Of a stretch of DNA of 64,000 bases, positions 1-64,000 are shown piece by piece. The translations under genes were made by a program, and so were the position numbers. Below the pieces are notes generated by a model. The model worked only from the letters and a program-made list of their open reading frames with translations, did no database searches and was not told the DNA's origin. The DNA is from Histomonas meleagridis (taxonomy: Eukaryota > Parabasalia > Tritrichomonadida > Dientamoebidae), in the NCBI GenBank assembly GCA_020186115.1, contig WSYJ01000060.1:2666001-2730000 (forward strand), in the 5' to 3' direction. Within the stretch, counting starts at the first letter, position 1. Every line of letters starts with the position of its first letter.

Positions 1-459
1 ATGTTACCTGATGCAATACGTGCAATGGTTTTAATACTCGAATCAACAAATGAGCCAACACCTCAATCAATTAATAACTTGGAACAATTAATAAGTTACT
101 CTTTTAATGTGATTGATATTAATTCTGAGCGATCAACACTTTTATTGTTTTTGATTGTCACTTGTAGAGCTTATTCATTTATATTTTCGTTTTTCCCACC
201 TGAAGAACTTGAGCAGAAATGTGGTTTTGTGCTTAATGTGTTAAAAATTATTTGGGATCATAAGTTATTTAATGAGAATGTTTTGTCTGAGGTGTACTGT
301 TTAATATATAAAATCGGAGATGCACTGCAAGAAAAAGTAAATGTAAGACTAAGTAAGACATACATACAAAACTTAATAAACGAGGGATTGAAGCAAGATA
401 CAAATGATAAGTTGAAAAAGTCCGCGGCATTTGTACATAAATTTATAGAGGAGTTGTAA
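1..459 (+). CDS. C-terminal part of a helical-repeat protein, importin-beta-like (5' end outside window)
   Basis: The frame is open from base 1 to a TAA at 457-459, so the first ATG is probably internal and the gene likely begins upstream of the window. The 152 residues are predicted to be all-helical. The last 50 or so read like the end of a karyopherin-beta solenoid: a GDALQEKVNVRL helix, then IQNLINEGLKQDTNDK, then a final KKSAAFVHKFIEEL helix. Importin-beta proteins carry cargo through nuclear pores by wrapping HEAT repeats around it. The match is by general pattern only, without a diagnostic motif, so another HEAT/ARM protein is possible. It converges on the minus-strand ankyrin gene that ends at 710. 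Confidence 0.4.
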   Translation: MLPDAIRAMVLILESTNEPTPQSINNLEQLISYSFNVIDINSERSTLLLFLIVTCRAYSFIFSFFPPEELEQKCGFVLNVLKIIWDHKLFNENVLSEVYCLIYKIGDALQEKVNVRLSKTYIQNLINEGLKQDTNDKLKKSAAFVHKFIEEL

Positions 460-709
460 ATAAAAAAGTTTTTAAATAATATTTGTATTATGACAATTCA
501 CGAATAGTATTAAAGTGGAAAGTCAATCTAAAATATGAAAAATAGTTAGTATTAAAATAATGTAAAAATATCAACATAAAAAAATGTCGAAAAGTGTAAA
601 ATTTGCTATTTTGATGAAAAATAGTTTTAAAATACAGATTAATAAAATTTACCGACATAATCAACGAAATATTTACTATTGAAGTTATCCGTGATTTATT
701 TTTGATTTG

Positions 710-2796
710 TTAGTTATTGATTAATTTAACAATATCATTGTGCCCTTTACTAAGAGCAATGTTGAGTGCTGTTTCAAAAAAATTGAAGATATTCCAAAAA
801 TTTTTATGAAATTTTAAATGAGTTAAATAATCTTTATACTAAAAGAATATAAATTTTTCTCATATTTATTAGCACCTTTATCAAGAAGCATCTGAACGAT
901 GTCTATATTGTCAGTGTAAGCAGCTATCATAAGAGGTGTGTTTTATTTTATAATAAAATTCCAAATATCATTTTGAAACTTCAAATTATTGAATCAAATA
1001 TCATAAAAAATAAATCGTTATTTTTTACATTTATTTCAATATTATTTTGTTGAAGAAGTAAGTTAGCAATCTTTACTTCATTTAAACGAATTGCTTTGAA
1101 TAGAGCAGTCTCAAAAAAATTGATTAAATTCCAATTATTTCTATGAAACAAGATATAATTTTTATTAATTTCAAATAAAATTTATAAACATCTTTCGCAT
1201 TAATATTAATTCCTCTTTGAAGAAATAGATTAACCATATCGTAATTATGTACTGTAATTGCTTTATGAAGTGCTGTTTCAAATAATAAAAATAAATTTTA
1301 TACATTATTTTGAAATATGAAATTATTATAAGAAATTTCAAATAAAGAACTAAAATTCCTTTGTCATTAATATCTACATTACTATTTTCTAAGAATATTT
1401 TGACTGTTACCAACCAATTATGAGCAACTGCTTCCATAAATGCTGTGTTAAATGATTAAAATAAACACCAAATATTGTTATGAAATGTAAAATTATCAAT
1501 AGTAACGGTATTTTTAATTTTGGTATTAATTCCTTTTTGTTCAAGAAGTAATTTAACTAATTCAAAATAACCTTTTTTAGCTGCTATAATTAGTGCTGTT
1601 GAATTATTTAATTTAAAAAAACAAGTTATAACATATTTAAACATCATAATTCCCAAAAAAATATCATATTAAATAAACAAATTTTTGCATTTAGATTAAT
1701 ACCTTTATGTTGAAGAAGTATTGTTGTAGTTTTTAATAAACCATTATAAGCTGCAGTCATTAATGCTGTTTCAAATATTTTTATTTAACATTTTATAATT
1801 CATTTTAACTATAAGGTTTTGTAAAAAACATCATATAAATTTAAATAAATATCTTTAGCATTAACATCAATTCCTTTTTGTTCAAGAAGTAATTGAATTA
1901 TTTCATAATAACCATGTGTAGCTGCAGCTATAAGTGGTGTAATAAATATCATAAACAATTTCCTAAAAATATCAAATAAATACCTTATTTTTTGATAATA
2001 AACTTTAAATTAAACAAATAAATATTTTTAGCATTAATATTAATTCCCTTTTGTTGAAGAAGTGTTTTGGTAATTTGGAGATATCCTTTATTACATGCAT
2101 GGTAAAGTGGGAAATCAGAAGAATTAAAAAAACACCACATATTTTAATGAAATTAGAATTTATTATTTTAAATATTAAATAAAGCTAATTTATATCTCTG
2201 CTATTTACATCAAATCCTCCATGTTCAAGAAGTAAATCAACAATTTCATTTCTCCCCATTTCTACAGCAATGAAAAGTGCAGTTTTAAATCAATAAAATA
2301 ACATCCAAATAATCTTTAGTGATATCAAATCATAAAAACTAACATTAAATAAAAAAATTTAATACTTTTGATTCTTATATCGATTTTACATTCATTAAGA
2401 AGTATTTTTACGATATCAGGATATCCATTTAAACAAGCACGGAATAACGCTGTATGTAATTATATAAAGAAATTCCAAATTATATAAGGAAATTAAAAGT
2501 TATAATATTAAACTTTGATGAATCAAAATAAACATTTTTTGCATTAACATTTACATTTTCCTTTTGAAGAATTAATCTAAGAGCTTCAGTGTTACCTGAA
2601 GAAGCAGCAAAAACAAATGGTGTATAAAATAAAATGAATAAATTTCATAAATATTAATTAAAATATTAATTCATTCAAACAAATTACATATAATACAAAA
2701 ATATATCTCTAATATTAACATCAATTGTATATTGATTTAGAAGCAAACTAAAAATTTCTTTATTATATCTGCTTTGAGAATTTATTAATGCAGGAT
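710..2796 (-). other. Array of 13 ankyrin-repeat mini-exons separated by ~71-nt spacers (3' part of the 4095 gene)
   Basis: Downstream of the ORF ending at 2836, the minus strand carries 13 further ankyrin repeats. Their 5' ends (ACA, ACT or equivalent codons) lie near 2796, 2624, 2453, 2283, 2111, 1938, 1772, 1601, 1443, 1276, 1109, 939 and 772. Each stays open for 32-33 codons with the signature T-A/P-L ... LLLEQKGIDINAKDIYL. The only exception is a TAG at the last codon of the 2283 unit. The spacers are AT-rich, and most are exactly 71 nt (others 54, 72 and 74). They contain stops or shift the frame. The last unit ends KLINN and a TAA at 710-712, like a natural C-terminal cap. The repeats differ from one another, so open frames kept across all of them imply selection. 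Spacers begin TTTTATTTRATATTT-like and end near ATTATTT plus one polar codon. Consistent GT-AG ends are absent. Confidence 0.75.
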
Positions 2797-2835
2797 AAAA
2801 TAATTAAAATAATTTCCAAGTGGAAAATAAAAATA

Positions 2836-4095
2836 TTAAAAACTATAAGAAAACATCAGGCGAAACAAATAAATATCTTTTGCATTTAGATCAATTTCTT
2901 CAAATGTAAGAACATATCTTACAACTTCAACATTTCTACTAAATGCAGCATATGGTAAAATATCTTTTGGTATTTTATTCCCTTCTACAAAGTGTTTAAC
3001 AAGATATAAATTCCCTATAATAGCTGCCTTATTCATAATTTTATCATTTATAAGCATTCCATAGCTTTCTAAATATGCAAGAATTTCATAATTTCTATGA
3101 ATAACGCATAAAAATCCTATTTGAGAAAGATCATTACATATAACGATTTTATTTTCATAAAGATATTTAATCATTTGATTCCGATGATATTCAATTGCTG
3201 TTTCTATTGTATTATCAAACGATAAATGATATTGCTCACAAAGTTGTAATATTTCGAAGTTTCCTCCTGCAATAGCATATTTACATGCATCAGATGTATC
3301 ACAATCATTTTGCAATAAAAACTTGAAACATTTAACGGATCCGAAAAATGCAGAATAATTAATAAGTGATACACTTTTTTGATTAACAAGAGAACATCTT
3401 TCATAAAGAGATGGTTCTATTTTTTGATTAAAGTCAAAATTGGCTTGTGTAGACATTTCTTGAAGTTTTTCAATATTGTCATTTCGAATAATTAATGCTA
3501 TTTGGGAGGGATTAACTCCGTCATGAACAAGGTTTTTATGTAGTTTCCAATTATCTTTCTTAAGTTCATCAAATGATTTAAAGAATTGCTCATAAAAAGG
3601 AACATCTTTAGCACATCTTTTAATAGCAGCTTCTGTTTTATAATGCGAAAAATATAACGTTCTTATTCTTAAAACTTTTTCTGGTTTAATAATATCACTT
3701 TCAATTAACATCTGAAGAAAATATTTTGCTTCTTGTTTGTAACGTGCTGTATCACAAAGAAATTGTACAAAACGTTCCATCATTTGAAGATCGTCTCCAA
3801 TTTTTTCAGTAAGGTTTATTATAAAGTTAACATAAATTTTGAAATCATTTCCGTGATTTGAATGAAAGCACGTAAAAATTAAATTAAAAACAATGGCTGT
3901 CCAAGTAAAACTATAAGTTGGATCAAAATAAGCTAGGACCTTACAGGCAGTATCTTCAAAATTATTGTCATTGAGATTAAAGAGATAATATTCAAGATAT
4001 AGTAACCTTTGCATATATTCTGGATTTTGACATTTTATTTGTCTTAATTCTGGATTACTAATGAGTTGTGGCGGATTGCTTTCGTTGTTTCCCAT
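2836..4095 (-). CDS. DUF3447/ankyrin protein, large first coding segment (419 aa as a read-through ORF)
   Basis: The 419-residue ORF starts at an ATG at 4093-4095. Its N-terminal half is helical and characteristic of the trichomonad DUF3447 family. A core at roughly residues 195-290 contains SLINYSAFFGSVKCFKFLL and YAIAGGNFEILQLCEQ, followed by ankyrin-like helices ending IDLNAKDIYLF. Reading on past DIYL gives only a short tail before a stop. That tail lies in the first spacer of the downstream array, so this ORF is probably the large 5' exon of a gene running to 710. Ankyrin repeats bind other proteins; the partner is unknown. Close relatives lie at 23372-26533, 36098-36427 and 52070-53335. 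This is the only one of the four whose large N-terminal segment is intact. Confidence 0.75.
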   Translation of the reverse strand: MGNNESNPPQLISNPELRQIKCQNPEYMQRLLYLEYYLFNLNDNNFEDTACKVLAYFDPTYSFTWTAIVFNLIFTCFHSNHGNDFKIYVNFIINLTEKIGDDLQMMERFVQFLCDTARYKQEAKYFLQMLIESDIIKPEKVLRIRTLYFSHYKTEAAIKRCAKDVPFYEQFFKSFDELKKDNWKLHKNLVHDGVNPSQIALIIRNDNIEKLQEMSTQANFDFNQKIEPSLYERCSLVNQKSVSLINYSAFFGSVKCFKFLLQNDCDTSDACKYAIAGGNFEILQLCEQYHLSFDNTIETAIEYHRNQMIKYLYENKIVICNDLSQIGFLCVIHRNYEILAYLESYGMLINDKIMNKAAIIGNLYLVKHFVEGNKIPKDILPYAAFSRNVEVVRYVLTFEEIDLNAKDIYLFRLMFSYSF

Positions 4096-4469
4096 TGCAA
4101 GGAGAAAAACACTATTTCGCGATACGGTTTATTTGAAAATTCATGAATATCGCGATATTTAAATCGAAACGGCTCTGATTTTTCACAGAAAGTCCACAAA
4201 ATGACCGTTTGCTCTTATGAAAAATTTTTGGGCCTAAAGAAAAGTGACATTTTAGAGCTACCACTTTTACGGTTATTTTGGCGGGGTTTTAACGGTCGGT
4301 TATCTCCACAGTAAAAAGTAATGTGCCGATAGGATCCTGGGGTCGGATTTTTGAATGACATGATTTAATACAAATATTTGAGGCTCAAAATGGCAATATG
4401 TAATTCAAACATCCTATCGTTTTTTTTTTCATTTTCAGAAAAAAGTGACTATTGCTAAAATAAGTTGTC
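4096..4469. promoter_or_regulatory. Divergent intergenic region with repeated Myb-like AACGG/CCGTT motifs
   Basis: This gap separates the divergent ankyrin (minus) and ubiquitin protease (plus) genes. It contains several copies of a motif around ACGGTT/AACGG/ACCGTT, near 4125, 4171, 4202, 4269 and 4290-4300. Such motifs resemble Myb recognition sites (YAACNG), and trichomonad promoters are known to use Myb-class factors. Similar clusters precede other genes in the window. A run of ten T lies at about 4420. No gene was seen here. Confidence 0.4.
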
Positions 4470-6596
4470 ATGGAAGGAAAATGCATTCATAAAATCAAAT
4501 CAGACAGCGTTTTAGCTGATTTGTATCTTTCTGGTGTTCTTTCAGATTTTTGGAAGCTACAAATTCAAACAGGAGTTAATTCATCTTATTGCATATGTCT
4601 TAATTGTTATAATATATTTGCAAACAAAAAGAGTGTTCAAGAACATTATAAGAATACTTCACACTATCTTTATTACTTTGTTTATCCTTTTAACATTTTA
4701 TGTTTTGAATGTAAAAAACGTTTTGAATGTCCCAAAAAGTTCATACTTACTACATGTCTAGCTGTTCCCTCTATTCCTGCTCAGAAGCTTCATTGTGGTT
4801 TCAAAAATTTAGGGAGTAGTTGTTATGCGAATTCAGTTTTTGCCGCCCTTTCCAATTGTCGACCAGTTGTTATTGCATCATCACTTTCACACCTCCCCTT
4901 ATGCCGTACCTTTTCCATTGCATGTAATCAGAGTAGTTCATTTAATAAAATCATTCATCAATTAATCACAGAACTAAGTCCAACTGTTCATCAAGATGCC
5001 TCTGAGTTTTATGTATTATTAACTGGTTCCATGACTCAAGATCCATTACTTAAGAAAATTCTTGTTGGCAAAACCAAAACGCATATTGTCTGTCATAAAT
5101 GTGGAAACCATCGCGAATTCTCTGATGAATTCTCATTCTTATCAGTGCCAATACGTACTGAAGGATGGGAAGGATTACCACGTACATCGGAATACATGTG
5201 TCGATCATATGGATGTACAGATGATGTATTTAGGTCGGAAGCGAATGGGACATTTGGGAGCTCATTTGTTTCCGTATTAAATCATGGAACATCTGAATCG
5301 ATCCAAATGGAAAAAGGGTTACAATCATTGTTCATATCTACGCAATGTGAATGTGAACAATGTTCGTCAAATGATTGTGAAATGTTCCAAGTATTAGAAG
5401 AACTTCCCGAAATATTTACAATCCAAGTTACACGTTATGGGAGGCGATGGTTTGGCATTGGGAAGATGCATCAAAACGTATCATTTCCACATGAAAACGT
5501 TGACTTTTCACATTTTTTACCAATGAACATTACATGCACAAGGACTGTATATGATCTTGTCGCCGTTATATTTCATGTTGGCTTAATGAATGTCGGCCAT
5601 TATCAATGTTATGCCAAAACTCATAATCAATGGTATTTATATAACGATGATAATGTTACTAAAGTCGATTTAAAGACGGTACTTAATAGTCAATGTTATA
5701 TATTATTTTATAAGAAAAGAACAAGTCCTGAAATAAAAGTATTAAGGAAACGTTTTAAAGATCCTGTAAAATTTACTCCGATTTTCGTGTTTAGTGATCC
5801 GAAATGGTGGAAAGAAAGTTTTTATTGTAATAACTTCGATAGGGCAAATTTAAAGGATGAAATTAAAGACGCTGAAGAACTTGCGGGATGCTGCGTCACA
5901 AGAGAAAAAAATAATGATGACTTACGAAGAGAAATAATTTATAATGTTCCACGCGTGAATAGAAAGGTTCCTCTATCCAGAGAAGACGCAGAGAGAATAA
6001 TGAAATTTATCACTGAAGATGTGCCGCCGCCGGTGTTGCATGCGTCCTCTTGGGCTGATTGCACAGTCGTGGAATCTGTAATGATATTGGCAAAGCCCGG
6101 ATTGGATATAGAGAACGGAAATGCGCAGAATAATGGTAATAACTCAGAAAGTGAAGAAAGCTTGAACACACAAAATAATAATAATGAAAATGGAAATACA
6201 CAAAATATTAACAATGAAAATACAGAAGAAAGTTTAAGTAATGAAAATAGTAACATTAATAATACAAATACTCAAAATATTAATAATGAAAATGTAAATA
6301 CGCAAAATAATAACACAGAAAATGTAAATACTCAAAATATTAACAATGAAAATACTCAAAGTGAAAACACAGAAAATGCAGAAGAAATTACAAACAACGA
6401 AAATGGTAACACAGAAAATGCTCAAAACAATAATATGGAAAATGTGCAAATCAATAACACAGAGGATGCGTCCAAAGATAATAATACGGAAAAAATTGAT
6501 GAGGAGAGTGATCGCTCGGGCGCAGATGACAATGGAAAAGAAGAACAAAATGGCAAAAGTGTCAACGACGATACAGAAATTGATAAAGAACTATAG
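4470..6596 (+). CDS. Ubiquitin carboxyl-terminal hydrolase (USP family)
   Basis: The 708-residue protein removes ubiquitin from substrates by cysteine proteolysis. The N-terminus has paired Cys/His (C5, H7, C41, C43, C46, C78, C81) suggesting a zinc-finger UBP domain. The catalytic Cys box is NLGSSCYANS with Cys118, where the usual family text is NLGNTCYMNS. QDASEF follows at residues 175-180. Zinc ribbon cysteines are visible as CHKCG (208-212) and CECEQC (293-298). The His box is GHYQCYAK with His377, followed by the NDD triad region at 392-394. All catalytic elements are present, so it is probably active. After about residue 545 the tail is low-complexity Asn/Glu/Thr (NTQNINNEN repeats), probably disordered. 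The start is the first ATG, with TCATG immediately at the start. Confidence 0.9.
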   Translation: MEGKCIHKIKSDSVLADLYLSGVLSDFWKLQIQTGVNSSYCICLNCYNIFANKKSVQEHYKNTSHYLYYFVYPFNILCFECKKRFECPKKFILTTCLAVPSIPAQKLHCGFKNLGSSCYANSVFAALSNCRPVVIASSLSHLPLCRTFSIACNQSSSFNKIIHQLITELSPTVHQDASEFYVLLTGSMTQDPLLKKILVGKTKTHIVCHKCGNHREFSDEFSFLSVPIRTEGWEGLPRTSEYMCRSYGCTDDVFRSEANGTFGSSFVSVLNHGTSESIQMEKGLQSLFISTQCECEQCSSNDCEMFQVLEELPEIFTIQVTRYGRRWFGIGKMHQNVSFPHENVDFSHFLPMNITCTRTVYDLVAVIFHVGLMNVGHYQCYAKTHNQWYLYNDDNVTKVDLKTVLNSQCYILFYKKRTSPEIKVLRKRFKDPVKFTPIFVFSDPKWWKESFYCNNFDRANLKDEIKDAEELAGCCVTREKNNDDLRREIIYNVPRVNRKVPLSREDAERIMKFITEDVPPPVLHASSWADCTVVESVMILAKPGLDIENGNAQNNGNNSESEESLNTQNNNNENGNTQNINNENTEESLSNENSNINNTNTQNINNENVNTQNNNTENVNTQNINNENTQSENTENAEEITNNENGNTENAQNNNMENVQINNTEDASKDNNTEKIDEESDRSGADDNGKEEQNGKSVNDDTEIDKEL

Positions 6597-6879
6597 CATA
6601 TTGAGTGCTTTACATATAGTGCGTGTTTATTATGTTATCACTCGAATAAACATGTTCAATGAACGTGTGGTTATTTGGTTTAAATAAATTAGTTTGTTTA
6701 TTCAAATAAAAATATAAGTTACAACACTTATAAATTATTTTTGCTGCATTTGTTCTGTAGATTTATCAATAATTTCATGGATTGCTTTCTCTAAGTTCTT
6801 TCTTTGTTTGGGTTGGTTTGAGGGTGGTTTGTTTATTTTCTGTTTATTTTGGAAAATAATATTTGGATATTATTTAAAT

Positions 6880-7190
6880 TATTTTGGACAGCACTTATTT
6901 TAGCATTTGAAAATGGTTTCACAGAAACAGTTCAATTACCTCTTGAACAAGAAGCTATTGATGTTTATGCAAAAATATTTATATGTTTTATTTGAAACTT
7001 TATTAAACCATATTAAACAGCACTTGTGATTACATCTTCATTTGTTAACCCAAAAATAGTTCAATTACTTCCTGAACACGAAGGAACTGATGTTTATACA
7101 AAGGATATTTATATGTTTTATTTTATATATCACACTGCGCTTATTTCCACTTTCAGAAACAGTTCAATTACTTCTCGAAAGACATTAACG
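6880..7190 (+). pseudogene. Decayed DUF3447-type ankyrin cassettes
   Basis: Three degenerate ankyrin units lie on the plus strand. The first reads T-A-L-I-L-A-F-E-N-G-F-T-E. A second begins TALVITSS near 7018 and a third begins TALIST near 7135. The units are separated by the same TTTTATTT-type AT-rich linkers seen in the intact arrays, but here shortened to about 30 nt. No N-terminal segment is nearby and the units are mutated (for example CTTCCTGAACACGAAGG). This is probably a relic of a fourth ankyrin locus lying between two unrelated genes. Confidence 0.55.
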
Positions 7191-7220
7191 TACAAGTGAA
7201 ATGAAGAGTTATTTTCCTTT

Positions 7221-10200
7221 TTACTTATTTTCCATTGTTTGGCAGTATGTTATAGCGTAAACTATTTTTTCGTACGCTGCCTCATCGTCAGTATAGGACG
7301 GCAAATGCAACAAGTTGAAGCATGTTGAAGCGCTTGGCAGCAGCTGATTCGGGTCACCGCTTACGTTCACGTTATTATCTATTTTCAGCTTAAAGTTTGG
7401 AGCTATCACAGAGTTTGGTAATCTTGTGAACGTCGTAATAAACTTGAGCAACAACTTCAATTGTTCCTGATTCAATCTTTCGACAGCTCTCCAAAACCTT
7501 TGTATGATTGGGTTTTGCATTCCATCCGAGAAACCTGTCACAGTAGTAATCGACTTCAAATATTGTACAGAGATCGCTCCGCTTCCTTGTGCTAACCTTG
7601 ATAATGTACAACCGGACAATAAGTTATGATGTTTAAATCCGATGTTATCTCTAAACCCATTTCTCATTTGTTCCAACATTGGTAATATCGAATTAATTCG
7701 ATAATTAATAAATTCATCGATATATTGATCAATATCATCTTTTTCTACTTTAACATCTTTATGATTTGGCAAAAGTATTTTCTTTTGATTCCAACCAGTG
7801 ATTATCCAATTTGTAGTGATTAAATCTTCATTTAAGTTCTTGAATAAAGTACCTAAAGTTGAGTCTTCATTCATTATATCTTTCTTTGTGATTTTTTCTC
7901 CTGCTAAATATTTCCAAACAATATTTGCAAATGGTAAATCTTGACTAAAGCCATTACGAACTATAATACCTAAATATACTCCAATAGTATAATAATCATT
8001 TAAACGTGTCGTCGATTCTTCATCTGGAACAAATGTATTCGATTGTGTTAATTGGACCATTAATTTAGTTGTAGGCTCAAAGATAGATGTAGCTACTTCG
8101 ACAACAACTTCTCGTCCTGGTCCTCCTGCATCAATAGCACTTTCACCTTCGAATTGGATATGCCAAGGGAAATATTTATAACGTAAACCTTCTGCTTTAT
8201 ACTTTTGAACGTATTGTGTTAATTGTGATACCATTGACCATTTAGTTTCTCCTTTACCATCCAATATAATACGTTGTGCTGCATGTCGATTAAATACCAT
8301 TTGAGGTGCATATCTTGGTGACGTAATCATACATTCTTTAGGTGTAATAATTGATTCAATAATACCACTAGCTGCTTCATCTATAGAGATTAATTTACGT
8401 AATGAATCTAAAATTTGTTTATTTAAATTGTTTCTATGTTTATAACGAATATAATTATAATAATGTATTAATAATGCTCGTAATATTACAACATTTGGTG
8501 AGAATTGTGAACATAATGATGATGATTTAGCAATAGATTCAACATCTCCAAATGTAGGCGATTGTAATTGTGTACGTGAAAATAATTGTAATAATTCTTC
8601 TGTATGTGATTCTTTCCATTTACAAGCAAATTGTTGCATATCACTAATAAATACATCATGAATTTCATCTATGTTAACTTGATAAGGTGATTTATCAACA
8701 ATAGTTCTTTGTTCTGGATATTCTAATTTAATAGTAAATAATTTCCATGGATCAGTATTACCTTGTCCAATTAATGATATAAATGTATTACCTTGTCCTA
8801 CTACAAAAGGTCGTAATATTTGTGCTCCTTGTAAGAATTCTCCATCTTCGAATGTTTCACTTTGTGAATATGTACATATTAAATCATAAGGAATTTGTGT
8901 TCGTGGATTATTTAATGTGATTTTTACAGTAATATTCATTTGATTAGAATTACGGATAACATATTTAGTTGGATCATATCGATCGACTGTAGGATGAATA
9001 AATTCTTTTTGTCCATGCCAAAATTCACTAATTCTAAACCAATATGATATAATTAACCAAAATGGAAATGATGATAATGTATTATATTCCTTATTTAATA
9101 TTCGAATAGTTTGTAATATTTTATTATAATCCCCATTTAATAATACTGGATCAATAGGTGTATAAGGGATTATACAAGTTTTACTTTTAGGTGGTTCAAG
9201 TTTACCAAAGAAGAATTCAGGGAAGAATGGAGTAAGTTGAATAGCATTTTTATTTGTTAATATATCATATTCACTATTATAACAATTGATGAAATAAAAC
9301 TCATTACGGCATTTAGCTATAGAAGCCATTAATATTAAACGTTGTAAATATTCTTTATCTTGATCAATAGGTGATGTAGGTAATTGCATTCGAATAAATT
9401 CATAAAATTGTGGTAAAAATATTTGTATAAATGGTGAATGAATTATATAACAATCTAAAAATACATTTTTTGCAATGATTTTTTCTTTTTGATTTTTGAT
9501 CATAAATATAAAATTCTTTAATAATAATAATAATTCAAATCCACTACCAAATACCCAAGAATTACTTTGATCAAATGATAATATTGAGATATATTTAGAC
9601 ATGTCATTAAAATGTACTTTAATTTCATTTGTACTTTTAGCTAAGATATAAGGAAATGAAACTCCATTACCATTAACTGTGGCTGCACCTTTTTGTACAC
9701 CTAAGAAATCATTATAAGTTATTATTGCATTCCGATCTTTAAAAATAGTATTAGGATTAAATGGTATAATAAATTTATGTGCTTTATTAGGATAAGCTAA
9801 TAAATGTAATTGTTTAGAATTAACCATAGCTTTAATACCTAATGATATTAAATCTAAATATTCTTCTTTAGAGATAATACATTTTAATGCTGATATCATT
9901 TCTTTTTCAAATGATCCATAAATATGATTAACTTCTGCATTATCACTCCATATAGGTTCTTTTAATGAAAATGGAAATGAATTATTAGTTAATAATGAAG
10001 GTACAAAACTTTCTAATTGTACTACAAAAATAGAAAATAACTTAAAAATTACGGGTTGTACTAATTCTATATTAATATTAGTAATTCTCATTAATGATAT
10101 AGTTTCCCATTGTTTCATTAATCGATAATAAAGTCCATTAATCATTGATAATGTAATTTCTTGACCTGATTCTGTTGAAAAACTGATATGGACTGGTATA

Positions 10201-13200
10201 AAATCTGGTGGTATAATAAAGTTAAGTCTTAATTTATCATGAATTGGTATATCTGATATACCTTTATAAATAGGTTTAATAGTTTGTATATCAATTAATT
10301 CGGGATTAATATTCTTAAATTCTGTAACTTCATTTAAGATATCTTGATAAGCTTCATAACGTGGTTGATAACCAGAATAATTAGAGAAATATGAATTAGT
10401 AAATACATTTTCATTACTAACATTAAGTGTAAATTCAGTTCCTATTTTAACTGTAATGATAAATCGAAATGAATTAGTTAATGGAAATGGTATTGGATTA
10501 TTATTAATCTTAAAAATTCGAGTTCGAGGATTAATATATATTTGTAAATTCCGACTTTGTTGTATAGGAATTCTAAAATTAGGATCTATAACTGGATAAA
10601 CTTTACCTTCTGGAAATTGTACTAATGTATATCTTGTAGCAAATCCATCAATAGAATCAGATACTATACCAAAATAACCTTTAAAATCTCCTTCTGTTTT
10701 AACAAAAGTAATTCGGAATTCGTCTGAATCAAGTTTAATTTGTGGTGTTAAATATGATATAAAATCTTGATTCTTAAATTGTAATGGACTAAAGAATTTT
10801 AAGTCTTTTAATGGTTTTCGACTTGAATAATGTTTAATTGCATCGACAACTCCATATAAATCTGAAAATGGTATAGGTTGATCACATAATATTTTCATTA
10901 TTTCTGGTGTTAATTTAGTTACAAAATCTGGGAATTGACAAAAATATGCAAATGCTTGCATATACATTGTTGAAGTAATTGAAGTAACAGTTTTTTCAGA
11001 TACACAAAGATTAAAATATTTTAAGAAATAATCATAATGTTTAAAATCAGGTTCATATAATGATACTGTATAAGTTAATTTATTATCATTTTCTAATAAT
11101 TTTGATGGTGTATTTAATTTAAATGGTGCTGAATAATATAACATATTATTATCACTTGGAACTGTATAATAAAATTCGACTGTTGTACGATTAATATTTT
11201 TCCTAATTAATGAAAATGGTCGTTCATTTTCCATAGATAAACCAAAAATAGAAAAGATTCCAATCATAATTCGTTCTTGTTCTTTAGTTAAATCTAAATT
11301 CAAAATAATATTTTCAATTTTCTCTTTAAATGGTGAAGTTTTAGATAATATATGTCGAAGGAATTGTATAATTTCAGATGATATAATTGGATCTGAAGTT
11401 AAATCAAAATTAAATTGTAATAATTTCATAAATAATTCTTCTAATTCTTTATCTGAAATATAAGGCAAAAAGAAATATAATGTATTTAATACAAAATGAA
11501 TACGATTTGGTTGTATTAATTCTATTGATCTTAATATATTATCTACAAATTCTGTTGGTGGTTTCATATGTTGTGAAGCTTCTGATATTAATAACCAATC
11601 AAATGAATTCTTTACATCATAATCAGAATAAATTTGTAATGGTACAAAGTTTAATTTATTTGATAAACTTAATGCTAATGCTATTAATGCATAATTACGA
11701 GGGAATTTTTGATGTAAATCATAAATCTTATATAAGAAATTGTTTTGAATTGTTTCTAAGTTTTCTACATCTCTAAAGAATCGATAAGCCATTAAAATAA
11801 CATTATTATTAGGATAAGTTTCTAATATTTTTGCTATTTGACAAAAGAATTCATCTACTTTTTGTTGTTGAGTTTCTGAGAAATCAACAATTTGTAATAT
11901 ATATTTTAATCCTTCAAATTTATCAATTTTACTTAATGTATAACTTAAGATTTCACCAAATGCTAAATTTACATTAATAACTTTATCAATTAAAGCAAAA
12001 CCTGTTGGAGTAATTTTAATTCTATTTTGTTGTATCTTAATAAAATTAGTTATTTTTGTAGGTGAATAATTAGAAGTTACAAAATCACTTAAAGAATTTG
12101 GATCAATTTCATTTATATTATATGAAGGATTTAAACGTAATAACATCATTAACTTAGTATACATATCATCAGTAGGTTCACCATCTTTAACTAATTTTCG
12201 ATATGTATTACGAATCTTCATCATTTGTTCACAAGCTTTCTTTAATTGTGGTGATATTTGTTTCTTTTCATTTGAATCAATTAATTCATCAAAACAATCC
12301 AAATGTTTTGAAAATGCTAATAAACTAAGTCGATCCATTTTCCTTACTTCTGGTGTTAAGATTGCAGGTTTATTAAATTGAGGTCTAAATTTCTTATATA
12401 TTGTATTTAATAAATCATCTTTACTTAAAAACTCAGGAATTCGGACATCATTAAAACCTATAGGTTCATCAGAATCTAATACATTCATAATTGAATCATT
12501 ACTACTTAATCGATAATTTGATTTTAATAACCATAGATATTTCTCTTCAAAATCTGATATTGTACCACCTCTAACTAATTCTGCTGCTAATTCACCAAAT
12601 ACATAAATTAAATATTGTAAATGTGAAAATGATGAATCATTTGAAAGTTTTAATAATTTATCAAATGGGATAATAATATAAGGCGCAGCTATTTGTGCAA
12701 ATGTATGATAATTTACAAATGGTGATATTAATCGTATTAAATTCATAAATAAACAATATATTAATGAATTATTTAACTCATAATATGACTTACAATTTGA
12801 AATAGCTAAATCAAACTTATTAATAACATTTAATACATATTCACCTAAGAAATCTAAATTTGTTTTATTTTCTTGTTTAGCTGAATAACTAATTTGTGCA
12901 TTAGATTCATTCTTAATATAATTATATCCTCTCATAAATAAATTACGTTGATGAATGATTAATAATGTAATGATTTTATTTGATACATTATCAATTGTTA
13001 CATCTATAGTTTGTGGTATTAAATCTGAAAATGAATTTGGTTTATTAAATGGTATTTTATGTATTACTGTAGATTCTGATATTTTATTATATATATACAT
13101 TAATAAGTTTTCATTTTCAATTGTCTTAAATAATTCAACAAATACACTTAATTGATATTCACTAATATCATTAATAAAGTAATCTAAATGATTAAAGAAT

Positions 13201-14939
13201 AAAAAGCCGGCTAAATTTGTAGGTAATTTCATAATAACTTCAAATGTCTTATTAACTATATCAATATCTGGTTTATTACTTTGTATAAATGTTAAATTAC
13301 AATCTAAATAAAATGTTAATACTTGTAAAGCTGAATTCATTACTTTAATTTTAATTTGTGAATTCTTTTCTTTAGGTAATGTTAATAATGTTAATAACAT
13401 ATCTAATAATCGATGAATCATTTTAATATCTCGTGATAAATACATTGGACTAATAATTTGTGATCCTAATGAATAAGGAATATGATCATTTAATAATGTA
13501 ATTAAATATGGAAATACTTCTTTAGGTTTAATCTTTCTTCCTGGATTAACTTCATGTTTCTTATACCCAATAATTAATGGATCAATTGAACCTCGATATA
13601 ATATTTTTGTTACATTAAAACGTCGCATCTTAAATGATATTGTCCAATGACATGCATTAAAATGATCAATACAAGCTCCAAATATACTTGAAGGAGATTG
13701 AAATATTTCATCTAATATATGTCGTCCTGTTGTTAAACTAAACACTCGATATAATGATTGTTTCTGAGTTCGATCAACTATATATGTAAATGCTATACAA
13801 TTACCATTGATTTCAATTGGAATTAATTCATAATTCGTATTAGGGAATAATGTTGGAATATTTTGATATAATGGTGCATTACCTGGTGCTAATTTTACTC
13901 TTCGAATTAATGCTTGTCTTTTTTCTTTAATCTCATATACATTAACCCAGAAATCTTTAAATAATTCAACAAGTGTAATCCCATCACTTAATACACATAA
14001 TAAATTGTTTTGTGATTGAACAGATTTAACACTAAGTTTATCGCCAAATGAGACTAATCGTGAAATTGGCATTTCAATATAATAATTAAGATATTTGGTA
14101 GGATCATGATAATAAATCTTAATGTTGTCTTTAAAGGCTACTAATGATGTGCCTTGATCAAATTGTGGTAATGGACTGTTGAATAAAGTATTCAAATCGA
14201 CAGTTATCGGATTTTGAATTGCACCATTGTTCATTAATGGAAATACTTGAAGTTGATTAGAACCACAAAGAACAAACAACATTTTACCATTGGAGGAAAC
14301 ACCATGAGTACAAATTGAGGTTGCATTAAATGGTCGTGGTGGAGTAAACTTTGGTAAAAAGGCTACCGTGGGTGGAGTAAATGCTGAGACTGGATCTGAC
14401 ATCCATAAGAAATTGGTGATTTCTGTATATGCATTATATTGAAATCCTTTTTTGACTTTACTAACAAAAACATTTTGAAATGAGGCTTCAATTGCGTCCA
14501 TAACAATCCCTATGTCTGGACGAACAAGTCCTTCAATTTTACCTTTGGATGGTAAAAATGGTCCGAAATTTTGTTGAAAAGAATAGAATTTAAGAGCAGT
14601 AACAGAAAAATAGTTGTCTTGTCGTTCTTGTGCTGACGTTACGAAAGCATCATGAAGGAAATCAAGATTATATAATGTTTCAGATTTGGTATCCGTTTCT
14701 GATTGAATTATTTTCTCAATAACTTTGTTTTTATCATTAATTTGATTATAAAAACCTAGAAGAAGTCGACATAAATCCGAACCTTTATGAATATATTCTT
14801 GTTCAACAGGACTATAAAAGTAAAAAATGGAAATTGTTTTTTCTAGATAATGAACAAAATCTGCTGGTTTGGAATATGGCAAATTTTTACGTGCCACAAG
14901 CATTTCATCTTGCTTCGTGCCTGAAGAAGAGCCTCCCAT
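7221..14939 (-). CDS. Giant HECT-domain E3 ubiquitin ligase (2572 aa)
   Basis: This is the largest ORF in the window. The C-terminal ~370 residues form a HECT domain, which accepts ubiquitin from an E2 on a cysteine and passes it to substrates. Visible landmarks are an EGESAIDAGGPGREV N-lobe motif, an LTQSNTFVPD segment, and the active-site motif LPSASTCFNLLHLP with Cys2540, 32 residues from the end, as usual. The preceding ~2100 residues are mostly helical with some beta-rich stretches. One of these, near residues 1400-1500, could be SPRY-like, but I am not sure. The size resembles HERC/HUWE-type ligases. ATG at 14937-14939 is the only reasonable start; AATCATTCGG, a near match to the initiator, lies just upstream. 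The middle is strongly AT-biased at third positions. Confidence 0.9.
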   Translation of the reverse strand: MGGSSSGTKQDEMLVARKNLPYSKPADFVHYLEKTISIFYFYSPVEQEYIHKGSDLCRLLLGFYNQINDKNKVIEKIIQSETDTKSETLYNLDFLHDAFVTSAQERQDNYFSVTALKFYSFQQNFGPFLPSKGKIEGLVRPDIGIVMDAIEASFQNVFVSKVKKGFQYNAYTEITNFLWMSDPVSAFTPPTVAFLPKFTPPRPFNATSICTHGVSSNGKMLFVLCGSNQLQVFPLMNNGAIQNPITVDLNTLFNSPLPQFDQGTSLVAFKDNIKIYYHDPTKYLNYYIEMPISRLVSFGDKLSVKSVQSQNNLLCVLSDGITLVELFKDFWVNVYEIKEKRQALIRRVKLAPGNAPLYQNIPTLFPNTNYELIPIEINGNCIAFTYIVDRTQKQSLYRVFSLTTGRHILDEIFQSPSSIFGACIDHFNACHWTISFKMRRFNVTKILYRGSIDPLIIGYKKHEVNPGRKIKPKEVFPYLITLLNDHIPYSLGSQIISPMYLSRDIKMIHRLLDMLLTLLTLPKEKNSQIKIKVMNSALQVLTFYLDCNLTFIQSNKPDIDIVNKTFEVIMKLPTNLAGFLFFNHLDYFINDISEYQLSVFVELFKTIENENLLMYIYNKISESTVIHKIPFNKPNSFSDLIPQTIDVTIDNVSNKIITLLIIHQRNLFMRGYNYIKNESNAQISYSAKQENKTNLDFLGEYVLNVINKFDLAISNCKSYYELNNSLIYCLFMNLIRLISPFVNYHTFAQIAAPYIIIPFDKLLKLSNDSSFSHLQYLIYVFGELAAELVRGGTISDFEEKYLWLLKSNYRLSSNDSIMNVLDSDEPIGFNDVRIPEFLSKDDLLNTIYKKFRPQFNKPAILTPEVRKMDRLSLLAFSKHLDCFDELIDSNEKKQISPQLKKACEQMMKIRNTYRKLVKDGEPTDDMYTKLMMLLRLNPSYNINEIDPNSLSDFVTSNYSPTKITNFIKIQQNRIKITPTGFALIDKVINVNLAFGEILSYTLSKIDKFEGLKYILQIVDFSETQQQKVDEFFCQIAKILETYPNNNVILMAYRFFRDVENLETIQNNFLYKIYDLHQKFPRNYALIALALSLSNKLNFVPLQIYSDYDVKNSFDWLLISEASQHMKPPTEFVDNILRSIELIQPNRIHFVLNTLYFFLPYISDKELEELFMKLLQFNFDLTSDPIISSEIIQFLRHILSKTSPFKEKIENIILNLDLTKEQERIMIGIFSIFGLSMENERPFSLIRKNINRTTVEFYYTVPSDNNMLYYSAPFKLNTPSKLLENDNKLTYTVSLYEPDFKHYDYFLKYFNLCVSEKTVTSITSTMYMQAFAYFCQFPDFVTKLTPEIMKILCDQPIPFSDLYGVVDAIKHYSSRKPLKDLKFFSPLQFKNQDFISYLTPQIKLDSDEFRITFVKTEGDFKGYFGIVSDSIDGFATRYTLVQFPEGKVYPVIDPNFRIPIQQSRNLQIYINPRTRIFKINNNPIPFPLTNSFRFIITVKIGTEFTLNVSNENVFTNSYFSNYSGYQPRYEAYQDILNEVTEFKNINPELIDIQTIKPIYKGISDIPIHDKLRLNFIIPPDFIPVHISFSTESGQEITLSMINGLYYRLMKQWETISLMRITNINIELVQPVIFKLFSIFVVQLESFVPSLLTNNSFPFSLKEPIWSDNAEVNHIYGSFEKEMISALKCIISKEEYLDLISLGIKAMVNSKQLHLLAYPNKAHKFIIPFNPNTIFKDRNAIITYNDFLGVQKGAATVNGNGVSFPYILAKSTNEIKVHFNDMSKYISILSFDQSNSWVFGSGFELLLLLKNFIFMIKNQKEKIIAKNVFLDCYIIHSPFIQIFLPQFYEFIRMQLPTSPIDQDKEYLQRLILMASIAKCRNEFYFINCYNSEYDILTNKNAIQLTPFFPEFFFGKLEPPKSKTCIIPYTPIDPVLLNGDYNKILQTIRILNKEYNTLSSFPFWLIISYWFRISEFWHGQKEFIHPTVDRYDPTKYVIRNSNQMNITVKITLNNPRTQIPYDLICTYSQSETFEDGEFLQGAQILRPFVVGQGNTFISLIGQGNTDPWKLFTIKLEYPEQRTIVDKSPYQVNIDEIHDVFISDMQQFACKWKESHTEELLQLFSRTQLQSPTFGDVESIAKSSSLCSQFSPNVVILRALLIHYYNYIRYKHRNNLNKQILDSLRKLISIDEAASGIIESIITPKECMITSPRYAPQMVFNRHAAQRIILDGKGETKWSMVSQLTQYVQKYKAEGLRYKYFPWHIQFEGESAIDAGGPGREVVVEVATSIFEPTTKLMVQLTQSNTFVPDEESTTRLNDYYTIGVYLGIIVRNGFSQDLPFANIVWKYLAGEKITKKDIMNEDSTLGTLFKNLNEDLITTNWIITGWNQKKILLPNHKDVKVEKDDIDQYIDEFINYRINSILPMLEQMRNGFRDNIGFKHHNLLSGCTLSRLAQGSGAISVQYLKSITTVTGFSDGMQNPIIQRFWRAVERLNQEQLKLLLKFITTFTRLPNSVIAPNFKLKIDNNVNVSGDPNQLLPSASTCFNLLHLPSYTDDEAAYEKIVYAITYCQTMENK

Positions 14940-15883
14940 ACGCCGAATGATTCGTCGGTTTTTTTCAAAAATTCGTTTTCATTCTATTCAAAGATTTTCG
15001 GTGGCAGCTGATCGATAAGTTTACGACATACAAATTTAAGTCAGAAAAACCGTCAACTGATTGTCATTTTTTGAATCCAGAGAGTCGGTTGGACGAAGAG
15101 TTATAAAGCCGATAGACAATGAAAAAAAAAAAAAATTAAAAATTCGTGCTATACAAAGATATGTTATGTATATAAAAATAAAACATTCCAAAAAAATCAG
15201 ATAATTCCTTGATGATGGAAAATATACATAATGTAAATTTTTTGATATCAAAATTAATTTCTATAAATTCATAATACTTTATTAATAAAAAGTTTAAACA
15301 AAATTAAATATAATTATTTTTCAAAAATAATAAGATAAATTTTTGATTATTATCCTCAACACATGTTATATCCTTGTCTTAGAAAAAAATATTTTGTTGA
15401 CATAGTAAAGAAAACAAACACATGTTTATTCAACATAAATTATTATTAAGTATTTTGCCCAAAAGATAATTTATTCGAATAAATGTTGTTTCATCTAAGA
15501 CAATAACAAATTTGTTTAATTAAAAACATTTAGTTCTTGGCATAGAGATAACATTTTATAAATTATTTGTATCAAAGTATGCTTAATTTTATTGATTGAT
15601 TTTACCTAAAATCGAAATATCATTTAAAAAGAATTTTGTACTAAATTCATCTGTCTTACGATTAACTTAAAATTAAATTTTTTTTGGTATGCTTCTGTTT
15701 GGCTTATTTGGTCATTTGGATGTATCTTCGAATGTGTCCAACACATTCCATTTATAGCGGTTTTCGCCTTAATCGTATTCACTTTTTCATAACCCAACGT
15801 TTTTGTACTTGTTGGTTTTGTAAATAACCGTTTTATTTGTGTGAGGTTCTGTTTGGTCGGCGGTTTGAAAAACATTTTCGTCA
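14940..15883. other. Intergenic region, no gene recognised
   Basis: This AT-rich gap lies between the divergent HECT ligase and the CDK-like kinase. The only ORFs are short and low-complexity. Features seen are a 14-A run near 15123 and, close to the kinase, GCGGTTTTCGCC near 15758 and AACCGTTTTATTT near 15825. The last two are Myb-like promoter motif candidates. The minus-strand ORF 15624-16079 overlaps the kinase start and is a shadow. Confidence 0.5.
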
Positions 15884-16981
15884 ATGGATTCCCAGACTCC
15901 TGATCCTGGAGGAGGGACAATCGAAGCACACTATGACCTAATTCAGGAATTAGGTTCAGGGTGCTATAGCACTGTTTATAAAGCGAGAGATAAAATTTCA
16001 GGAGAAATCGTCGCTTTAAAAAAGGTAAAAATATTTGATAAAATGCAAGGCCTCCCAATGGCCTATTACAGAGAATCAAAATTTTTAATGAACAATTCTC
16101 ATGAAAATATTATCTCTCTCAAAAAAATATTCAACTGTCATGAGAACCATCAAATTTACTTAGTTTTGGAATGTTGCGAGTGCGATTTAAATTCTCTTAT
16201 AAAAGAAGGGCATGGTCTTAACTATAAAAATGTCAAGCAATACATGCTTCAAATATTAAATGCTTTAGGCTATATGCACTCAAAGAACATTGCCCACAGA
16301 GACATTAAGCCTTCCAATGTTCTCATTGATTCGGAAGGGAAAATTAAACTTGCAGATTTCGGGCTTGCTCGAAATCTTGACCACACAATTAAACCACTGA
16401 CATACAATGTGGTTACTATGAGCTATCGCGCACCGGAGCTTCTTATGCATGACAATCATTATACAACTTCCATAGATATATGGAGCCTCGGCTGCTTACT
16501 CTATACTCTTATAACAGGCAAAATTCTCTTTAACTCTACTAGTTCAAATGAAGTCTCACGTCTAATGTCAATTTTCAACATTTGCGGATCACCAAATAAT
16601 GATAATTGGCCCGAATTTGCTAATTATCCAAACTCAAACATTTTTATGAGCAGCTTGTGCAACTGCGAGCCCATTCTCCACGAGTATTTAGAAGATAACT
16701 TACCAAAACAATTTTATTGTATTATTGACTTGATCGAGAAGATGCTCAGTCTCGATCCATCTAAGCGTCCCACTGTTGCAGAGATCTTATCTCATCCATT
16801 CTTTACTGATGAAACACCATTTGACATTAATTCATCAGATTCCTTTATGCAACAATTGAGCAAAATTTCTTATCTTGAATGCAATTCCTATAAACTGAAC
16901 CACTCACCAAAGCTATTGCGACCACAGAGGATTGTTCCTCCTCCAATGATTACTGTAGGCTTCGCGCCATACAATATGTAA
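15884..16981 (+). CDS. CDK-like (CMGC) serine/threonine protein kinase
   Basis: The 365-residue protein phosphorylates Ser/Thr-Pro type sites in the manner of CMGC kinases. It has a glycine loop GSGCYSTVYKAR (24-35), catalytic Lys46 in VALKK, and a PSTAIRE-equivalent helix GLPMAYYRE (56-64). It also has HRDIKPSNVL with Asp140, DFG at 158-160, and the activation loop YNVVTMSYRAPELL. The loop Thr and the YRAPE motif match CDK enzymes. The helix text is closer to the transcriptional or CDK10/11 type than to canonical cell-cycle CDKs. The usual CDK length is about 300, so there is a ~60-residue C-terminal tail. The ATG at 15884 is preceded by TCA. No cyclin gene is nearby. Confidence 0.88.
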   Translation: MDSQTPDPGGGTIEAHYDLIQELGSGCYSTVYKARDKISGEIVALKKVKIFDKMQGLPMAYYRESKFLMNNSHENIISLKKIFNCHENHQIYLVLECCECDLNSLIKEGHGLNYKNVKQYMLQILNALGYMHSKNIAHRDIKPSNVLIDSEGKIKLADFGLARNLDHTIKPLTYNVVTMSYRAPELLMHDNHYTTSIDIWSLGCLLYTLITGKILFNSTSSNEVSRLMSIFNICGSPNNDNWPEFANYPNSNIFMSSLCNCEPILHEYLEDNLPKQFYCIIDLIEKMLSLDPSKRPTVAEILSHPFFTDETPFDINSSDSFMQQLSKISYLECNSYKLNHSPKLLRPQRIVPPPMITVGFAPYNM

Positions 16982-17518
16982 TCAAAAAATCCCTAATTTT
17001 TTGTTGTTGCATCAACAAAATTTATATTTCGTCGGCTTGTGTAGCCAAAAAAATACTCTACTTCGTGTAGATTTTCTTGAATTTTTTTTTATTTTTGTAT
17101 CTTTCCAATACGTTTATCTTCGTGATAACGTTCTGGAACTATACACCTTTCTTATTTTCTGGCATCTGCGCCATACTCTTTTTTTTAAACTCTTTTTTTT
17201 CTATAATTTTTGTTTTTGATTGTTGATTTTAAACGTCTTTCGTACGTTTAGCCAAATTGAAATGTTTATTATTTTTAGCGGGATTTTTGAGAAGAAAATT
17301 CGGTTGAAAAGTTATCTGACTAAAAGTTAACGTTCGCCAAAAATTTAAAACATCCGAAAAACTAAAATAAATTCATTATATTCAGAAGATAATGTAATGT
17401 TCGATTGGCAATCGAGAGTGGAAAATATTTTTGTGGTAATCCTTATGTTAAACTGCATATTGAAGGAAATATCATCACATCAAACGACCGTTTACATTTA
17501 TTAAACGTCCGCTTTATC
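16982..17518. other. Intergenic region with T-rich stretch and putative promoter
   Basis: This stretch is T-rich downstream of the kinase gene. It then contains GTTAACGTTCGCC near 17326, which resembles the Myb-type motifs upstream of other genes here. An in-frame extension of the next gene back to a TTG at 17405 exists but has no ATG, so I treat 17405-17518 as non-coding or 5' UTR. Confidence 0.4.
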
Positions 17519-18511
17519 ATGGGTTCGCCTTACACTGAGGCTCAACTTGCTTCAATACGACACCTAATTCTTCAAACCGGGCTTGAGCCAAACAATCCAG
17601 ATGATAAGGCGATTCAAGAAGTCTCAGAACATGATCCCAAAGAAACGAGAAAACTAATCCAAAGATACTTCCATTCAATACAAAACACATCTGTATCAGT
17701 AGAACAACTCTGCGAGATGTTCAACACAAAAACAGAGTCACCACGAAGGAGTCCACGATTATCAAATATAAATAATCAACAATCACCTGTCATTAATACA
17801 TGTCAACTTCCGCCAAAGCTCCGCCAAAAGAAAATCAATCAAAACATATTACAAACGCCACCAAGTTCAAGATCACCACAACCCAAAAACATTATTTTCC
17901 AACTTCCATTACTTTCAACGCCACCTCCAGCTGTTGCAAAGCACAAACAAGACCATGTTGATCCAGAGATAGGGTCGTTAGCAGTAATTCTACACTCTTC
18001 TCTAGGTTCAGCACAAGTTTGTCGCGTTCTTGGGAGTCGTATGCAGAATAATGTTAAGTTTTTTCTTGTTGCGTTTTTCATCAGTGATTATTCTCCATGT
18101 TTTGTACCAAGTGAGTTTTTATTTCAATTAAATCCAAAGCCACAAATTGATATTGACTTCATGAAAGATGCGAAATCACAAGAAGTCACTGTCGATTGGA
18201 TTCTTGAAAAGGTTATTTCACTTGCACAGAGTCATGTTGTCAGTCATAGTGATGTTTTGTTTCCGAAAGATGAAATACTTCAGTCAAAAATTCGTCCGGA
18301 CCAAAAACAAATTGAAGGAATAACTTTCCAATGTGTTTCATTTGCAGCGCTTTTAATTGTTTGTTATATTTGTTCTAAATATAAAATGCCAGAAGATAAA
18401 GTTCAAAAAATAATTTCGACAATTTTCATAGCAAATCCTCCAAAATATGCTTCGACAAAAGTGATAAAGGATCAAATAGAAGAACTTTATAAACAACTTA
18501 TTTCTTACTAA
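17519..18511 (+). CDS. Unknown protein, basic, serine/proline-rich centre
   Basis: I do not recognise this gene. The first ATG in the frame is at 17519 (MGSPYTEAQLASIRHL), giving 330 residues. The N-terminal ~70 residues look helical with a SANT-like or small alpha-helical feel (YTEAQLASIRHLILQTG). A basic, disordered stretch follows with SPRRSPRLS and many Pro and Ser. A beta-rich segment around EIGSLAVILHSSLGSAQVCRVLG could be a small folded domain. The last ~70 residues are helical. The basic SPRRSPRL segment suggests a nuclear, perhaps chromatin-associated protein, but this is inference only. It lies alone between the kinase and tRNA-Met. Confidence 0.6.
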   Translation: MGSPYTEAQLASIRHLILQTGLEPNNPDDKAIQEVSEHDPKETRKLIQRYFHSIQNTSVSVEQLCEMFNTKTESPRRSPRLSNINNQQSPVINTCQLPPKLRQKKINQNILQTPPSSRSPQPKNIIFQLPLLSTPPPAVAKHKQDHVDPEIGSLAVILHSSLGSAQVCRVLGSRMQNNVKFFLVAFFISDYSPCFVPSEFLFQLNPKPQIDIDFMKDAKSQEVTVDWILEKVISLAQSHVVSHSDVLFPKDEILQSKIRPDQKQIEGITFQCVSFAALLIVCYICSKYKMPEDKVQKIISTIFIANPPKYASTKVIKDQIEELYKQLISY

Positions 18512-18677
18512 CTAAGCAATATAGTTAATGTTCATTAAATAAAATTAATTTATTTTATGTAATATGATTCAAATTTCATTGATTTTTTAATGGACTGTTT
18601 GTTTTGTTTTTGTTCTTATTACGAAAAATTTGTTGATGCAATCTTTGATACCCGCGTAAAATGAAAAAAATTAAAAA

Positions 18678-18752
18678 GACCACCGGGAAGACTCGAACTT
18701 CCAACCTTGAGGTTATGAGCCTCACGAACTAAACCTATTGTTCCACGGTGAT
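18678..18752 (-). tRNA. tRNA-Met (CAT), elongator type
   Basis: The minus strand folds into a full cloverleaf. The acceptor ATCACCG pairs with CGGTGGT, the D stem is GAAC/GTTC, and the anticodon stem is TGAGG/CCTCA with loop CTCATAA (anticodon CAT). The T stem is GGAAG/CTTCC with loop TTCGAGT. The normal TTCGA loop and the lack of three G-C pairs at the base of the anticodon stem argue for the elongator rather than the initiator form. A TTTTT run follows directly, as expected for RNA polymerase III termination. CCA is not encoded. Confidence 0.93.
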
Positions 18753-19055
18753 TTGGAGTTTTCATAAAAAATAGTGCTTTTGATATGATTTTTTAAGTTT
18801 GTTTGTAATTATTATTTTTTTCCTGTAACAAAGAGTTTATTTGTAATATACACTCGACATAAAGTTATTCAATATGTGATACTCAAAATTAAAAAAAATT
18901 GTGAACATAGAGCATATACTAGATGTATTTTTTAATGTTTGAAATAACTTGAACTTCAATTAAAAACAAATATATTGTGTTGTAGTTAATAATTAAAATG
19001 ATTTTTAAACATTATCATGATATTAGATTTTAGGAACATTTCTGAATAAAAAGTT
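18753..19055. other. Spacer between tRNA-Met and MULE copy A
   Basis: AT-rich sequence with no ORF or structure that I can support. It ends where homology to the second MULE copy begins. Confidence 0.4.
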
Positions 19056-19214
19056 GAGACCATTAACTTTTACTGCATCTAATGATTATATATAGGTAAT
19101 TACCTTGTTCTTGTGAAATTTTCGTAGCTCAATGGAAGGGCTTTTTTTATGAAACAATGGTGACTGCGTTTGAGTCAAATGGCATACTTTTTTTGACATT
19201 TTTAGTTTTATCAA

Positions 19215-20675
19215 ATGAACTTTGAACAAGGCTGCATTTACCTTCAATTAGGTTTAAGACAGAATTATCTCAATACTGTATTTCACAAGCAATTGTCTGT
19301 TTTAAAATTTCCAGGTTTTCCCTATTTATCATATTCGATATTACAATATTTATTCAAAATTTACCATTATTTATTACATGTAAAAAGCACACCATTAGAC
19401 AAAATAATGATATTAATTTTTCGATATCATGTTCCAAATGTGATCAAATAATTTTCAAATTGCATCTACAAAAAACCTCTGAAACAGGAACAATAGGCTG
19501 CCGAATTCTTTGCGAACATGTAATCGACCTTCTTCATGAAGAAACAGATAATTCTTCCAGAAAGTTTATATTTGTGTTTCCATTGGATGAAGAAATAATA
19601 AACAATCATAAAAAAGATTTCAGAATAATTCATCCGCTTCAGATGATTGGTAAAATAATATATAAAAATACTTCGAATGGAATTTTAAAACATTTTTTGA
19701 GGCAAATTATTTTTTCAAATTGTTGGTATTATAAACTTTCGAATCAAAAAACAAAATGTTCAAGTTTGGAAGAAATTATTTCTTCAAAAAGTGGTTTTTT
19801 CTTTTTATATTTATATGAAAAATCAGATATTAAAAATTTATTAGTATATGATAATAAACCAGTTCAATGCTTCATTTGGATTTCTCCTGGAATTTTAGAA
19901 TTTCTATCTATCGATGGTGGTAGTCTTTATATTCAAATGGATGCTTCGTTTTATGCTTTACGTCCTTATGTGTATTCAATACCACTTTTAATATTCAATA
20001 ATGCATCGATTCCTTTAGAATTAATTTTAGGTCCATCGGAATCTGAAAATTTATATTCACTTATTTATCAATGTATCAAAAAAATTACTAATTCTGATCG
20101 TTTAAATAATTTACCAGTATTATCTGATGAAGGGAGTGCTATTGAATCTTTTGTTAATCATGAAAATTTAGAACAATTTTTATGTTATAGGCATTTAATT
20201 GAGAAAAATTGGTTCGGGGTCTTTTATTGCACAAATTGTCAAAATATTATTATTTCAACCTAATATTGATAGTTATGAGGTTCAATAAGTTCAATCTATT
20301 GCAGATGTTAATGAACTAATTATTAATAAAGAAATCGATTCAAAAACGATTATGAAATTTGCGAAAATATTTGATTTACGAAAATTAAATGGTAAACTTA
20401 TTGCAAAAAGTAGTAATAATCGAAATGGTTTATGGAATAGACAGACATTAGGAATCTCAACATGCTCAAATCACATTGAAAGTTTGCACAAAAAAATGAC
20501 TGTGAATGTTTTCCGATTTTACAAAATTAATCGAAGATTACAAATTGTTTTAGATACAATTTTTGATATTTATAATAATTTTGAAATAAATTCAATAAAA
20601 CTAACTCATAGATTACTTTGCAATTTAAAGAGAGTTGCACAACATATTTTAATAATTTTAAATAAATGCTGAATA
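19215..20675 (+). pseudogene. MULE transposase, copy A (frameshifted and truncated)
   Basis: The transposase reads in three pieces: 19215-19451, 19460-20263 and 20352-20672. The MULE catalytic pattern is present. The first Asp is in YIQMDASFYAL, the second in LPVLSDEGSAIESF followed by LCYRHLIEK, and a probable Glu is in STCSNHIESLHKK. Compared with copy B, one T is missing near 19339 and one A is extra near 20207. A stop (EVQ then TAA) at about 20286 is shared by both copies. The C-terminal zinc/SWIM part has been deleted. No active enzyme can be made from this copy. MULE transposases excise and insert DNA using a DDE nuclease domain. Confidence 0.8.
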
Positions 20676-21437
20676 ATGAAAAACGAATAATAGGGTATTA
20701 TTGTATAGATATATATTAGAAATAATAAATTAGATAATAATGTGTTTTGAATGATTTTCGTATCAAATTAATTTTGGAGTTTATATAATAAATCTTGAAA
20801 ATAATTGTGGCAATGTAGAAAATGAATATCAATAAATTGCATATAATTGTAAGATAAATAAATATTTATATTTTCTTATTGTATAATTTTTTGAGATAAT
20901 CTGAATGTTAATGAAAAATTGATTTCAAAAAATATGCATAAATATTTCAAAAATATTTTTCTAAATTATGAATTTCTTTTTCAGAGAATGGTCTTTGAAA
21001 AACAAATATTTAATAATGAAAAATATGAAGAAATTGCATAAATTATCGCTAAGTTTCTATAAAAAACTAACAACCATAATAATTTTTACCTTATCATAAA
21101 TATGTCAAACTAAATTAAAATACATTATGATATAAACAATGGAAAAGTATAATTGATCTTCATCTCACAACATGATTTTTTTGCCTATGTCTGTTCGCAT
21201 TTTTTATCAAATTTCATATCGTCATTGAATTTCTTTAATACAAAAATAAGAATATTTTTATTATTTATCTAAGTATTTAAATAATTTCAAACATTTTATG
21301 ATTTACCTAATTATTTTGTTATTATTTTTAGAATATGAAAAAAAATAAGCATTTAGTAAAAAAAAGTCAAAAAAATATAGAATCATTGAATCGAACCATT
21401 GGAATACAAAATGAAAAACAGTAATTCTTCAAATAAG

Positions 21438-21650
21438 TTACATGAAATTCAAATACGTACAAAATTTATATATAATCATATTAACTTTCGAAAATGCAAT
21501 AAAAATTTTCACTCCCGAAACGAATATTATAGATAAAATGAAATAAATCACATAAAAATATCTAATAAAACAATAAAAATAAAGTAATAGATGGATATTG
21601 TAAATATATTGAAATCGCAGATTATTAAAACCATTTTTAACAATATTCAT
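21438..21650 (-). other. 70-codon open frame in the MULE 3' region (copy A), probably not a gene
   Basis: An open frame starting MNIVKNGFNNLRFQYIYNIH is present in both MULE copies (here and at 48953-49165), with only three or four amino-acid differences. It is rich in Phe, Tyr and Ile, as any AT-rich frame would be. Conservation simply follows from the copies being nearly identical, so coding is unproven. Confidence 0.25.
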
Positions 21651-21816
21651 ATTTAATTCATTTTTTATAAAATACGTATATATTCTATTTATTTTATTAT
21701 TCGTAAATTAAAATAAATTAATATTATTACGAGATAAATATGTTTAGAAACCGATTTTCTTGTTTTAACTTTTAAGGTTTTTTCTATGCATTTTGATCGT
21801 AAAATTCGATTTTAAA

Positions 21817-22140
21817 CATATTTATCTCGGAAAATAACATTAATTAATAGCTCAAACATTGGAAATCATTTGGATGTGAAATGTTAATTATAATATCAAA
21901 ATATAAAAAAAACTCATTTTTTGATCTTCAAATGAATTGAACTCATGAACGACTAAATATCGAATCAATTTCATTAATAATAGATTATTAATAACCATTT
22001 ATAGAATCAAAATGTTAATAATGTAATAGAAAGCTTTTTTGATCTTGTTTTATTATGAAATTAAATATTTAAGTAAGTTATTCATTATAATTTTATTTGA
22101 TGATAAAATGAATCCTGTTCCTAATATTTTTTTCTTATAT
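21817..22140. other. Spacer between MULE copy A and the mariner element
   Basis: AT-rich sequence without a supportable gene. It lies between two independent transposon insertions. Confidence 0.4.
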
Positions 22141-23270
22141 CGGATGGTCCAAAAGTTCGTGCAACATGCCTTTTTCTGAATAAATAATAATTAGATTTTT
22201 TTTATTTATATATTCCAATAGTACTCCCCTCCGTTGTTAATTACCCATTTAAGACGGAGACACCATTCGCGGTATATTAGTTGTAATATTGACTTTTTTA
22301 TCGTGCTCAAAATTTCGACGATTTTTTGAATCAAGGCCTCCTCCCCATTGAACTGGTAATTTTTCAACTTTTTTTTTAAAAACCCATATAGCCAGAAGTC
22401 ACAAGGAGCAATATCTGGAGAGTAGGGTGGGTGTGGCATGCGTGCAAGTCCATATTTTTTGATTTCATTTGATACACTATCGGAGTTATGAAATAGTGCA
22501 TTGTCCATATGAATCATGCAGCCTTTTGTACCAGTTACAGGTCTCCTTTCTCTTACCTTCTTATAAATGTTTTTAAGAACAACCTCATTCATAGATGTGG
22601 AATCAAATTTTTTTTCCTTTAGGTAAAGTCTGTATCAAAATAAACCCCTCCGTAGAAAAAAAATACTGATCATCGTTTTTCGAGTATTAATTAATTGTTT
22701 CGGATTTTCTGGACGCTGTGAATAAAAAGTAAGCCATTGAAAGGTATAATTAGATATCCGATAAAACCAAGATTCATCACTAGTAAATATGTTGATCCAT
22801 GAATATTTGTTGCCGAGTAAAATTGATAACATTTCTTTCCCCATCTCAACTCGACTAAGTTTGTTTGAATTCGTTAGTTGATGAGGGATTTATTTACAAT
22901 TAAATTTTTTGGACTTTAATTGTTCATGTAAAACACGTTATATTGTTGTTTTTGGTTCGTCTAATATATCTGCTATGTACCTGGCTGAAGAAAATGGTTC
23001 ATTGTTAAGAATATCGAGGATTTTGGAATCTAACCCCTTTTTGGGTCTCCCCGTAAGGGGTGAATCTTCGATGCTTTCTGATTTCTCTTCAAATCTCTCG
23101 AACCATTTCTTAATTGTTCTGGGTTGAGGAAACTTATGGCCATGAAATATGATCATTTCATGATATGTATCTTCAACTGATAATCCACGAAGAAAGCAAT
23201 AATGAAATACCGTTCGAATTTCTGTTTTGATTTTTAGGAAAAAAATGACGTATAAAATTTTAAACGTACA
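22141..23270 (-). mobile_element. Mariner-family transposon, degenerate
   Basis: A ~1.13 kb element whose left end reads CGGATGGTCCAAAAGTTCGT. The right end near 23245-23270 matches its reverse complement only loosely (about 15 of 25 positions), so the terminal repeats are decayed. TA dinucleotides lie beside both ends, the usual mariner target. The transposase remnant lies inside in reverse orientation. It inserted just downstream of the end of the ankyrin gene at 23372. Confidence 0.75.
22206..23230 (-). pseudogene. Mariner transposase (DD34D), broken into three frames
   Basis: The fragments, in reading order, are 23285-22938 (N-terminal helix-turn-helix DNA-binding part with RTIKKWFERFEE), 22844-22635 (first catalytic Asp in FTSDESWFYR) and 22592-22206. 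The last has the second Asp in IHMDNALFH and the third in PDIAPCDFWLYG. Exactly 34 residues separate the second and third Asp, which defines the mariner DD34D group. Frameshifts and stops separate the fragments, so no enzyme is made. The family cuts and pastes DNA at TA sites, and trichomonads are known to carry such elements. Confidence 0.85.
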
Positions 23271-23371
23271 TAACTCATTATACATTCACATAAGAAAAAA
23301 TATTTATATAGATAAAATATTCTACACATATAAGACTATTATATAATATAAAAGTTTTATTAAAATATCTT

Positions 23372-25296
23372 TTAGTTATCGATAACAATATTAAATGCTG
23401 TCAAAAATATTTTAAATAATTTCCAAATTTTATCTTGTAATTTTAAATAAAACATATAAATATTATTTTCAGCATTAATATCAATTCCTATTTGTTCAAG
23501 AAGTAATTTAACTATTTTTGTATAACCTTTTTGTGATGCGTTATTAAATGAATGTTTATATTTATGAAGTTAATATTTTGGCTAGAAACTGATTAAAAAG
23601 AATTAACACATTTCAACTAAAATTACTGAAGGAGCCATAAAAGACTTGCAGCTTTATATCTTTTAATTTAGGAGTAAAAACCGTTCAGTTGGAACATATC
23701 ACCACCTCTCATAAAATTACGAATTTGGGCGAGTGGATTGTATGTCGTTTTGTTGCATGAAGATTTGAACATTGTTTGTGTTGTGAAACGGATAATATCA
23801 ATTTAAAAAGTTGAGGAAACTGTATCAGGATGCCCCAAATATGCCTCATTGATTAGTTTAATTTCCTTATTTCATAAGATAATGAACAATAATTTTTAAT
23901 GATTATTTAAATCAAAAATATAATAATATGAAAAAAATGATTACAAAAATTTACTTTTACTATTTGAAATATTGTTAAGGTTTATCTTTTATTTATATAT
24001 TTAATAATGATAAATTAATTTTTTTCGTGTTGTTGTCATTTTCTTTTTGTTTAAGTAATTTAACTACTTCTGTATGATCATTTTTAGATGCATACATAAG
24101 TGCTGTCCAAAATAATTTAAATTATTTCCAAATATTATTTTGAAATCCAAAATTATTAAAATAAATATTAAATAAAACAAATAAATATCTCTAGTATTAA
24201 TATTAATTCTTTTTTGTTCAAGAAGTAATTTAACTATTTCTGTATGACCTTTTTCAGATGCACAAATAAGTGCTGTTTTAAATAATTTAAATAATTTCCA
24301 AATATTATTTTGAAATCCAAAATTATTAAAATAAATATTAAATAAAACAAATAAATATCTCTAGTATTAATATTAATTCTTTTTTGTTCAAGAAGTAATT
24401 TAACTATTTCTGTATGACCTTTTTCAGATGCACAAATAAGTGCTGTTTTAAATAATTTAAATAATTTCCAAATATTATTTTGAAATCCAAAATTATTAAA
24501 ATAAATATTAAATAAAACAAATAAATATCTCTAGTATTAATATTAATTCTTTTTTGTTCAAGAAGTAATTTAACTATTTCTGTATGACCTTTTTCAGATG
24601 CACAAATAAGTGCTGTTTTAAATAATTTAAATAATTTCCAAATATTATTTTGAAATCCAAAATTATTAAAATAAATATTAAATAAAACAAATAAATATCT
24701 TTAGCATTAATATCAATTCCTTTTTGTTCAAGAAGTAATTTAACTATTTCTGTATGGCCTTTTTGTGATGAGTATATAAGTGCTGTTTTAAATATTTTAA
24801 ATAATTTCCAAATATTATTTAAAAATATAAAATTATTAAAATAAATTTTAAATAAAACAAATAAATATCTCTAGTATTAATATTAATTCTTTTTTGTTCA
24901 AGAAGTAATTTAACTATTTCTGTATGACCTTTTTCAGATGCACAAATAAGTGCTGTTTTAAATAATTTAAATAATTTCCAAATATTATTTTGAAATCCAA
25001 AATTATTAAAATAAATATTAAATAAAACAAATAAATATCTCTAGTATTAATATTAATTCTTTTTTGTTCAAGAAGTAATTTAACTATTTCTGTATGACCT
25101 TTTTCAGATGCACAAATAAGTGCTGTTTTAAATAATTTAAATAATTTCCAAATATTATTTAAAAATATAAAATTATTAAAATAAATTTTAAATAAAACAA
25201 ATAAATGTCTTTAGCATTAATATCAATTCTTTTTTGTTCAAGAAGTAATTTAACTATTTCTGTATGACCTTTTTCAGATGCGTACATAAGTGCTGT
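23372..25296 (-). repeat. 170-bp tandem array of ankyrin mini-exons plus spacers
   Basis: Eight consecutive units have the ankyrin start at 25296, 25126, 24956, 24786, 24616, 24446, 24276 and 24106, a perfect 170-bp period. Several neighbouring units are identical or nearly so, spacers included, showing recent tandem duplication. Each unit has 99 nt that stay open (TALICASEKGHTEIVKLLLEQ and so on to DIYL) and 71 nt of AT-rich spacer. Beyond 24106 lie a shortened repeat, an insertion of about 450 bp (23549-24000), one more repeat (23540-23445) and a short terminal segment TAFNIVIDN with TAA at 23372-23374. The 170-bp period is not a multiple of three, so direct translation through the array is impossible. 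Confidence 0.85.
23549..24000 (-). other. Foreign insertion within the ankyrin array, with a protein-like remnant
   Basis: About 450 bp interrupts the ankyrin periodicity. Its minus strand near 23680-23790 can be read as a fragment (CNKTTYNPLAQIRNFMRGG) that looks protein-like but is bounded by stops. I do not recognise it; it may be a piece of another mobile element or surface gene. No terminal repeats were found. Confidence 0.3.
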
Positions 25297-25337
25297 ATAA
25301 AATAATTTAAATAATTTCCAAATATTATTTTGAAATA

Positions 25338-26533
25338 TTAAATTATTAAAATAAATTTTAAATAAAACAAATAAATATCTTTAGCATTGATATCAATTCC
25401 TTTTTGTTCAAGAAGTAATTTAAATATTTCTATATTGCCAATTTCAGAAGAAGCAACAAATGCTTTTTCAAGATCAATATTTTCAAGGAAGCATTTGGTT
25501 AAAAGAATATTACGACTTTTTATTATATCAGAAGAAATTCCATCTAATTTTATATTTTCGTTTTCTTTAAAAAACAAAAACAATTCATAATTACTGCAAA
25601 TAATACATTTTTTTGCCAACTGATTAAAATTTGGAGTACCAAAAATTTTATTTTCATAAATATAATCAAAGATATCATTTCGATGAAATTCTATTACATT
25701 TTCAAGTGAATTTGAGAATGATGAATGGTTTTGTTCACATAAATGAATAATTTCAAGATTTCCACCTGCAACTGCATATTTCCCCGCATTCATTAACCTT
25801 GCATTATTTAATAATAAATACTTAAAACATTTAATTGATCCGAAAAATGCTGCATAATCAATTAATGTAACTGCATTTTGATTAATATATGAATATCTTT
25901 CATAAAGTGATGGCTTAATTAGTTGACTAAAATCAAAATTTGGTTGTGATGATATTTCTTGAAGTTTTTCTATTTCATCTTTTCGAATTATTTTCGCAAT
26001 TTCATTCGGATTAACTCCTTCTTTAATTAATTGCTTATGAAGTTCCCAATTATTCTTTGATAGCTTTTCAATATTACATTTTATCTCATCATTAAATTGA
26101 TCAAAATTAAAATGGGATGATTCAATTTCATTTTGAGTTTTATAATGTATAAAATATAATGTTTTCTTGTTTTTAACTACATTTGGGTTTATCACTTCTT
26201 TTTCGATCAACTTTTCAAGTAAAAAATTTGATTCTTGTGTACCTAAATCGAGAAGTAATTGTGTAAAAAGATCTGTAATAGTATGGTCTTTTTTTGTTTA
26301 TTAATAACTTTTATAAAATTTAAACATATATCAAAGTCAAGTATTCTTGCTACAAAATATCTGTATGTTAAATTGCATAAGGTGTAATTTATTGAATTAC
26401 TACTAAACGAACTTAAAATCCTTGCTACTGACTCCTCGATATTTGTAAAATTCAATTCTCGTATGATTTTTTGAATTAACACAAGGCCTTGAAGGCATTT
26501 CACTTGTTCTTCATTTGTTAACCTCTGTTCCAT
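25338..26533 (-). pseudogene. DUF3447/ankyrin gene B, N-terminal segment with a frameshift
   Basis: The gene starts at an ATG at 26531-26533, preceded by TTTTCACTGG, an initiator-like TCACT. The first 80 or so residues (MEQRLTNEEQVKCLQ) run into a 7-A tract at about 26285-26295, after which the family sequence continues in another frame (TITDLFTQLLLDLG...). From 26210 the ORF is intact for 290 residues. It carries the DUF3447 core TLIDYAAFFGSIKCFKYLL and ends INAKDIYLF at the start of the first spacer of the 170-bp array. The shift lies in a homopolymer, so it may be a sequencing error, a true inactivation or slippage. If it is an error, the gene spans 23372-26533. Confidence 0.7.
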
Positions 26534-26637
26534 TGTAATACCAGTGAAAATTATCCAAATTTTATAGCTGCCTCAACTTAAAAAATCGTTAATCATTTTG
26601 AATTAATAAATATTATATATATTTTGCATATACGGAT

Positions 26638-26710
26638 GCCATCGTAGCTCAATCGGCTAGAGCATAAGACTCTTAATCTTGGGGTTGCGGGTTCGAGTCC
26701 CGCCGGTGGC
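26638..26710 (+). tRNA. tRNA-Lys (CTT)
   Basis: Complete cloverleaf. The acceptor GCCATCG pairs with CGGTGGC, the D stem is GCTC/GAGC, and the anticodon stem is TAAGA/TCTTG with loop CTCTTAA (anticodon CTT, reading AAG). The T stem is GCGGG/CCCGC with loop TTCGAGT. No intron is present. TTTTTT follows as a polymerase III terminator, and CCA is not encoded. Confidence 0.95.
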
Positions 26711-26897
26711 TTTTTTATTTGTTTTTTGAATCTTCTTTTGATTTTCAATAATATAAAAAACATTTTGATCAGTAAAACAAAATATAAAGTTCAACCACAT
26801 GGAAACAAGCTTTATTAAACAATTCATTTTTGTTAAAGACCATTGCAGTGAAAGATTTTTGCTATATTAAAAATTTTTTACAACAAAAAAATCTGAA

Positions 26898-27776
26898 CTA
26901 AAAATCAAACAAGTCAAACGAAGCGTCAAAAGATGTATCATATTTAAATGAAGGATCAATATCACTGATTCCATCACTGCTATCTTGCAATTCATCCTTT
27001 ATTTGTATCTCCTCAGTTTTTATTGGATTTTCTGTTTGGATTGAAGAGTCAATGTAATTTAAATGGTTTTGATTTGGCTGAAAATTAATAGAATTTGTTC
27101 CAACATTGACTCCATTGTATTGGCTAATGGGCGGCTGCATGGTAGGTTGAACAGCGTTTTGTGGAAACATATTTGGTGGATATTGATATAACGTATGTGG
27201 AATTCCAATTGGCGCCATTTGGCCATATGTGTTAATGGGAATGGTTTGGATTTGTTGCATTGGTACTTGGTGGTATATTGTTGCATGTGGAATCGCTATC
27301 ATTGCATTGGCTGGATATAATGGAATCATAGGAACAAGTGGCGATTCATATTTTTGTCTAACATCCATTCGCTCTTGATTAAGAAGCTTTTCGCGGCTTT
27401 GTCTGTTCATCATTGCTGTCCAATGATTTTTTACATTTACATCGGAACGACTTTCGAAAAAGAGAGCGATCTTTGCCCACCTGGGGCCCAACTCAGCATA
27501 CTTTTTTTCGAGAAGAATTTCCTCTTCTTGTGTCCATGGATCGTTTTTTATATTTGGAGAAAGATAGTTTTTGTACCTTTCACGACATTGACGTGCAGTT
27601 CTATTTTTCATGCAAGAGGCAATTACTGACCAGTTTCCTTCTCCATGTTGTTGAACAATTCTTTTTAATGTTTCATCTTCTTGTTTTGAGAATTTATGTC
27701 TAAGATTGCCACCAACTTTTGGCTTTGGCCACTTTGGTTTTTCATCATGTGGACTATTATTTTCGGTCTTTTGCAT
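26898..27776 (-). CDS. R2R3-type Myb DNA-binding protein
   Basis: The 292-residue transcription factor has two Myb repeats. The first is at about 27-73 (FSKQEDETLKRIVQQHG, W49, ending ARQCRERYKNYL). The second is at about 80-125 (PWTQEEEILLEKKYAELG, W81, W100, ending VKNHWTAMM). The first Trp of the first repeat is replaced by Phe29, a tolerated substitution. Each repeat forms a helix-turn-helix that reads AAC-type sites. In Trichomonas vaginalis, Myb proteins of this class control promoters, and the window has many AACGG-type motifs that could be targets of such factors. The C-terminal half is low-complexity (Pro, Gln, Asn) with acidic patches, plausibly an activation region. Confidence 0.9.
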   Translation of the reverse strand: MQKTENNSPHDEKPKWPKPKVGGNLRHKFSKQEDETLKRIVQQHGEGNWSVIASCMKNRTARQCRERYKNYLSPNIKNDPWTQEEEILLEKKYAELGPRWAKIALFFESRSDVNVKNHWTAMMNRQSREKLLNQERMDVRQKYESPLVPMIPLYPANAMIAIPHATIYHQVPMQQIQTIPINTYGQMAPIGIPHTLYQYPPNMFPQNAVQPTMQPPISQYNGVNVGTNSINFQPNQNHLNYIDSSIQTENPIKTEEIQIKDELQDSSDGISDIDPSFKYDTSFDASFDLFDF

Positions 27777-27937
27777 TGTAATGTTTCAACTTCTGGATCA
27801 AATTGTTTTCAAAACAATGTAAATACAACAAAAAGTGGAATTGTTATAATCGGTAACTTAATTTAAATGGTGTACACCATTTTGCAAAAGAAAATACACT
27901 TGTTTGGCACTTTTTATTTTTTCCGTTTAGATTTTAA

Positions 27938-28288
27938 ATGGACCAAGAAACTCTTCTCGCAGACTTCGACAAAGAAGTTGCAAGTAGATGTGAGCTTATC
28001 CGTGCTAATGCGGAAAACATATGCGCCAATTTACAATCATCACTTGAACTTACACTTCTTGCAATCCCTGAATCAGTCAGAAAAATGCCTCTTAAAATGC
28101 TTATTACTGATTTTGGAGGTGATACACAACGAGCAGCTGAATATTTATCCAAGAATCCAGTTCAAACCAAACCAATTGATTCTAAAGCATCAACCAAAAA
28201 TGCTGAATCTAAACCGATACGTCGTACAGCACCACGTAGTGTTAAGAAAGAACATTCAAAACCAAAACCCGTCAGTAAGAAAGTGTGA
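27938..28288 (+). CDS. Borealin-like small protein, candidate chromosomal passenger complex subunit
   Basis: The 116-residue ORF starts at the ATG at 27938. Residues 5-55 match the pattern of the borealin/Nbl1 N-terminal helix: LLADFDKEVASRCELIRANAE, then a second helix LELTLLAIPESVRKMPLKML. In known borealins the FDREVE...R and LPxxVRxM segments form a three-helix bundle with INCENP and survivin, which places Aurora B kinase on centromeres. The tail is basic and disordered (SKPKPVSKKV). The length suits the yeast Nbl1 (short) type better than vertebrate borealin. The call rests on these two helices only. It is divergent from the Myb gene, with about 160 bp between starts. Confidence 0.55.
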   Translation: MDQETLLADFDKEVASRCELIRANAENICANLQSSLELTLLAIPESVRKMPLKMLITDFGGDTQRAAEYLSKNPVQTKPIDSKASTKNAESKPIRRTAPRSVKKEHSKPKPVSKKV

Positions 28289-28309
28289 TTTATAAACAAT
28301 TTTTGTTTT

Positions 28310-29197
28310 TTATGTGCTACTAAATGAGCTAATCAATCTGGATGGATTAAGTAATTCGGAGTTTCTTCTTGAATTGTTCTGTTGCATAAGATACCCATTG
28401 TTCGAGTATAAGAAGAACGTAAGGGGAAGCGCCTCGAACAAAATTTCGCTGATTATGAAAATCGTAAACATCCCGGCAACGCAATCGCGCGGTATATTAA
28501 ACGCTATTCCTTGTACAAGAGTAATCGTACCACGACAAAGAAGAAAGATCGAAAGGATAATGGTGTACACAAGTAATTTTTTCTCATCTTGTGTTTCTTC
28601 GGCAAATGGATCATTTCGAAGACCGGCCTTAAAGAAAATTATAAAGATCACAAAAATGATGGCTAAAATTACATCACGCGAAATAGCTACAATTCCACTC
28701 CACGCAAAAGCAAAATGTGAATGAAAATAATCTTTTGGATTTATTTGGATAACAACGCCTGAGACATAAAGAAGATAAAAGATAACATTGTATATGATCA
28801 AAACAATTTTCATGTTTCGAAAGATTTTGAAATATTGTGTCGGAAGAATTTGATGACATATCGATAACCAAAATACAAGAACAAGAGTGTATGACGTGGA
28901 AACAAAATGTGCTGGAAGTTCGAGAAATATAAGACCGAAAATAGTAAGGCTTCGAGGTGAATAATCCTCTTGACTAATAAAAATTGAACATAAATCAAAA
29001 GCAAATTTGATAAACAGAACAACGGTGAATGTAATTCTAGTCGCAATGTTTAATTTTGGTAGATTTAGAAATTCTTTTCGATGTCTTATCAGAGGAATTA
29101 AGCCATAAAGAAAACAAATAAAGTATAGCCCAATCAAAAAATAATATCCCCATTCCCATTTTTTATCATGTATATGCAGACAATGAAGTATAGCCAT
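28310..29197 (-). CDS. Multi-pass (about seven-helix) membrane protein, TOM1/THH1-like
   Basis: The start is taken as the first ATG (29195-29197, MAILHCLHIHDKKWEW); the upstream GTG extension is not used in eukaryotes. Hydrophobic segments appear about seven times, for example YYFLIGLYFICFLYGLI near the N-terminus, ITFTVVLFIKFAFDLCSIFI, and a final IFIISEILFEALPLTFFLY. The size (295 residues), the WEWGYY start and the LFEALPLTFFLY end recall the THH1/TOM1/TOM3 family of seven-helix membrane proteins, but this is not certain. The C-terminal tail is Asn/Ser-rich and probably cytosolic. Its 3' end is close to the convergent borealin-like gene. Confidence 0.6.
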   Translation of the reverse strand: MAILHCLHIHDKKWEWGYYFLIGLYFICFLYGLIPLIRHRKEFLNLPKLNIATRITFTVVLFIKFAFDLCSIFISQEDYSPRSLTIFGLIFLELPAHFVSTSYTLVLVFWLSICHQILPTQYFKIFRNMKIVLIIYNVIFYLLYVSGVVIQINPKDYFHSHFAFAWSGIVAISRDVILAIIFVIFIIFFKAGLRNDPFAEETQDEKKLLVYTIILSIFLLCRGTITLVQGIAFNIPRDCVAGMFTIFIISEILFEALPLTFFLYSNNGYLMQQNNSRRNSELLNPSRLISSFSST

Positions 29198-29779
29198 TAT
29201 TTCTTTTTGCACAAATTCTGTTCTTCTATCGCTGTGAATTCAGAGATATTTTGAATAATACATTGATTTTTAAAAGAAGAATTTGTGGTTCAATATTATG
29301 TGGAGTTCAAAAAAGTGACATTGATCGTTTTGTGGTTGACATCCAATTGAAATTTGGGGATTGTGAGACTTCATAGAAAATATTGAATCATGTATTGAAA
29401 TTAGAAAAATTGAAGCTTGATGTACAAATCCTGCTCCGATTTTTTCATCTTCGAAATGATATATACATCAAGAATCTCCAGAAGATACCACTGCTACATC
29501 AACAGCACAAGGAGAAGAAAAGAAAAACATAATTAAAAAGCAGGATTACATTGAATGTTCATCAAAAAATTTTGTAAACCAATGTAAAATCATATTTTCT
29601 TCAACCAACATTGTTTTCAATATATATAGCTAGCAAACAAAATAATAAAATAATTCAAAAGAAATGGTTTTCATTTTTTGATGCTTTCTTTCTCCAACAT
29701 CCAGAAAGCATGTAAACTATTTAAAAATTGAATATATTTTAAGGTTTTTTCGGTTTGATGTTTTGGCCGACCTTTTGGA
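29198..29779. other. Intergenic region with a short dispersed motif
   Basis: There is no gene. At about 29350-29392 a segment (GGGGATTGTGAGACTTCATA followed by GAAAATATTGAATC) resembles one at about 40496-40532, and an inverted partial copy lies at about 40632-40663. The last bases before eL34 carry the TGGCCGACCTTTT element described separately. Confidence 0.45.
29764..29776 (+). promoter_or_regulatory. Ribosomal-protein promoter element TGGCCGACCTTTT
   Basis: The motif ends a few bases before the eL34 ATG. The same 13 bases lie immediately upstream of the uL13 gene on the opposite strand (about 32096-32108), and nowhere else that I noticed. In T. vaginalis a CCTTT element (called M5) acts as an initiator in ribosomal protein genes. 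This is probably the equivalent core promoter, extended by GGCCGA. Confidence 0.65.
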
Positions 29780-30151
29780 ATGGGTGATAACAGATACACA
29801 TTACGTCGCAGCAATCCTTACCATACACTCCGCAACCGTGTTGTTCCAGTTCGTACACCAGGAAACAGGCTTGTCGCCCACTATATCAAAAAGAGAGTGA
29901 AGGGCATGATCTGTGGTGAAACCGGAAAACCACTCCCAGGTATCAAACACTTACCAACAAAGAAGCTCGCCAGATTACCAAAGCACAAGCGCACAGTTTC
30001 CCGTCCATATGGAGGCGTTTATTGTGCATCTGTTGTTAAAGAAAGAATTATCAATGCATTCATGGAAGAAGAAGCTAGAGCAGCTGCTGAAAGGAAGGCT
30101 GCTGCAGAAAAGAAAGCTGCTGCTGAGAACAAAGGAAAGAAGGGCAAGTAA
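29780..30151 (+). CDS. RPL34: Large-subunit ribosomal protein eL34
   Basis: The 123-residue protein has clear eL34 features. The start is YTLRRSNPYHTLRNR, followed by TPGNRLVAHYIKKRVK. The family core follows (LPGIKHLPTKKLARLPKHKRTVSRPYGG). It sits on the large ribosomal subunit near the 5.8S/25S rRNA and is basic throughout. The C-terminal 30 residues are an Ala/Lys/Glu tail (AAAERKAAAEKK), common in this family. The ATG is a few bases after a TGGCCGACCTTTT promoter element shared with uL13, so the 5' UTR must be very short. Base composition is more GC-rich than that of the neighbours, as expected for a highly expressed gene. Confidence 0.95.
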   Translation: MGDNRYTLRRSNPYHTLRNRVVPVRTPGNRLVAHYIKKRVKGMICGETGKPLPGIKHLPTKKLARLPKHKRTVSRPYGGVYCASVVKERIINAFMEEEARAAAERKAAAEKKAAAENKGKKGK

Positions 30152-30264
30152 AACTCATAATATAATTTCTTAAACAAAATATCACAATTTTCACTAAGTC
30201 TGTTCGAAAAATGAATTATTTACTTGTATCGTTATGAAAATGAGTTTCTAAAAAAAATCATTTC

Positions 30265-30762
30265 TTATGATTCCGAATTATTTGCTTCTTCAAGAAAGAT
30301 ATTTTTTGTAGGAGCATACCTTCTTGCATACATTGAACCCATTGAATAATATCCAACATTATCTCCTAATCTGAGTAGATTTCCTGCCAAAGTATTAAGT
30401 GGACTATCTGGAACAGGCTCACCCATAAGGAGTTGAATTGCTGTACACATAGTTTGAATACCCCACGCTGGAGTCCATTCTGTTTTTAAGATATCCAAAC
30501 AAATTTCACCATTCTTAAATTTTATGTTTGGATGGAAAATAGGAGTGATAAATTTAGCTCTAGGTGGTTCTATTGGGTAACTTTCTGGTATATCGATTTG
30601 AAGTTCGAAGTAATGTCCTTCAAATGGAGTGCCATCAGGAGCTTTAATCATTGCAAACCATTCACGAAAATTATCGGTCTTTGTTTTTAAAAAGATTTCA
30701 TCGTTGTTCTCTCTTTTTGCTTTCTTCAGTTCCCTAAGAATTCTCTGTGCATCCCTCATCAT
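30265..30762 (-). CDS. Ubiquitin-conjugating enzyme E2
   Basis: 165 residues from the paired ATGs at 30757-30762 (MMRDAQRILRELKKAK). The longer frame upstream has no ATG before them. E2 enzymes carry activated ubiquitin on a cysteine and hand it to E3 ligases. The UBC fold is evident: FEGHYFELQIDIPESYP, the HPN motif at 77-79 (FHPNI), and active-site Cys88 in GEICLDILKTEW, then WTPAWGIQTM. The GEICLDILK text and the SPLN loop resemble the Pex4/UBC1-type general E2s, but the exact subclass is unclear. The gene is divergent from PEN-2 with 76 bp between the two ATGs, so the two share a promoter. It may work with the HECT ligase at 7221-14939, but linkage is not evidence of that. Confidence 0.9.
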   Translation of the reverse strand: MMRDAQRILRELKKAKRENNDEIFLKTKTDNFREWFAMIKAPDGTPFEGHYFELQIDIPESYPIEPPRAKFITPIFHPNIKFKNGEICLDILKTEWTPAWGIQTMCTAIQLLMGEPVPDSPLNTLAGNLLRLGDNVGYYSMGSMYARRYAPTKNIFLEEANNSES

Positions 30763-30838
30763 CTTTAAATGGTCGAATTCTGATTCAAAACAAAATAAAT
30801 CGAAAATCAAACAGAGTCTGTGAAAACCCCCGCATAAA
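30763..30838. promoter_or_regulatory. Compact bidirectional promoter, E2 and PEN-2
   Basis: Only 76 bp separate the two divergent ATGs. No TATA box is seen. Candidate signals are TTTAAATGG on the E2 side and CAGAGTCTGTGAAAACCCCC on the PEN-2 side. Confidence 0.5.
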
Positions 30839-31120
30839 ATGGATCCAAATCGCAAAGAACCTCTAGATAAATATGAAAAAAACGCAAAAATTATGTATTA
30901 TGTAGGGTTCGGATTGATGCCTTTAGCTTGGCTAATGTGCTGGGTTTATGCAAATAAAAGAAGTCATGAAAGTGAATTTCTTAAGAAACTTAGCAAAAAA
31001 TGCATCATTTTATTCTGGGTTGCAATGTTTATTTTAGGTTCTTGGACAACCATTTATCACGCATTTTACACTGATATGACTGTAATGGGATTGACAGTGC
31101 CTGATGGCGTTCCGGAGTGA
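30839..31120 (+). CDS. PEN2: Gamma-secretase subunit PEN-2
   Basis: The 93-residue protein matches PEN-2 in size, layout and motifs. A basic N-terminus is followed by YYVGFGLMPLAWLMCWVYA (first hydrophobic hairpin, about 20-38), then a charged loop KRSHESEFLKKLSKKC. A second membrane segment IILFWVAMFILGSWTTIYHA (about 55-74) follows, and then a short tail ending TVMGLTVPDGVPE. The family has KYYLGGF.LLP.LW at the start and W....SW.T.F in the second segment, with a TIP.G.P end. PEN-2 activates presenilin, the aspartyl protease that cuts single-pass membrane proteins. Its presence predicts presenilin, nicastrin and APH-1 genes elsewhere in this genome. Confidence 0.8.
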   Translation: MDPNRKEPLDKYEKNAKIMYYVGFGLMPLAWLMCWVYANKRSHESEFLKKLSKKCIILFWVAMFILGSWTTIYHAFYTDMTVMGLTVPDGVPE

Positions 31121-31494
31121 AAATAATTTCCAAAGTGCATATTAGTTTATAAACGCATTTCTTATTTCAAAATCAGGATATTTTTTATTAATTTGATTAT
31201 TTAAATTTAAATTTCAAATTTTTGTCTAGAAAGGATATTTGTACAAATGACGTGGTCATGTTATAAGTTAAGATAAATTTGTAAATGATAAAATTTTCTG
31301 ATTAATGCTCAATACAGTATTAAAAGCCCTATTTTCAAAATCTTTGGCTTAAAACAATAAATCCTTATTCTTAAACAATTCACAATGAACGAAAATGAAG
31401 GATTTTGTCATCTGTAATGAGTTGTTTCTTTTGTATGAAATCTTTTACTAAATTTATTTGAATAAAAAATGATCGTTTTCAAAAAGCAAAATGT
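31121..31494. other. Intergenic region, nothing recognised
   Basis: AT-rich convergent gap between PEN-2 (plus) and uL13 (minus). No ORF, repeat or RNA fold that I can support. Confidence 0.5.
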
Positions 31495-32091
31495 TTACTC
31501 GACGTATGTTTCGAGGAACTTAACAGCTGCAGCGCCTAATTGCTTGTTAGCAGCGGCAATTGCACGTTGCTTCTTTTCCTTTTCAGCTTTCTTGGCTTCG
31601 TGTAATTCAGCTGCCTTTGCAATTCTCTTTTCTTCAAGAGCTTTGACAACATGACCATACTTCCATCCGAATGTTGTTGAGATCTTTCCGAGGGTTGTAA
31701 CTGGGCGATCAGTACGAATTGCGACAACACGAAGAGCAGTTGGAACAACAAGTTTCTTGACTCCTTCGTACTTCTCTGGGATGCCTTCGTAAACCTTAAG
31801 TCTAGCGAAAGCAGCAGCACCGCGAGCTGTCTTATAGTTAACCATTCCACGAACTGTACGAGCGAAGATTTCAGCTGGTGCGCGTTCATGGAAAGGACCG
31901 TGACGTGGGTTGGAGTTTGTTGTCTTTCTTAAGAAACGGCGATACTTGTGATAATTGAAGCGATGGTCACCAGTTGTAACGATACTTTCGGCACGAACAA
32001 CAACGATTTTCCTTCCATTGAGTAATTGCTTGGCAATAACACCTGCTAAGCGTCCAGAGACATGACCTTTACCATCAATAACTATTGACAT
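31495..32091 (-). CDS. RPL13A: Large-subunit ribosomal protein uL13 (L13a)
   Basis: The 198-residue protein starts SIVIDGKGHVSGRLAGVIAKQLLNG, the hallmark of uL13, with RGMVNYKTARGAAAFARLKVYEGIP in the middle. The C-terminal half is a long basic helix (HEAKKAEKEKKQRAIAAANKQ) typical of eukaryotic L13a. It is a structural protein of the 60S subunit, near the peptide exit side. The start codon follows TGGCCGACCTTTTTTGCG, so the element and spacing match those of eL34. It is divergent from the helical-repeat gene at 32185, 93 bp away. Confidence 0.96.
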   Translation of the reverse strand: MSIVIDGKGHVSGRLAGVIAKQLLNGRKIVVVRAESIVTTGDHRFNYHKYRRFLRKTTNSNPRHGPFHERAPAEIFARTVRGMVNYKTARGAAAFARLKVYEGIPEKYEGVKKLVVPTALRVVAIRTDRPVTTLGKISTTFGWKYGHVVKALEEKRIAKAAELHEAKKAEKEKKQRAIAAANKQLGAAAVKFLETYVE

Positions 32092-32095
32092 CGCA

Positions 32096-32108
32096 AAAAA
32101 GGTCGGCC
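32096..32108 (-). promoter_or_regulatory. Ribosomal-protein promoter element upstream of uL13
   Basis: On the minus strand TGGCCGACCTTTT ends about five bases before the uL13 ATG. It is identical to the element before eL34. An inverted AACCGCTGTAAAAACGGTT lies next to it at about 32111-32129, a further Myb-like motif pair. Confidence 0.6.
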
Positions 32109-32184
32109 AAAACCGCTGTAAAAACGGTTATTTTTGAATTGTAAAAAAACGTTTATTCATATGTACGTTTAGAAATATGGAATA

Positions 32185-35100
32185 ATGAATGATGTTGATT
32201 TTTATGCAAAGCTTGCAGAATTTCTAGAAGATTCAATGCCAGAAATTATTCTTCAAGATAAGGTAATTATGGAACGAATTTTTAATACAATACGACAAGG
32301 AGAAGTAATACCAATTTTCCATTTATTTATGGTTCTAAGAGCATGGTGCCGAAAAATGTTCGTACGTCTAAAACTTGAGGAAGATTCTCGTCTTAAGTTT
32401 GGAAGCGCAATAGAAATTCAAAAATTTATTTCACCAACATGTTTATCTTTAGCAGAAAAAATTTTACCATTTTTTAAAATTCCTGATCTTTTGCCTCTTT
32501 CATGTGCACTTTGTATTGATCTTCTTAAAGTTTCTGGAATTCCAGCAACAAAAACTATTGTCAATGCTGCAATGAATTATCTTCATGTTATACCAATGAA
32601 AATACCACTTCTAGAATTGATATCAATGGCTGATTTTGAAGTTGTTGGTCTTCCTCTTCTTGATCCAATTCTTGCACTTCAACATCCTTTATTACATCAA
32701 AAATTATCAAAAATTTCGACAGATGAAACGCGTAAAGAGATCAAAACAGTAATGTCCATAACGTCACAAATCAACTCAATCAACAATGGTGAGTTACCTG
32801 TTGATCGTAATCTAATTGAATTTTGCGACTTTTCCAAAATAGTTAATCGCGAATCTAGTATTGTTTTTGCATCACATCCATGTGAATCAGTTCGGAAATC
32901 ATTCTACACATATGCTCTTGAACATAATCTCAACATTTTAGATTTTCTTGATCCTCTTCTTTGTGCGGGACTTTTTGATCCTGCTGTTAAAAACATTGCA
33001 CTTGAGCTTGTTGCGTCACAATTTCCATCTCTTACAGCTGTACATCTCACAAATCGACAAATTGCCCATCTTCAATGTATTCCAATGTCTAAAAATTCAG
33101 CACTTTTCCAATCAATTACAGACGTTATCGATGCTTCTGATGATTTTACACTTGTTTGCTCATGGTTACGTTTCATGTATCACAAAGAACAATGGGTTCG
33201 TGATGAAGCGAAAACAATTCTTTCCGATATATTTCAATTTGATTTCCAATTAAATGTATTTAACCAACCTCAAAAAGATTTTTATGTAGAAACATTTTTA
33301 AACAAATTAAAATCATCAACACAATTCTCTTCTAATACAATTGCAGAATCTTTACTTGAAATTATTATATCTGATGATCAACCGATAGATATCAAACAAA
33401 TTTCAGCTACACGTTTAGTTGATTTAATACTTGATCCTTATCAAGATTTAAGAAATATAATTCCAAAACTATATAATCTTTCATTTATTGATTTTCCTGA
33501 TCTTTTACATGCAATCTCGATTCGTGATGGGAATTATAAAATCGATAAAACACAAAAATTATTTGAATTAGTTAAATTAATTAATGAAGATAACTCAATA
33601 CATTTACTTCCATTATTATCACGTGTTATATTTAGTCCATTATTAAATATTGAAAGTGATAATTCGAATTTGCTTCGTTTGCCTTTATTCTTAGAAGAGA
33701 AATTTGATGTTAAAGGAAGTGATGGTTATTTCCAACCAAAATATTACAAGCAAACAGAGATAATTCCACTTGCACCAATAATCTCTGAATGGATTCGATT
33801 TTCGAATAAATCAAATTTACCAATTTCTAAAAGTTTTAATCTTAAGTATTATATACAATTATCAATGTGTAATAAAGATCTTGCAAATTCAATATTAGAT
33901 CAAATTGATAATGATGAAAAAGCATTAGCTAAACTTATTTCGTCTGGAACACCTTATGATATAATGTATTTACTTTTAATATGTATTTTAACAACAAAAA
34001 AATCTTCAAATGCAGCGACAAAAATATGTGAAGAATATATTGAACAAGTACCAAACATTGGACTGAAACTTAATCAAGTAATTATAGAATTTGGTGGTAA
34101 TTGTAAACTTCCATCAAAGATAAATGATTATATAATGGATATAAACTATCGTCGTTCAGCATTATCTACAATTATTACACATATAAAATATAAAAAACCA
34201 ATTGATATCATTGATTTTTCTTTAATCCAAAATTTATTAAATGAAAAACAACCAATTAATATTAAAAGACAAATTGGAGCAATTTTATTTTATAATAATA
34301 ATATTATTAATGAAATTGGTGATCGATTAATACAACAACATGACGTAATTATTAAATCTATTGGATTTCATTTACTTAAACCTACAACAGAAAATGCAGG
34401 TTTAGCTTTATTATGTGCTTCTAATGAAAAAGAAGCAATTTGTTCAAGAGCAAGTTCGCTTGAAATATTAAATCAATATTGTAAAGAAAATTCAGCTCCG
34501 TCAAGTAATATATCTGCGTTATATTATTCTAATACTGGTGAAAATCTTTTTTCACTACAATTATTAATATTGTTAACAAATCCATCAATAAGAAAACAAA
34601 TAACAAAAATTAATGATTTTGTTATTCCATTTCTTCAACAAAATTGTAATCCAATATTTATTAAAGCAGCTCTTTATTGTATTAATTCATGTGATGATAT
34701 TATATTATCAAATTCTTTATTAAGACTTCTTACAATCAAAGAATATACTGATGATGTTTTACATGTTATAAGCAATTTATCAATTGGTTCACTTCAATAT
34801 TTTTCATCTAATATATATGATTCAATTTGTTCAACATTATCATATTGTAATTTGAACTTAGCACTAATTTGTCTTAATCATTTACTTATAGAAAATATTG
34901 AATTTGATCCAAAAATAATAAAAAATCTAATTGAACTTTATAAATCATTTTTAGACGCGCAATGTTGTTCATCAATTTTACATTTAGTTCTTACACAAAT
35001 ATTTGTCAAATCTGAAGAATCAAAAGATATAGCACTCGAATCCAATTTTCTCTTATTAATTTTAGATGAAATAAAAGTTTCAAGAAATAATAAAGAACAT

Positions 35101-35733
35101 TTTAATCTTGTATTGAATACATGTTCATATTATTTATATAGATATGAAAAAGGACAAAATGAACTTATAGAGAAATGGCCGCGAGAAATTTTATTTGATA
35201 TTTATGAACCAATTCCTTCAATTATTCGATTTTTATTATGTTTAACATCACGAAACATTAAAGTCCAATCGACATTTACTTATGAAATTAATAATGAATC
35301 AATGTTAGATATAATATTAGAGACATTTGACAGCATTAATCATTCTAATAAAGAATTAATACTTTTGATCACTACATTGATAAATTCAGATGTTGTAAGA
35401 AGAGTTTTATATCGGAAAAAAAGAATTAAAAGTTTCGTTTCAAGATTATATTTTGTGATATCAAAAAAAGATTTTGAGTTAATTGATGCCATGCTTAACT
35501 TGTTTGTGACATTAACATATTATAAAGATGGAACAAATGAACTATATGATGTTATACAAGTTGTCGATTTCCTAGAAATAATTGGAGAAAATGAAGAAAT
35601 ATTCGAAACATCCGCTTTTAGATCGTTTATGAAGAATTTAAAAGCAAATCAAAGAACATGGAATGGACTTGTTGGAGCACTTTGTAAAATAAACAAAGCG
35701 TTATATGAAAGAATTAACCTGATTATTCAATAA
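32185..35733 (+). CDS. Large helical-repeat (HEAT/ARM) protein, rotatin-like possibility
   Basis: 1182 residues, alpha-helical throughout, with no catalytic motif. Repeated amphipathic helix pairs (for example HEQWVRDEAKTILSDIFQF-like segments around residue 335) indicate a HEAT or ARM solenoid. This is probably a scaffold. The N-terminal layout (several helices, then an unusually long solenoid) would fit rotatin, a basal body/centriole protein, which would suit a flagellate. I could not find a diagnostic motif, so this is only a suggestion. The ATG at 32185 is the first in frame. The gene is divergent from uL13 with a very short intergenic region. Third positions are highly AT-rich, unlike the ribosomal gene. 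Confidence 0.6.
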   Translation: MNDVDFYAKLAEFLEDSMPEIILQDKVIMERIFNTIRQGEVIPIFHLFMVLRAWCRKMFVRLKLEEDSRLKFGSAIEIQKFISPTCLSLAEKILPFFKIPDLLPLSCALCIDLLKVSGIPATKTIVNAAMNYLHVIPMKIPLLELISMADFEVVGLPLLDPILALQHPLLHQKLSKISTDETRKEIKTVMSITSQINSINNGELPVDRNLIEFCDFSKIVNRESSIVFASHPCESVRKSFYTYALEHNLNILDFLDPLLCAGLFDPAVKNIALELVASQFPSLTAVHLTNRQIAHLQCIPMSKNSALFQSITDVIDASDDFTLVCSWLRFMYHKEQWVRDEAKTILSDIFQFDFQLNVFNQPQKDFYVETFLNKLKSSTQFSSNTIAESLLEIIISDDQPIDIKQISATRLVDLILDPYQDLRNIIPKLYNLSFIDFPDLLHAISIRDGNYKIDKTQKLFELVKLINEDNSIHLLPLLSRVIFSPLLNIESDNSNLLRLPLFLEEKFDVKGSDGYFQPKYYKQTEIIPLAPIISEWIRFSNKSNLPISKSFNLKYYIQLSMCNKDLANSILDQIDNDEKALAKLISSGTPYDIMYLLLICILTTKKSSNAATKICEEYIEQVPNIGLKLNQVIIEFGGNCKLPSKINDYIMDINYRRSALSTIITHIKYKKPIDIIDFSLIQNLLNEKQPINIKRQIGAILFYNNNIINEIGDRLIQQHDVIIKSIGFHLLKPTTENAGLALLCASNEKEAICSRASSLEILNQYCKENSAPSSNISALYYSNTGENLFSLQLLILLTNPSIRKQITKINDFVIPFLQQNCNPIFIKAALYCINSCDDIILSNSLLRLLTIKEYTDDVLHVISNLSIGSLQYFSSNIYDSICSTLSYCNLNLALICLNHLLIENIEFDPKIIKNLIELYKSFLDAQCCSSILHLVLTQIFVKSEESKDIALESNFLLLILDEIKVSRNNKEHFNLVLNTCSYYLYRYEKGQNELIEKWPREILFDIYEPIPSIIRFLLCLTSRNIKVQSTFTYEINNESMLDIILETFDSINHSNKELILLITTLINSDVVRRVLYRKKRIKSFVSRLYFVISKKDFELIDAMLNLFVTLTYYKDGTNELYDVIQVVDFLEIIGENEEIFETSAFRSFMKNLKANQRTWNGLVGALCKINKALYERINLIIQ

Positions 35734-36097
35734 GAAGCTCATATATTTAAATAAATTGTTAATAGTATTTATATAAATTTGTTATTATTTAGTTGATAAT
35801 AAAATTTAATATGTATATTATATTTTTATTAAATTCTATGTTTTGAGATTTTATATGGATAAGATCTTGCACAAAAGGCAAGTTGTTTTACTCTACCCAA
35901 TTATTTTTTGAATATATTAAAATCATTTTTATCATTGAATTGATATGGTTTTCCATGAAATTTTAAATCACTTATATTTTAATTTGCAAATTTGTTAAAA
36001 TAAATTTAATAAATATTTTATTTTTTGGTGCTAATATCAAACCTTTCTTCAAGAAGTTTTACGATACAGTATAACCATTATAAAATTTTCATGAAAA
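35734..36097. other. Intergenic region with a minus-strand ankyrin remnant
   Basis: Around 36000-36075 the minus strand carries a broken ankyrin unit (GGTTATACTGTATCG, then AACTTCTTGAAGAAAGG). A frameshift and a deleted TPL segment separate it from any gene. It lies head to head with the plus-strand fragment that follows. Confidence 0.45.
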
Positions 36098-36427
36098 TTG
36101 TTCAGATCTTTCTTTAGAGATCATTATGAAGAACTTTCAAAGAATGATTGGGAACTCCACAAGAAATATATTAAAGAAGGACATAATCCAAATAAAATTG
36201 CGAAAATAATTCGAAATGATGAAATAGCAAAACTTCAAGAAATATCATCACAAAATGATTTTGATTTTAATCAAATCATTGAGCCATCACTTTATGCAAA
36301 ATGTTCATTTATTAATCAAAAAAATGTTTCATTAATTGGAAATGAAGAAATCATTCATTTCTATGAACAATATCATTTATCATTTAAAGATGCATATGAA
36401 ACAGCAAAATTTTATTTTATAATATAA
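36098..36427 (+). pseudogene. DUF3447/ankyrin gene fragment
   Basis: 109 residues match the middle of the DUF3447 proteins: NDWELHKKYIKEGHNPNKIAKIIRNDEI, then FDFNQIIEPSLYAKCSFINQKNVSLI. An internal deletion then joins directly to NEEIIHFYEQYHLSFKDA, leaving out the DYAAFF-type core. There is no N-terminal segment and no mini-exon array behind it. It is closest to the copy at 52099 (KYIKEGHNPNEIAKIIRNDEIEKLQE). I read it as a dead fragment. Confidence 0.65.
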
Positions 36428-36666
36428 TTGGTTATTTTTATCAGATAAGAATAAAATTGAAATTAAAAAATATCAATTTTTTTTTAAGTCATTTTTTTCA
36501 AATAACAAGAGTCAGAGTGATCTACTATTTATTTTAATATGCTCTAATTTTGCGTCATGGATCATTAACAATAAATTTAATATAAATAATTGATATACCT
36601 ATCAACAAAATATATAAACGTTCTTTCCTCCTATATTAAAAAGTGACAACTACTAAGCCACTTTTA

Positions 36667-37794
36667 ATGAATGTTGAACTAGCTTTTCGCGATACACAAA
36701 GGCTTCGTGGAGGTTGGAATGTATCACCTGACGAATACCGACAAATGGGATACACACCAGGTCTTCCACCAGGGTTACCAGGCACAAAGACATCACAAGT
36801 ACAAGTACTTTCCAATATTTTTGAAGCAGGTGGTTTAATATCACAGTACCCAGAAGGAATTTCATGTCAAATTTATAACAAAAGAAGTGTTGTTATTTGG
36901 AATTCACCAGAGGATTCACCTTCAATAGTTGTAGCAAATTATCTTGTTGACTCTCTTATAGCTCGTGGGGCCATCTCATCTGAGTTTAAGCCAATCATCA
37001 ACACATTTCCTGATACCTCTATTTTTGTTCTTGTATTTCCTACTGAAGAAGATACACAATCTGTTCTTTCCCAAACCTTCAAGATTTCATTCAAAGGAAT
37101 AGCTCTTGATATCCGTCCTTTTCAAAAGCCTAGTGATTTACCACTTCCACCAATCAATTTAATATCACAACATCCACGTCGCGTCATTGCTATGAATGTT
37201 GATACCGAGGCAGCACAATTCGACCTCTTCCTCTCACAGTTCTTTAAGATCGATGGCTTCCTCATTCTTCCCAACATTAAAGACTGCGTTTTGTTTGATG
37301 TCTGTCCGCCGATAGCGCCCGAAGCCGCCGCCTTAATAATTGATGGTGTCCAATTTGGGGAGACCCGAATTATAGCGCGCGCATTACGATCAGTTGTACC
37401 ACGGAAAGATATCGAAAAATATGGTGAGTTTTCAGTGCTATGTGATGGTGTTAATCTTCAACAAATAATTCAACCACGAACTCAAATAACAACAGCATCA
37501 GATACATTATTAAGCTCCGGGAAAAAATTACATATTTTAAACGTTGTGCCAATTTCAGCATTGTCTGATAGAGAAGAATCACAAATATTAATATATGATA
37601 TCGCTGGAGAATGTAAAAAATATGGAAATGTCGTAGAATGTAAATTAACAAATGAAAGTAAATTTGGAAGCTGCGGTGGATATGGAGTTGCAATTGTAAC
37701 ATTCCAAAAGGAAGAAGCGGCAGCTCTGGCACAGCAACACTTAGCTGGAAGGAGATATCTTGGAAGAGTTGTGATAACAATGCTATGCGAATAG
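36667..37794 (+). CDS. U2AF large-subunit-like splicing factor with C-terminal UHM
   Basis: 375 residues from the first ATG (the frame opens upstream at a GTG that is not used). Near the N-terminus is YTPGLPPGLPG. Two degenerate RRM-like segments follow (SIVVANYLVDSLIARGAI and IFVLVFPTEEDTQSV). The last ~90 residues read as a U2AF homology motif: ILIYDIAGECKKYGNVVECKL, then VAIVTFQKEEAAALAQQHLAGRRYLGRVVIT. The R-x-Y/F loop (GRRYLGR) is where UHMs bind tryptophan ligands. U2AF65 recognises the pyrimidine tract and recruits U2 snRNP. Usual U2AF65 is 450-550 residues with an RS domain, which is lacking here. It could also be a related UHM protein. Introns are rare in trichomonads, so a splicing factor beside the intron-like arrays is notable. 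Confidence 0.65.
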   Translation: MNVELAFRDTQRLRGGWNVSPDEYRQMGYTPGLPPGLPGTKTSQVQVLSNIFEAGGLISQYPEGISCQIYNKRSVVIWNSPEDSPSIVVANYLVDSLIARGAISSEFKPIINTFPDTSIFVLVFPTEEDTQSVLSQTFKISFKGIALDIRPFQKPSDLPLPPINLISQHPRRVIAMNVDTEAAQFDLFLSQFFKIDGFLILPNIKDCVLFDVCPPIAPEAAALIIDGVQFGETRIIARALRSVVPRKDIEKYGEFSVLCDGVNLQQIIQPRTQITTASDTLLSSGKKLHILNVVPISALSDREESQILIYDIAGECKKYGNVVECKLTNESKFGSCGGYGVAIVTFQKEEAAALAQQHLAGRRYLGRVVITMLCE

Positions 37795-38022
37795 GAAATG
37801 ATTATAAAGTTTTAATAAAAGTGTATATTATGGTATATATATAAATTTGTTATTCAATATTTAATTCATCGCATGTCCAACAATTTGCATTAGTACAGAT
37901 TTGAATATAAAGGTTCGAACTGAAATATTTTGTTTAATATTCGAATTTATTATTAGAGCAAGTTCATGATGAAGATGTGTGAAATTTTTCACTAGTACTG
38001 TCAATTAAAATAACGTACAAAA

Positions 38023-39846
38023 ATGGAAGATTCTGTTGTGGCGCTCATCAGCGCAATTACTGATGAATGCAATGCTAAAAATATAGAAGCATCTCCTGCT
38101 TTAATAGCGTATACAGTACGTTCTTTGATATCATCAAGAAATGACGAATTTCAAATTGATAGTTCAAAAAGCATTGAACCAGAAAAATTATCAGTGCTAC
38201 ATAAAGAAACAATGGAATTACTTAACGACCAAGACTCTATCCCAATGAAGACAATTCGAATGCAAGTTGATATGGATACGGGATTAGCGCAAGTAGAACG
38301 TCGTCAGAAGCAAAAAGAAGAGCGTGAACAAGAACATCTATCAGCTATCGAACAAGAGTTAATAACAACACGTGTTCGTTCCACTGCAGCACTTGATTCT
38401 TTATATCGAAAAATTGTATCATATACCATTATTTCTTCCAAATGGGGTTCACCTAATGATCCCCAATGTGTCCGTCAATCCACTGCAGCATTAGAACAAG
38501 TTTTTCCAGAGAAAGAGATATCTAAATTTATCAACAAATCACCCGAAGAAAAAAGGAAGAAGCTTCAAGAATTGTCCAAACTTGTGTTAGGCGTTCGAGT
38601 ATTTCAAGCTTTTGGTGGTGACATCACGAGTCCAACTCCAAATCTCCGAGTTGAAGTACCCAAAAAGCTTCAAGAACTTCAAACACGAATTCAAACGTCT
38701 ATTGATAGTATTCATTCCATTATTTATAACTACAATAGGATTCTTACTGAAAGCAAACCAAAAGATGAAAAGCGCCTTTCTGAAGAATTATCTAATCGCC
38801 AACAATTTTTATATTTTTATGATTTAATACTTTCTCGTCTTAATGATACCATTTCTAAGACAGAACAAAGTTGTAATGAATATGATCAACTTCTTAATAA
38901 TCTTCGAAGTTTTGTTAATTTAAATGATTCGACATTAACGCCGAAATCGTTTCCTCTATTTATATCACTTTCTAACACATGGATCACATTTAATAACAAT
39001 GAATTAATTCTTAAAGATTATGAATTTTTACTATCACGTTTACGTAAGCATAGAGATACATTCCAACTTTCTATATCAGAAAAAGAAAGTATATTAATAC
39101 AACGCAATGAAAACATAACAAATGAAAAGACAAAAAATAATAATATAATATTACCGAAAGAAAATGAAATTAATGTATCGAATGATGATTCTACACCAAT
39201 TATAATACAATGTGATTCGAATAAAGAATTTGAATTTAATGGGTTTTGTCCTATGACAATTATCGAACGTGATGGATTATTATTACCTGGCGATATCTTT
39301 ATTGGATGTGTTAAATGGGAACGAAAATATTTTTTATTTGTCGACAAAAACAAACAAAAAGAATTTATGGAAAATCCCGAAAGTTTATATAAAGAAGCTA
39401 TTAATGTAATACGGCAACATCCAGAATTAATATCATTATTAGGGCTACAAAATTTATTTCCAAATCTAAATGCGCCTGTTATCCCATTAAGAAATAAAAC
39501 ACCTTTAAAAATCGACTCGAAATATAGAAACACTGGAGTAAATACTTCAACACATCCAACAGAGAATTATTCTTTCATTGATAAAACTTATCATTGGAAT
39601 CAATGGGAATTAATGAATAGGAAAAAAATTGTAAAAAGATTACAAAATAAAAGAACTAAAAGCGCTCAAACAGATATTTCTCATTATAGAAGAGATAATG
39701 AGGTGCAAACTGTGGAAAAAAGAGATAAAAATGAACAGACAATGGTAGATTCAGGTGTAGAAATGCCTAGAACTGTAAGATATATAGCAGGACTAAGAGG
39801 AGATACACAAACGAGAGCTAAAATTGTAACGTTGACTTTCCCTTAA
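38023..39846 (+). CDS. CFAP206: Cilia- and flagella-associated protein 206 (CFAP206)
   Basis: 607 residues. The N-terminal ~390 are helical and partly coiled coil (RRQKQKEEREQEHLSAIEQEL). From about residue 400 lies the conserved C-terminal domain: FNGFCPMTIIERDGLLLPGD, then KWERKYFLFVDKNKQKEFMENP, and later YHWNQWELMNRKKIVKRL with KSAQTDIS near the end. These match the CFAP206 family, a radial-spoke-associated axoneme protein needed for normal ciliary beating. The length is close to that of known homologues. The gene supports a motile flagellate as the source. The ATG at 38023 follows AACGTACAAAA. Confidence 0.85.
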   Translation: MEDSVVALISAITDECNAKNIEASPALIAYTVRSLISSRNDEFQIDSSKSIEPEKLSVLHKETMELLNDQDSIPMKTIRMQVDMDTGLAQVERRQKQKEEREQEHLSAIEQELITTRVRSTAALDSLYRKIVSYTIISSKWGSPNDPQCVRQSTAALEQVFPEKEISKFINKSPEEKRKKLQELSKLVLGVRVFQAFGGDITSPTPNLRVEVPKKLQELQTRIQTSIDSIHSIIYNYNRILTESKPKDEKRLSEELSNRQQFLYFYDLILSRLNDTISKTEQSCNEYDQLLNNLRSFVNLNDSTLTPKSFPLFISLSNTWITFNNNELILKDYEFLLSRLRKHRDTFQLSISEKESILIQRNENITNEKTKNNNIILPKENEINVSNDDSTPIIIQCDSNKEFEFNGFCPMTIIERDGLLLPGDIFIGCVKWERKYFLFVDKNKQKEFMENPESLYKEAINVIRQHPELISLLGLQNLFPNLNAPVIPLRNKTPLKIDSKYRNTGVNTSTHPTENYSFIDKTYHWNQWELMNRKKIVKRLQNKRTKSAQTDISHYRRDNEVQTVEKRDKNEQTMVDSGVEMPRTVRYIAGLRGDTQTRAKIVTLTFP

Positions 39847-40782
39847 AAAAATAATAAAATGTGTTTTTAAATACTTATTCATTTTCATCGGTATAATTAC
39901 ACCAAATAAAAAGTTGAGATCTCAAATAATGACAAAGTGAAATTAATAACTTGTTAAATTAAAATTTCCGATAGATGTTGTAATTTCTTCAAATTATTAT
40001 TAATTAATCATCTCCAAATTTAAATTATTGAAAAATTCAAAAATATATATATTGATTGCGAATTAATTACCATAATTTAAATACTTCATATTCCAATTTC
40101 ATTCATTTATAATGTCATCCAATATGACAAAAAACAACATGTTTATAGAAAAAGACATTTTGAATTTTCGTTCGTACTTTCACGAAGTAAATTTACCATT
40201 TCTGTGTAACTTTTTTGTTGTACAATTCAAATTGTTGGTACCAAATCATTATGACATATTCTAAATTATTAAAACATATTCCGAATTATTAAAACATATT
40301 AAATTATTCAAATGAATAATTGATCAACACAAGATAAATTTATTTTTTCATTCCAGAAAGTGCCAATAATCGACTTTTTCATGGTTTATATTGAACGATA
40401 ATAGCAACGATAAGTGCCGATAGAAGCGAATATGATGGTAAATATTATCAAAATTTTACCTTTTCTCAGAAAATATGTTGTTTGTTTGATTGAGATTTGG
40501 TTGCGAGACCTCATAGAAAATATTGAATAAAGAATGAGGCTATTCGGGGTACCTTTCTAATCATTGTGTTTATTGCTTTTTGGGGTTTGTTGGGGATTAA
40601 TTTGGGCTTAAAAGCGAAAATTTTGTGGTCTCACATACTATATTCAATTGAAATAAGAATTAATAAAAAATAAACATTTATCGAATTCTTTAACACCCGT
40701 TTTATTTCAAACAAACACTTCCCCTTAACGTTCTCGTTGACAACACCATTAATGACCGTTAAATGTGTCAAATATCATTTGA
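39847..40782. other. Intergenic region with dispersed motifs and an inverted repeat
   Basis: There is no gene. Seen here: an inverted repeat TGTCAT/ATGACA at about 40112-40128, and the direct repeat AAATTATTAAAACATATT near 40265-40300. A segment GAGACCTCATAGAAAATATT at about 40511 is shared with 29370, and an inverted partial copy lies at about 40632-40663, leaving about 100 bp between. Close to the flippase gene are ACCCGTTTTATTT, TTAACGTTC and ATGACCGTTAAATG, then ATCATTTGAATG at the start, a good initiator match. Confidence 0.45.
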
Positions 40783-43700
40783 ATGAAGCCCGAGGCATTT
40801 GAGCCTATTCAATTCGGATTTTCTACAATTGATTACAGCAAACTTCCTACCAACAAGATGGGAATATCAATAATCGGTTATCTTAAAGTTTTATGGAACG
40901 TCATTTGGAGTGAACTTACAACATTCTTTTCCTTATATTTAATAACGTTAAGCCTTCTTGAGTTTATTCCAGAAATGTCAGTCACCACTCCGTGGATTAC
41001 CCTTTTACCAATTCTTTTAATTATTTCTCTTGAATATGTATTTCAAGCAATAGATTTAAAACGGTCACAGAAATCCTTCAGTGGAAGTGATTCTACACAC
41101 TTTAATGTTACGCGTGGTGGGGAAACAAAACGAAGGAAATCAAAAGCCATAGTTCCTGGTGATATTATTGATATTCATGATACAACACCTGTTCCATGTG
41201 ACTGTATTCTTCTTCGTTCCACGGAACGTAATGTCTTGGTGAACACATCCAAAATCGATGGTGAAACCGAAGCGAAAAATAAAGCTGCTTTACCATTAAA
41301 TCGATACAGTGAAGGATATCTACAAAAAGCGCGTGGTCAAGTTCAGATAGATCAACTTCAAAATGGGATCCATGGAACATTTCTCTTATTGAAGACTGAA
41401 GAAGAACTTGAAGCCCAAGAAATTGTACAAGATCTTAATGAATCCCTTGAATTTGACACGGACAACTTTATTGAGCGTGGTACAATTATTGAATCAGAAG
41501 GTAATTTTCTTTTACTTGCCATTTTAACAGGCAAAAATTGTAAATCCGCATCCTCGTCCACATTTTTGTCAGTCCGTAAGACTCTTATTGACCAATACAT
41601 CGAGAAAATTTCGATGTTTTTGTTTTGTGTACAAGTTGTCATTTCCTGCGTCATCGGTGGTTATGGTTATTATTCTTACATCAAACATCGACCCAAGTAT
41701 ATTCCAAGTATAGCGTTAGATAATCCAAGAGGGGAATATAAACTCATTGTCTTGATCGCTCGTAACTTTGTATTATGCAGTATGATTCCAGTCTCCATCA
41801 AAATCTTATTACCAGTGGCACGATTTATATATGGGCTCTTTATTAGTTATGACAAGAATTTCATTGATGATACAACTAAACTCAAAGCAGATGCACTCTC
41901 TACTAATGTTACTGAGAACTTAGGAGGTATTGATGTCATTGTGTCAGATAAAACAGGAACATTAACAAAGAACGAATTAAAACTTGTGTCAATGATAATC
42001 GGAGATAAAAAGTTTGGAGATAATCGACAAGCAGCGACGTTATATGAAGATAATATTCAACAAGCACTTAAGGAGACTCTTGATGAGAAACTCACCTTAA
42101 TGTTCCAAGCATTATCCATCTGTCATTCCTATCATATCAAGGAAAGTCAAGAGCTTGATGGGTCATCAGCAGATGAACTAGCGATTTTGAATTGTCTTAT
42201 ACAACTCGGATGGGAATTCCATCCACACAAACACCAAAACGCAATGACCTTTAAAGCGCCATTTGGGGATTATACTTTTGAAGTATTACATACCAACAAA
42301 TTTGATCGAAATCGAATGCGAATGTCAGTTGTTGTTAAGCATGGAGAAAAGATATATTGTTTCATGAAAGGTGCATCTGAGAAAGTCATCTCGCAATGTA
42401 AATCAGGAGATATACAGAAGATGGAAAGTGATTATAAGTCATATCAATCGAAAGGATTCCGTACATTATCAGTGTCATATAAAGAAATACCAGATTTTGT
42501 CATCGGAACACAAGCAGAACAACTCGAAAGTGATCATGAATATTTAGGGACAATAGCTATTGAAGATACATTACAAACGGATACACAAATATCAATTGAT
42601 ATATTATCACAAGCAGGTATTAAGTTTTGGATTGCTACTGGCGATGCTTGTCGTAACACTTTAGTTACTGCTGCTTTATTACATTTAGTAGAAAGTCAAA
42701 ATGTTGTTAATTTAACAAATGATAATTTATTATCTGAAATTAGAAATCCAAATGATAATTATTTGTTTTCAAAAAAAGCTTTGGATGTCGAAGAAGGTTC
42801 GTTCTCAACTTTAATAGACGCTGAAAATGATAAGTTAATTAGAGAAGTATTACAATCAAATAACTTTGTTAACGCTTTATTAAGAAGTCGTTGTGTAATA
42901 TTCTATCGTTGTAAGCCGTTAACGAAAGCTGACATTTCAATAGCCTTACAAAACAACGGTAAACGTGTCCTCGCTATCGGAGACGGCTACAACGATAGCG
43001 CATTATTAAGTTGTTCGAACGTAGGCATAGGTATTATAGGCAAAAATGGTGGACGTTCATTTACAGGATGTGATTTTGCAGTCCCCGGCTTTAGATGTAT
43101 ATTACGGTTATTATTAATTCATGGACATCAGTCATTACATCGATCTGTCTTAATAGTTAATTTCAGTTTTTATAAAGTTGTCTTAATAGCTATCTGTCAA
43201 GCGATCTATCAAATATGGACTGATGGTACAGCGCAATCATTTTTCGATCAGTTTTCACTTGTCACATATAATTATGTATGGACACTTATACCATTAATCT
43301 CTATTATCTTTGATAAGGACATAAGTGATGGCTTCTTATTTAAGTTATCATATCTATATAAGAAGTTACGTAACCCATTAACAATTGTTCCATCGAATGT
43401 CCAATGGTTTTACATTGCATTATATCAAGGAGTCGTCACAATCTTTACGACATATCTATTGATTGGCGAATCATTTATGAATCCATATGGCGCAGACTTT
43501 GGCAAAAGTTTCATTTCCATTATGGTATTCTTTGCGTTAGTCTTCACGTGTACATTTTATATAATCTCCAAAAATAGCACATTCACATTCTATAGTATCA
43601 TATTACAAGTCGGAAACCTGTTGCTATTAATCGCAACTTCTTCAATCGTCGAATCGGGTATAACATTAACACAATACACAAAGGAATGGATCGGATTCTT

Positions 43701-43896
43701 CGGTGAAGTATTTAACAATATAAATACGTTGTTGATACTCCTGACAATAGTGTTGCTAAACATTACGCCGCCATGGCTCGTAACTACAATATACTCCGAA
43801 TTTAAACTTTCGGAAACTGTAAGAGTAATCGAAACAGAAACTATCGCTTCAAAGAACGACGAGCCGCTTTTCTTCGACCCACCAAAGAAATATTAA
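40783..43896 (+). CDS. P4-type ATPase (phospholipid flippase)
   Basis: 1037 residues. It moves phospholipids to the cytosolic leaflet, driven by ATP. The N-terminus has two membrane helices (about 36-90). The actuator loop is SKIDGETEAKNK with DGET at 159-162. The phosphorylation site is SDKTGTLTKNE with Asp389. Nucleotide-binding KFDRNRMRMSVVVK and FMKGASE follow. The hinge is GDGYNDSALLSCSNVGIGI, and the P4-specific segment GRSFTGCDFAVPGFRC leads to six C-terminal helices. All the catalytic motifs are present. P4 pumps usually have about 1100 residues, and a CDC50-type partner subunit is expected. Initiator-like ATCATTTGAATG marks the start. Confidence 0.9.
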   Translation: MKPEAFEPIQFGFSTIDYSKLPTNKMGISIIGYLKVLWNVIWSELTTFFSLYLITLSLLEFIPEMSVTTPWITLLPILLIISLEYVFQAIDLKRSQKSFSGSDSTHFNVTRGGETKRRKSKAIVPGDIIDIHDTTPVPCDCILLRSTERNVLVNTSKIDGETEAKNKAALPLNRYSEGYLQKARGQVQIDQLQNGIHGTFLLLKTEEELEAQEIVQDLNESLEFDTDNFIERGTIIESEGNFLLLAILTGKNCKSASSSTFLSVRKTLIDQYIEKISMFLFCVQVVISCVIGGYGYYSYIKHRPKYIPSIALDNPRGEYKLIVLIARNFVLCSMIPVSIKILLPVARFIYGLFISYDKNFIDDTTKLKADALSTNVTENLGGIDVIVSDKTGTLTKNELKLVSMIIGDKKFGDNRQAATLYEDNIQQALKETLDEKLTLMFQALSICHSYHIKESQELDGSSADELAILNCLIQLGWEFHPHKHQNAMTFKAPFGDYTFEVLHTNKFDRNRMRMSVVVKHGEKIYCFMKGASEKVISQCKSGDIQKMESDYKSYQSKGFRTLSVSYKEIPDFVIGTQAEQLESDHEYLGTIAIEDTLQTDTQISIDILSQAGIKFWIATGDACRNTLVTAALLHLVESQNVVNLTNDNLLSEIRNPNDNYLFSKKALDVEEGSFSTLIDAENDKLIREVLQSNNFVNALLRSRCVIFYRCKPLTKADISIALQNNGKRVLAIGDGYNDSALLSCSNVGIGIIGKNGGRSFTGCDFAVPGFRCILRLLLIHGHQSLHRSVLIVNFSFYKVVLIAICQAIYQIWTDGTAQSFFDQFSLVTYNYVWTLIPLISIIFDKDISDGFLFKLSYLYKKLRNPLTIVPSNVQWFYIALYQGVVTIFTTYLLIGESFMNPYGADFGKSFISIMVFFALVFTCTFYIISKNSTFTFYSIILQVGNLLLLIATSSIVESGITLTQYTKEWIGFFGEVFNNINTLLILLTIVLLNITPPWLVTTIYSEFKLSETVRVIETETIASKNDEPLFFDPPKKY

Positions 43897-44383
43897 ATTA
43901 AATGTTCAAAGTTTAATAAATTTGACTTTTCGTGAATTTTGTTTCGAAATTTGTCGCTTTCATTGGAAAAAGAGTTAACTCACGAAACAGTGAACACCCG
44001 CATCACTTTGTGAATATGCACGCGAAATTATCACTTTGTGAATATGCACGCGAAATTATCACTTTGTGAATATGCATGCGAAATGTTCATTTAGTTAATA
44101 TGCATGCAAAATATTCATTTAGTTAATATGTATGCAAAATATTCATTTAGTTAATATTCATACTAAATATTCATTTAGTTAATATTCATACTAAATATTC
44201 ATTTAGTTAATATGCACGCGAAATGTTCATTTTGTTAATATGAATCCGAACAAAATCGAACATGGGCCAATCATATTTGGGATATTGGTCATAAAATGGC
44301 TTCACTCATTTCTTAATTATGCGTATGTATAAGTGTAAAGTGTGTGGAATTAACGATTAAACATTGAAGTTCACTTTATATTA
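43897..44383. other. Intergenic region holding a 28-bp minisatellite
   Basis: The gap contains nine 28-bp repeats (separate entry) and then the promoter of the cupin gene. TTCACTTTATATTAATG is a good initiator match directly at the next ATG (44384). Confidence 0.7.
44002..44253. repeat. 28-bp tandem minisatellite, nine copies
   Basis: Nine consecutive 28-bp units start at 44002, 44030, 44058, 44086, 44114, 44142, 44170, 44198 and 44226. The first three read ATCACTTTGTGAATATGCAC (first 20 bases); the later six are the variant TTCATTTAGTTAATATGCAT. Centre copies drift (TATTCATACTAAAT). The transition between the two variants suggests expansion in two steps. There is no purine-rich spacer and no cas gene, so this is not a CRISPR. 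Confidence 0.9.
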
Positions 44384-44826
44384 ATGTCGCTTAAAACAAT
44401 TTCTGAAGGAACAAATTATACTGCCATCAATGTTGGTCCAGCATCAGAAATTAGCAACTACACTTTAGAAGCCTTTGGCAAAAAGTTTCAAGGAAAAGTT
44501 TTCATCGGAAATGCTCTTCCTAACAGGATCCGAAATTTCATATGGATCTACCAGCCGTACAATCACCTTTCTTCCATTCTCATAAAGAAAATGAAGAAGT
44601 TTACATTGTTATCAAAGGTAAAGGTGAATACCAAGTTGACGACAAAGTATTTCCAATTGAAGAAGGATCAGTTATACGTGTTGGCACTGGTACCAGCCGG
44701 GCATATAAGAACACAGGCACTGAACCATCTGTTGTAATTTGCATCCAAACAATTGAAAACAAGGAACCACGTAAAATTTACAGGAAAAGCCCTCTTGCTA
44801 GACAAATAAATCCATTTTTTCATTGT
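44384..44826 (+). pseudogene. Cupin-domain protein with one frameshift, probably acquired from bacteria
   Basis: Two overlapping frames complete one protein. The first, from the ATG at 44384 (MSLKTISEGTNYTAINVGPA), runs to about 44515. The second continues with LTGSEISYMDLPAVQSPFF and then HSHKENEEVYIVIKGKGEY, ending at 44829. The metal-site pattern H-x-H-x(3,4)-E is present as HSHKENEE and the second motif as VIRVGTGTSRAYKN. The reading frame switches near 44515-44523, so one base was gained or lost. Cupins of this size are typical bacterial stand-alone barrels and have no eukaryotic relatives that I recognise, so lateral transfer is likely. The initiator match before the ATG suggests that it has been expressed. 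Confidence 0.7.
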
Positions 44827-45067
44827 TAGATTTATATAATGAATAATAAAAAAATCCAATAAAAAAATCGATTCTCAAACATACAATTTTTTTCTGGTTT
44901 AAATTTCGATTTGACGTATATGTTCATAAACTTGGAAATATATATTAAAAATATCACATTTTAAATAAGACACTTATTTAAATATCCTTAGTGGAAATTT
45001 AAAAAGGTTCGTATTAATGCTAAACATAAAAAATATCGATTTTAACTCATATTTTGATGTGTTATAT

Positions 45068-46826
45068 TTATTGAAGTTGGTATTTGACAAGATTAGCATA
45101 AAAGCCATTTCTTGCCATTAGTTCTTGATGTGTTCCTTCTTCAATTACTTGTCCATCTTTAAAGAGTAAAATTTTGTCTGCATTCATAACTGTTGCTAAC
45201 CTATGAGCCACCAAAATCACTGTTCTATCCTTTCTAAACTTTTCAAGAGATTCATGTATTAATCTTTCACTTTCTGTATCAAGTCCAGACGTAGCTTCAT
45301 CCAACAATAATATTGGTGAATTAGCTAAAATTGCTCTTGATATACAAATTCTTTGTTTTTGTCCACCACTTAAACTCGTTTGGTGAACAATTGATTGATA
45401 ACCATCTGGCAATTGTGTTATGAAATCATGCGCGTTACCAATTTGAGCTGCTTTAATAACCTCGTCCATATTTGCATCTTCTTTTGAATATTGAATGTTA
45501 TCGAAAATTGAAGTTGAAAAAAGTACAGGTGTTTGAGGAACAGCTGAAATATAAGATCGAAGATTAACAGCTGATATTTTAGATATATCTTGATCGTCAA
45601 TCAATATTTGTCCACTTTCAATTTCGTAAAATCGTTGAAGTAATTGAAGTGTTGTCGATTTACCACATCCACTTTCACCAACAAACGCAACTGTTTGTCC
45701 TGTATTAATTACAAAACTCAGGTTTTGGACGGCATATTTTTCTGAATTTTGATATTTGAAAGAAACATTTCGAAATTCAATTTTTCCTTTCACATTTTTA
45801 AGTTCCCCACCTTCTTTACGATCAACTTCAGGTTTCATCTCAATAAGTTCAATAATTTTTTGAGCTGATACTGCTGATTTGTTCATATCATTGGAAATTG
45901 ATATTGCTTGTGTTAAACCATCAACAGCCATAATCATTGGAAAAGAAAACAATAAAAACATCACCACTATGGTACCCATAATATGGCTTGTGAATTGCTA
46001 AATCTCCACCATAATAACAAATAGCTGCAACCATTAGATTTGAAAGTATGTAAATAATTCCATCTTTTGTTCCTTGAGTAAGACTTGTTTTCAAACATAC
46101 ATTATCAACAGTATCTAATTGCTTTTTATATTTTGCTGCTTCGTAAAGCTCATTATCGAATGATTTTATAGTTCTAAATGATGTAATTGCTTCTTCTGCT
46201 TTATTGTTTGCTGCTGATAAACATTCATTATATTTAAACCAAATGTTTTCAATTATTTTATCACCTATAATATAAATTATAAGACATAACAAAATTACTA
46301 TTCCACCAGGAAGAGCAAGTCTCCAACATTTGATAAAAGCAACAATTATTCCTGCAATGGATTCACCAGTTTTTTGAACAGAATTAAGTAATTTTTGATA
46401 ATAAGTTTCCTGCATCATTGTAATTTCTTGAGATAATCTTCCAATGAGAACACCTGTAGGAGTTCGATCAAAGAAATCAATTCCTTGTTCAACTAAATTA
46501 CAATAAACTCTTTCTCTTAAATCTCTTGGAAATGTTGAGTTACACCATATTCTAATTGCATATGAAATAACTGATGCTAAAAACATTCCAATAACATAAT
46601 ATATCATATTTAAAACTACAGGAACGAAATCATCAAAAAAATTTTCACTAGAAAAAACATTAACCATATCTCCGAGTAAAATTGTCATTATAACTGGTAA
46701 TGCTCCAACAACAAAATGAAGAATAATTGTCAATACAACTGCCCATTTGTTTTTAACATAGCTCATGATTTTGAAGTATTCTCCTCCTTTTCTACTGTTC
46801 TGATTTCCTTCCAATGGTTTTTCCAT
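45068..46826 (-). pseudogene. ABC half-transporter A (ABCB type), one frameshift
   Basis: Read from the ATG at 46824-46826 (MEKPLEGNQNSRKGG), the protein has a six-helix membrane part and then a nucleotide-binding domain. The two frames overlap at 45921-45979. Family text GDVFIVFFSMIMAV is split by one extra base near 45936 (TTTTCCAATG). The binding domain is intact: Walker A GESGCGKST, signature LSGGQKQR, Walker B ILLLDEA, and the H-loop in LVAHRL. Two half-transporters make a working pump. An initiator match ACATCACTATTATATGG lies directly at the start codon. The single shift may be a sequencing error; if so, this is a 586-residue transporter. Confidence 0.75.
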
Positions 46827-47019
46827 ATAATAGTGATGTGTAAATTCCAAAAATTTTCACACAATTTTTCATAAAGGAAGTTTTTGGGTTAAGTTTGTGA
46901 TTTCAATACTTAATAGAGTTTTTGATTGAAATTTGACGACCAAATCAAAAATTTACATTGAAATATTCAATAGTCGTTCCACAGAATGTTGAGCCTTGTT
47001 CAAATCACATCACATTTTA
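46827..47019. promoter_or_regulatory. Divergent promoter between the two ABC half-transporters
   Basis: 193 bp separate the divergent starts. Initiator-like sequences touch both: CATCACTATTATATGG on the minus side and ATCACATTTTAATGG on the plus side. Shared control of paralogous half-transporters fits heterodimer formation, but this is inference. Confidence 0.5.
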
Positions 47020-48542
47020 ATGGACTTTGAAGATTCTCAACATCAAAGGCCCACAGAAGAGTCAAACATGGATGCAAATCAACAAGGTGGACCAAATGAT
47101 TTTGATGTGAAACAACTTTTCGGGACAAGAGTTAGATTATATAAAATGTTATTTAAATATCCTAAAGCATTAATTGGAATAATTCCTTCAATTTTTGTTG
47201 GTGCGGTCCCTATTATAACATTTTTATTCGTTGGAAGAATAATTAAAGTTATTAGTGATTTTGAATCATCTCAAATTTATGATTTTAATGAAATCAAAAA
47301 CAATGCGCTTTATTTAACAATTATTGCGATAATTACAGGGATTTGTAAATTTCTTGATGAATTTTTATGGCCGAAAGTTGGTTCAGAATTTACGAATAAT
47401 CTGAAATCAAGTGTTTTTGAGAAAATTATGAAGAGTGATATTTCATTCTTTGATCAAAGTTCTATTGGTGATATGTTAACATTGCTTGGTCAAGAAACCG
47501 AATTTGTTCAAGCTACATTTGGACAAACGAAAGGAAAAGAACTTCAATATATAGGGCAATTTTTGTTAGGAATTATTCTTTCATACTTTTATTGTTGGAA
47601 AATTGCATTAATTGCAACATGTACATTACCATATTTTATAATTTTAATCATTGTTTTTGGAATGTTAATGGGTCAGCATTATAATCTTCTTTATATGTAT
47701 ACTGGAATATCAATCACTATTGCAGATGAGACATTATCATCAATTCGAACAGTTCGAGGATTTAATCATGAAGAATCCGAATGTAAAAGATTCATGGATG
47801 CAACAAAAATGGCTGTTAAAGAAGATCAAAAATCAGGATTTTTCCTGTTTTGTTTAAATACTTTGATTGATTTAAGTGTTTGGGTCGTTGTTATTGGTAA
47901 TATGTATTATGGTGCTCAATTAGTTGACAAAGGAGAAATTATATCAAGTGATTTAATATCACTTTTCGGTTTCATATTTTTTGGTTTTATGGGAATTATA
48001 ATGTTTCAAATGCTTTTCCAAGAAGAAGACCGTGCATTAATTTCAGGAATGCTTCTTTTTGCTATTTTAGATCAAGAACCATCTATTCCATTTGATGGAG
48101 GTGATATAATTGAAAACTTTAAAGGACACATTGAATTTAAGGATGTTTCATTTAAATATCCATCTCGTGATGTTTATGTATTAAAAAAAATGTTTCATTT
48201 GAAATTAAACCTGGAGAAATGGGAGCTCTTGTAGGTCATTCAGGATCAGGAAAATCGACTTGTATTCAACTCTTAGAAAGATTTTATGATGCTACAGATG
48301 GTAAAATTTTACTTGATGGTAAAGATATTAAAACACTTGATCCACATTGGCTCCATCAAAAAATTAGTCTTGTATCACAAGAGCCAATACTATTTCAATT
48401 ATCTGTTGAAGATAATATTAAATATGGCAAAAGAGATGCAACAAAAGAAATGGTTGGAGATAGCATACTTGTTAAAATTTGTGTTGATATTTGTTTATAT
48501 GTAAGTGATGAAGTTGATGAAACTTTTGTTATAACAGATTGA
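47020..48542 (+). pseudogene. ABC half-transporter B, frameshifted and 3'-truncated
   Basis: From the ATG at 47020 (MDFEDSQHQRPTEESNM), the membrane part is intact to about residue 360. A frameshift in an 8-A run at about 48183-48191 changes VLKKNVSFEIKPGEMGA into an aberrant tail, and the binding domain continues in the next frame with Walker A GHSGSGKST and a Q-loop LVSQEPILF. Then, near 48462, the homology stops (KEMVGDSILVK...), well before the signature and Walker B motifs. The MULE copy B begins about 300 bp farther, so the missing third was probably lost with that insertion. It is a paralogue of the divergent half-transporter A and is dead by two independent lesions. Confidence 0.8.
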
Positions 48543-48788
48543 TATGAACTTTCAATATAAGAAGGAGAAACTGTTTGTATTTAAATTATTGAATGTTGAC
48601 GTCTCAGTTTCTGTAATATTACACATAACACTTCGTAGAATATAAATTAAGGTCTATCATTCTATTCCTTCCTTTGTATTTGCATATGTTATTGTTGATT
48701 TTGTTGATATTAATAAACTTGTCTGTGAAAATGAATAAGGAGATAAAAAAGTCAATATTACAACTAATATACCGCGAATTTTACGATT
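48543..48788. other. Short unexplained stretch before MULE copy B
   Basis: 246 bp with no ABC homology and no ORF above 50 codons. It may be host sequence deleted or rearranged when the transposon arrived. A palindromic CGATTTAAAATCG overlaps the element edge at 48786-48798. Confidence 0.4.
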
Positions 48789-51700
48789 TAAAATCGAATT
48801 TTACGATCAAAATGCATAGAAAAAACCTTAAAAGTTAAAACAAGAAAATCGGTTTCTAAACATATTTATCTCGTAATAATATTAATTTATTTTAATTTAC
48901 GAATAATAAATTAAATCGAATATATACGTATTTTATAAAAAATGAATTAAATATGAATATTGTTAAAAATGGTTTTAATAATCTGCGATTTCAATATATT
49001 TACAATATCCATCTATTACTTTATTTTTATTGTTATATTAAATATTTTTATGTGATTTATTTCATTTTATCTATAATATTCGTTTCGGGAGTGAAAATTT
49101 TTATTGCATTTTCGAAAGTTAGTATGATTATATATAAATTTTGTACGTATTTGAATTTCATGTAACTTATTTGAAGAATTACTGTTTTTCATTTTGTATT
49201 CCAATGGTTCGATTCAATAATTCTATATTTTTTTGACTTTTTTTTTACTAAATGCTTATTTTTTTTCATATTCTAAAAATAATAACAAAATAATTAGGTA
49301 AATCATAAAATGTTTGAAATTATTTAAATACTTAGATAAATAATAAAAATATTCTTTTTTTTGTATTAAAGAAATTCAATGACGATATGAAATTTGATAA
49401 AAAATGCGAACAGACATAGGCAAAAAAATCATGTTGTGAGATGAAGATCAATTATACTTTTCCATTGTTTATATCATAATGTATTATAATTTAGTTTGAC
49501 ATATTCATGATAAGGTAAAAATTATTATGGTTGTTAGTTTTTTATAGAAAATTAGCGATAATTTATGCAATTTCTTCGAATTTTTTATTTTTAAATATTT
49601 GTTTTTCAAAGACCATTCTCTGAAAAAGAAATTCATAATTTAGAAAAATATTTTTAAAATATTTATGCATATTTTTTGAAATCAATTTTTCATTAACATT
49701 CAGATTACTCCAAAAAATTATACAATAAGAAAATATAAATATATTTTTATTTTACAATTATATGCAATTTATTGATATTCATTTTCTATATTGCCACAAT
49801 TATTCTCAAGATTTAAAATATAAACTCCAAAATTAATTTGATACAAAAATCATTCAAAACACATTATTATTTAATTTATTATTTCTAATAAATATTTATA
49901 ATACCCTATTATTCTTTTTTCATTATTATAAAAATTCAGCATTAATTTAAAATTATTAAAATATGTTTACTCAATTATTTTGAAGCATAATTCATGGTTT
50001 AATACTCATTTTTTTTATATGCTTTATATTTAAATTTTGCTTTGAAGTTCACATTATTCATATTTTCCTTATTATTATTAGTTTCGACACCCCATAGTTT
50101 AGAAACTTCCATAAAAGTTTCTCTTAAATCTAATAAGCATCCTTTAATGTAATATATATCTTTGGCTAATTCATATATAAAATCACATTCTTTAATATTT
50201 TGTTGGAAATAATTATATTCATCATATGTTTTTTCAAAAGAGTATACAGGTGCTATTGAAGAAAACGACCAAGAACCAAATGATGGATGTATTTCAACAA
50301 AATTTATGTCATTATTAAATACTGGAAGTTCAAGATTTTCAAAATATAAACTTGAGCATTTTATAGTATGTATGCAAGGAAAATCATTAATTCCGAATCT
50401 ATTTGAATATATATTACCCCATCCACAATTCATATAACATGTTTCACATTGAACGATTGAAGATTGTTGTGCATCTCACTTTAAATTGCAAAGTAATCTA
50501 TGAGTTTGTTTTCTTGAATTTATTTCAAAATTATTATAAATATCAAAAATTGTATCTAAAACAATTTGTAATTTTCGATTAATTTTGTAAAATCGGAAAA
50601 CATCCACATTCATTTTTTTGTGCAAACTTTCAATGTGATTTGAGCATGTTGAGATTCCTAATGTCTGTCTATTCCATAAACCATTTCGATTATTACTACT
50701 TTTTGCAATAAGTTTACCATTTAATTTTCGTAAATCAAATATTTTCGCAAATTTCATAATCGTTTTTGAATCGATTTCTTTATTAATAATTAGTTCATTA
50801 ACATCTGCAATAGATTGAACTTATTGAACCTCATAACTATCAATATTAGGTTGAAATAATAATATTTTGACAATTTGTGCAATAAAAGACCCCGAACCAA
50901 TTTTCTCAATTAAATGCCTATGACATAAAAATTGTTCTAAATTTTCATGATTAACAAAAGATTCAATAGCACTCCCTTCATCAGATAATACTGGTAAATT
51001 ATTTAAACGATCAGAATTAGTAATTTTTTTGATACATTGATAAATAAGTGAATATAAATTTTCAGATTCCGATGGATCTAAAATTAATTCTAAAGGAATC
51101 GATGCATTATTGAATATTAAAAGTGGTATTGAATACACATAAGGACGTAAAGCATAAAACGAAGCATCCATTTGAATATAAAGACTACCACCATCGATAG
51201 ATAGAAATTCTAAAATTCCAGGAGAAATCCAAATGAAGCATTGAACTGGTTTATTATCATATACTAATAAATTTTTTAATATCTGATTTTTCATATAAAT
51301 ATAAAAAAGAAAAAACCACTTTTTGAAGAAATAATTTCTTCCAAACTTGAACATTTTGTTTTTTGATTCGAAAGTTTATAATACCAACAATTTGAAAAAA
51401 TAATTTGCCTCAAAAAATGTTTTAAAATTCCATTCGAAGTATTTTTATATATTATTTTACCAATCATCTGAAGCGGATGAATTATTCTGAAATCTTTTTT
51501 ATGATTGTTTATTATTTCTTCATCCAATGGAAACACAAATATAAACTTTCTGGAAGAATTATCTGTTTCTTCATGAAGAAGGTCGATTACATGTTCGCAA
51601 AGAATTCGGCAGCCTATTGTTCCTGTTTCAGAGGTTTTTTGTAGATGCAATTTGAAAATTATTTGATCACATTTGGAACATGATATCGAAAAATTAATAT

Positions 51701-52066
51701 CATTATTTTGTCTAATGGTGTGCTTTTTACATGTAATAAATAATGGTAAATTTTGAATAAATATTGTAATATCGAAATATGATAAATAGGGAAAACCTGG
51801 AAATTTTAAAACAGACAATTGCTTGTGAAATACAGTATTGAGATAATTCTGTCTTAAACCTAATTGAAGGTAAATGCAGCCTTGTTCAAAGTTCATTTGA
51901 TAAAACTAAAAATGTCAAAAAAAGTATGCCATTTGACTCAAACGCAGTCACCATTGTTTCATAAAAAAAGCCCTTCCATTGAGCTACGAAAATTTCACAA
52001 GAACAAGGTAAGTACCTATATATAATCATTCTAACTATCCAAAATGCAGTAAAAGTTAATGATCTC
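48789..52066 (-). mobile_element. MULE DNA transposon, copy B (full length but mutated)
   Basis: 3.28 kb, inverted relative to copy A and nearly identical to it. The 5' edge lies at the GATCTC end (52061-52066) and the 3' edge near 48789. Copy B retains the ~0.5 kb that copy A has lost. It has inserted into the coding region of an ankyrin gene: bases immediately after 52066 encode QEALYLIEEMIRQNLIDANI, the middle of that protein. The opposite side does not hold the missing front part of that gene, so the insertion was accompanied by a deletion or the locus was already broken. The two copies flank a 27-kb segment in inverted orientation. Confidence 0.8.
49999..51896 (-). pseudogene. MULE transposase, copy B (frameshift and two stops)
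   Basis: The segments are 51896-51291, 51354-50821, 50757-50476 and 50433-49999. Reading starts MNFEQGCIYLQLGLRQNY. The first catalytic Asp is in IQMDASFYALRPYV, the second in LPVLSDEGSAIESF with LCHRHLIEK, and a probable third acidic residue in CSNHIESLH. A C-x2-C ... C-x-H motif (CETCYMNCGW ... FPCIH) closes the protein, as in SWIM zinc fingers of MULEs. Lesions: one extra T near 51310, a TAA after EVQ that copy A shares, and a TGA at 50476-50478 that copy A lacks. The shared stop suggests that both copies came from an already defective parent. Confidence 0.8.
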
Positions 52067-52069
52067 ATT

Positions 52070-53335
52070 CTCAAGAAGCTTTATATCTAATTGAGGAAAT
52101 GATAAGACAAAATTTAATTGATGCAAATATTACAAAGATAATTCCTTCAAAATATTTTGCTCATTACAAAACTACAAATGAAAACAAAAAACATATCCCC
52201 AGTGATCGATTTTGCTCTACTTTTTTAAAAAATTATGACCAACTTTCAAAGAACTATATTGAACTTCATAAAAAATATATTAAAGAAGGACATAATCCAA
52301 ATGAAATTGCAAAAATCATTCGAAATGATGAAATAGAAAAACTTCAAGAAAAATCATCACAAACAAATTTTGATTTTAATCAAATAATTGAACCATCACT
52401 TTATGAAAGATATTCATTTATTAATCAAAAAAATGTTACATTAATTGATTATGCAGCATTTTTTTTTCAACTGTTAAATGTTTCAAATATTTACTTATGA
52501 ATGGTGCAAAATTAGGAAATGCAGGTAAATATGCAGTTGTAGATGGAAATGAAGAAATAATTAATTTATGTGAACAAAATGGTTCATCATTTATAGGGTT
52601 ATGAAATAGCAATTAAATCTCATCGAAATGATATTTTTCTTTATCTTCATGAAAATAAAATGGATAATTTGTGTAAGGAACATGATACAAAGCCTCATAA
52701 AAATTTTTTGATATTGATTTAATAAAATTTTGTGTTATGAGTGGGAATTATGAAATCCTATCATTTTTAGAAGGAGAAGGAACTAAATTCAATGAATCTA
52801 TTATCAAAAAATCAGCAGAAATTGGTAATATATATCTACTCATGTATTTTCTTCATAATAATAAGAAAAAACCAAAAAATATTTTGATTTATTCTATTAA
52901 ATCAGAGAATGTTGAAGTTGTGGAATATATCATTCTTAAGCACAGAAAAGGAATCAATTTTAATTCTGTAAATATTTTTTTGTAAAATTTCAATGTTTTC
53001 ATATAATATTTAATAATGGTTTATTAAATTATTTAGAACACCTTTGATATATGTTGCTGAAAAAGGTAATACAGAAATAGTAAAATTACTTGTTAAACAA
53101 AAAGGAATTGATATCAATGCGAAAGATATTCATATGTTTTATATAATATTTATTTTAATAATTTGATATTTCAAAATAATATTAGGAAATAATTTAAATT
53201 ATTTAGAACAGTACTTATTTGTGCATCTTCATGTGGTTATACAGAAATCTTTAAATTACTTCTTGAACAAAAAGGAATTGAGATTAATGCTAAAGATGAA
53301 TTTTTGTTGTTTTATTTGATATTTATTATTATAAT
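52070..53335 (+). pseudogene. DUF3447/ankyrin gene C, broken, with two complete mini-exon spacers
   Basis: The front part was lost to MULE copy B. Homology starts at QEALYLIEEMI (52070). It runs through a 133-residue ORF (52099-52500), is shifted at an 8-T run near 52460-52470 (DYAAFF), shifted again near 52600, and continues in 52737-52985 (MSGNYEILSFLEGEGTKF ... NSVNIFL). Two ankyrin mini-exons follow at 53039-53137 and about 53209-53307, each open for 33 codons. The spacer between them is exactly 71 nt. It is preceded by a 55-nt spacer. These two spacers, uniquely, could be GT...AG introns (GTAAAATTT...ATTTAG and GTTTTATAT...ATTTAG). The third spacer runs into non-homologous sequence and the gene is truncated. 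Confidence 0.75.
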
Positions 53336-54027
53336 TTGATATTTTAAGAATTATGGTAGTTCAATCCATTATTGGAAATCTCTTATATACATTAATGTTT
53401 CCAATCGTTTTCATTGAAATTTACATTTTAAAATTTCAATTTTTTTTCAGATTTTCAAATTTTGAATGAAATTATCCTTCTATTCATTTTGGTGATCACT
53501 TAAATTCATTTTAATAGTTTTTGTTTTTCAAAGTAAATAATAATATGATTACTTGACGATGTTAAACCTAACAATTTTTAATTCTGACATTTACAAGTGT
53601 CTGCTTATTTCTATTTTGTTGATAGTTTTGCATGCGATTGGTGTCATATTCATTTTTTCTCTCCGTTAAAGTTTACGGTTTTCATACAAAAAAAAAAAAA
53701 AAGTTTTGTTAGTCAAAAAAATTGAATATGCATTGTCAGATGCCAGCGGTTATGTTATTGTTTTAATTTGAGAGCATATTCAAAAAACTTTTCTTTGGGT
53801 GTGCCAACACTTTTGTGGTGTGCCAAATTTGGCTAAAATTAAGCTCAATTTTATCACCACCGGATGAGATCACGTCTTTTCTAGAAAAACTAAAGGCATT
53901 TCACTAGGGGACTTTGTTCAGTTTCTCTATATTGCATATATTTTTCTTACCATCCAAAAATATTCATTTTATAATGCTGTTCACAATCCTTTCAAAAAGT
54001 TATTTTAAGATGATGCAGTTTCCCAAA
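53336..54027. other. Intergenic region, nothing recognised
   Basis: It holds the end of the truncated ankyrin spacer and then AT-rich sequence with a 15-A run near 53690. No gene or clear motif was seen. A potential N-terminal extension of the surface protein (back to 53914) is not supported, because the second copy shares homology only from CCCAAAATG onwards. Confidence 0.4.
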
Positions 54028-56400
54028 ATGTTTGTTTTGTCTTTCTTCTTCGCTCATTGTCAATCAAGTCAATCCATAAGCTTAAATGTGCAGGTTAATA
54101 CTTCGTATGCATCTGGTAAAGGTGGTGCATATTTAAGTTGGTCAAAAATTGAAAATCAAGAAATATATTATAAAGTTTTCCAACAAAGTTATGACACAGA
54201 TGCTGATGAGTATGATACTACCTGGAAACAAATAAGTACATATAAATCAGGTACGCATGTTAATGTATTAAACATCTATCCAAGTCAAACTGATGGAAAT
54301 AAAGGACAAGGTTCATCATGGGCTGGGAGTTATAACACTTATAATGTCAATTTTCAATATAAAAATGAAGAAGGTTCTGATGTCTGGCATACACTGCCGA
54401 AATCAGCCTCATTAAAAGTTTGGATGGAAGGAGGTATCATGATAGATAGTGATGGATCCAGAACCACCTTCGAACCTTATGGCATTGATACTTCTACAGG
54501 TGAACAACTGATTTCTGTCACACCCATCTCAATTAATGATTTTGAAGAAAAAGCAAATGATGACGAATTTCTATACAATTATAGTGTTATTGTTTTTGGA
54601 ACATGGGATGCCAGTACTGGTTATGGAATCTCAACAGAAACAGCTAAAGGTGCAGTGACAAGATATATCAACAAAGGGTATGGATTTTTGGCAGGACATG
54701 ATTCAATCGTATACAGCTTCTATATTAATAATCAGGCAACAAGTTTACTTTCAATCAGAGATCTTTTTGGAATTAAATCTAATTATACAGATAATACTTA
54801 TAATGGTAAAAATATTAATTACAAGTATATTCAAGAAAGTACCGTTACCATTGTTCGCAAAGGTTTGTTAACAAATTATCCATATCAAATTGGTGACATT
54901 GGAACTGTTCTCACAATCCCAACAACACATACATATTCACATGCCACGACAGGCGATGTTTGGATGACATTAGGAACCAATGCAAATCCACAAACAGATA
55001 GTGCAGGTCTTCAACACAATTTCTATCTTACAACGAAAGATAACACAGCAATGATTCAAACAGGTCATAGTAATTGTGAATCGACAATCGAAGAAAGGAA
55101 AATTATTGTGAATACGATTTATTATTTAAATCAAAGGACTTCTGAAACATTTGCAGAAGATCATTCATCACAAGATTATGAATCTCCAACAGTTAATCTT
55201 AGATATGAAGAAAAATCATATAGAGTTCATATTGATAGTATTGACAAAGGAACTAAATACAGATTCAAAGTTCAAGCACTTTTAAAATCGAATGATGATG
55301 TTTATGCAGAATCTGAACCAGTTGAAGTTACTGTTACAACAGGAGTTGATCATTACATTTACACAGTTACAAATGATCAAAGTGTTACTATTGATGCTTT
55401 AGCAAGTTCAACAAAAGACGATTACATTTATCTTAATTCAAAACAAGTTACCAATGGAATGAATGTCTTTGTTGCAGCAGTTGATGGTGCAGGAAATATT
55501 GGTAACATTACAAGTTTAACTATTCCAATTCCGGATGCAACACCTTCGAAATCACCATCACCATCACGATCACCATCAATATCAGCATCAGCATCACGAT
55601 CACCATCAATATCAGCATCAGCATCACGATCACCATCAATATCAGCATCAGCATCACGATCACCATCAATATCAGCATCAGCATCACGATCACCATCAAT
55701 ATCAGCATCAGCATCTGTTTCAAAATCTCCAACATTATCTCAATCACCACATCCAACACCTTCACGATCACATTTAATATCAACAGAAATAAAAACACAA
55801 AAACATTCATATCAAAATACTGAAATACAAGCAAAAACAAATTCATATTCATATGGAATTACATTATCAAATTCATTTATTTCCTCAAATTCATTAACAG
55901 TCTCAAATTCAACATTCATCGAATCATATTCACATATTGATGATTCATTAACATTTTCATATACATTGATTTATTTCTTATCATTTACAGAAACAATCAC
56001 CTTTAATTCATTGATATCAAATTCATTTATTTTATCAAGATTAAACTCTGAATATACTATATTACACTCGAAATATATTTTTTATAAATATTCAGTAATT
56101 AAGTATCCTACTTATTTTAGCTTTTATTCTGGATTCTTTGCTCCTTATATACAGAACGAAATAAATGAGAGAAATGTAATTAGCAAAAGTTTCTTGATTG
56201 GCATTATATGTGGCGCTGTAGCAATTGTTTTCATTATCATTGGAATTGTATTTTTCCTTATAAGAAAGAAAAATATTAAAATTGAAAAGCAATCATCAAA
56301 AAGTGTTGGAGGTGATGATGGATTTGTTATAGAAAGTACAGAAAAACCCGATAAAGTAATTGGAGAATTATTAGAAAATGAAAAAGATTTATGGATCTAA
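54028..56400 (+). CDS. Surface protein with DUF5057-like domain, Ser-rich repeats and C-terminal membrane anchor
   Basis: 790 residues from the ATG at 54028, chosen because the paralogue at 63103 starts at the same point and a signal-like segment [15 protein letters not shown] follows. The ectodomain includes a segment [20 protein letters not shown], then [15 protein letters not shown]. This resembles a DUF5057-like (ThuA-like) fold found mainly in bacteria. A beta-rich fibronectin-like stretch near 380-450 and a Ser/Pro repeat region ([10 protein letters not shown] x5) follow. A transmembrane segment [20 protein letters not shown] (about 720-745) is followed by a basic stop-transfer RKKNIK and a ~45-residue cytosolic tail. 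It probably sits on the cell surface as an adhesin or receptor. Function unknown. Confidence 0.7.
55567..55716 (+). repeat. 30-bp tandem coding repeat, five copies
   Basis: Five exact 30-bp units start at 55567 (CGATCACCATCAATATCAGC as the first 20 bases). They encode [10 protein letters not shown] within the surface protein stalk. The last copy ends with T instead of A. The reading frame is kept by the multiple of three. It is a likely site of length variation between strains. Confidence 0.9.
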
Positions 56401-57125
56401 CATAACCTAATTTGAAAAGTATATATTTTTCTGTACACTAAAAAACATGAAAAAATGAGGAGCATAACATTTGTAAAACAATTTGTTTTGATATTGGAAA
56501 CGGCGTATTTATTGGTAGTCATCTTTCGAAAATGTTCATCTTCCAAAATTAAAACACTGTCGCTATCATACATTTGCTATACGCTTTAATTTAGTAAGCT
56601 TAGAATTACCAAATCTAACACATTGTGAATCTTATGCGTTTGATACTTGTTTTCGATTATATAACATGTCATTACCTAAAATCAACAATAATTCTGATTA
56701 TTCATTAAATAAATGTTGTTTCATCCGATAAATTTAATAAATAATAATGATATTGCATCTTATTCAAACATGATTCTCATTCGGATAATATATTCACAAA
56801 TGATAGAATTTTACTTTTTTATTTCTTAAGATATTGATACAAGCTGTCTAATTTAGAGTTATGGTTTTTAAAGTTCATTTTTTTCGATGTTTTTGATTTT
56901 TCTATTGTACTTACACAATAGAAAAAGCTTTATATGATATTAGTAGTTTCATATATCAGTCCTTCAAAATGGTAATTTATCAAAAAAATAATAAAATAGC
57001 GATTTTATTTTGTGATTCTTTTTAAATAGTTTATAAAACAGATATGTCAAAATTCAGATTGGGGGTACCCCTGTGTGGAATTCAATGTATTTTACCCTCA
57101 AATCGGTTTTGGTAGTTATACAACC
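56401..57125. other. Intergenic region with a BspA-like LRR fragment
   Basis: About 56568-56690 on the plus strand can be read HTFAIRFNLVSLELPNLT, then HCESYAFDTCFRLYNMSLPKIN. This is the LRR_5 pattern of the BspA-like surface family that trichomonads encode in large numbers. Only about 40 residues remain before frames break, so it is a remnant. The rest is AT-rich without genes. Confidence 0.6.
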
Positions 57126-59279
57126 ATGAATTTTGTAAACAGGATCAAATCAACAATCCAACAAGGTGTAAGTGGAGACAGGCTCAGTGGTACAGAAATG
57201 TCAATTGGCGGCATTAATGTAACTGTAGGAAATAAAATTGCAGATGGTGGATTTGGAATGATTTATCTAGCAGAAGGTTCAGGCAAAACATATGCACTTA
57301 AAGCACTTCAAGCACCAGACGAAGAGCACTACCAACAAATCATGAACGAATTTTCAATTCACAAACAATGCGCTTCACATCCAAATATTGTTAAAGTTTA
57401 TGGAATGACTTCAAATCAAAGCACACGTCAAGCAACAATTTTAATGGAATATTGTCCAGACAACCTTGTTAATCGTATGAATCAAGTTTTCAATCAAGGC
57501 TTTAGTGATTCGACAATTGTTGAAATATTTACACAAGTTGTAGAAGCAGTTGATTTCATTCACTCTCAAAATCCCCCTATTATTCATCGTGATCTTAAAC
57601 CAGAAAATGTTCTTTTCCATGAAGGTAAATGGAAATTATGTGATTTTGGCTCAGCCACAAAACGGGTTTACACATTAACAACTGCCAGTGAAAGGAATGA
57701 AGCTGCAGATGATCTCGAGAAAAATACAACAGCTCTTTATCGTGCACCAGAAATGTGTGATTTATATAGGCGTCAACCAATTGGACCTAAATCAGACATA
57801 TGGGCACTTGGTTGTGTTCTTTTCAAGCTCTGCACATTTAAAGATGCTTTTCCAGACGGATCAAATCTCCAAATTCTCAATCTCAAATACCAATGGCCAT
57901 CGAACAAAACGGTTAATCCCAAATTCAAAGAAATGGTGAAATTCATCTTCAATCCAGACCCATCCAAACGACCAACTGCGAGAGAAGTTCTTTCTGAACT
58001 TTACAGGCAGTTTCCTGATTGGGTTGACCCCAAATGGTCAAATCAGGGCAACGCAAACAATTCGCAAGAGCCATTCAATCCATATTCCGATCAGACGAAC
58101 ACTAATAGCTCATCTAATTCAAATACCTTCATTCCATATGCAGAAAAAGTTAATTCGAACGATACATTTGATCCATTTTCACAGCAAACGAATTCTAATG
58201 AAACATTTGATCCATTTTCACAGCAAACAAACACAAATAATACGTTTGATCCATTTTCACAGCAAACAAACACCAACAAAACATTTGATCCATTTTCACA
58301 GCAAACAAACACAAATAATACGTTTGATCCATTTTCACAGCAAACAAACACCAACAAAACATTTGATCCGTTCGCACAGCAAACGAATACGAACAAAACA
58401 TTTGATCCGTTTCCGAAGCAAACAAATACAAACAGACCAACAAAACAATTCGCACAAAGCACAAGTAATAATACATTTGATCCATTTCCGAAGCAAACAT
58501 CTAGTTTAATTACAATGCCCGTCGCTACTCCGCAGCCAAACTCAGCTGATCTCATTGAACTTGATGATTCGCCAAAGCAAACGAATGAGTTCCAACACAT
58601 TTCGCTCACTTCTACCACAGATCCTAAGTTAGATCCGCATCGCTCGGACACAGAGCCGCTGTTGTTCATGCGCGACTTAGTCACATTACCAGAGTCCTCA
58701 TTGAGCGCTGCGTTATTTAGTGTATACACTTTCAAACCTAATTCATCATTTTTCTTAAACTTTTTGCACTTAAGTGGTACACATGTCACCGCGATCATTC
58801 ATTCGTTTCCACATTTCGACGGGCCGATGAATGCCATATTCGAATCACGGAAACAAATCACAACGAATTATCCGCAGTTCGAAGGTAACTTCGCACTGAC
58901 GAATTTCATGTTACAGCATAAAGCGAACCCAATACCAATTGGTCAGCCGCCGATATGCATTGATTCGGTGAAACTATTTATGGATCACATCGATAAAGTC
59001 ATTTCTTTGTTGCGAAAACAGCCGACTGAAGAAGTGGCACACGAAGCTTTCATTGCGTATCAGGTGACTGCGTACATGTTGGCGAAGTTGAAACAGTTCA
59101 AAGTCAACGAGGGATTCATCGTGAACTCTGAGATTCCCCGATTCGGTAACCAGCAGGACCAAATAAAAAGGGCGATAGCAAACGGAGGGCTGAAGACAAA
59201 GTTCCCGCAGGAGCCGTTCAACTTCAACGACCCGAATTTCTTAAAGAAAATTAGGCCGCCGGCTTCGAAATCAATTTGA
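57126..59279 (+). CDS. NAK-family (AAK1/GAK/Ark-like) protein kinase with eight DPF motifs
   Basis: 717 residues from the first ATG (57126; the GTG at 57075 is not used). The kinase domain at about 30-310 has glycine loop ADGGFGMIYLAE, Lys59, HRDLKPENVL with Asp156, DFG at 173-175, and TTALYRAPEM. The text GPKSDIWALGCVLFKLC is diagnostic of the NAK family. Family members phosphorylate AP-2 and other endocytic adaptors. From about 345 to 470 come eight FDPF motifs (NTFDPFSQQTNTN repeats), the short sequence that binds the alpha-adaptin ear, so adaptor docking fits well. The C-terminal ~170 residues (SSLSAALFSVYTFKPNSSFF, then IPRFGNQQDQ) form a helical domain of unknown type. The last ~600 nt use more G/C at third positions than the front. 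Confidence 0.88.
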   Translation: MNFVNRIKSTIQQGVSGDRLSGTEMSIGGINVTVGNKIADGGFGMIYLAEGSGKTYALKALQAPDEEHYQQIMNEFSIHKQCASHPNIVKVYGMTSNQSTRQATILMEYCPDNLVNRMNQVFNQGFSDSTIVEIFTQVVEAVDFIHSQNPPIIHRDLKPENVLFHEGKWKLCDFGSATKRVYTLTTASERNEAADDLEKNTTALYRAPEMCDLYRRQPIGPKSDIWALGCVLFKLCTFKDAFPDGSNLQILNLKYQWPSNKTVNPKFKEMVKFIFNPDPSKRPTAREVLSELYRQFPDWVDPKWSNQGNANNSQEPFNPYSDQTNTNSSSNSNTFIPYAEKVNSNDTFDPFSQQTNSNETFDPFSQQTNTNNTFDPFSQQTNTNKTFDPFSQQTNTNNTFDPFSQQTNTNKTFDPFAQQTNTNKTFDPFPKQTNTNRPTKQFAQSTSNNTFDPFPKQTSSLITMPVATPQPNSADLIELDDSPKQTNEFQHISLTSTTDPKLDPHRSDTEPLLFMRDLVTLPESSLSAALFSVYTFKPNSSFFLNFLHLSGTHVTAIIHSFPHFDGPMNAIFESRKQITTNYPQFEGNFALTNFMLQHKANPIPIGQPPICIDSVKLFMDHIDKVISLLRKQPTEEVAHEAFIAYQVTAYMLAKLKQFKVNEGFIVNSEIPRFGNQQDQIKRAIANGGLKTKFPQEPFNFNDPNFLKKIRPPASKSI
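58150..58500 (+). repeat. Imperfect 39-bp coding tandem repeats (FDPFSQQTNTNNT)
   Basis: About eight units of 39 bp encode T-F-D-P-F-S-Q-Q-T-N-T-N-x. Two subtypes alternate (TNTNNT and TNTNKT), indicating duplication of a 78-bp double unit. They lie in the NAK kinase gene and multiply its DPF motifs. Confidence 0.85.
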
Positions 59280-59817
59280 TAATAAATAATAAGTAAATGA
59301 AATGCGTAATGTTTTGGTTGTGTGAAGGAATTTCATTTTTTCTGTTATATAAGTTTTGGTTTAAGGATAATTTTTACATTAATTTGAAAAAAAGTGTTAA
59401 AAATTATTAAGATGCATCTTTTAATAAATTATGAAAAATTTTGTTGTATCATACAGATCTGCAGATATAGGTAATGTAGAAAAATTTTTCAGTTCAACAA
59501 CATCAGCCAAAATTATAGAATTTGAATATAATTAAATTATAGATCTTAAAACTCAAGCATGACCTTAGAAAAAAACTCTGCTTTTGTATAGAAAATGTTA
59601 TTTGTGTAGGTAGTAAGCAAGCAATCCCTTTCAACTAAGGCTTTGCCCATGATGATGAAATATAATTGTTTTTACATAAAATAGATGATATCAAACTTGT
59701 AAAAGTGTTTTTTTGATAGTCACTTTTTAATAATTATTTGATTAAATCAGTTTTTGATTCTCAATAATTTCTATGAGTTCATTCAAAATACTCTTTACAA
59801 GAATTTTATAAAACTCA
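59280..59817. other. Intergenic region with a possible ankyrin-family remnant
   Basis: AT-rich. Near 59450-59500 a short frame reads YRSADIGNVEKFF, which may be a broken ankyrin-like piece, but this is weak. No gene is otherwise seen. The PACS-like gene starts directly after AAAACTCA. Confidence 0.35.
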
Positions 59818-61302
59818 ATGACCCAAAATATAAAGCGACCTCGCTGTTTAATTTCAGAAAAGCTTGAAAGCCCAGCACAACAGCAATCCCAAGAGCTTTA
59901 TCTTGTTCCAAGGAATTGTTGGTTGCATGTTACATCATTTCAAATTAGACCTGCAAGTGTTGAAAAAAATCAGAAAATAAGGATACGATTTTCAGTACCA
60001 AATAGCTATCGTGTTGTTCGCACATCCACCATTTTAATTGATGATGAATTAATGAATTATATTCAATCCTCACAAAATGCTGCCGGACTTACAGAACTTC
60101 CTGTTGATATAACAGTTTTATTCGAATATAAACATGATGTCCGCTTTGGACATCAAAGCAATCTTGACATAGATATTGAAATACCTCAAAAATTACCACG
60201 CTCCAAATCCATAGGAGCAGCCAGCATTGATCTTTCCAACGCCATTCAAGCGCCAATATCAACCACATTAATATTACGTAAGGATAACACTACAACTGCT
60301 TCGCTTAAGATTGAATTACATTCAATTACCATTCTCAAAAGTTCTCCATTATCCACAAACAGCATAAGCCCATCAATACTTAGCGAAAGTGACAGTGAAT
60401 CTATTCCATCGATCACAACACAAATCGAGAAAAAAGTCAAAGATATTATTCTTTCCAAAAATATTCTTGTGTTTGATGCAGACACTCCTCAAGGCCAAAT
60501 CTTTATGGGAGGCACTGGCCAAAACAACTTTGTGCTTCCAGTTCGAGATCAAAATCTCATTCAATTTATTTTTGACATTTCAAGTAAATTATTAAAGCCT
60601 AACTCTAAAACACCATTCCGCTTCATCATTGCTGGTGATGATGACTTTATTTCCCAAGTACTTAAACAATATGTTGAAATGCGTGATAGAGGGATATTCT
60701 CATCTCACATCTTTAACTTCATTTGCATACCACTTACAGATGGACGTCGTTGTAGTTTTGCACGAAAGCTGTCCGAGAAGTCCACCAAATATGCCGAAAA
60801 CTTTTTAAGCAAAAATTGGTTCTCTATCTTTCTTGAGGATTCCGAAGTTCAAAACGCGTCATCAACCATCGCATCTAAGCTCGATCTTCTCCTCAAGTCG
60901 CCATTGACACCTGTTAGCTTCAGCGTGGCCAACGTCGTCATCACATCAAACACCGATCAATTTGTGATACCGATGCTCGTATCGTTGCGTATCGGCAAAC
61001 AGTCGACAAACGTTCAAATGAAGGTGACTTTCACTGAAACTAAAAGTAAAACAAGTACATTGAGATTTAACGCTTTATCGATAACTTTGGATAGGGTTCG
61101 GTTAATTGCGAAATGGACTGGTCCAACAGTTACGAAATCGACTGAGAAAAAAGAAGCAGCCGCAAATAAAATTAATTTGGCGGCAGCTAAGGGACAAGCG
61201 CCTGTTGACGTGGAAATAGACGGAATTGTATACAAGGATGCTATTGTTATAATGGTGATGTTAAGGGAAAGGGAAGCTGAACTAATGTTATATACAATCT
61301 AA
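59818..61302 (+). CDS. PACS-like (phosphofurin acidic cluster sorting) protein
   Basis: 494 residues. The N-terminal ~180 residues are beta-rich, with LHVTSFQIRPASVEK and later LFEYKHDVRFGHQSN, as expected of a C2-like cargo-binding region. A Ser-rich hinge (SILSESDSESIPS) follows. The C-terminal part reads FRFIIAGDDDFISQVLKQYVEMR, then IFNFICIPL and AENFLSKNWFSIFLED, which follow the order and spacing of the PACS C-terminal domain (IVG.D..LN.VL..YV ... F..D..W...F). PACS proteins sort membrane cargo between endosomes, TGN and ER. The length is shorter than animal PACS (about 900). The assignment is by pattern, so another C2-type protein is possible. Toward the 3' end the gene becomes more GC-rich, like the preceding kinase gene. 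Confidence 0.5.
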   Translation: MTQNIKRPRCLISEKLESPAQQQSQELYLVPRNCWLHVTSFQIRPASVEKNQKIRIRFSVPNSYRVVRTSTILIDDELMNYIQSSQNAAGLTELPVDITVLFEYKHDVRFGHQSNLDIDIEIPQKLPRSKSIGAASIDLSNAIQAPISTTLILRKDNTTTASLKIELHSITILKSSPLSTNSISPSILSESDSESIPSITTQIEKKVKDIILSKNILVFDADTPQGQIFMGGTGQNNFVLPVRDQNLIQFIFDISSKLLKPNSKTPFRFIIAGDDDFISQVLKQYVEMRDRGIFSSHIFNFICIPLTDGRRCSFARKLSEKSTKYAENFLSKNWFSIFLEDSEVQNASSTIASKLDLLLKSPLTPVSFSVANVVITSNTDQFVIPMLVSLRIGKQSTNVQMKVTFTETKSKTSTLRFNALSITLDRVRLIAKWTGPTVTKSTEKKEAAANKINLAAAKGQAPVDVEIDGIVYKDAIVIMVMLREREAELMLYTI

Positions 61303-61471
61303 AAATGTCAAATAAAGTAAAAATGTATCATAAAATTATTGTTAAATAATCCTTTAAAATATTATATGTTATTTCTAAAATGGAAGTAAAAAAGATTGTG
61401 AAATATGTTTTGAGTGATGAATTTAAAACATAAAATTAAAAGCAAGATTTAAATCTGAAATGTTTATTGCT

Positions 61472-61933
61472 TTAATTACCGCCACGAAGACGAAGAACTA
61501 AGTGAAGTGTGGAGTCCTTTTGGATGGAATAGTCTTGGAGTGTGTTGCCATCTTCGAGTTGCTTACCAGCGAAAATTAAACGTTGTTGATCTGGTGGGAT
61601 ACCTTCCTTGTCTTGAATTTTGGATTTGACATCTTCAATGCGGTCAGTTGGTTCAACTTCAAGTGTGATGTGCTTACCTGTGAGGGTCTTAACAAAGATT
61701 TGCATACCGCCACGAAGACGAAGAACTAAGTGAAGTGTGGAGTCCTTTTGGATGGAATAGTCTTGGAGTGTGTTGCCATCTTCGAGTTGCTTACCAGCGA
61801 AAATTAAACGTTGTTGATCTGGTGGGATACCTTCCTTGTCTTGAATCTTGGATTTGACATCTTCAATACGATCAGTTGGTTCAACTTCAAGTGTGATGTG
61901 CTTACCTGTGAGGGTCTTGACGAAGATTTGCAT
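61472..61933 (-). CDS. UBI: Polyubiquitin, two head-to-tail repeats
   Basis: 153 residues: two identical 76-residue ubiquitins and one extra Asn. Each ends LRLRGG. All seven lysines (6, 11, 27, 29, 33, 48, 63) and the I44 patch are kept. Compared with human ubiquitin I see substitutions at about 12 (Thr to His), 20, 22, 25, 28, 54, 57, 60 and 64. Proteases release monomers after Gly76. Two repeats is a low number for a polyubiquitin gene. At the nucleotide level the two repeats are almost identical, so they are kept homogeneous. The initiator GTGCTCACTTCATTTTTATCGAATG is a textbook match. Confidence 0.97.
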
Positions 61934-61940
61934 TCGATAA

Positions 61941-61951
61941 AAATGAAGTGA
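61941..61951 (-). promoter_or_regulatory. Initiator (TCACTTCATTT) of polyubiquitin
   Basis: On the minus strand TCACTTCATTTTTATCGAATG ends with the start codon. This fits the trichomonad initiator TCAYTWYTCATTA, in which transcription starts at the A. A GTGAG..CTCAC inverted repeat overlaps the upstream side. The implied 5' UTR is about 16 nt. Confidence 0.75.
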
Positions 61952-62364
61952 GCACTCACACGAAAATTTTCGTTCAAAATTTGGGTTAGATGGTCATATC
62001 ACTTTTTACATATGGCATTTTATTATTAGGGTGGCCCGATAATATTGGCACAAACTTTTGATCGATTTATATTGAATTTATGATAGCATAAAATTTAAAA
62101 AATCTCAAATATTTATGAAAACTCATTGGATCCTTTTATTTAGTAATGATTTTGAGTTAATGGATACTTATTTGTTGCTTGTTTGATCAAACAATTATTT
62201 TTTCGAATAAAATATTTCAAGTATTGTTCTAGCATTTGGTCGATTTTTTTTTTGCTATACATTTTTTATAATTTTTTTTGTAGATTCATTTTTACGTTTG
62301 TGGTTCAATTTAAAAAAGGATCCAGTCATTCTCACTCTATATTATATATAATCAAAATTTTAAT
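61952..62364. other. Intergenic region, nothing recognised
   Basis: AT-rich and T-rich. There is no supportable gene in the region upstream of the small ORF at 62365. Confidence 0.4.
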
Positions 62365-62583
62365 ATGCCAAAAAGTAATATCATAAATGAAGATATAGGG
62401 GAAATTATTTTTTATTTCCTAGAACCATTAATATCTAGAGATACAGAAACAAGAAGAATTAAAATTCCAAACATTCAAAATAAACCTCAGAAATTTGAGA
62501 ATGTCTTAACTTACAATATTTTACAATCGGAGTCGAATCTTAATATCTATCATTTTGCCCAACAACTTAAAAACGTTAAATAG
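62365..62583 (+). CDS. Small hypothetical ORF (72 aa)
   Basis: Frame MPKSNIINEDIGEIIFYFLE from the ATG at 62365 to TAG at 62581-62583. Composition is helical, with Ile and Asn. Nothing is recognised. The ORF is short enough to occur by chance in this base composition, but it has a mixed amino-acid composition and an AT-rich upstream. It may also be a fragment of a transposon or surface gene. Confidence 0.25.
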   Translation: MPKSNIINEDIGEIIFYFLEPLISRDTETRRIKIPNIQNKPQKFENVLTYNILQSESNLNIYHFAQQLKNVK

Positions 62584-63102
62584 AAAAATTCTTCTTCAAA
62601 AAATGGCAATCGGAATTTACCCTTTTTTACCCAGTTCACACTTTTGCACAAAAGTTCATGTTGTTTGGGCTTAACGTTCGAACCGGTAGCGTTTGAACCA
62701 ACGATACATTCAAATTGAATACTTATCGAATGAAAACGGTTAACTGTTGAAATTGGTTGTGGTTGTTTTGATATTGAGAGAATTGTTAATAACCGTTTAT
62801 CGTTACGATACTAAGATCCTTGCCCTTCTTTGATTTTAAAACAACAAGAAATCAATCCCTTTGTATATTCCAAAAATAAAATATATTGAATGAAGGCCTT
62901 CAGAATTTTATGCTGAGTTATTCTAAATTTTATCTCAGCGTGCACAATCCAACAAGAAACATATTTTATTACGAAGTAACGTTTATTTCAAAAAGTTGTT
63001 TTGAAAAGAGTCAATTTGTGTGGGAATCAATAGATCAACTGAATTCTACGAATAACTTTTGCAATTGCATTCAAACCACGAGTCAATTTATCCCTCCCAA
63101 AA
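62584..63102. promoter_or_regulatory. Intergenic region rich in Myb-like motifs
   Basis: It contains ACTTTTG-CA-CAAAAGT (inverted repeat, about 62640-62655), TTAACGTTCGAACCGG, TAGCGTTTGAACCAACG, AAAACGGTTAACTG and AATAACCGTTTATCGTTACG within about 200 bp (62670-62815). The density of AACG/AACCG motifs is the highest in the window. They sit about 300-430 bp upstream of surface-protein copy 2. No gene was seen. Confidence 0.45.
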
Positions 63103-64000
63103 ATGTTTGTTTTGTCTTTCTTCTTCGCTCATTGTCAATCAAGTCAATCCATAAGCTTAAATGTGCAGGTTAATACTTCGTATGCATCTGGTAAAGGTGG
63201 TGCATATTTAAGTTGGTCAAAAATTGAAAATCAAGAAATATATTATAAAGTTTTCCAACAAAGTTATGACACAGATGCTGATGAGTATGATACTACCTGG
63301 AAACAAATAAGTACATATAAATCAGGTACACATCTTAATATATTAAACATCTATCCAAGTCAAACTGATGGAAATAAAGGACAAGGTTCATCATGGGCTG
63401 GGAGTTATAACACTTATAATGTCAATTTTCAATATAAAAATGAAGAAGGTTCTGATGTCTGGCATACACTGCCGAAATCAGCCTCATTAAAAAGTTTGGA
63501 TGGAAGGAGGTATCATGATAGATAGTGATGGATCCAGAACCACCTTCGAACCTTATGGCATTGATACTTCTACAGGTGAACAACTGATTTCTGTCACACC
63601 CATCTCAATTAATGATTTTGAAGAAAAAGCAAATGATGACGAATTTCTATACAATTATAGTGTTATTGTTTTTGGAACATGGGATGCCAGTACTGGTTAT
63701 GGAATCTCAACAGAAACAGCTAAAGGTGCAGTGACAAGATATATCAACAAAGGGTATGGATTTTTGGCAGGACATGATTCAATCGTATACAGCTTCTATA
63801 TTAATGGTGTTGCAACAAGTTTACTTTCAATCAGAGATCTTTTTGGGATTAAATCTCAATCTGTTGATAGTTCTTATAATGGTGTAAATATTCAATATCA
63901 ATTTATTACACAACAAACTATTACCATTGTTCGCAAAGGTTTGTTAACAAATTATCCATATCAAATTGGTGACATTGGAACTGTTCTCACAATCCCAACA
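63103..64000 (+). pseudogene. Surface protein, second copy (frameshifted, continues past window)
   Basis: Starts [15 protein letters not shown] and is almost identical to the copy at 54028 for the first ~380 bases. One extra A in the run at about 63488-63493 (AAAAAGTTTGG against AAAAGTTTGG) then shifts the frame and the ORF ends at 63523-63525. The DNA beyond keeps the homology in the shifted frame to the end of the window. The 54779-54848 region, however, is replaced here by a clearly different sequence (about 63856-63928), while both sides remain identical. The 3' half is not in the window, so whether the gene still makes an anchored protein is unknown. No homology exists upstream of CCCAAAATG. 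Confidence 0.75.

Follow-up and report, generated by a model that had tools for sequence, protein, structure and literature searches.

Single-repeat ankyrin mini-exons separated by T-rich spacers in Histomonas meleagridis

Histomonas meleagridis is a poultry gut parasite thought to hold very few introns. Mitochondrial byps and phage T4 gene 60 bypassing involve short inserts that disrupt the reading frame of coding genes at many positions. Many short AT-rich elements are bypassed in yeast mitochondria, and the rule for byps is that the take-off codon equals the landing triplet. Paramecium-type internal eliminated sequences are short AT-rich inserts within coding genes. Euglenids and diplonemids belong to a different supergroup from Histomonas. 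Their nonconventional introns are reported to be nuclear, to lack GT-AG borders and to occur beside canonical introns, and are described as base-pairing, with the intron ends brought together (PMC6221363, PMC4770533, PMC12621601). For Trichomonas vaginalis, introns of types A and B are reported with lengths of 23 to 196 nt, GT/AG borders and a 3' motif fused with ACTAA, 63 of them active (PMC12316389). In the published Histomonas annotation, 11,119 genes carry 573 predicted introns and no gene has more than one (PMC8529796), in agreement with an earlier note on this DNA that called the lineage intron-poor.

We analysed a window of 64,000 nt from H. meleagridis, in which the ankyrin repeats of one gene (gene A) are separated by short spacers. 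These spacers, which are known from DNA alone, resemble the euglenid and diplonemid introns in that they interrupt nuclear genes without GT-AG borders. However, we observed no pairing of their ends: folding of the 40 most diverged spacers gave a mean z of -0.20, and RNAalifold returned 0 consensus pairs for 42 spacers out of a selection of 66 diverged ones. With the T. vaginalis introns they share a parabasalid host and a short size, but they lack GT/AG and the ACTAA-fused motif, and they number at least 994 by exact anchors against 63 active introns. Short frame-breaking inserts are also common to byps and phage T4 gene 60, whereas neither the codon identity nor the hairpins of those systems were found here. 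The spacers are short AT-rich inserts inside coding genes like those of the Paramecium type, but a TA-to-TA excision (consensus 93-94 and 162-163, worked out by hand from the consensus) would cut out 69 nt, which breaks the frame. We know of no second nuclear genome in this lineage. The titles and abstract openings of the literature listed on ankyrin genes and introns in Histomonas, Tritrichomonas and Dientamoeba, and on noncanonical introns, describe no such mini-exon/spacer arrays.

Layout of gene A

Gene A begins with an ORF at 4095..2836 on the minus strand. It matched DUF3447 in Pfam with 42.5 bits (cut-off 26.9, E 6.5e-11) and Ank_2 with 35.7 bits (cut-off 27.3), both above the Pfam cut-off, which places it in the DUF3447/ankyrin family (PF11929, PF12796, PF00023). 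The domain content is the same as in that family, but its repeats are contiguous, whereas the arrays carry one repeat per mini-exon. Downstream of the ORF there are 13 ankyrin units, in which the codon directly after the spacer (codon x) runs from 2797 down to 775. All spacer borders listed below follow one 71-nt window option, and the true borders may be up to 5 nt away.

2836..4095, minus strand, first exon, DUF3447/ankyrin ORF, 419 aa; its stop lies within spacer 1, coding sequence as far as about 2872
2801..2871, minus strand, spacer 1, 71 nt
2702..2800, minus strand, mini-exon 2, 99 nt; alone, no Pfam match
2630..2701, minus strand, spacer 2, 72 nt
2531..2629, minus strand, mini-exon 3
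2460..2530, minus strand, spacer 3, 71 nt
2361..2459, minus strand, mini-exon 4; Pfam Ank
2290..2360, minus strand, spacer 4, 71 nt
2191..2289, minus strand, mini-exon 5; Pfam Ank
2120..2190, minus strand, spacer 5, 71 nt
2021..2119, minus strand, mini-exon 6; Pfam Ank
1947..2020, minus strand, spacer 6, 74 nt
1848..1946, minus strand, mini-exon 7; Pfam Ank
1776..1847, minus strand, spacer 7, 72 nt
1677..1775, minus strand, mini-exon 8; Pfam Ank
1606..1676, minus strand, spacer 8, 71 nt
1507..1605, minus strand, mini-exon 9; Pfam Ank
1453..1506, minus strand, spacer 9, 54 nt, in-frame class, stop inside
1354..1452, minus strand, mini-exon 10
1283..1353, minus strand, spacer 10, 71 nt
1187..1282, minus strand, mini-exon 11, 96 nt; Pfam Ank
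1116..1186, minus strand, spacer 11, 71 nt
1017..1115, minus strand, mini-exon 12
946..1016, minus strand, spacer 12, 71 nt
850..945, minus strand, mini-exon 13, 96 nt, first triplet TAA; Pfam Ank; coding probably from codon x (942)
779..849, minus strand, spacer 13, 71 nt
710..778, minus strand, terminal mini-exon 14, end KLINN + TAA

The start-to-start distances of the units are 170, 171, 170, 170, 170, 173, 171, 170, 153, 170, 167, 170 and 167 nt. With exons of 99 nt (96 nt in two units without one codon), this gives nine spacers of 71 nt, two of 72, one of 74 and one of 54. The earlier note had the nine 71-nt spacers right, but with five others its list adds up to 14 where there are 13, only one of them of 74 nt. 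It had also correctly read the last unit, which ends in ..HNDIVKLINN + TAA. When ten of the 13 mini-exons were run singly, eight reached the PF00023 (Ank) cut-off, while the 21-aa last one stayed below it and another had no match. The triplet before codon x is nearly always TTT elsewhere; in gene A it is TAA in unit 13 and encodes L, S and N in three others. Since TAA precedes x in unit 13, the coding piece in gene A probably starts at x itself.

Coding constraint on the mini-exons and extent of the arrays

The window contains a second array of the same kind.

25341..26210, minus strand, second DUF3447/ankyrin ORF of the window, head of array 2; Pfam
24000..25380, minus strand, array 2, 170-bp units; TRF 8.1 copies with 94% matches, 9 units chained

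The last exon of array 2 ends in ..KENDNNTKKINLSLLNI + stop, and one of the window arrays lies behind a broken DUF3447 head. A genome search for the unit, proposed in the earlier note, found it genome-wide (150 scored of 9,943 candidates). Exact anchors gave 994 spaced junctions and none in the reversed control; they also gave 0 spacer-less junctions genome-wide, although diverged sites could escape. Most junctions are of the 170-type (79 of the first 100 listed among the 994). Dividing 994 by the recovery of full units, 54/341 or 10/106, puts the rough total at about 6,000-10,000 spaced units. The DUF3447/ankyrin ORF of gene A has at least 99 other scored places in the genome. Most spacers are 71 nt long, and related ankyrin genes also have spacers of about 51-54 nt and of other lengths. 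This confirms that the mini-exon/spacer arrangement is real and extends far beyond the window.

The loci behind the counts below, some of which overlap, were chosen because they resembled either a blended unit or DUF3447 proteins. Training of the unit profile used 200 units that had initially been detected as open frames. Stops, substitutions, windows and composition were counted on indel-free units only (243 or 235 of 469), and the counts of stop cells and substitutions omit any codon that has a stop as its consensus. In all of these and in the indel counts identical units entered only once, while the array-end count includes overlapping loci.

Among exon codons that a single substitution could turn into a stop, none of 2,187 cells held one (243 indel-free units, 46 loci). 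In the same units, the three frames of the spacer had stops in 201/2,673, 128/1,944 and 67/2,187 cells, with 111 of the 201 in the first frame at the single codon 126. Under the spacer substitution matrix, 131 exon stops were expected and none was observed, so mini-exons do not accumulate stops at the neutral rate. The non-synonymous to synonymous ratio, which had been suggested as a check, was 0.70 over all exon codons, 0.43 for conserved codons (95% locus bootstrap 0.36-0.50) and 1.16 for hypervariable ones; these two codon classes were themselves defined on the data used for the ratios. Codon x encodes K, N, W, E, R, D, Y or Q in 274/324 cases; it is hypervariable, yet a stop (TAA) in only 2/324. 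Indels in exons were multiples of 3 in 15 cases and not in 5 (328 units), compared with 20 and 26 in spacers (386 units). The exon was disrupted in 16/469 sampled units, several of them interior. An own stop before codon 31 was found at 14/42 listed array ends versus 4/312 other units, and loci that overlap entered both counts. At L016 a canonical NAKDNDGxSA repeat follows the last spaced unit without a spacer, and after it comes a tail closed by a stop. The sole other repeat family checked in this genome, LRR_5, had a stop in 1/150 listed rows of 202 matches. Judged by these patterns, the arrays are probably parts of real ankyrin genes and the mini-exons code under purifying selection, which bears out the claim that each repeat is an open, selected mini-exon.

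A dead or selfish satellite, in which the 170-bp unit spreads as DNA and gives no protein beyond the first exon, would fit the perhaps thousands of units, the 94% matches in array 2 and the finding that several disrupted units are array-last or orphans. It does not account for the missing exon stops, the codon-position pattern, the hypervariable codon x or the multiples-of-3 exon indels, and strongly diverged arrays such as gene A remain open. We consider it very unlikely. The earlier note had offered a silent cassette store for recombination. In our version of this alternative the mini-exons would be silent where they lie, and recombination would copy them into an ankyrin gene that is expressed. 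The units are indeed many, similar and hypervariable at few codons, and the broken head in the window would suit a store. However, no receiving junction was seen with exact anchors (0 versus 994, with the above reservation for diverged sites), and no joined TAL array was present in the matches examined (13/13, 2/18, 22/38) among 5.8 billion proteins. Silent archives carry many pseudogenes, whereas 453/469 units here had no exon disruption, and part of the arrays finish in a terminal exon with a stop. This alternative is weakened, and we regard it as unlikely.

Spacer borders, reading frame and a related organism

The spacer border is sharp. On its 5' side stops begin at codon 93 (11/243); on the other side codon 161 has stops in 15/243 and codon 164 in 0/235, although the latter is TTT, two steps from a stop. 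Across the exon-to-spacer border T rises from 0.32 to 0.52 and C falls from 0.118 to 0.031. The removed part had been proposed to be 68 nt, but every 68-nt window tested leaves stops in at least 11/235 units, while 11 windows of 71-77 nt leave none (235 units). Like introns in general, the spacers are non-coding stretches within a coding frame, with sharp coding borders. The distance from the KD-like tetrad to x in L004 is 26, 60, 26 and 61 nt, and in L008, after the next codon, 44, 63 and 43 nt. Since spacers of these other ankyrin genes fall in all three frames, excision fits better than a fixed frameshift, which we ruled out.

Spacer and exon show about the same level of conservation (mean bits 1.28-1.42 and 1.25-1.50, respectively), with a spacer substitution rate of 0.142 versus 0.100-0.169 by codon position in the exon. 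Tandem homogenisation may explain this level. Spacer length shifted by +3 in 19 units, by -3 in 4 and by 1 or 2 in 10. The excess of +3/-3 changes looks as if the frame mattered, and amplified single events could be its source.

The spacer could also be a translated linker of 17-20 residues in units of 150/153 nt, the 170-nt units being frame-broken or frameshifted versions. Some units of the 150/153 type are read through in Histomonas, e.g. in L009 and L057. Among the proteins found in a related organism, units of the 153-type predominate, and each ORF reads through a peptide resembling YFNNLIFQNNIWNFFKLF between one and three times, although ORFs are by nature a biased sample. As most spacers observed there are in frame and read through, a coding linker has room in that organism; 11 of the 19 proteins with in-frame spacers examined end inside the spacer and 8 do not. 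Protein P0001 of another organism continues into this spacer as well, and its KD-to-x distance, calculated from the protein, is likewise 77 nt. In Histomonas, however, stops occur in 20/38 in-frame spacers, no fewer than in the 170-type (136/327; others 24/31), and the 170-type is the majority. We judge a coding linker quite unlikely.

Programmed ribosome bypassing would leave the spacers in the mRNA and let the ribosome hop over each. The near-constant spacer length, the conserved ATTT at the 3' end and the bypassed elements of yeast mitochondria are in its favour. However, take-off and landing codons were identical in only 0, 1, 1 and 6 of 235 units for four placements, the spacers have no RNA structure, and up to 13 consecutive hops would be needed in a nuclear gene. 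Bypassing is therefore highly unlikely in our view. Together with the cassette store and the dead satellite it is less likely than removal of the spacers from the transcript.

Possible removal of the spacers from RNA

At the level of sequence comparison, the spacers are not kept open, their borders are sharp, their length and motifs are near-constant and similar units exist in another organism. The units look as if read as protein without the spacers, because exons are stop-free, in-frame spacers are not kept open and array ends have their own stops. The spacers are probably small U-rich introns that form a non-canonical class, with a length of about 71-77 nt and one copy for each ankyrin repeat, and they would be removed from the transcript. 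We infer the removal itself, its RNA level and the responsible machinery. In this model the gene would start with an N-terminal DUF3447/ankyrin exon, and each ankyrin repeat after it would occupy one of many symmetrical phase-0 mini-exons of about 96-99 nt; a share of the arrays would be closed by a terminal exon carrying its own stop. The non-coding spacers would have to come out for the mini-exons to be read jointly, most likely as introns amplified together with the repeats. The earlier interpretation is thus partly supported.

Ordinary GT-AG introns that were overlooked are extremely unlikely. The earlier note had described the spacer ends as not consistently GT-AG, and this is borne out: only 1/235 clean units has an in-frame GT..AG pair near the edges (start 86-99, end 157-167). 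The spacer consensus contains neither the GYAYGY-like 5' motif and RCTAACACAYAG-like 3' motif of trichomonad introns nor a branch-point motif. The same genome does hold candidate canonical introns, which run from GTATGT to ACTAACACATAG in L068 and L069 and are 157 and 130 nt long. With no GT-AG, branch-point motif or conserved fold, the spacers point to no known removal machinery. Because the T-rich spacers look removable and lack the usual intron signals, ankyrin-repeat genes may join their coding pieces in an unusual way.

A bolder proposal, which we hold as possible but rather doubtful, is an undescribed parabasalid removal system. Its targets would be U-rich elements in the thousands, each about 71-77 nt long and belonging to one ankyrin repeat, without GT-AG, branch site or fold; it would recognise them by a conserved TTTGGAATTT..ATTT 3' end and excise (or bypass) them many times per gene. 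Any subset of mini-exons would be joinable in frame, as they are symmetrical and phase 0, and the result would be a combinatorial ankyrin-binding repertoire.

Removal of the spacers from RNA would mean that a lineage described as poor in introns holds many that gene finders miss and that lack the splice signals found in its canonical introns. Such introns would suggest either a splicing route not known so far or a spliceosome with very relaxed requirements. A large family (at least 99 places besides gene A) would need different gene models, and the origin of introns inside repeats would become testable. If the ribosome bypasses the spacers instead, this would be mass bypassing in a nuclear genome, of which we know no other case.

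Some observations speak against removal. The N-terminal ORF alone would yield a protein if the first stop were used, and the annotation as published has at most one intron per gene (PMC8529796). The missing splice signals and fold of the spacers, their near-exon conservation, the +3/-3 length bias, the disrupted exons (several of them interior), the TAA before x in unit 13 of gene A and the mostly in-frame, read-through spacers of the related organism point the same way.

Five DUF3447 paralogues (L063-L067) have gaps at about residue 312 that look intron-like, but these are in-frame coding inserts. The pattern GTATGTN{15,45}ACTAACACACAG had 0 matches genome-wide; it was too narrow, since the candidate introns of L068 and L069 are longer and end in ACTAACACATAG. 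The motif RCTAACACAYAG had 58 matches genome-wide versus 17 for the reversed control, and many of the 58 are clustered about 826 bp apart on C9, C53, C55 and C84.

Spaced ankyrin units in the window and the genome

The window lies in contig C40 of the 43.28-Mb assembly of Histomonas meleagridis, a parabasalid parasite of poultry. The genome paper (PMC8529796) gives the virulent assembly 28.66% GC and 11,119 genes; 573 introns are predicted, no gene having more than one. The units in the window, each one ankyrin mini-exon plus a T-rich spacer, stand as follows:

4095..2836, minus strand: first ORF of gene A, with DUF3447 and ankyrin domains (Pfam)
from there down to 710, minus strand: 13 further ankyrin units of gene A
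25380..24000: array 2, a 170-bp unit repeated 8.1 times (94% matches), the same unit as in gene A, behind the second DUF3447 ORF of the window

The 13 spacers of gene A measure 71 nt (nine), 72 nt (two), 74 nt (one) and 54 nt (one); the earlier note had the nine of 71 nt right and one 74 too many. Its natural cap for gene A is present, the last unit ending in KLINN plus TAA. In unit 13, TAA replaces the usual TTT as the triplet preceding codon x, the hypervariable codon directly after the spacer, so the coding start of this unit is probably x.

Using the 32-residue unit as a query, we scored 150 places among 9,943 candidates genome-wide, often 170 nt apart. The spacing of 265 unique neighbour pairs, covering the window and the first 38 loci, was 170 (201 pairs), 167 (11), 153 (11), 150 (9), 173 (9), 171 (7) and a few others. 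Exact anchors flanking the junction gave 994 places genome-wide with a gap of 56-86 (reversed control, 0) and no spacer-less junction with a gap of 0-30. The first 100 of the 994, tallied by hand, had gaps of 80 (79), 63 (11), 83 (6), 81 (2), 77 (1) and 71 (1). Since exact anchors retrieve only 54/341 full units, the total may reach roughly 6,000-10,000 spaced units, an estimate extrapolated from biased sampling.

Besides gene A, at least 99 DUF3447 places were scored. The DUF3447 paralogues L063-L067 carry in-frame coding inserts near residue 312. At 52063-53349 (+) of the window, a DUF3447 gene split into frames, with two spaced units behind it, appears to be a copy in decay, and a fragment at 36095-36427 (+) resembles a DUF3447 gene by eye (..HYEELSKNDWELHKKY..).

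Selection on the mini-exons

Units were gathered by a DNA profile blind to stops, which gave 469 unique matches. The exon is disrupted in 16 of them, several being last units or orphans and several interior. Stop counts rest on 243 indel-free units from 46 loci. None of the 243 has a stop at exon codons 0 to 90. The borders are sharp: stops begin at codon 93 (11/243), and towards the other end of the spacer they occur at codon 161 in 15/243 and at codon 164 in 0/235. Exon codons one step from a stop held 0/2,187 stops, and such spacer codons held 201/2,673, 128/1,944 and 67/2,187 in the three frames, codon 126 alone giving 111 of the 201. The spacer's own substitution pattern predicts 131 exon stops against the 0 observed, which upholds the earlier claim that selection keeps the mini-exons open.

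The ratio of non-synonymous to synonymous changes was 0.70 over all exon codons. Conserved codons gave 0.43 (0.36-0.50 over loci) and hypervariable ones 1.16, both classes being picked from the same data as their ratios. Variation is highest at codon x and at the fifth, eighth, ninth and 22nd codons of the unit, presumably ankyrin surface positions. Codon x encodes K, N, W, E, R, D, Y or Q in 274/324 units and is TAA in two, an interior unit of locus L010 and, in the window, a decayed orphan with the TAA at 7014-7016. The ATTT just before x is near invariant (0.92, 0.97, 1.00 and 0.97 in 39 diverged units). The observation is real and widespread, and the coding pieces are under selection. The orphan belongs to decayed ankyrin units at 6888-7128 (+), which have a frameshifted exon and no DUF3447 head.

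Spacers and their possible removal

The spacers hold stops in every frame. A stop falls in the last 51 nt in 20/38 frame-keeping units (144-156 nt), 136/327 of the 170-type (71-nt spacer) and 24/31 others; therefore, nothing keeps the frame-keeping spacers open. At the exon-spacer border T rises from 0.317 to 0.523 and C falls from 0.118 to 0.031. Spacer length and motifs are kept, the 3'-end motifs TTTGGAA and ATTT persisting in the most diverged units. Against a free spacer count its conservation, about equal to that of the exon, and length shifts by 3, commoner than by 1 or 2. Homogenisation of tandem units may explain both.

One protein from the array would require the spacer to be excised or hopped over. 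Eleven excision windows leave all 235 units free of stops; they measure 71, 74 or 77 nt, with starts at unit positions 88-95 and ends at 162-166. The removed part of 68 nt proposed earlier is not borne out, as every 68-nt window tested gives stops in at least 11/235 units. Ends are not consistently GT-AG, as had been noted: GT..AG occurs in 1/235 units. Candidate canonical trichomonad introns of this genome, L068 (1356-1512, 157 nt) and L069 (130 nt), with GTATGT..ACTAACACATAG, look quite different from the spacers. Separately, a repeat of period about 826 bp on contigs C9, C53, C55 and C84 (L072, L073) also carries ACTAACACATAG. Euglenid and diplonemid noncanonical introns are described as having an RNA fold, whereas none was found in the spacers.

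Ribosome bypassing follows a codon-identity rule, from which the spacers depart. A fixed frameshift is unlikely because spacer lengths fall in different frames in L004 and L008, two other ankyrin genes that have TPLH-type repeats and whose spacers likewise sit before x. The distance between the KD-like tetrad and x is 26, 60, 26 and 61 nt in L004, compared with 77 or 60 nt in TAL-type units; counted from one codon past the tetrad, L008 has 44, 63 and 43 nt. The spacer pattern matches none of the mechanisms tested. Given no GT-AG, no fold, the departure from the bypass rule and mixed frames, our preferred reading is that the spacers are small U-rich introns of a non-canonical class, amplified along with the repeat unit; their removal and its machinery we infer.

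Array ends, related proteins and other features

A stop before codon 31 was found in last units at 14/42 array ends listed and in 4/312 other units, overlapping loci being counted in both groups. Several of the 42 last units stop inside a spacer and probably do not mark true ends. Example end sequences are TEIVKLLSFYL, SEIVKLLLSHK and HNDIVKLINN. In L016 the last spaced unit continues directly, with no spacer between, into a repeat of canonical type (NAKDNDGFSAI), and a charged tail then ends in a stop. One junction without a spacer (NTKNVLFESPL / NSKNVMFESAL) is shared by L051 and its relative P0003, and a spacer comes after it. LRR_5 repeats of the Histomonas genome are not broken by spacers, with a stop in 1/150 among the matches listed.

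In another organism, protein P0001 (1,932-bp contig) is 47% identical to gene A and 48-55% to its matches in the Histomonas genome. It enters its first spacer with 77 nt from KD to x, counted from protein, as in the Histomonas consensus. TAL-type units occur in 19 of 22 proteins read from one protein search (P0032-P0047, P0049, P0050, P0052), in most cases linked through a spacer peptide that keeps the frame, for example YFNNLIFQNNIWNFFKLF, so this organism shares the element, mostly in in-frame form. Eleven of the 19 terminate inside a spacer and eight elsewhere, and ends can be contig ends. Open frames being a biased sample, these proteins neither prove nor exclude a coding linker there.

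Elsewhere in the window, overlapping ORF pairs in neighbouring frames at 45071-46856 (-) and 46993-48539 (+), transporter-like by eye, are frameshifts, either pseudogenes or assembly base errors. Two same-start pairs of ORF pieces (20289-20669 / 50479-50820 and 21441-21707 / 48896-49162) are possibly transposon remnants. At 61475-61993 (-) a polyubiquitin-like ORF contains a 228-bp tandem repeat, and 44013-44250 holds 8.5 copies of a 28-bp tandem repeat.
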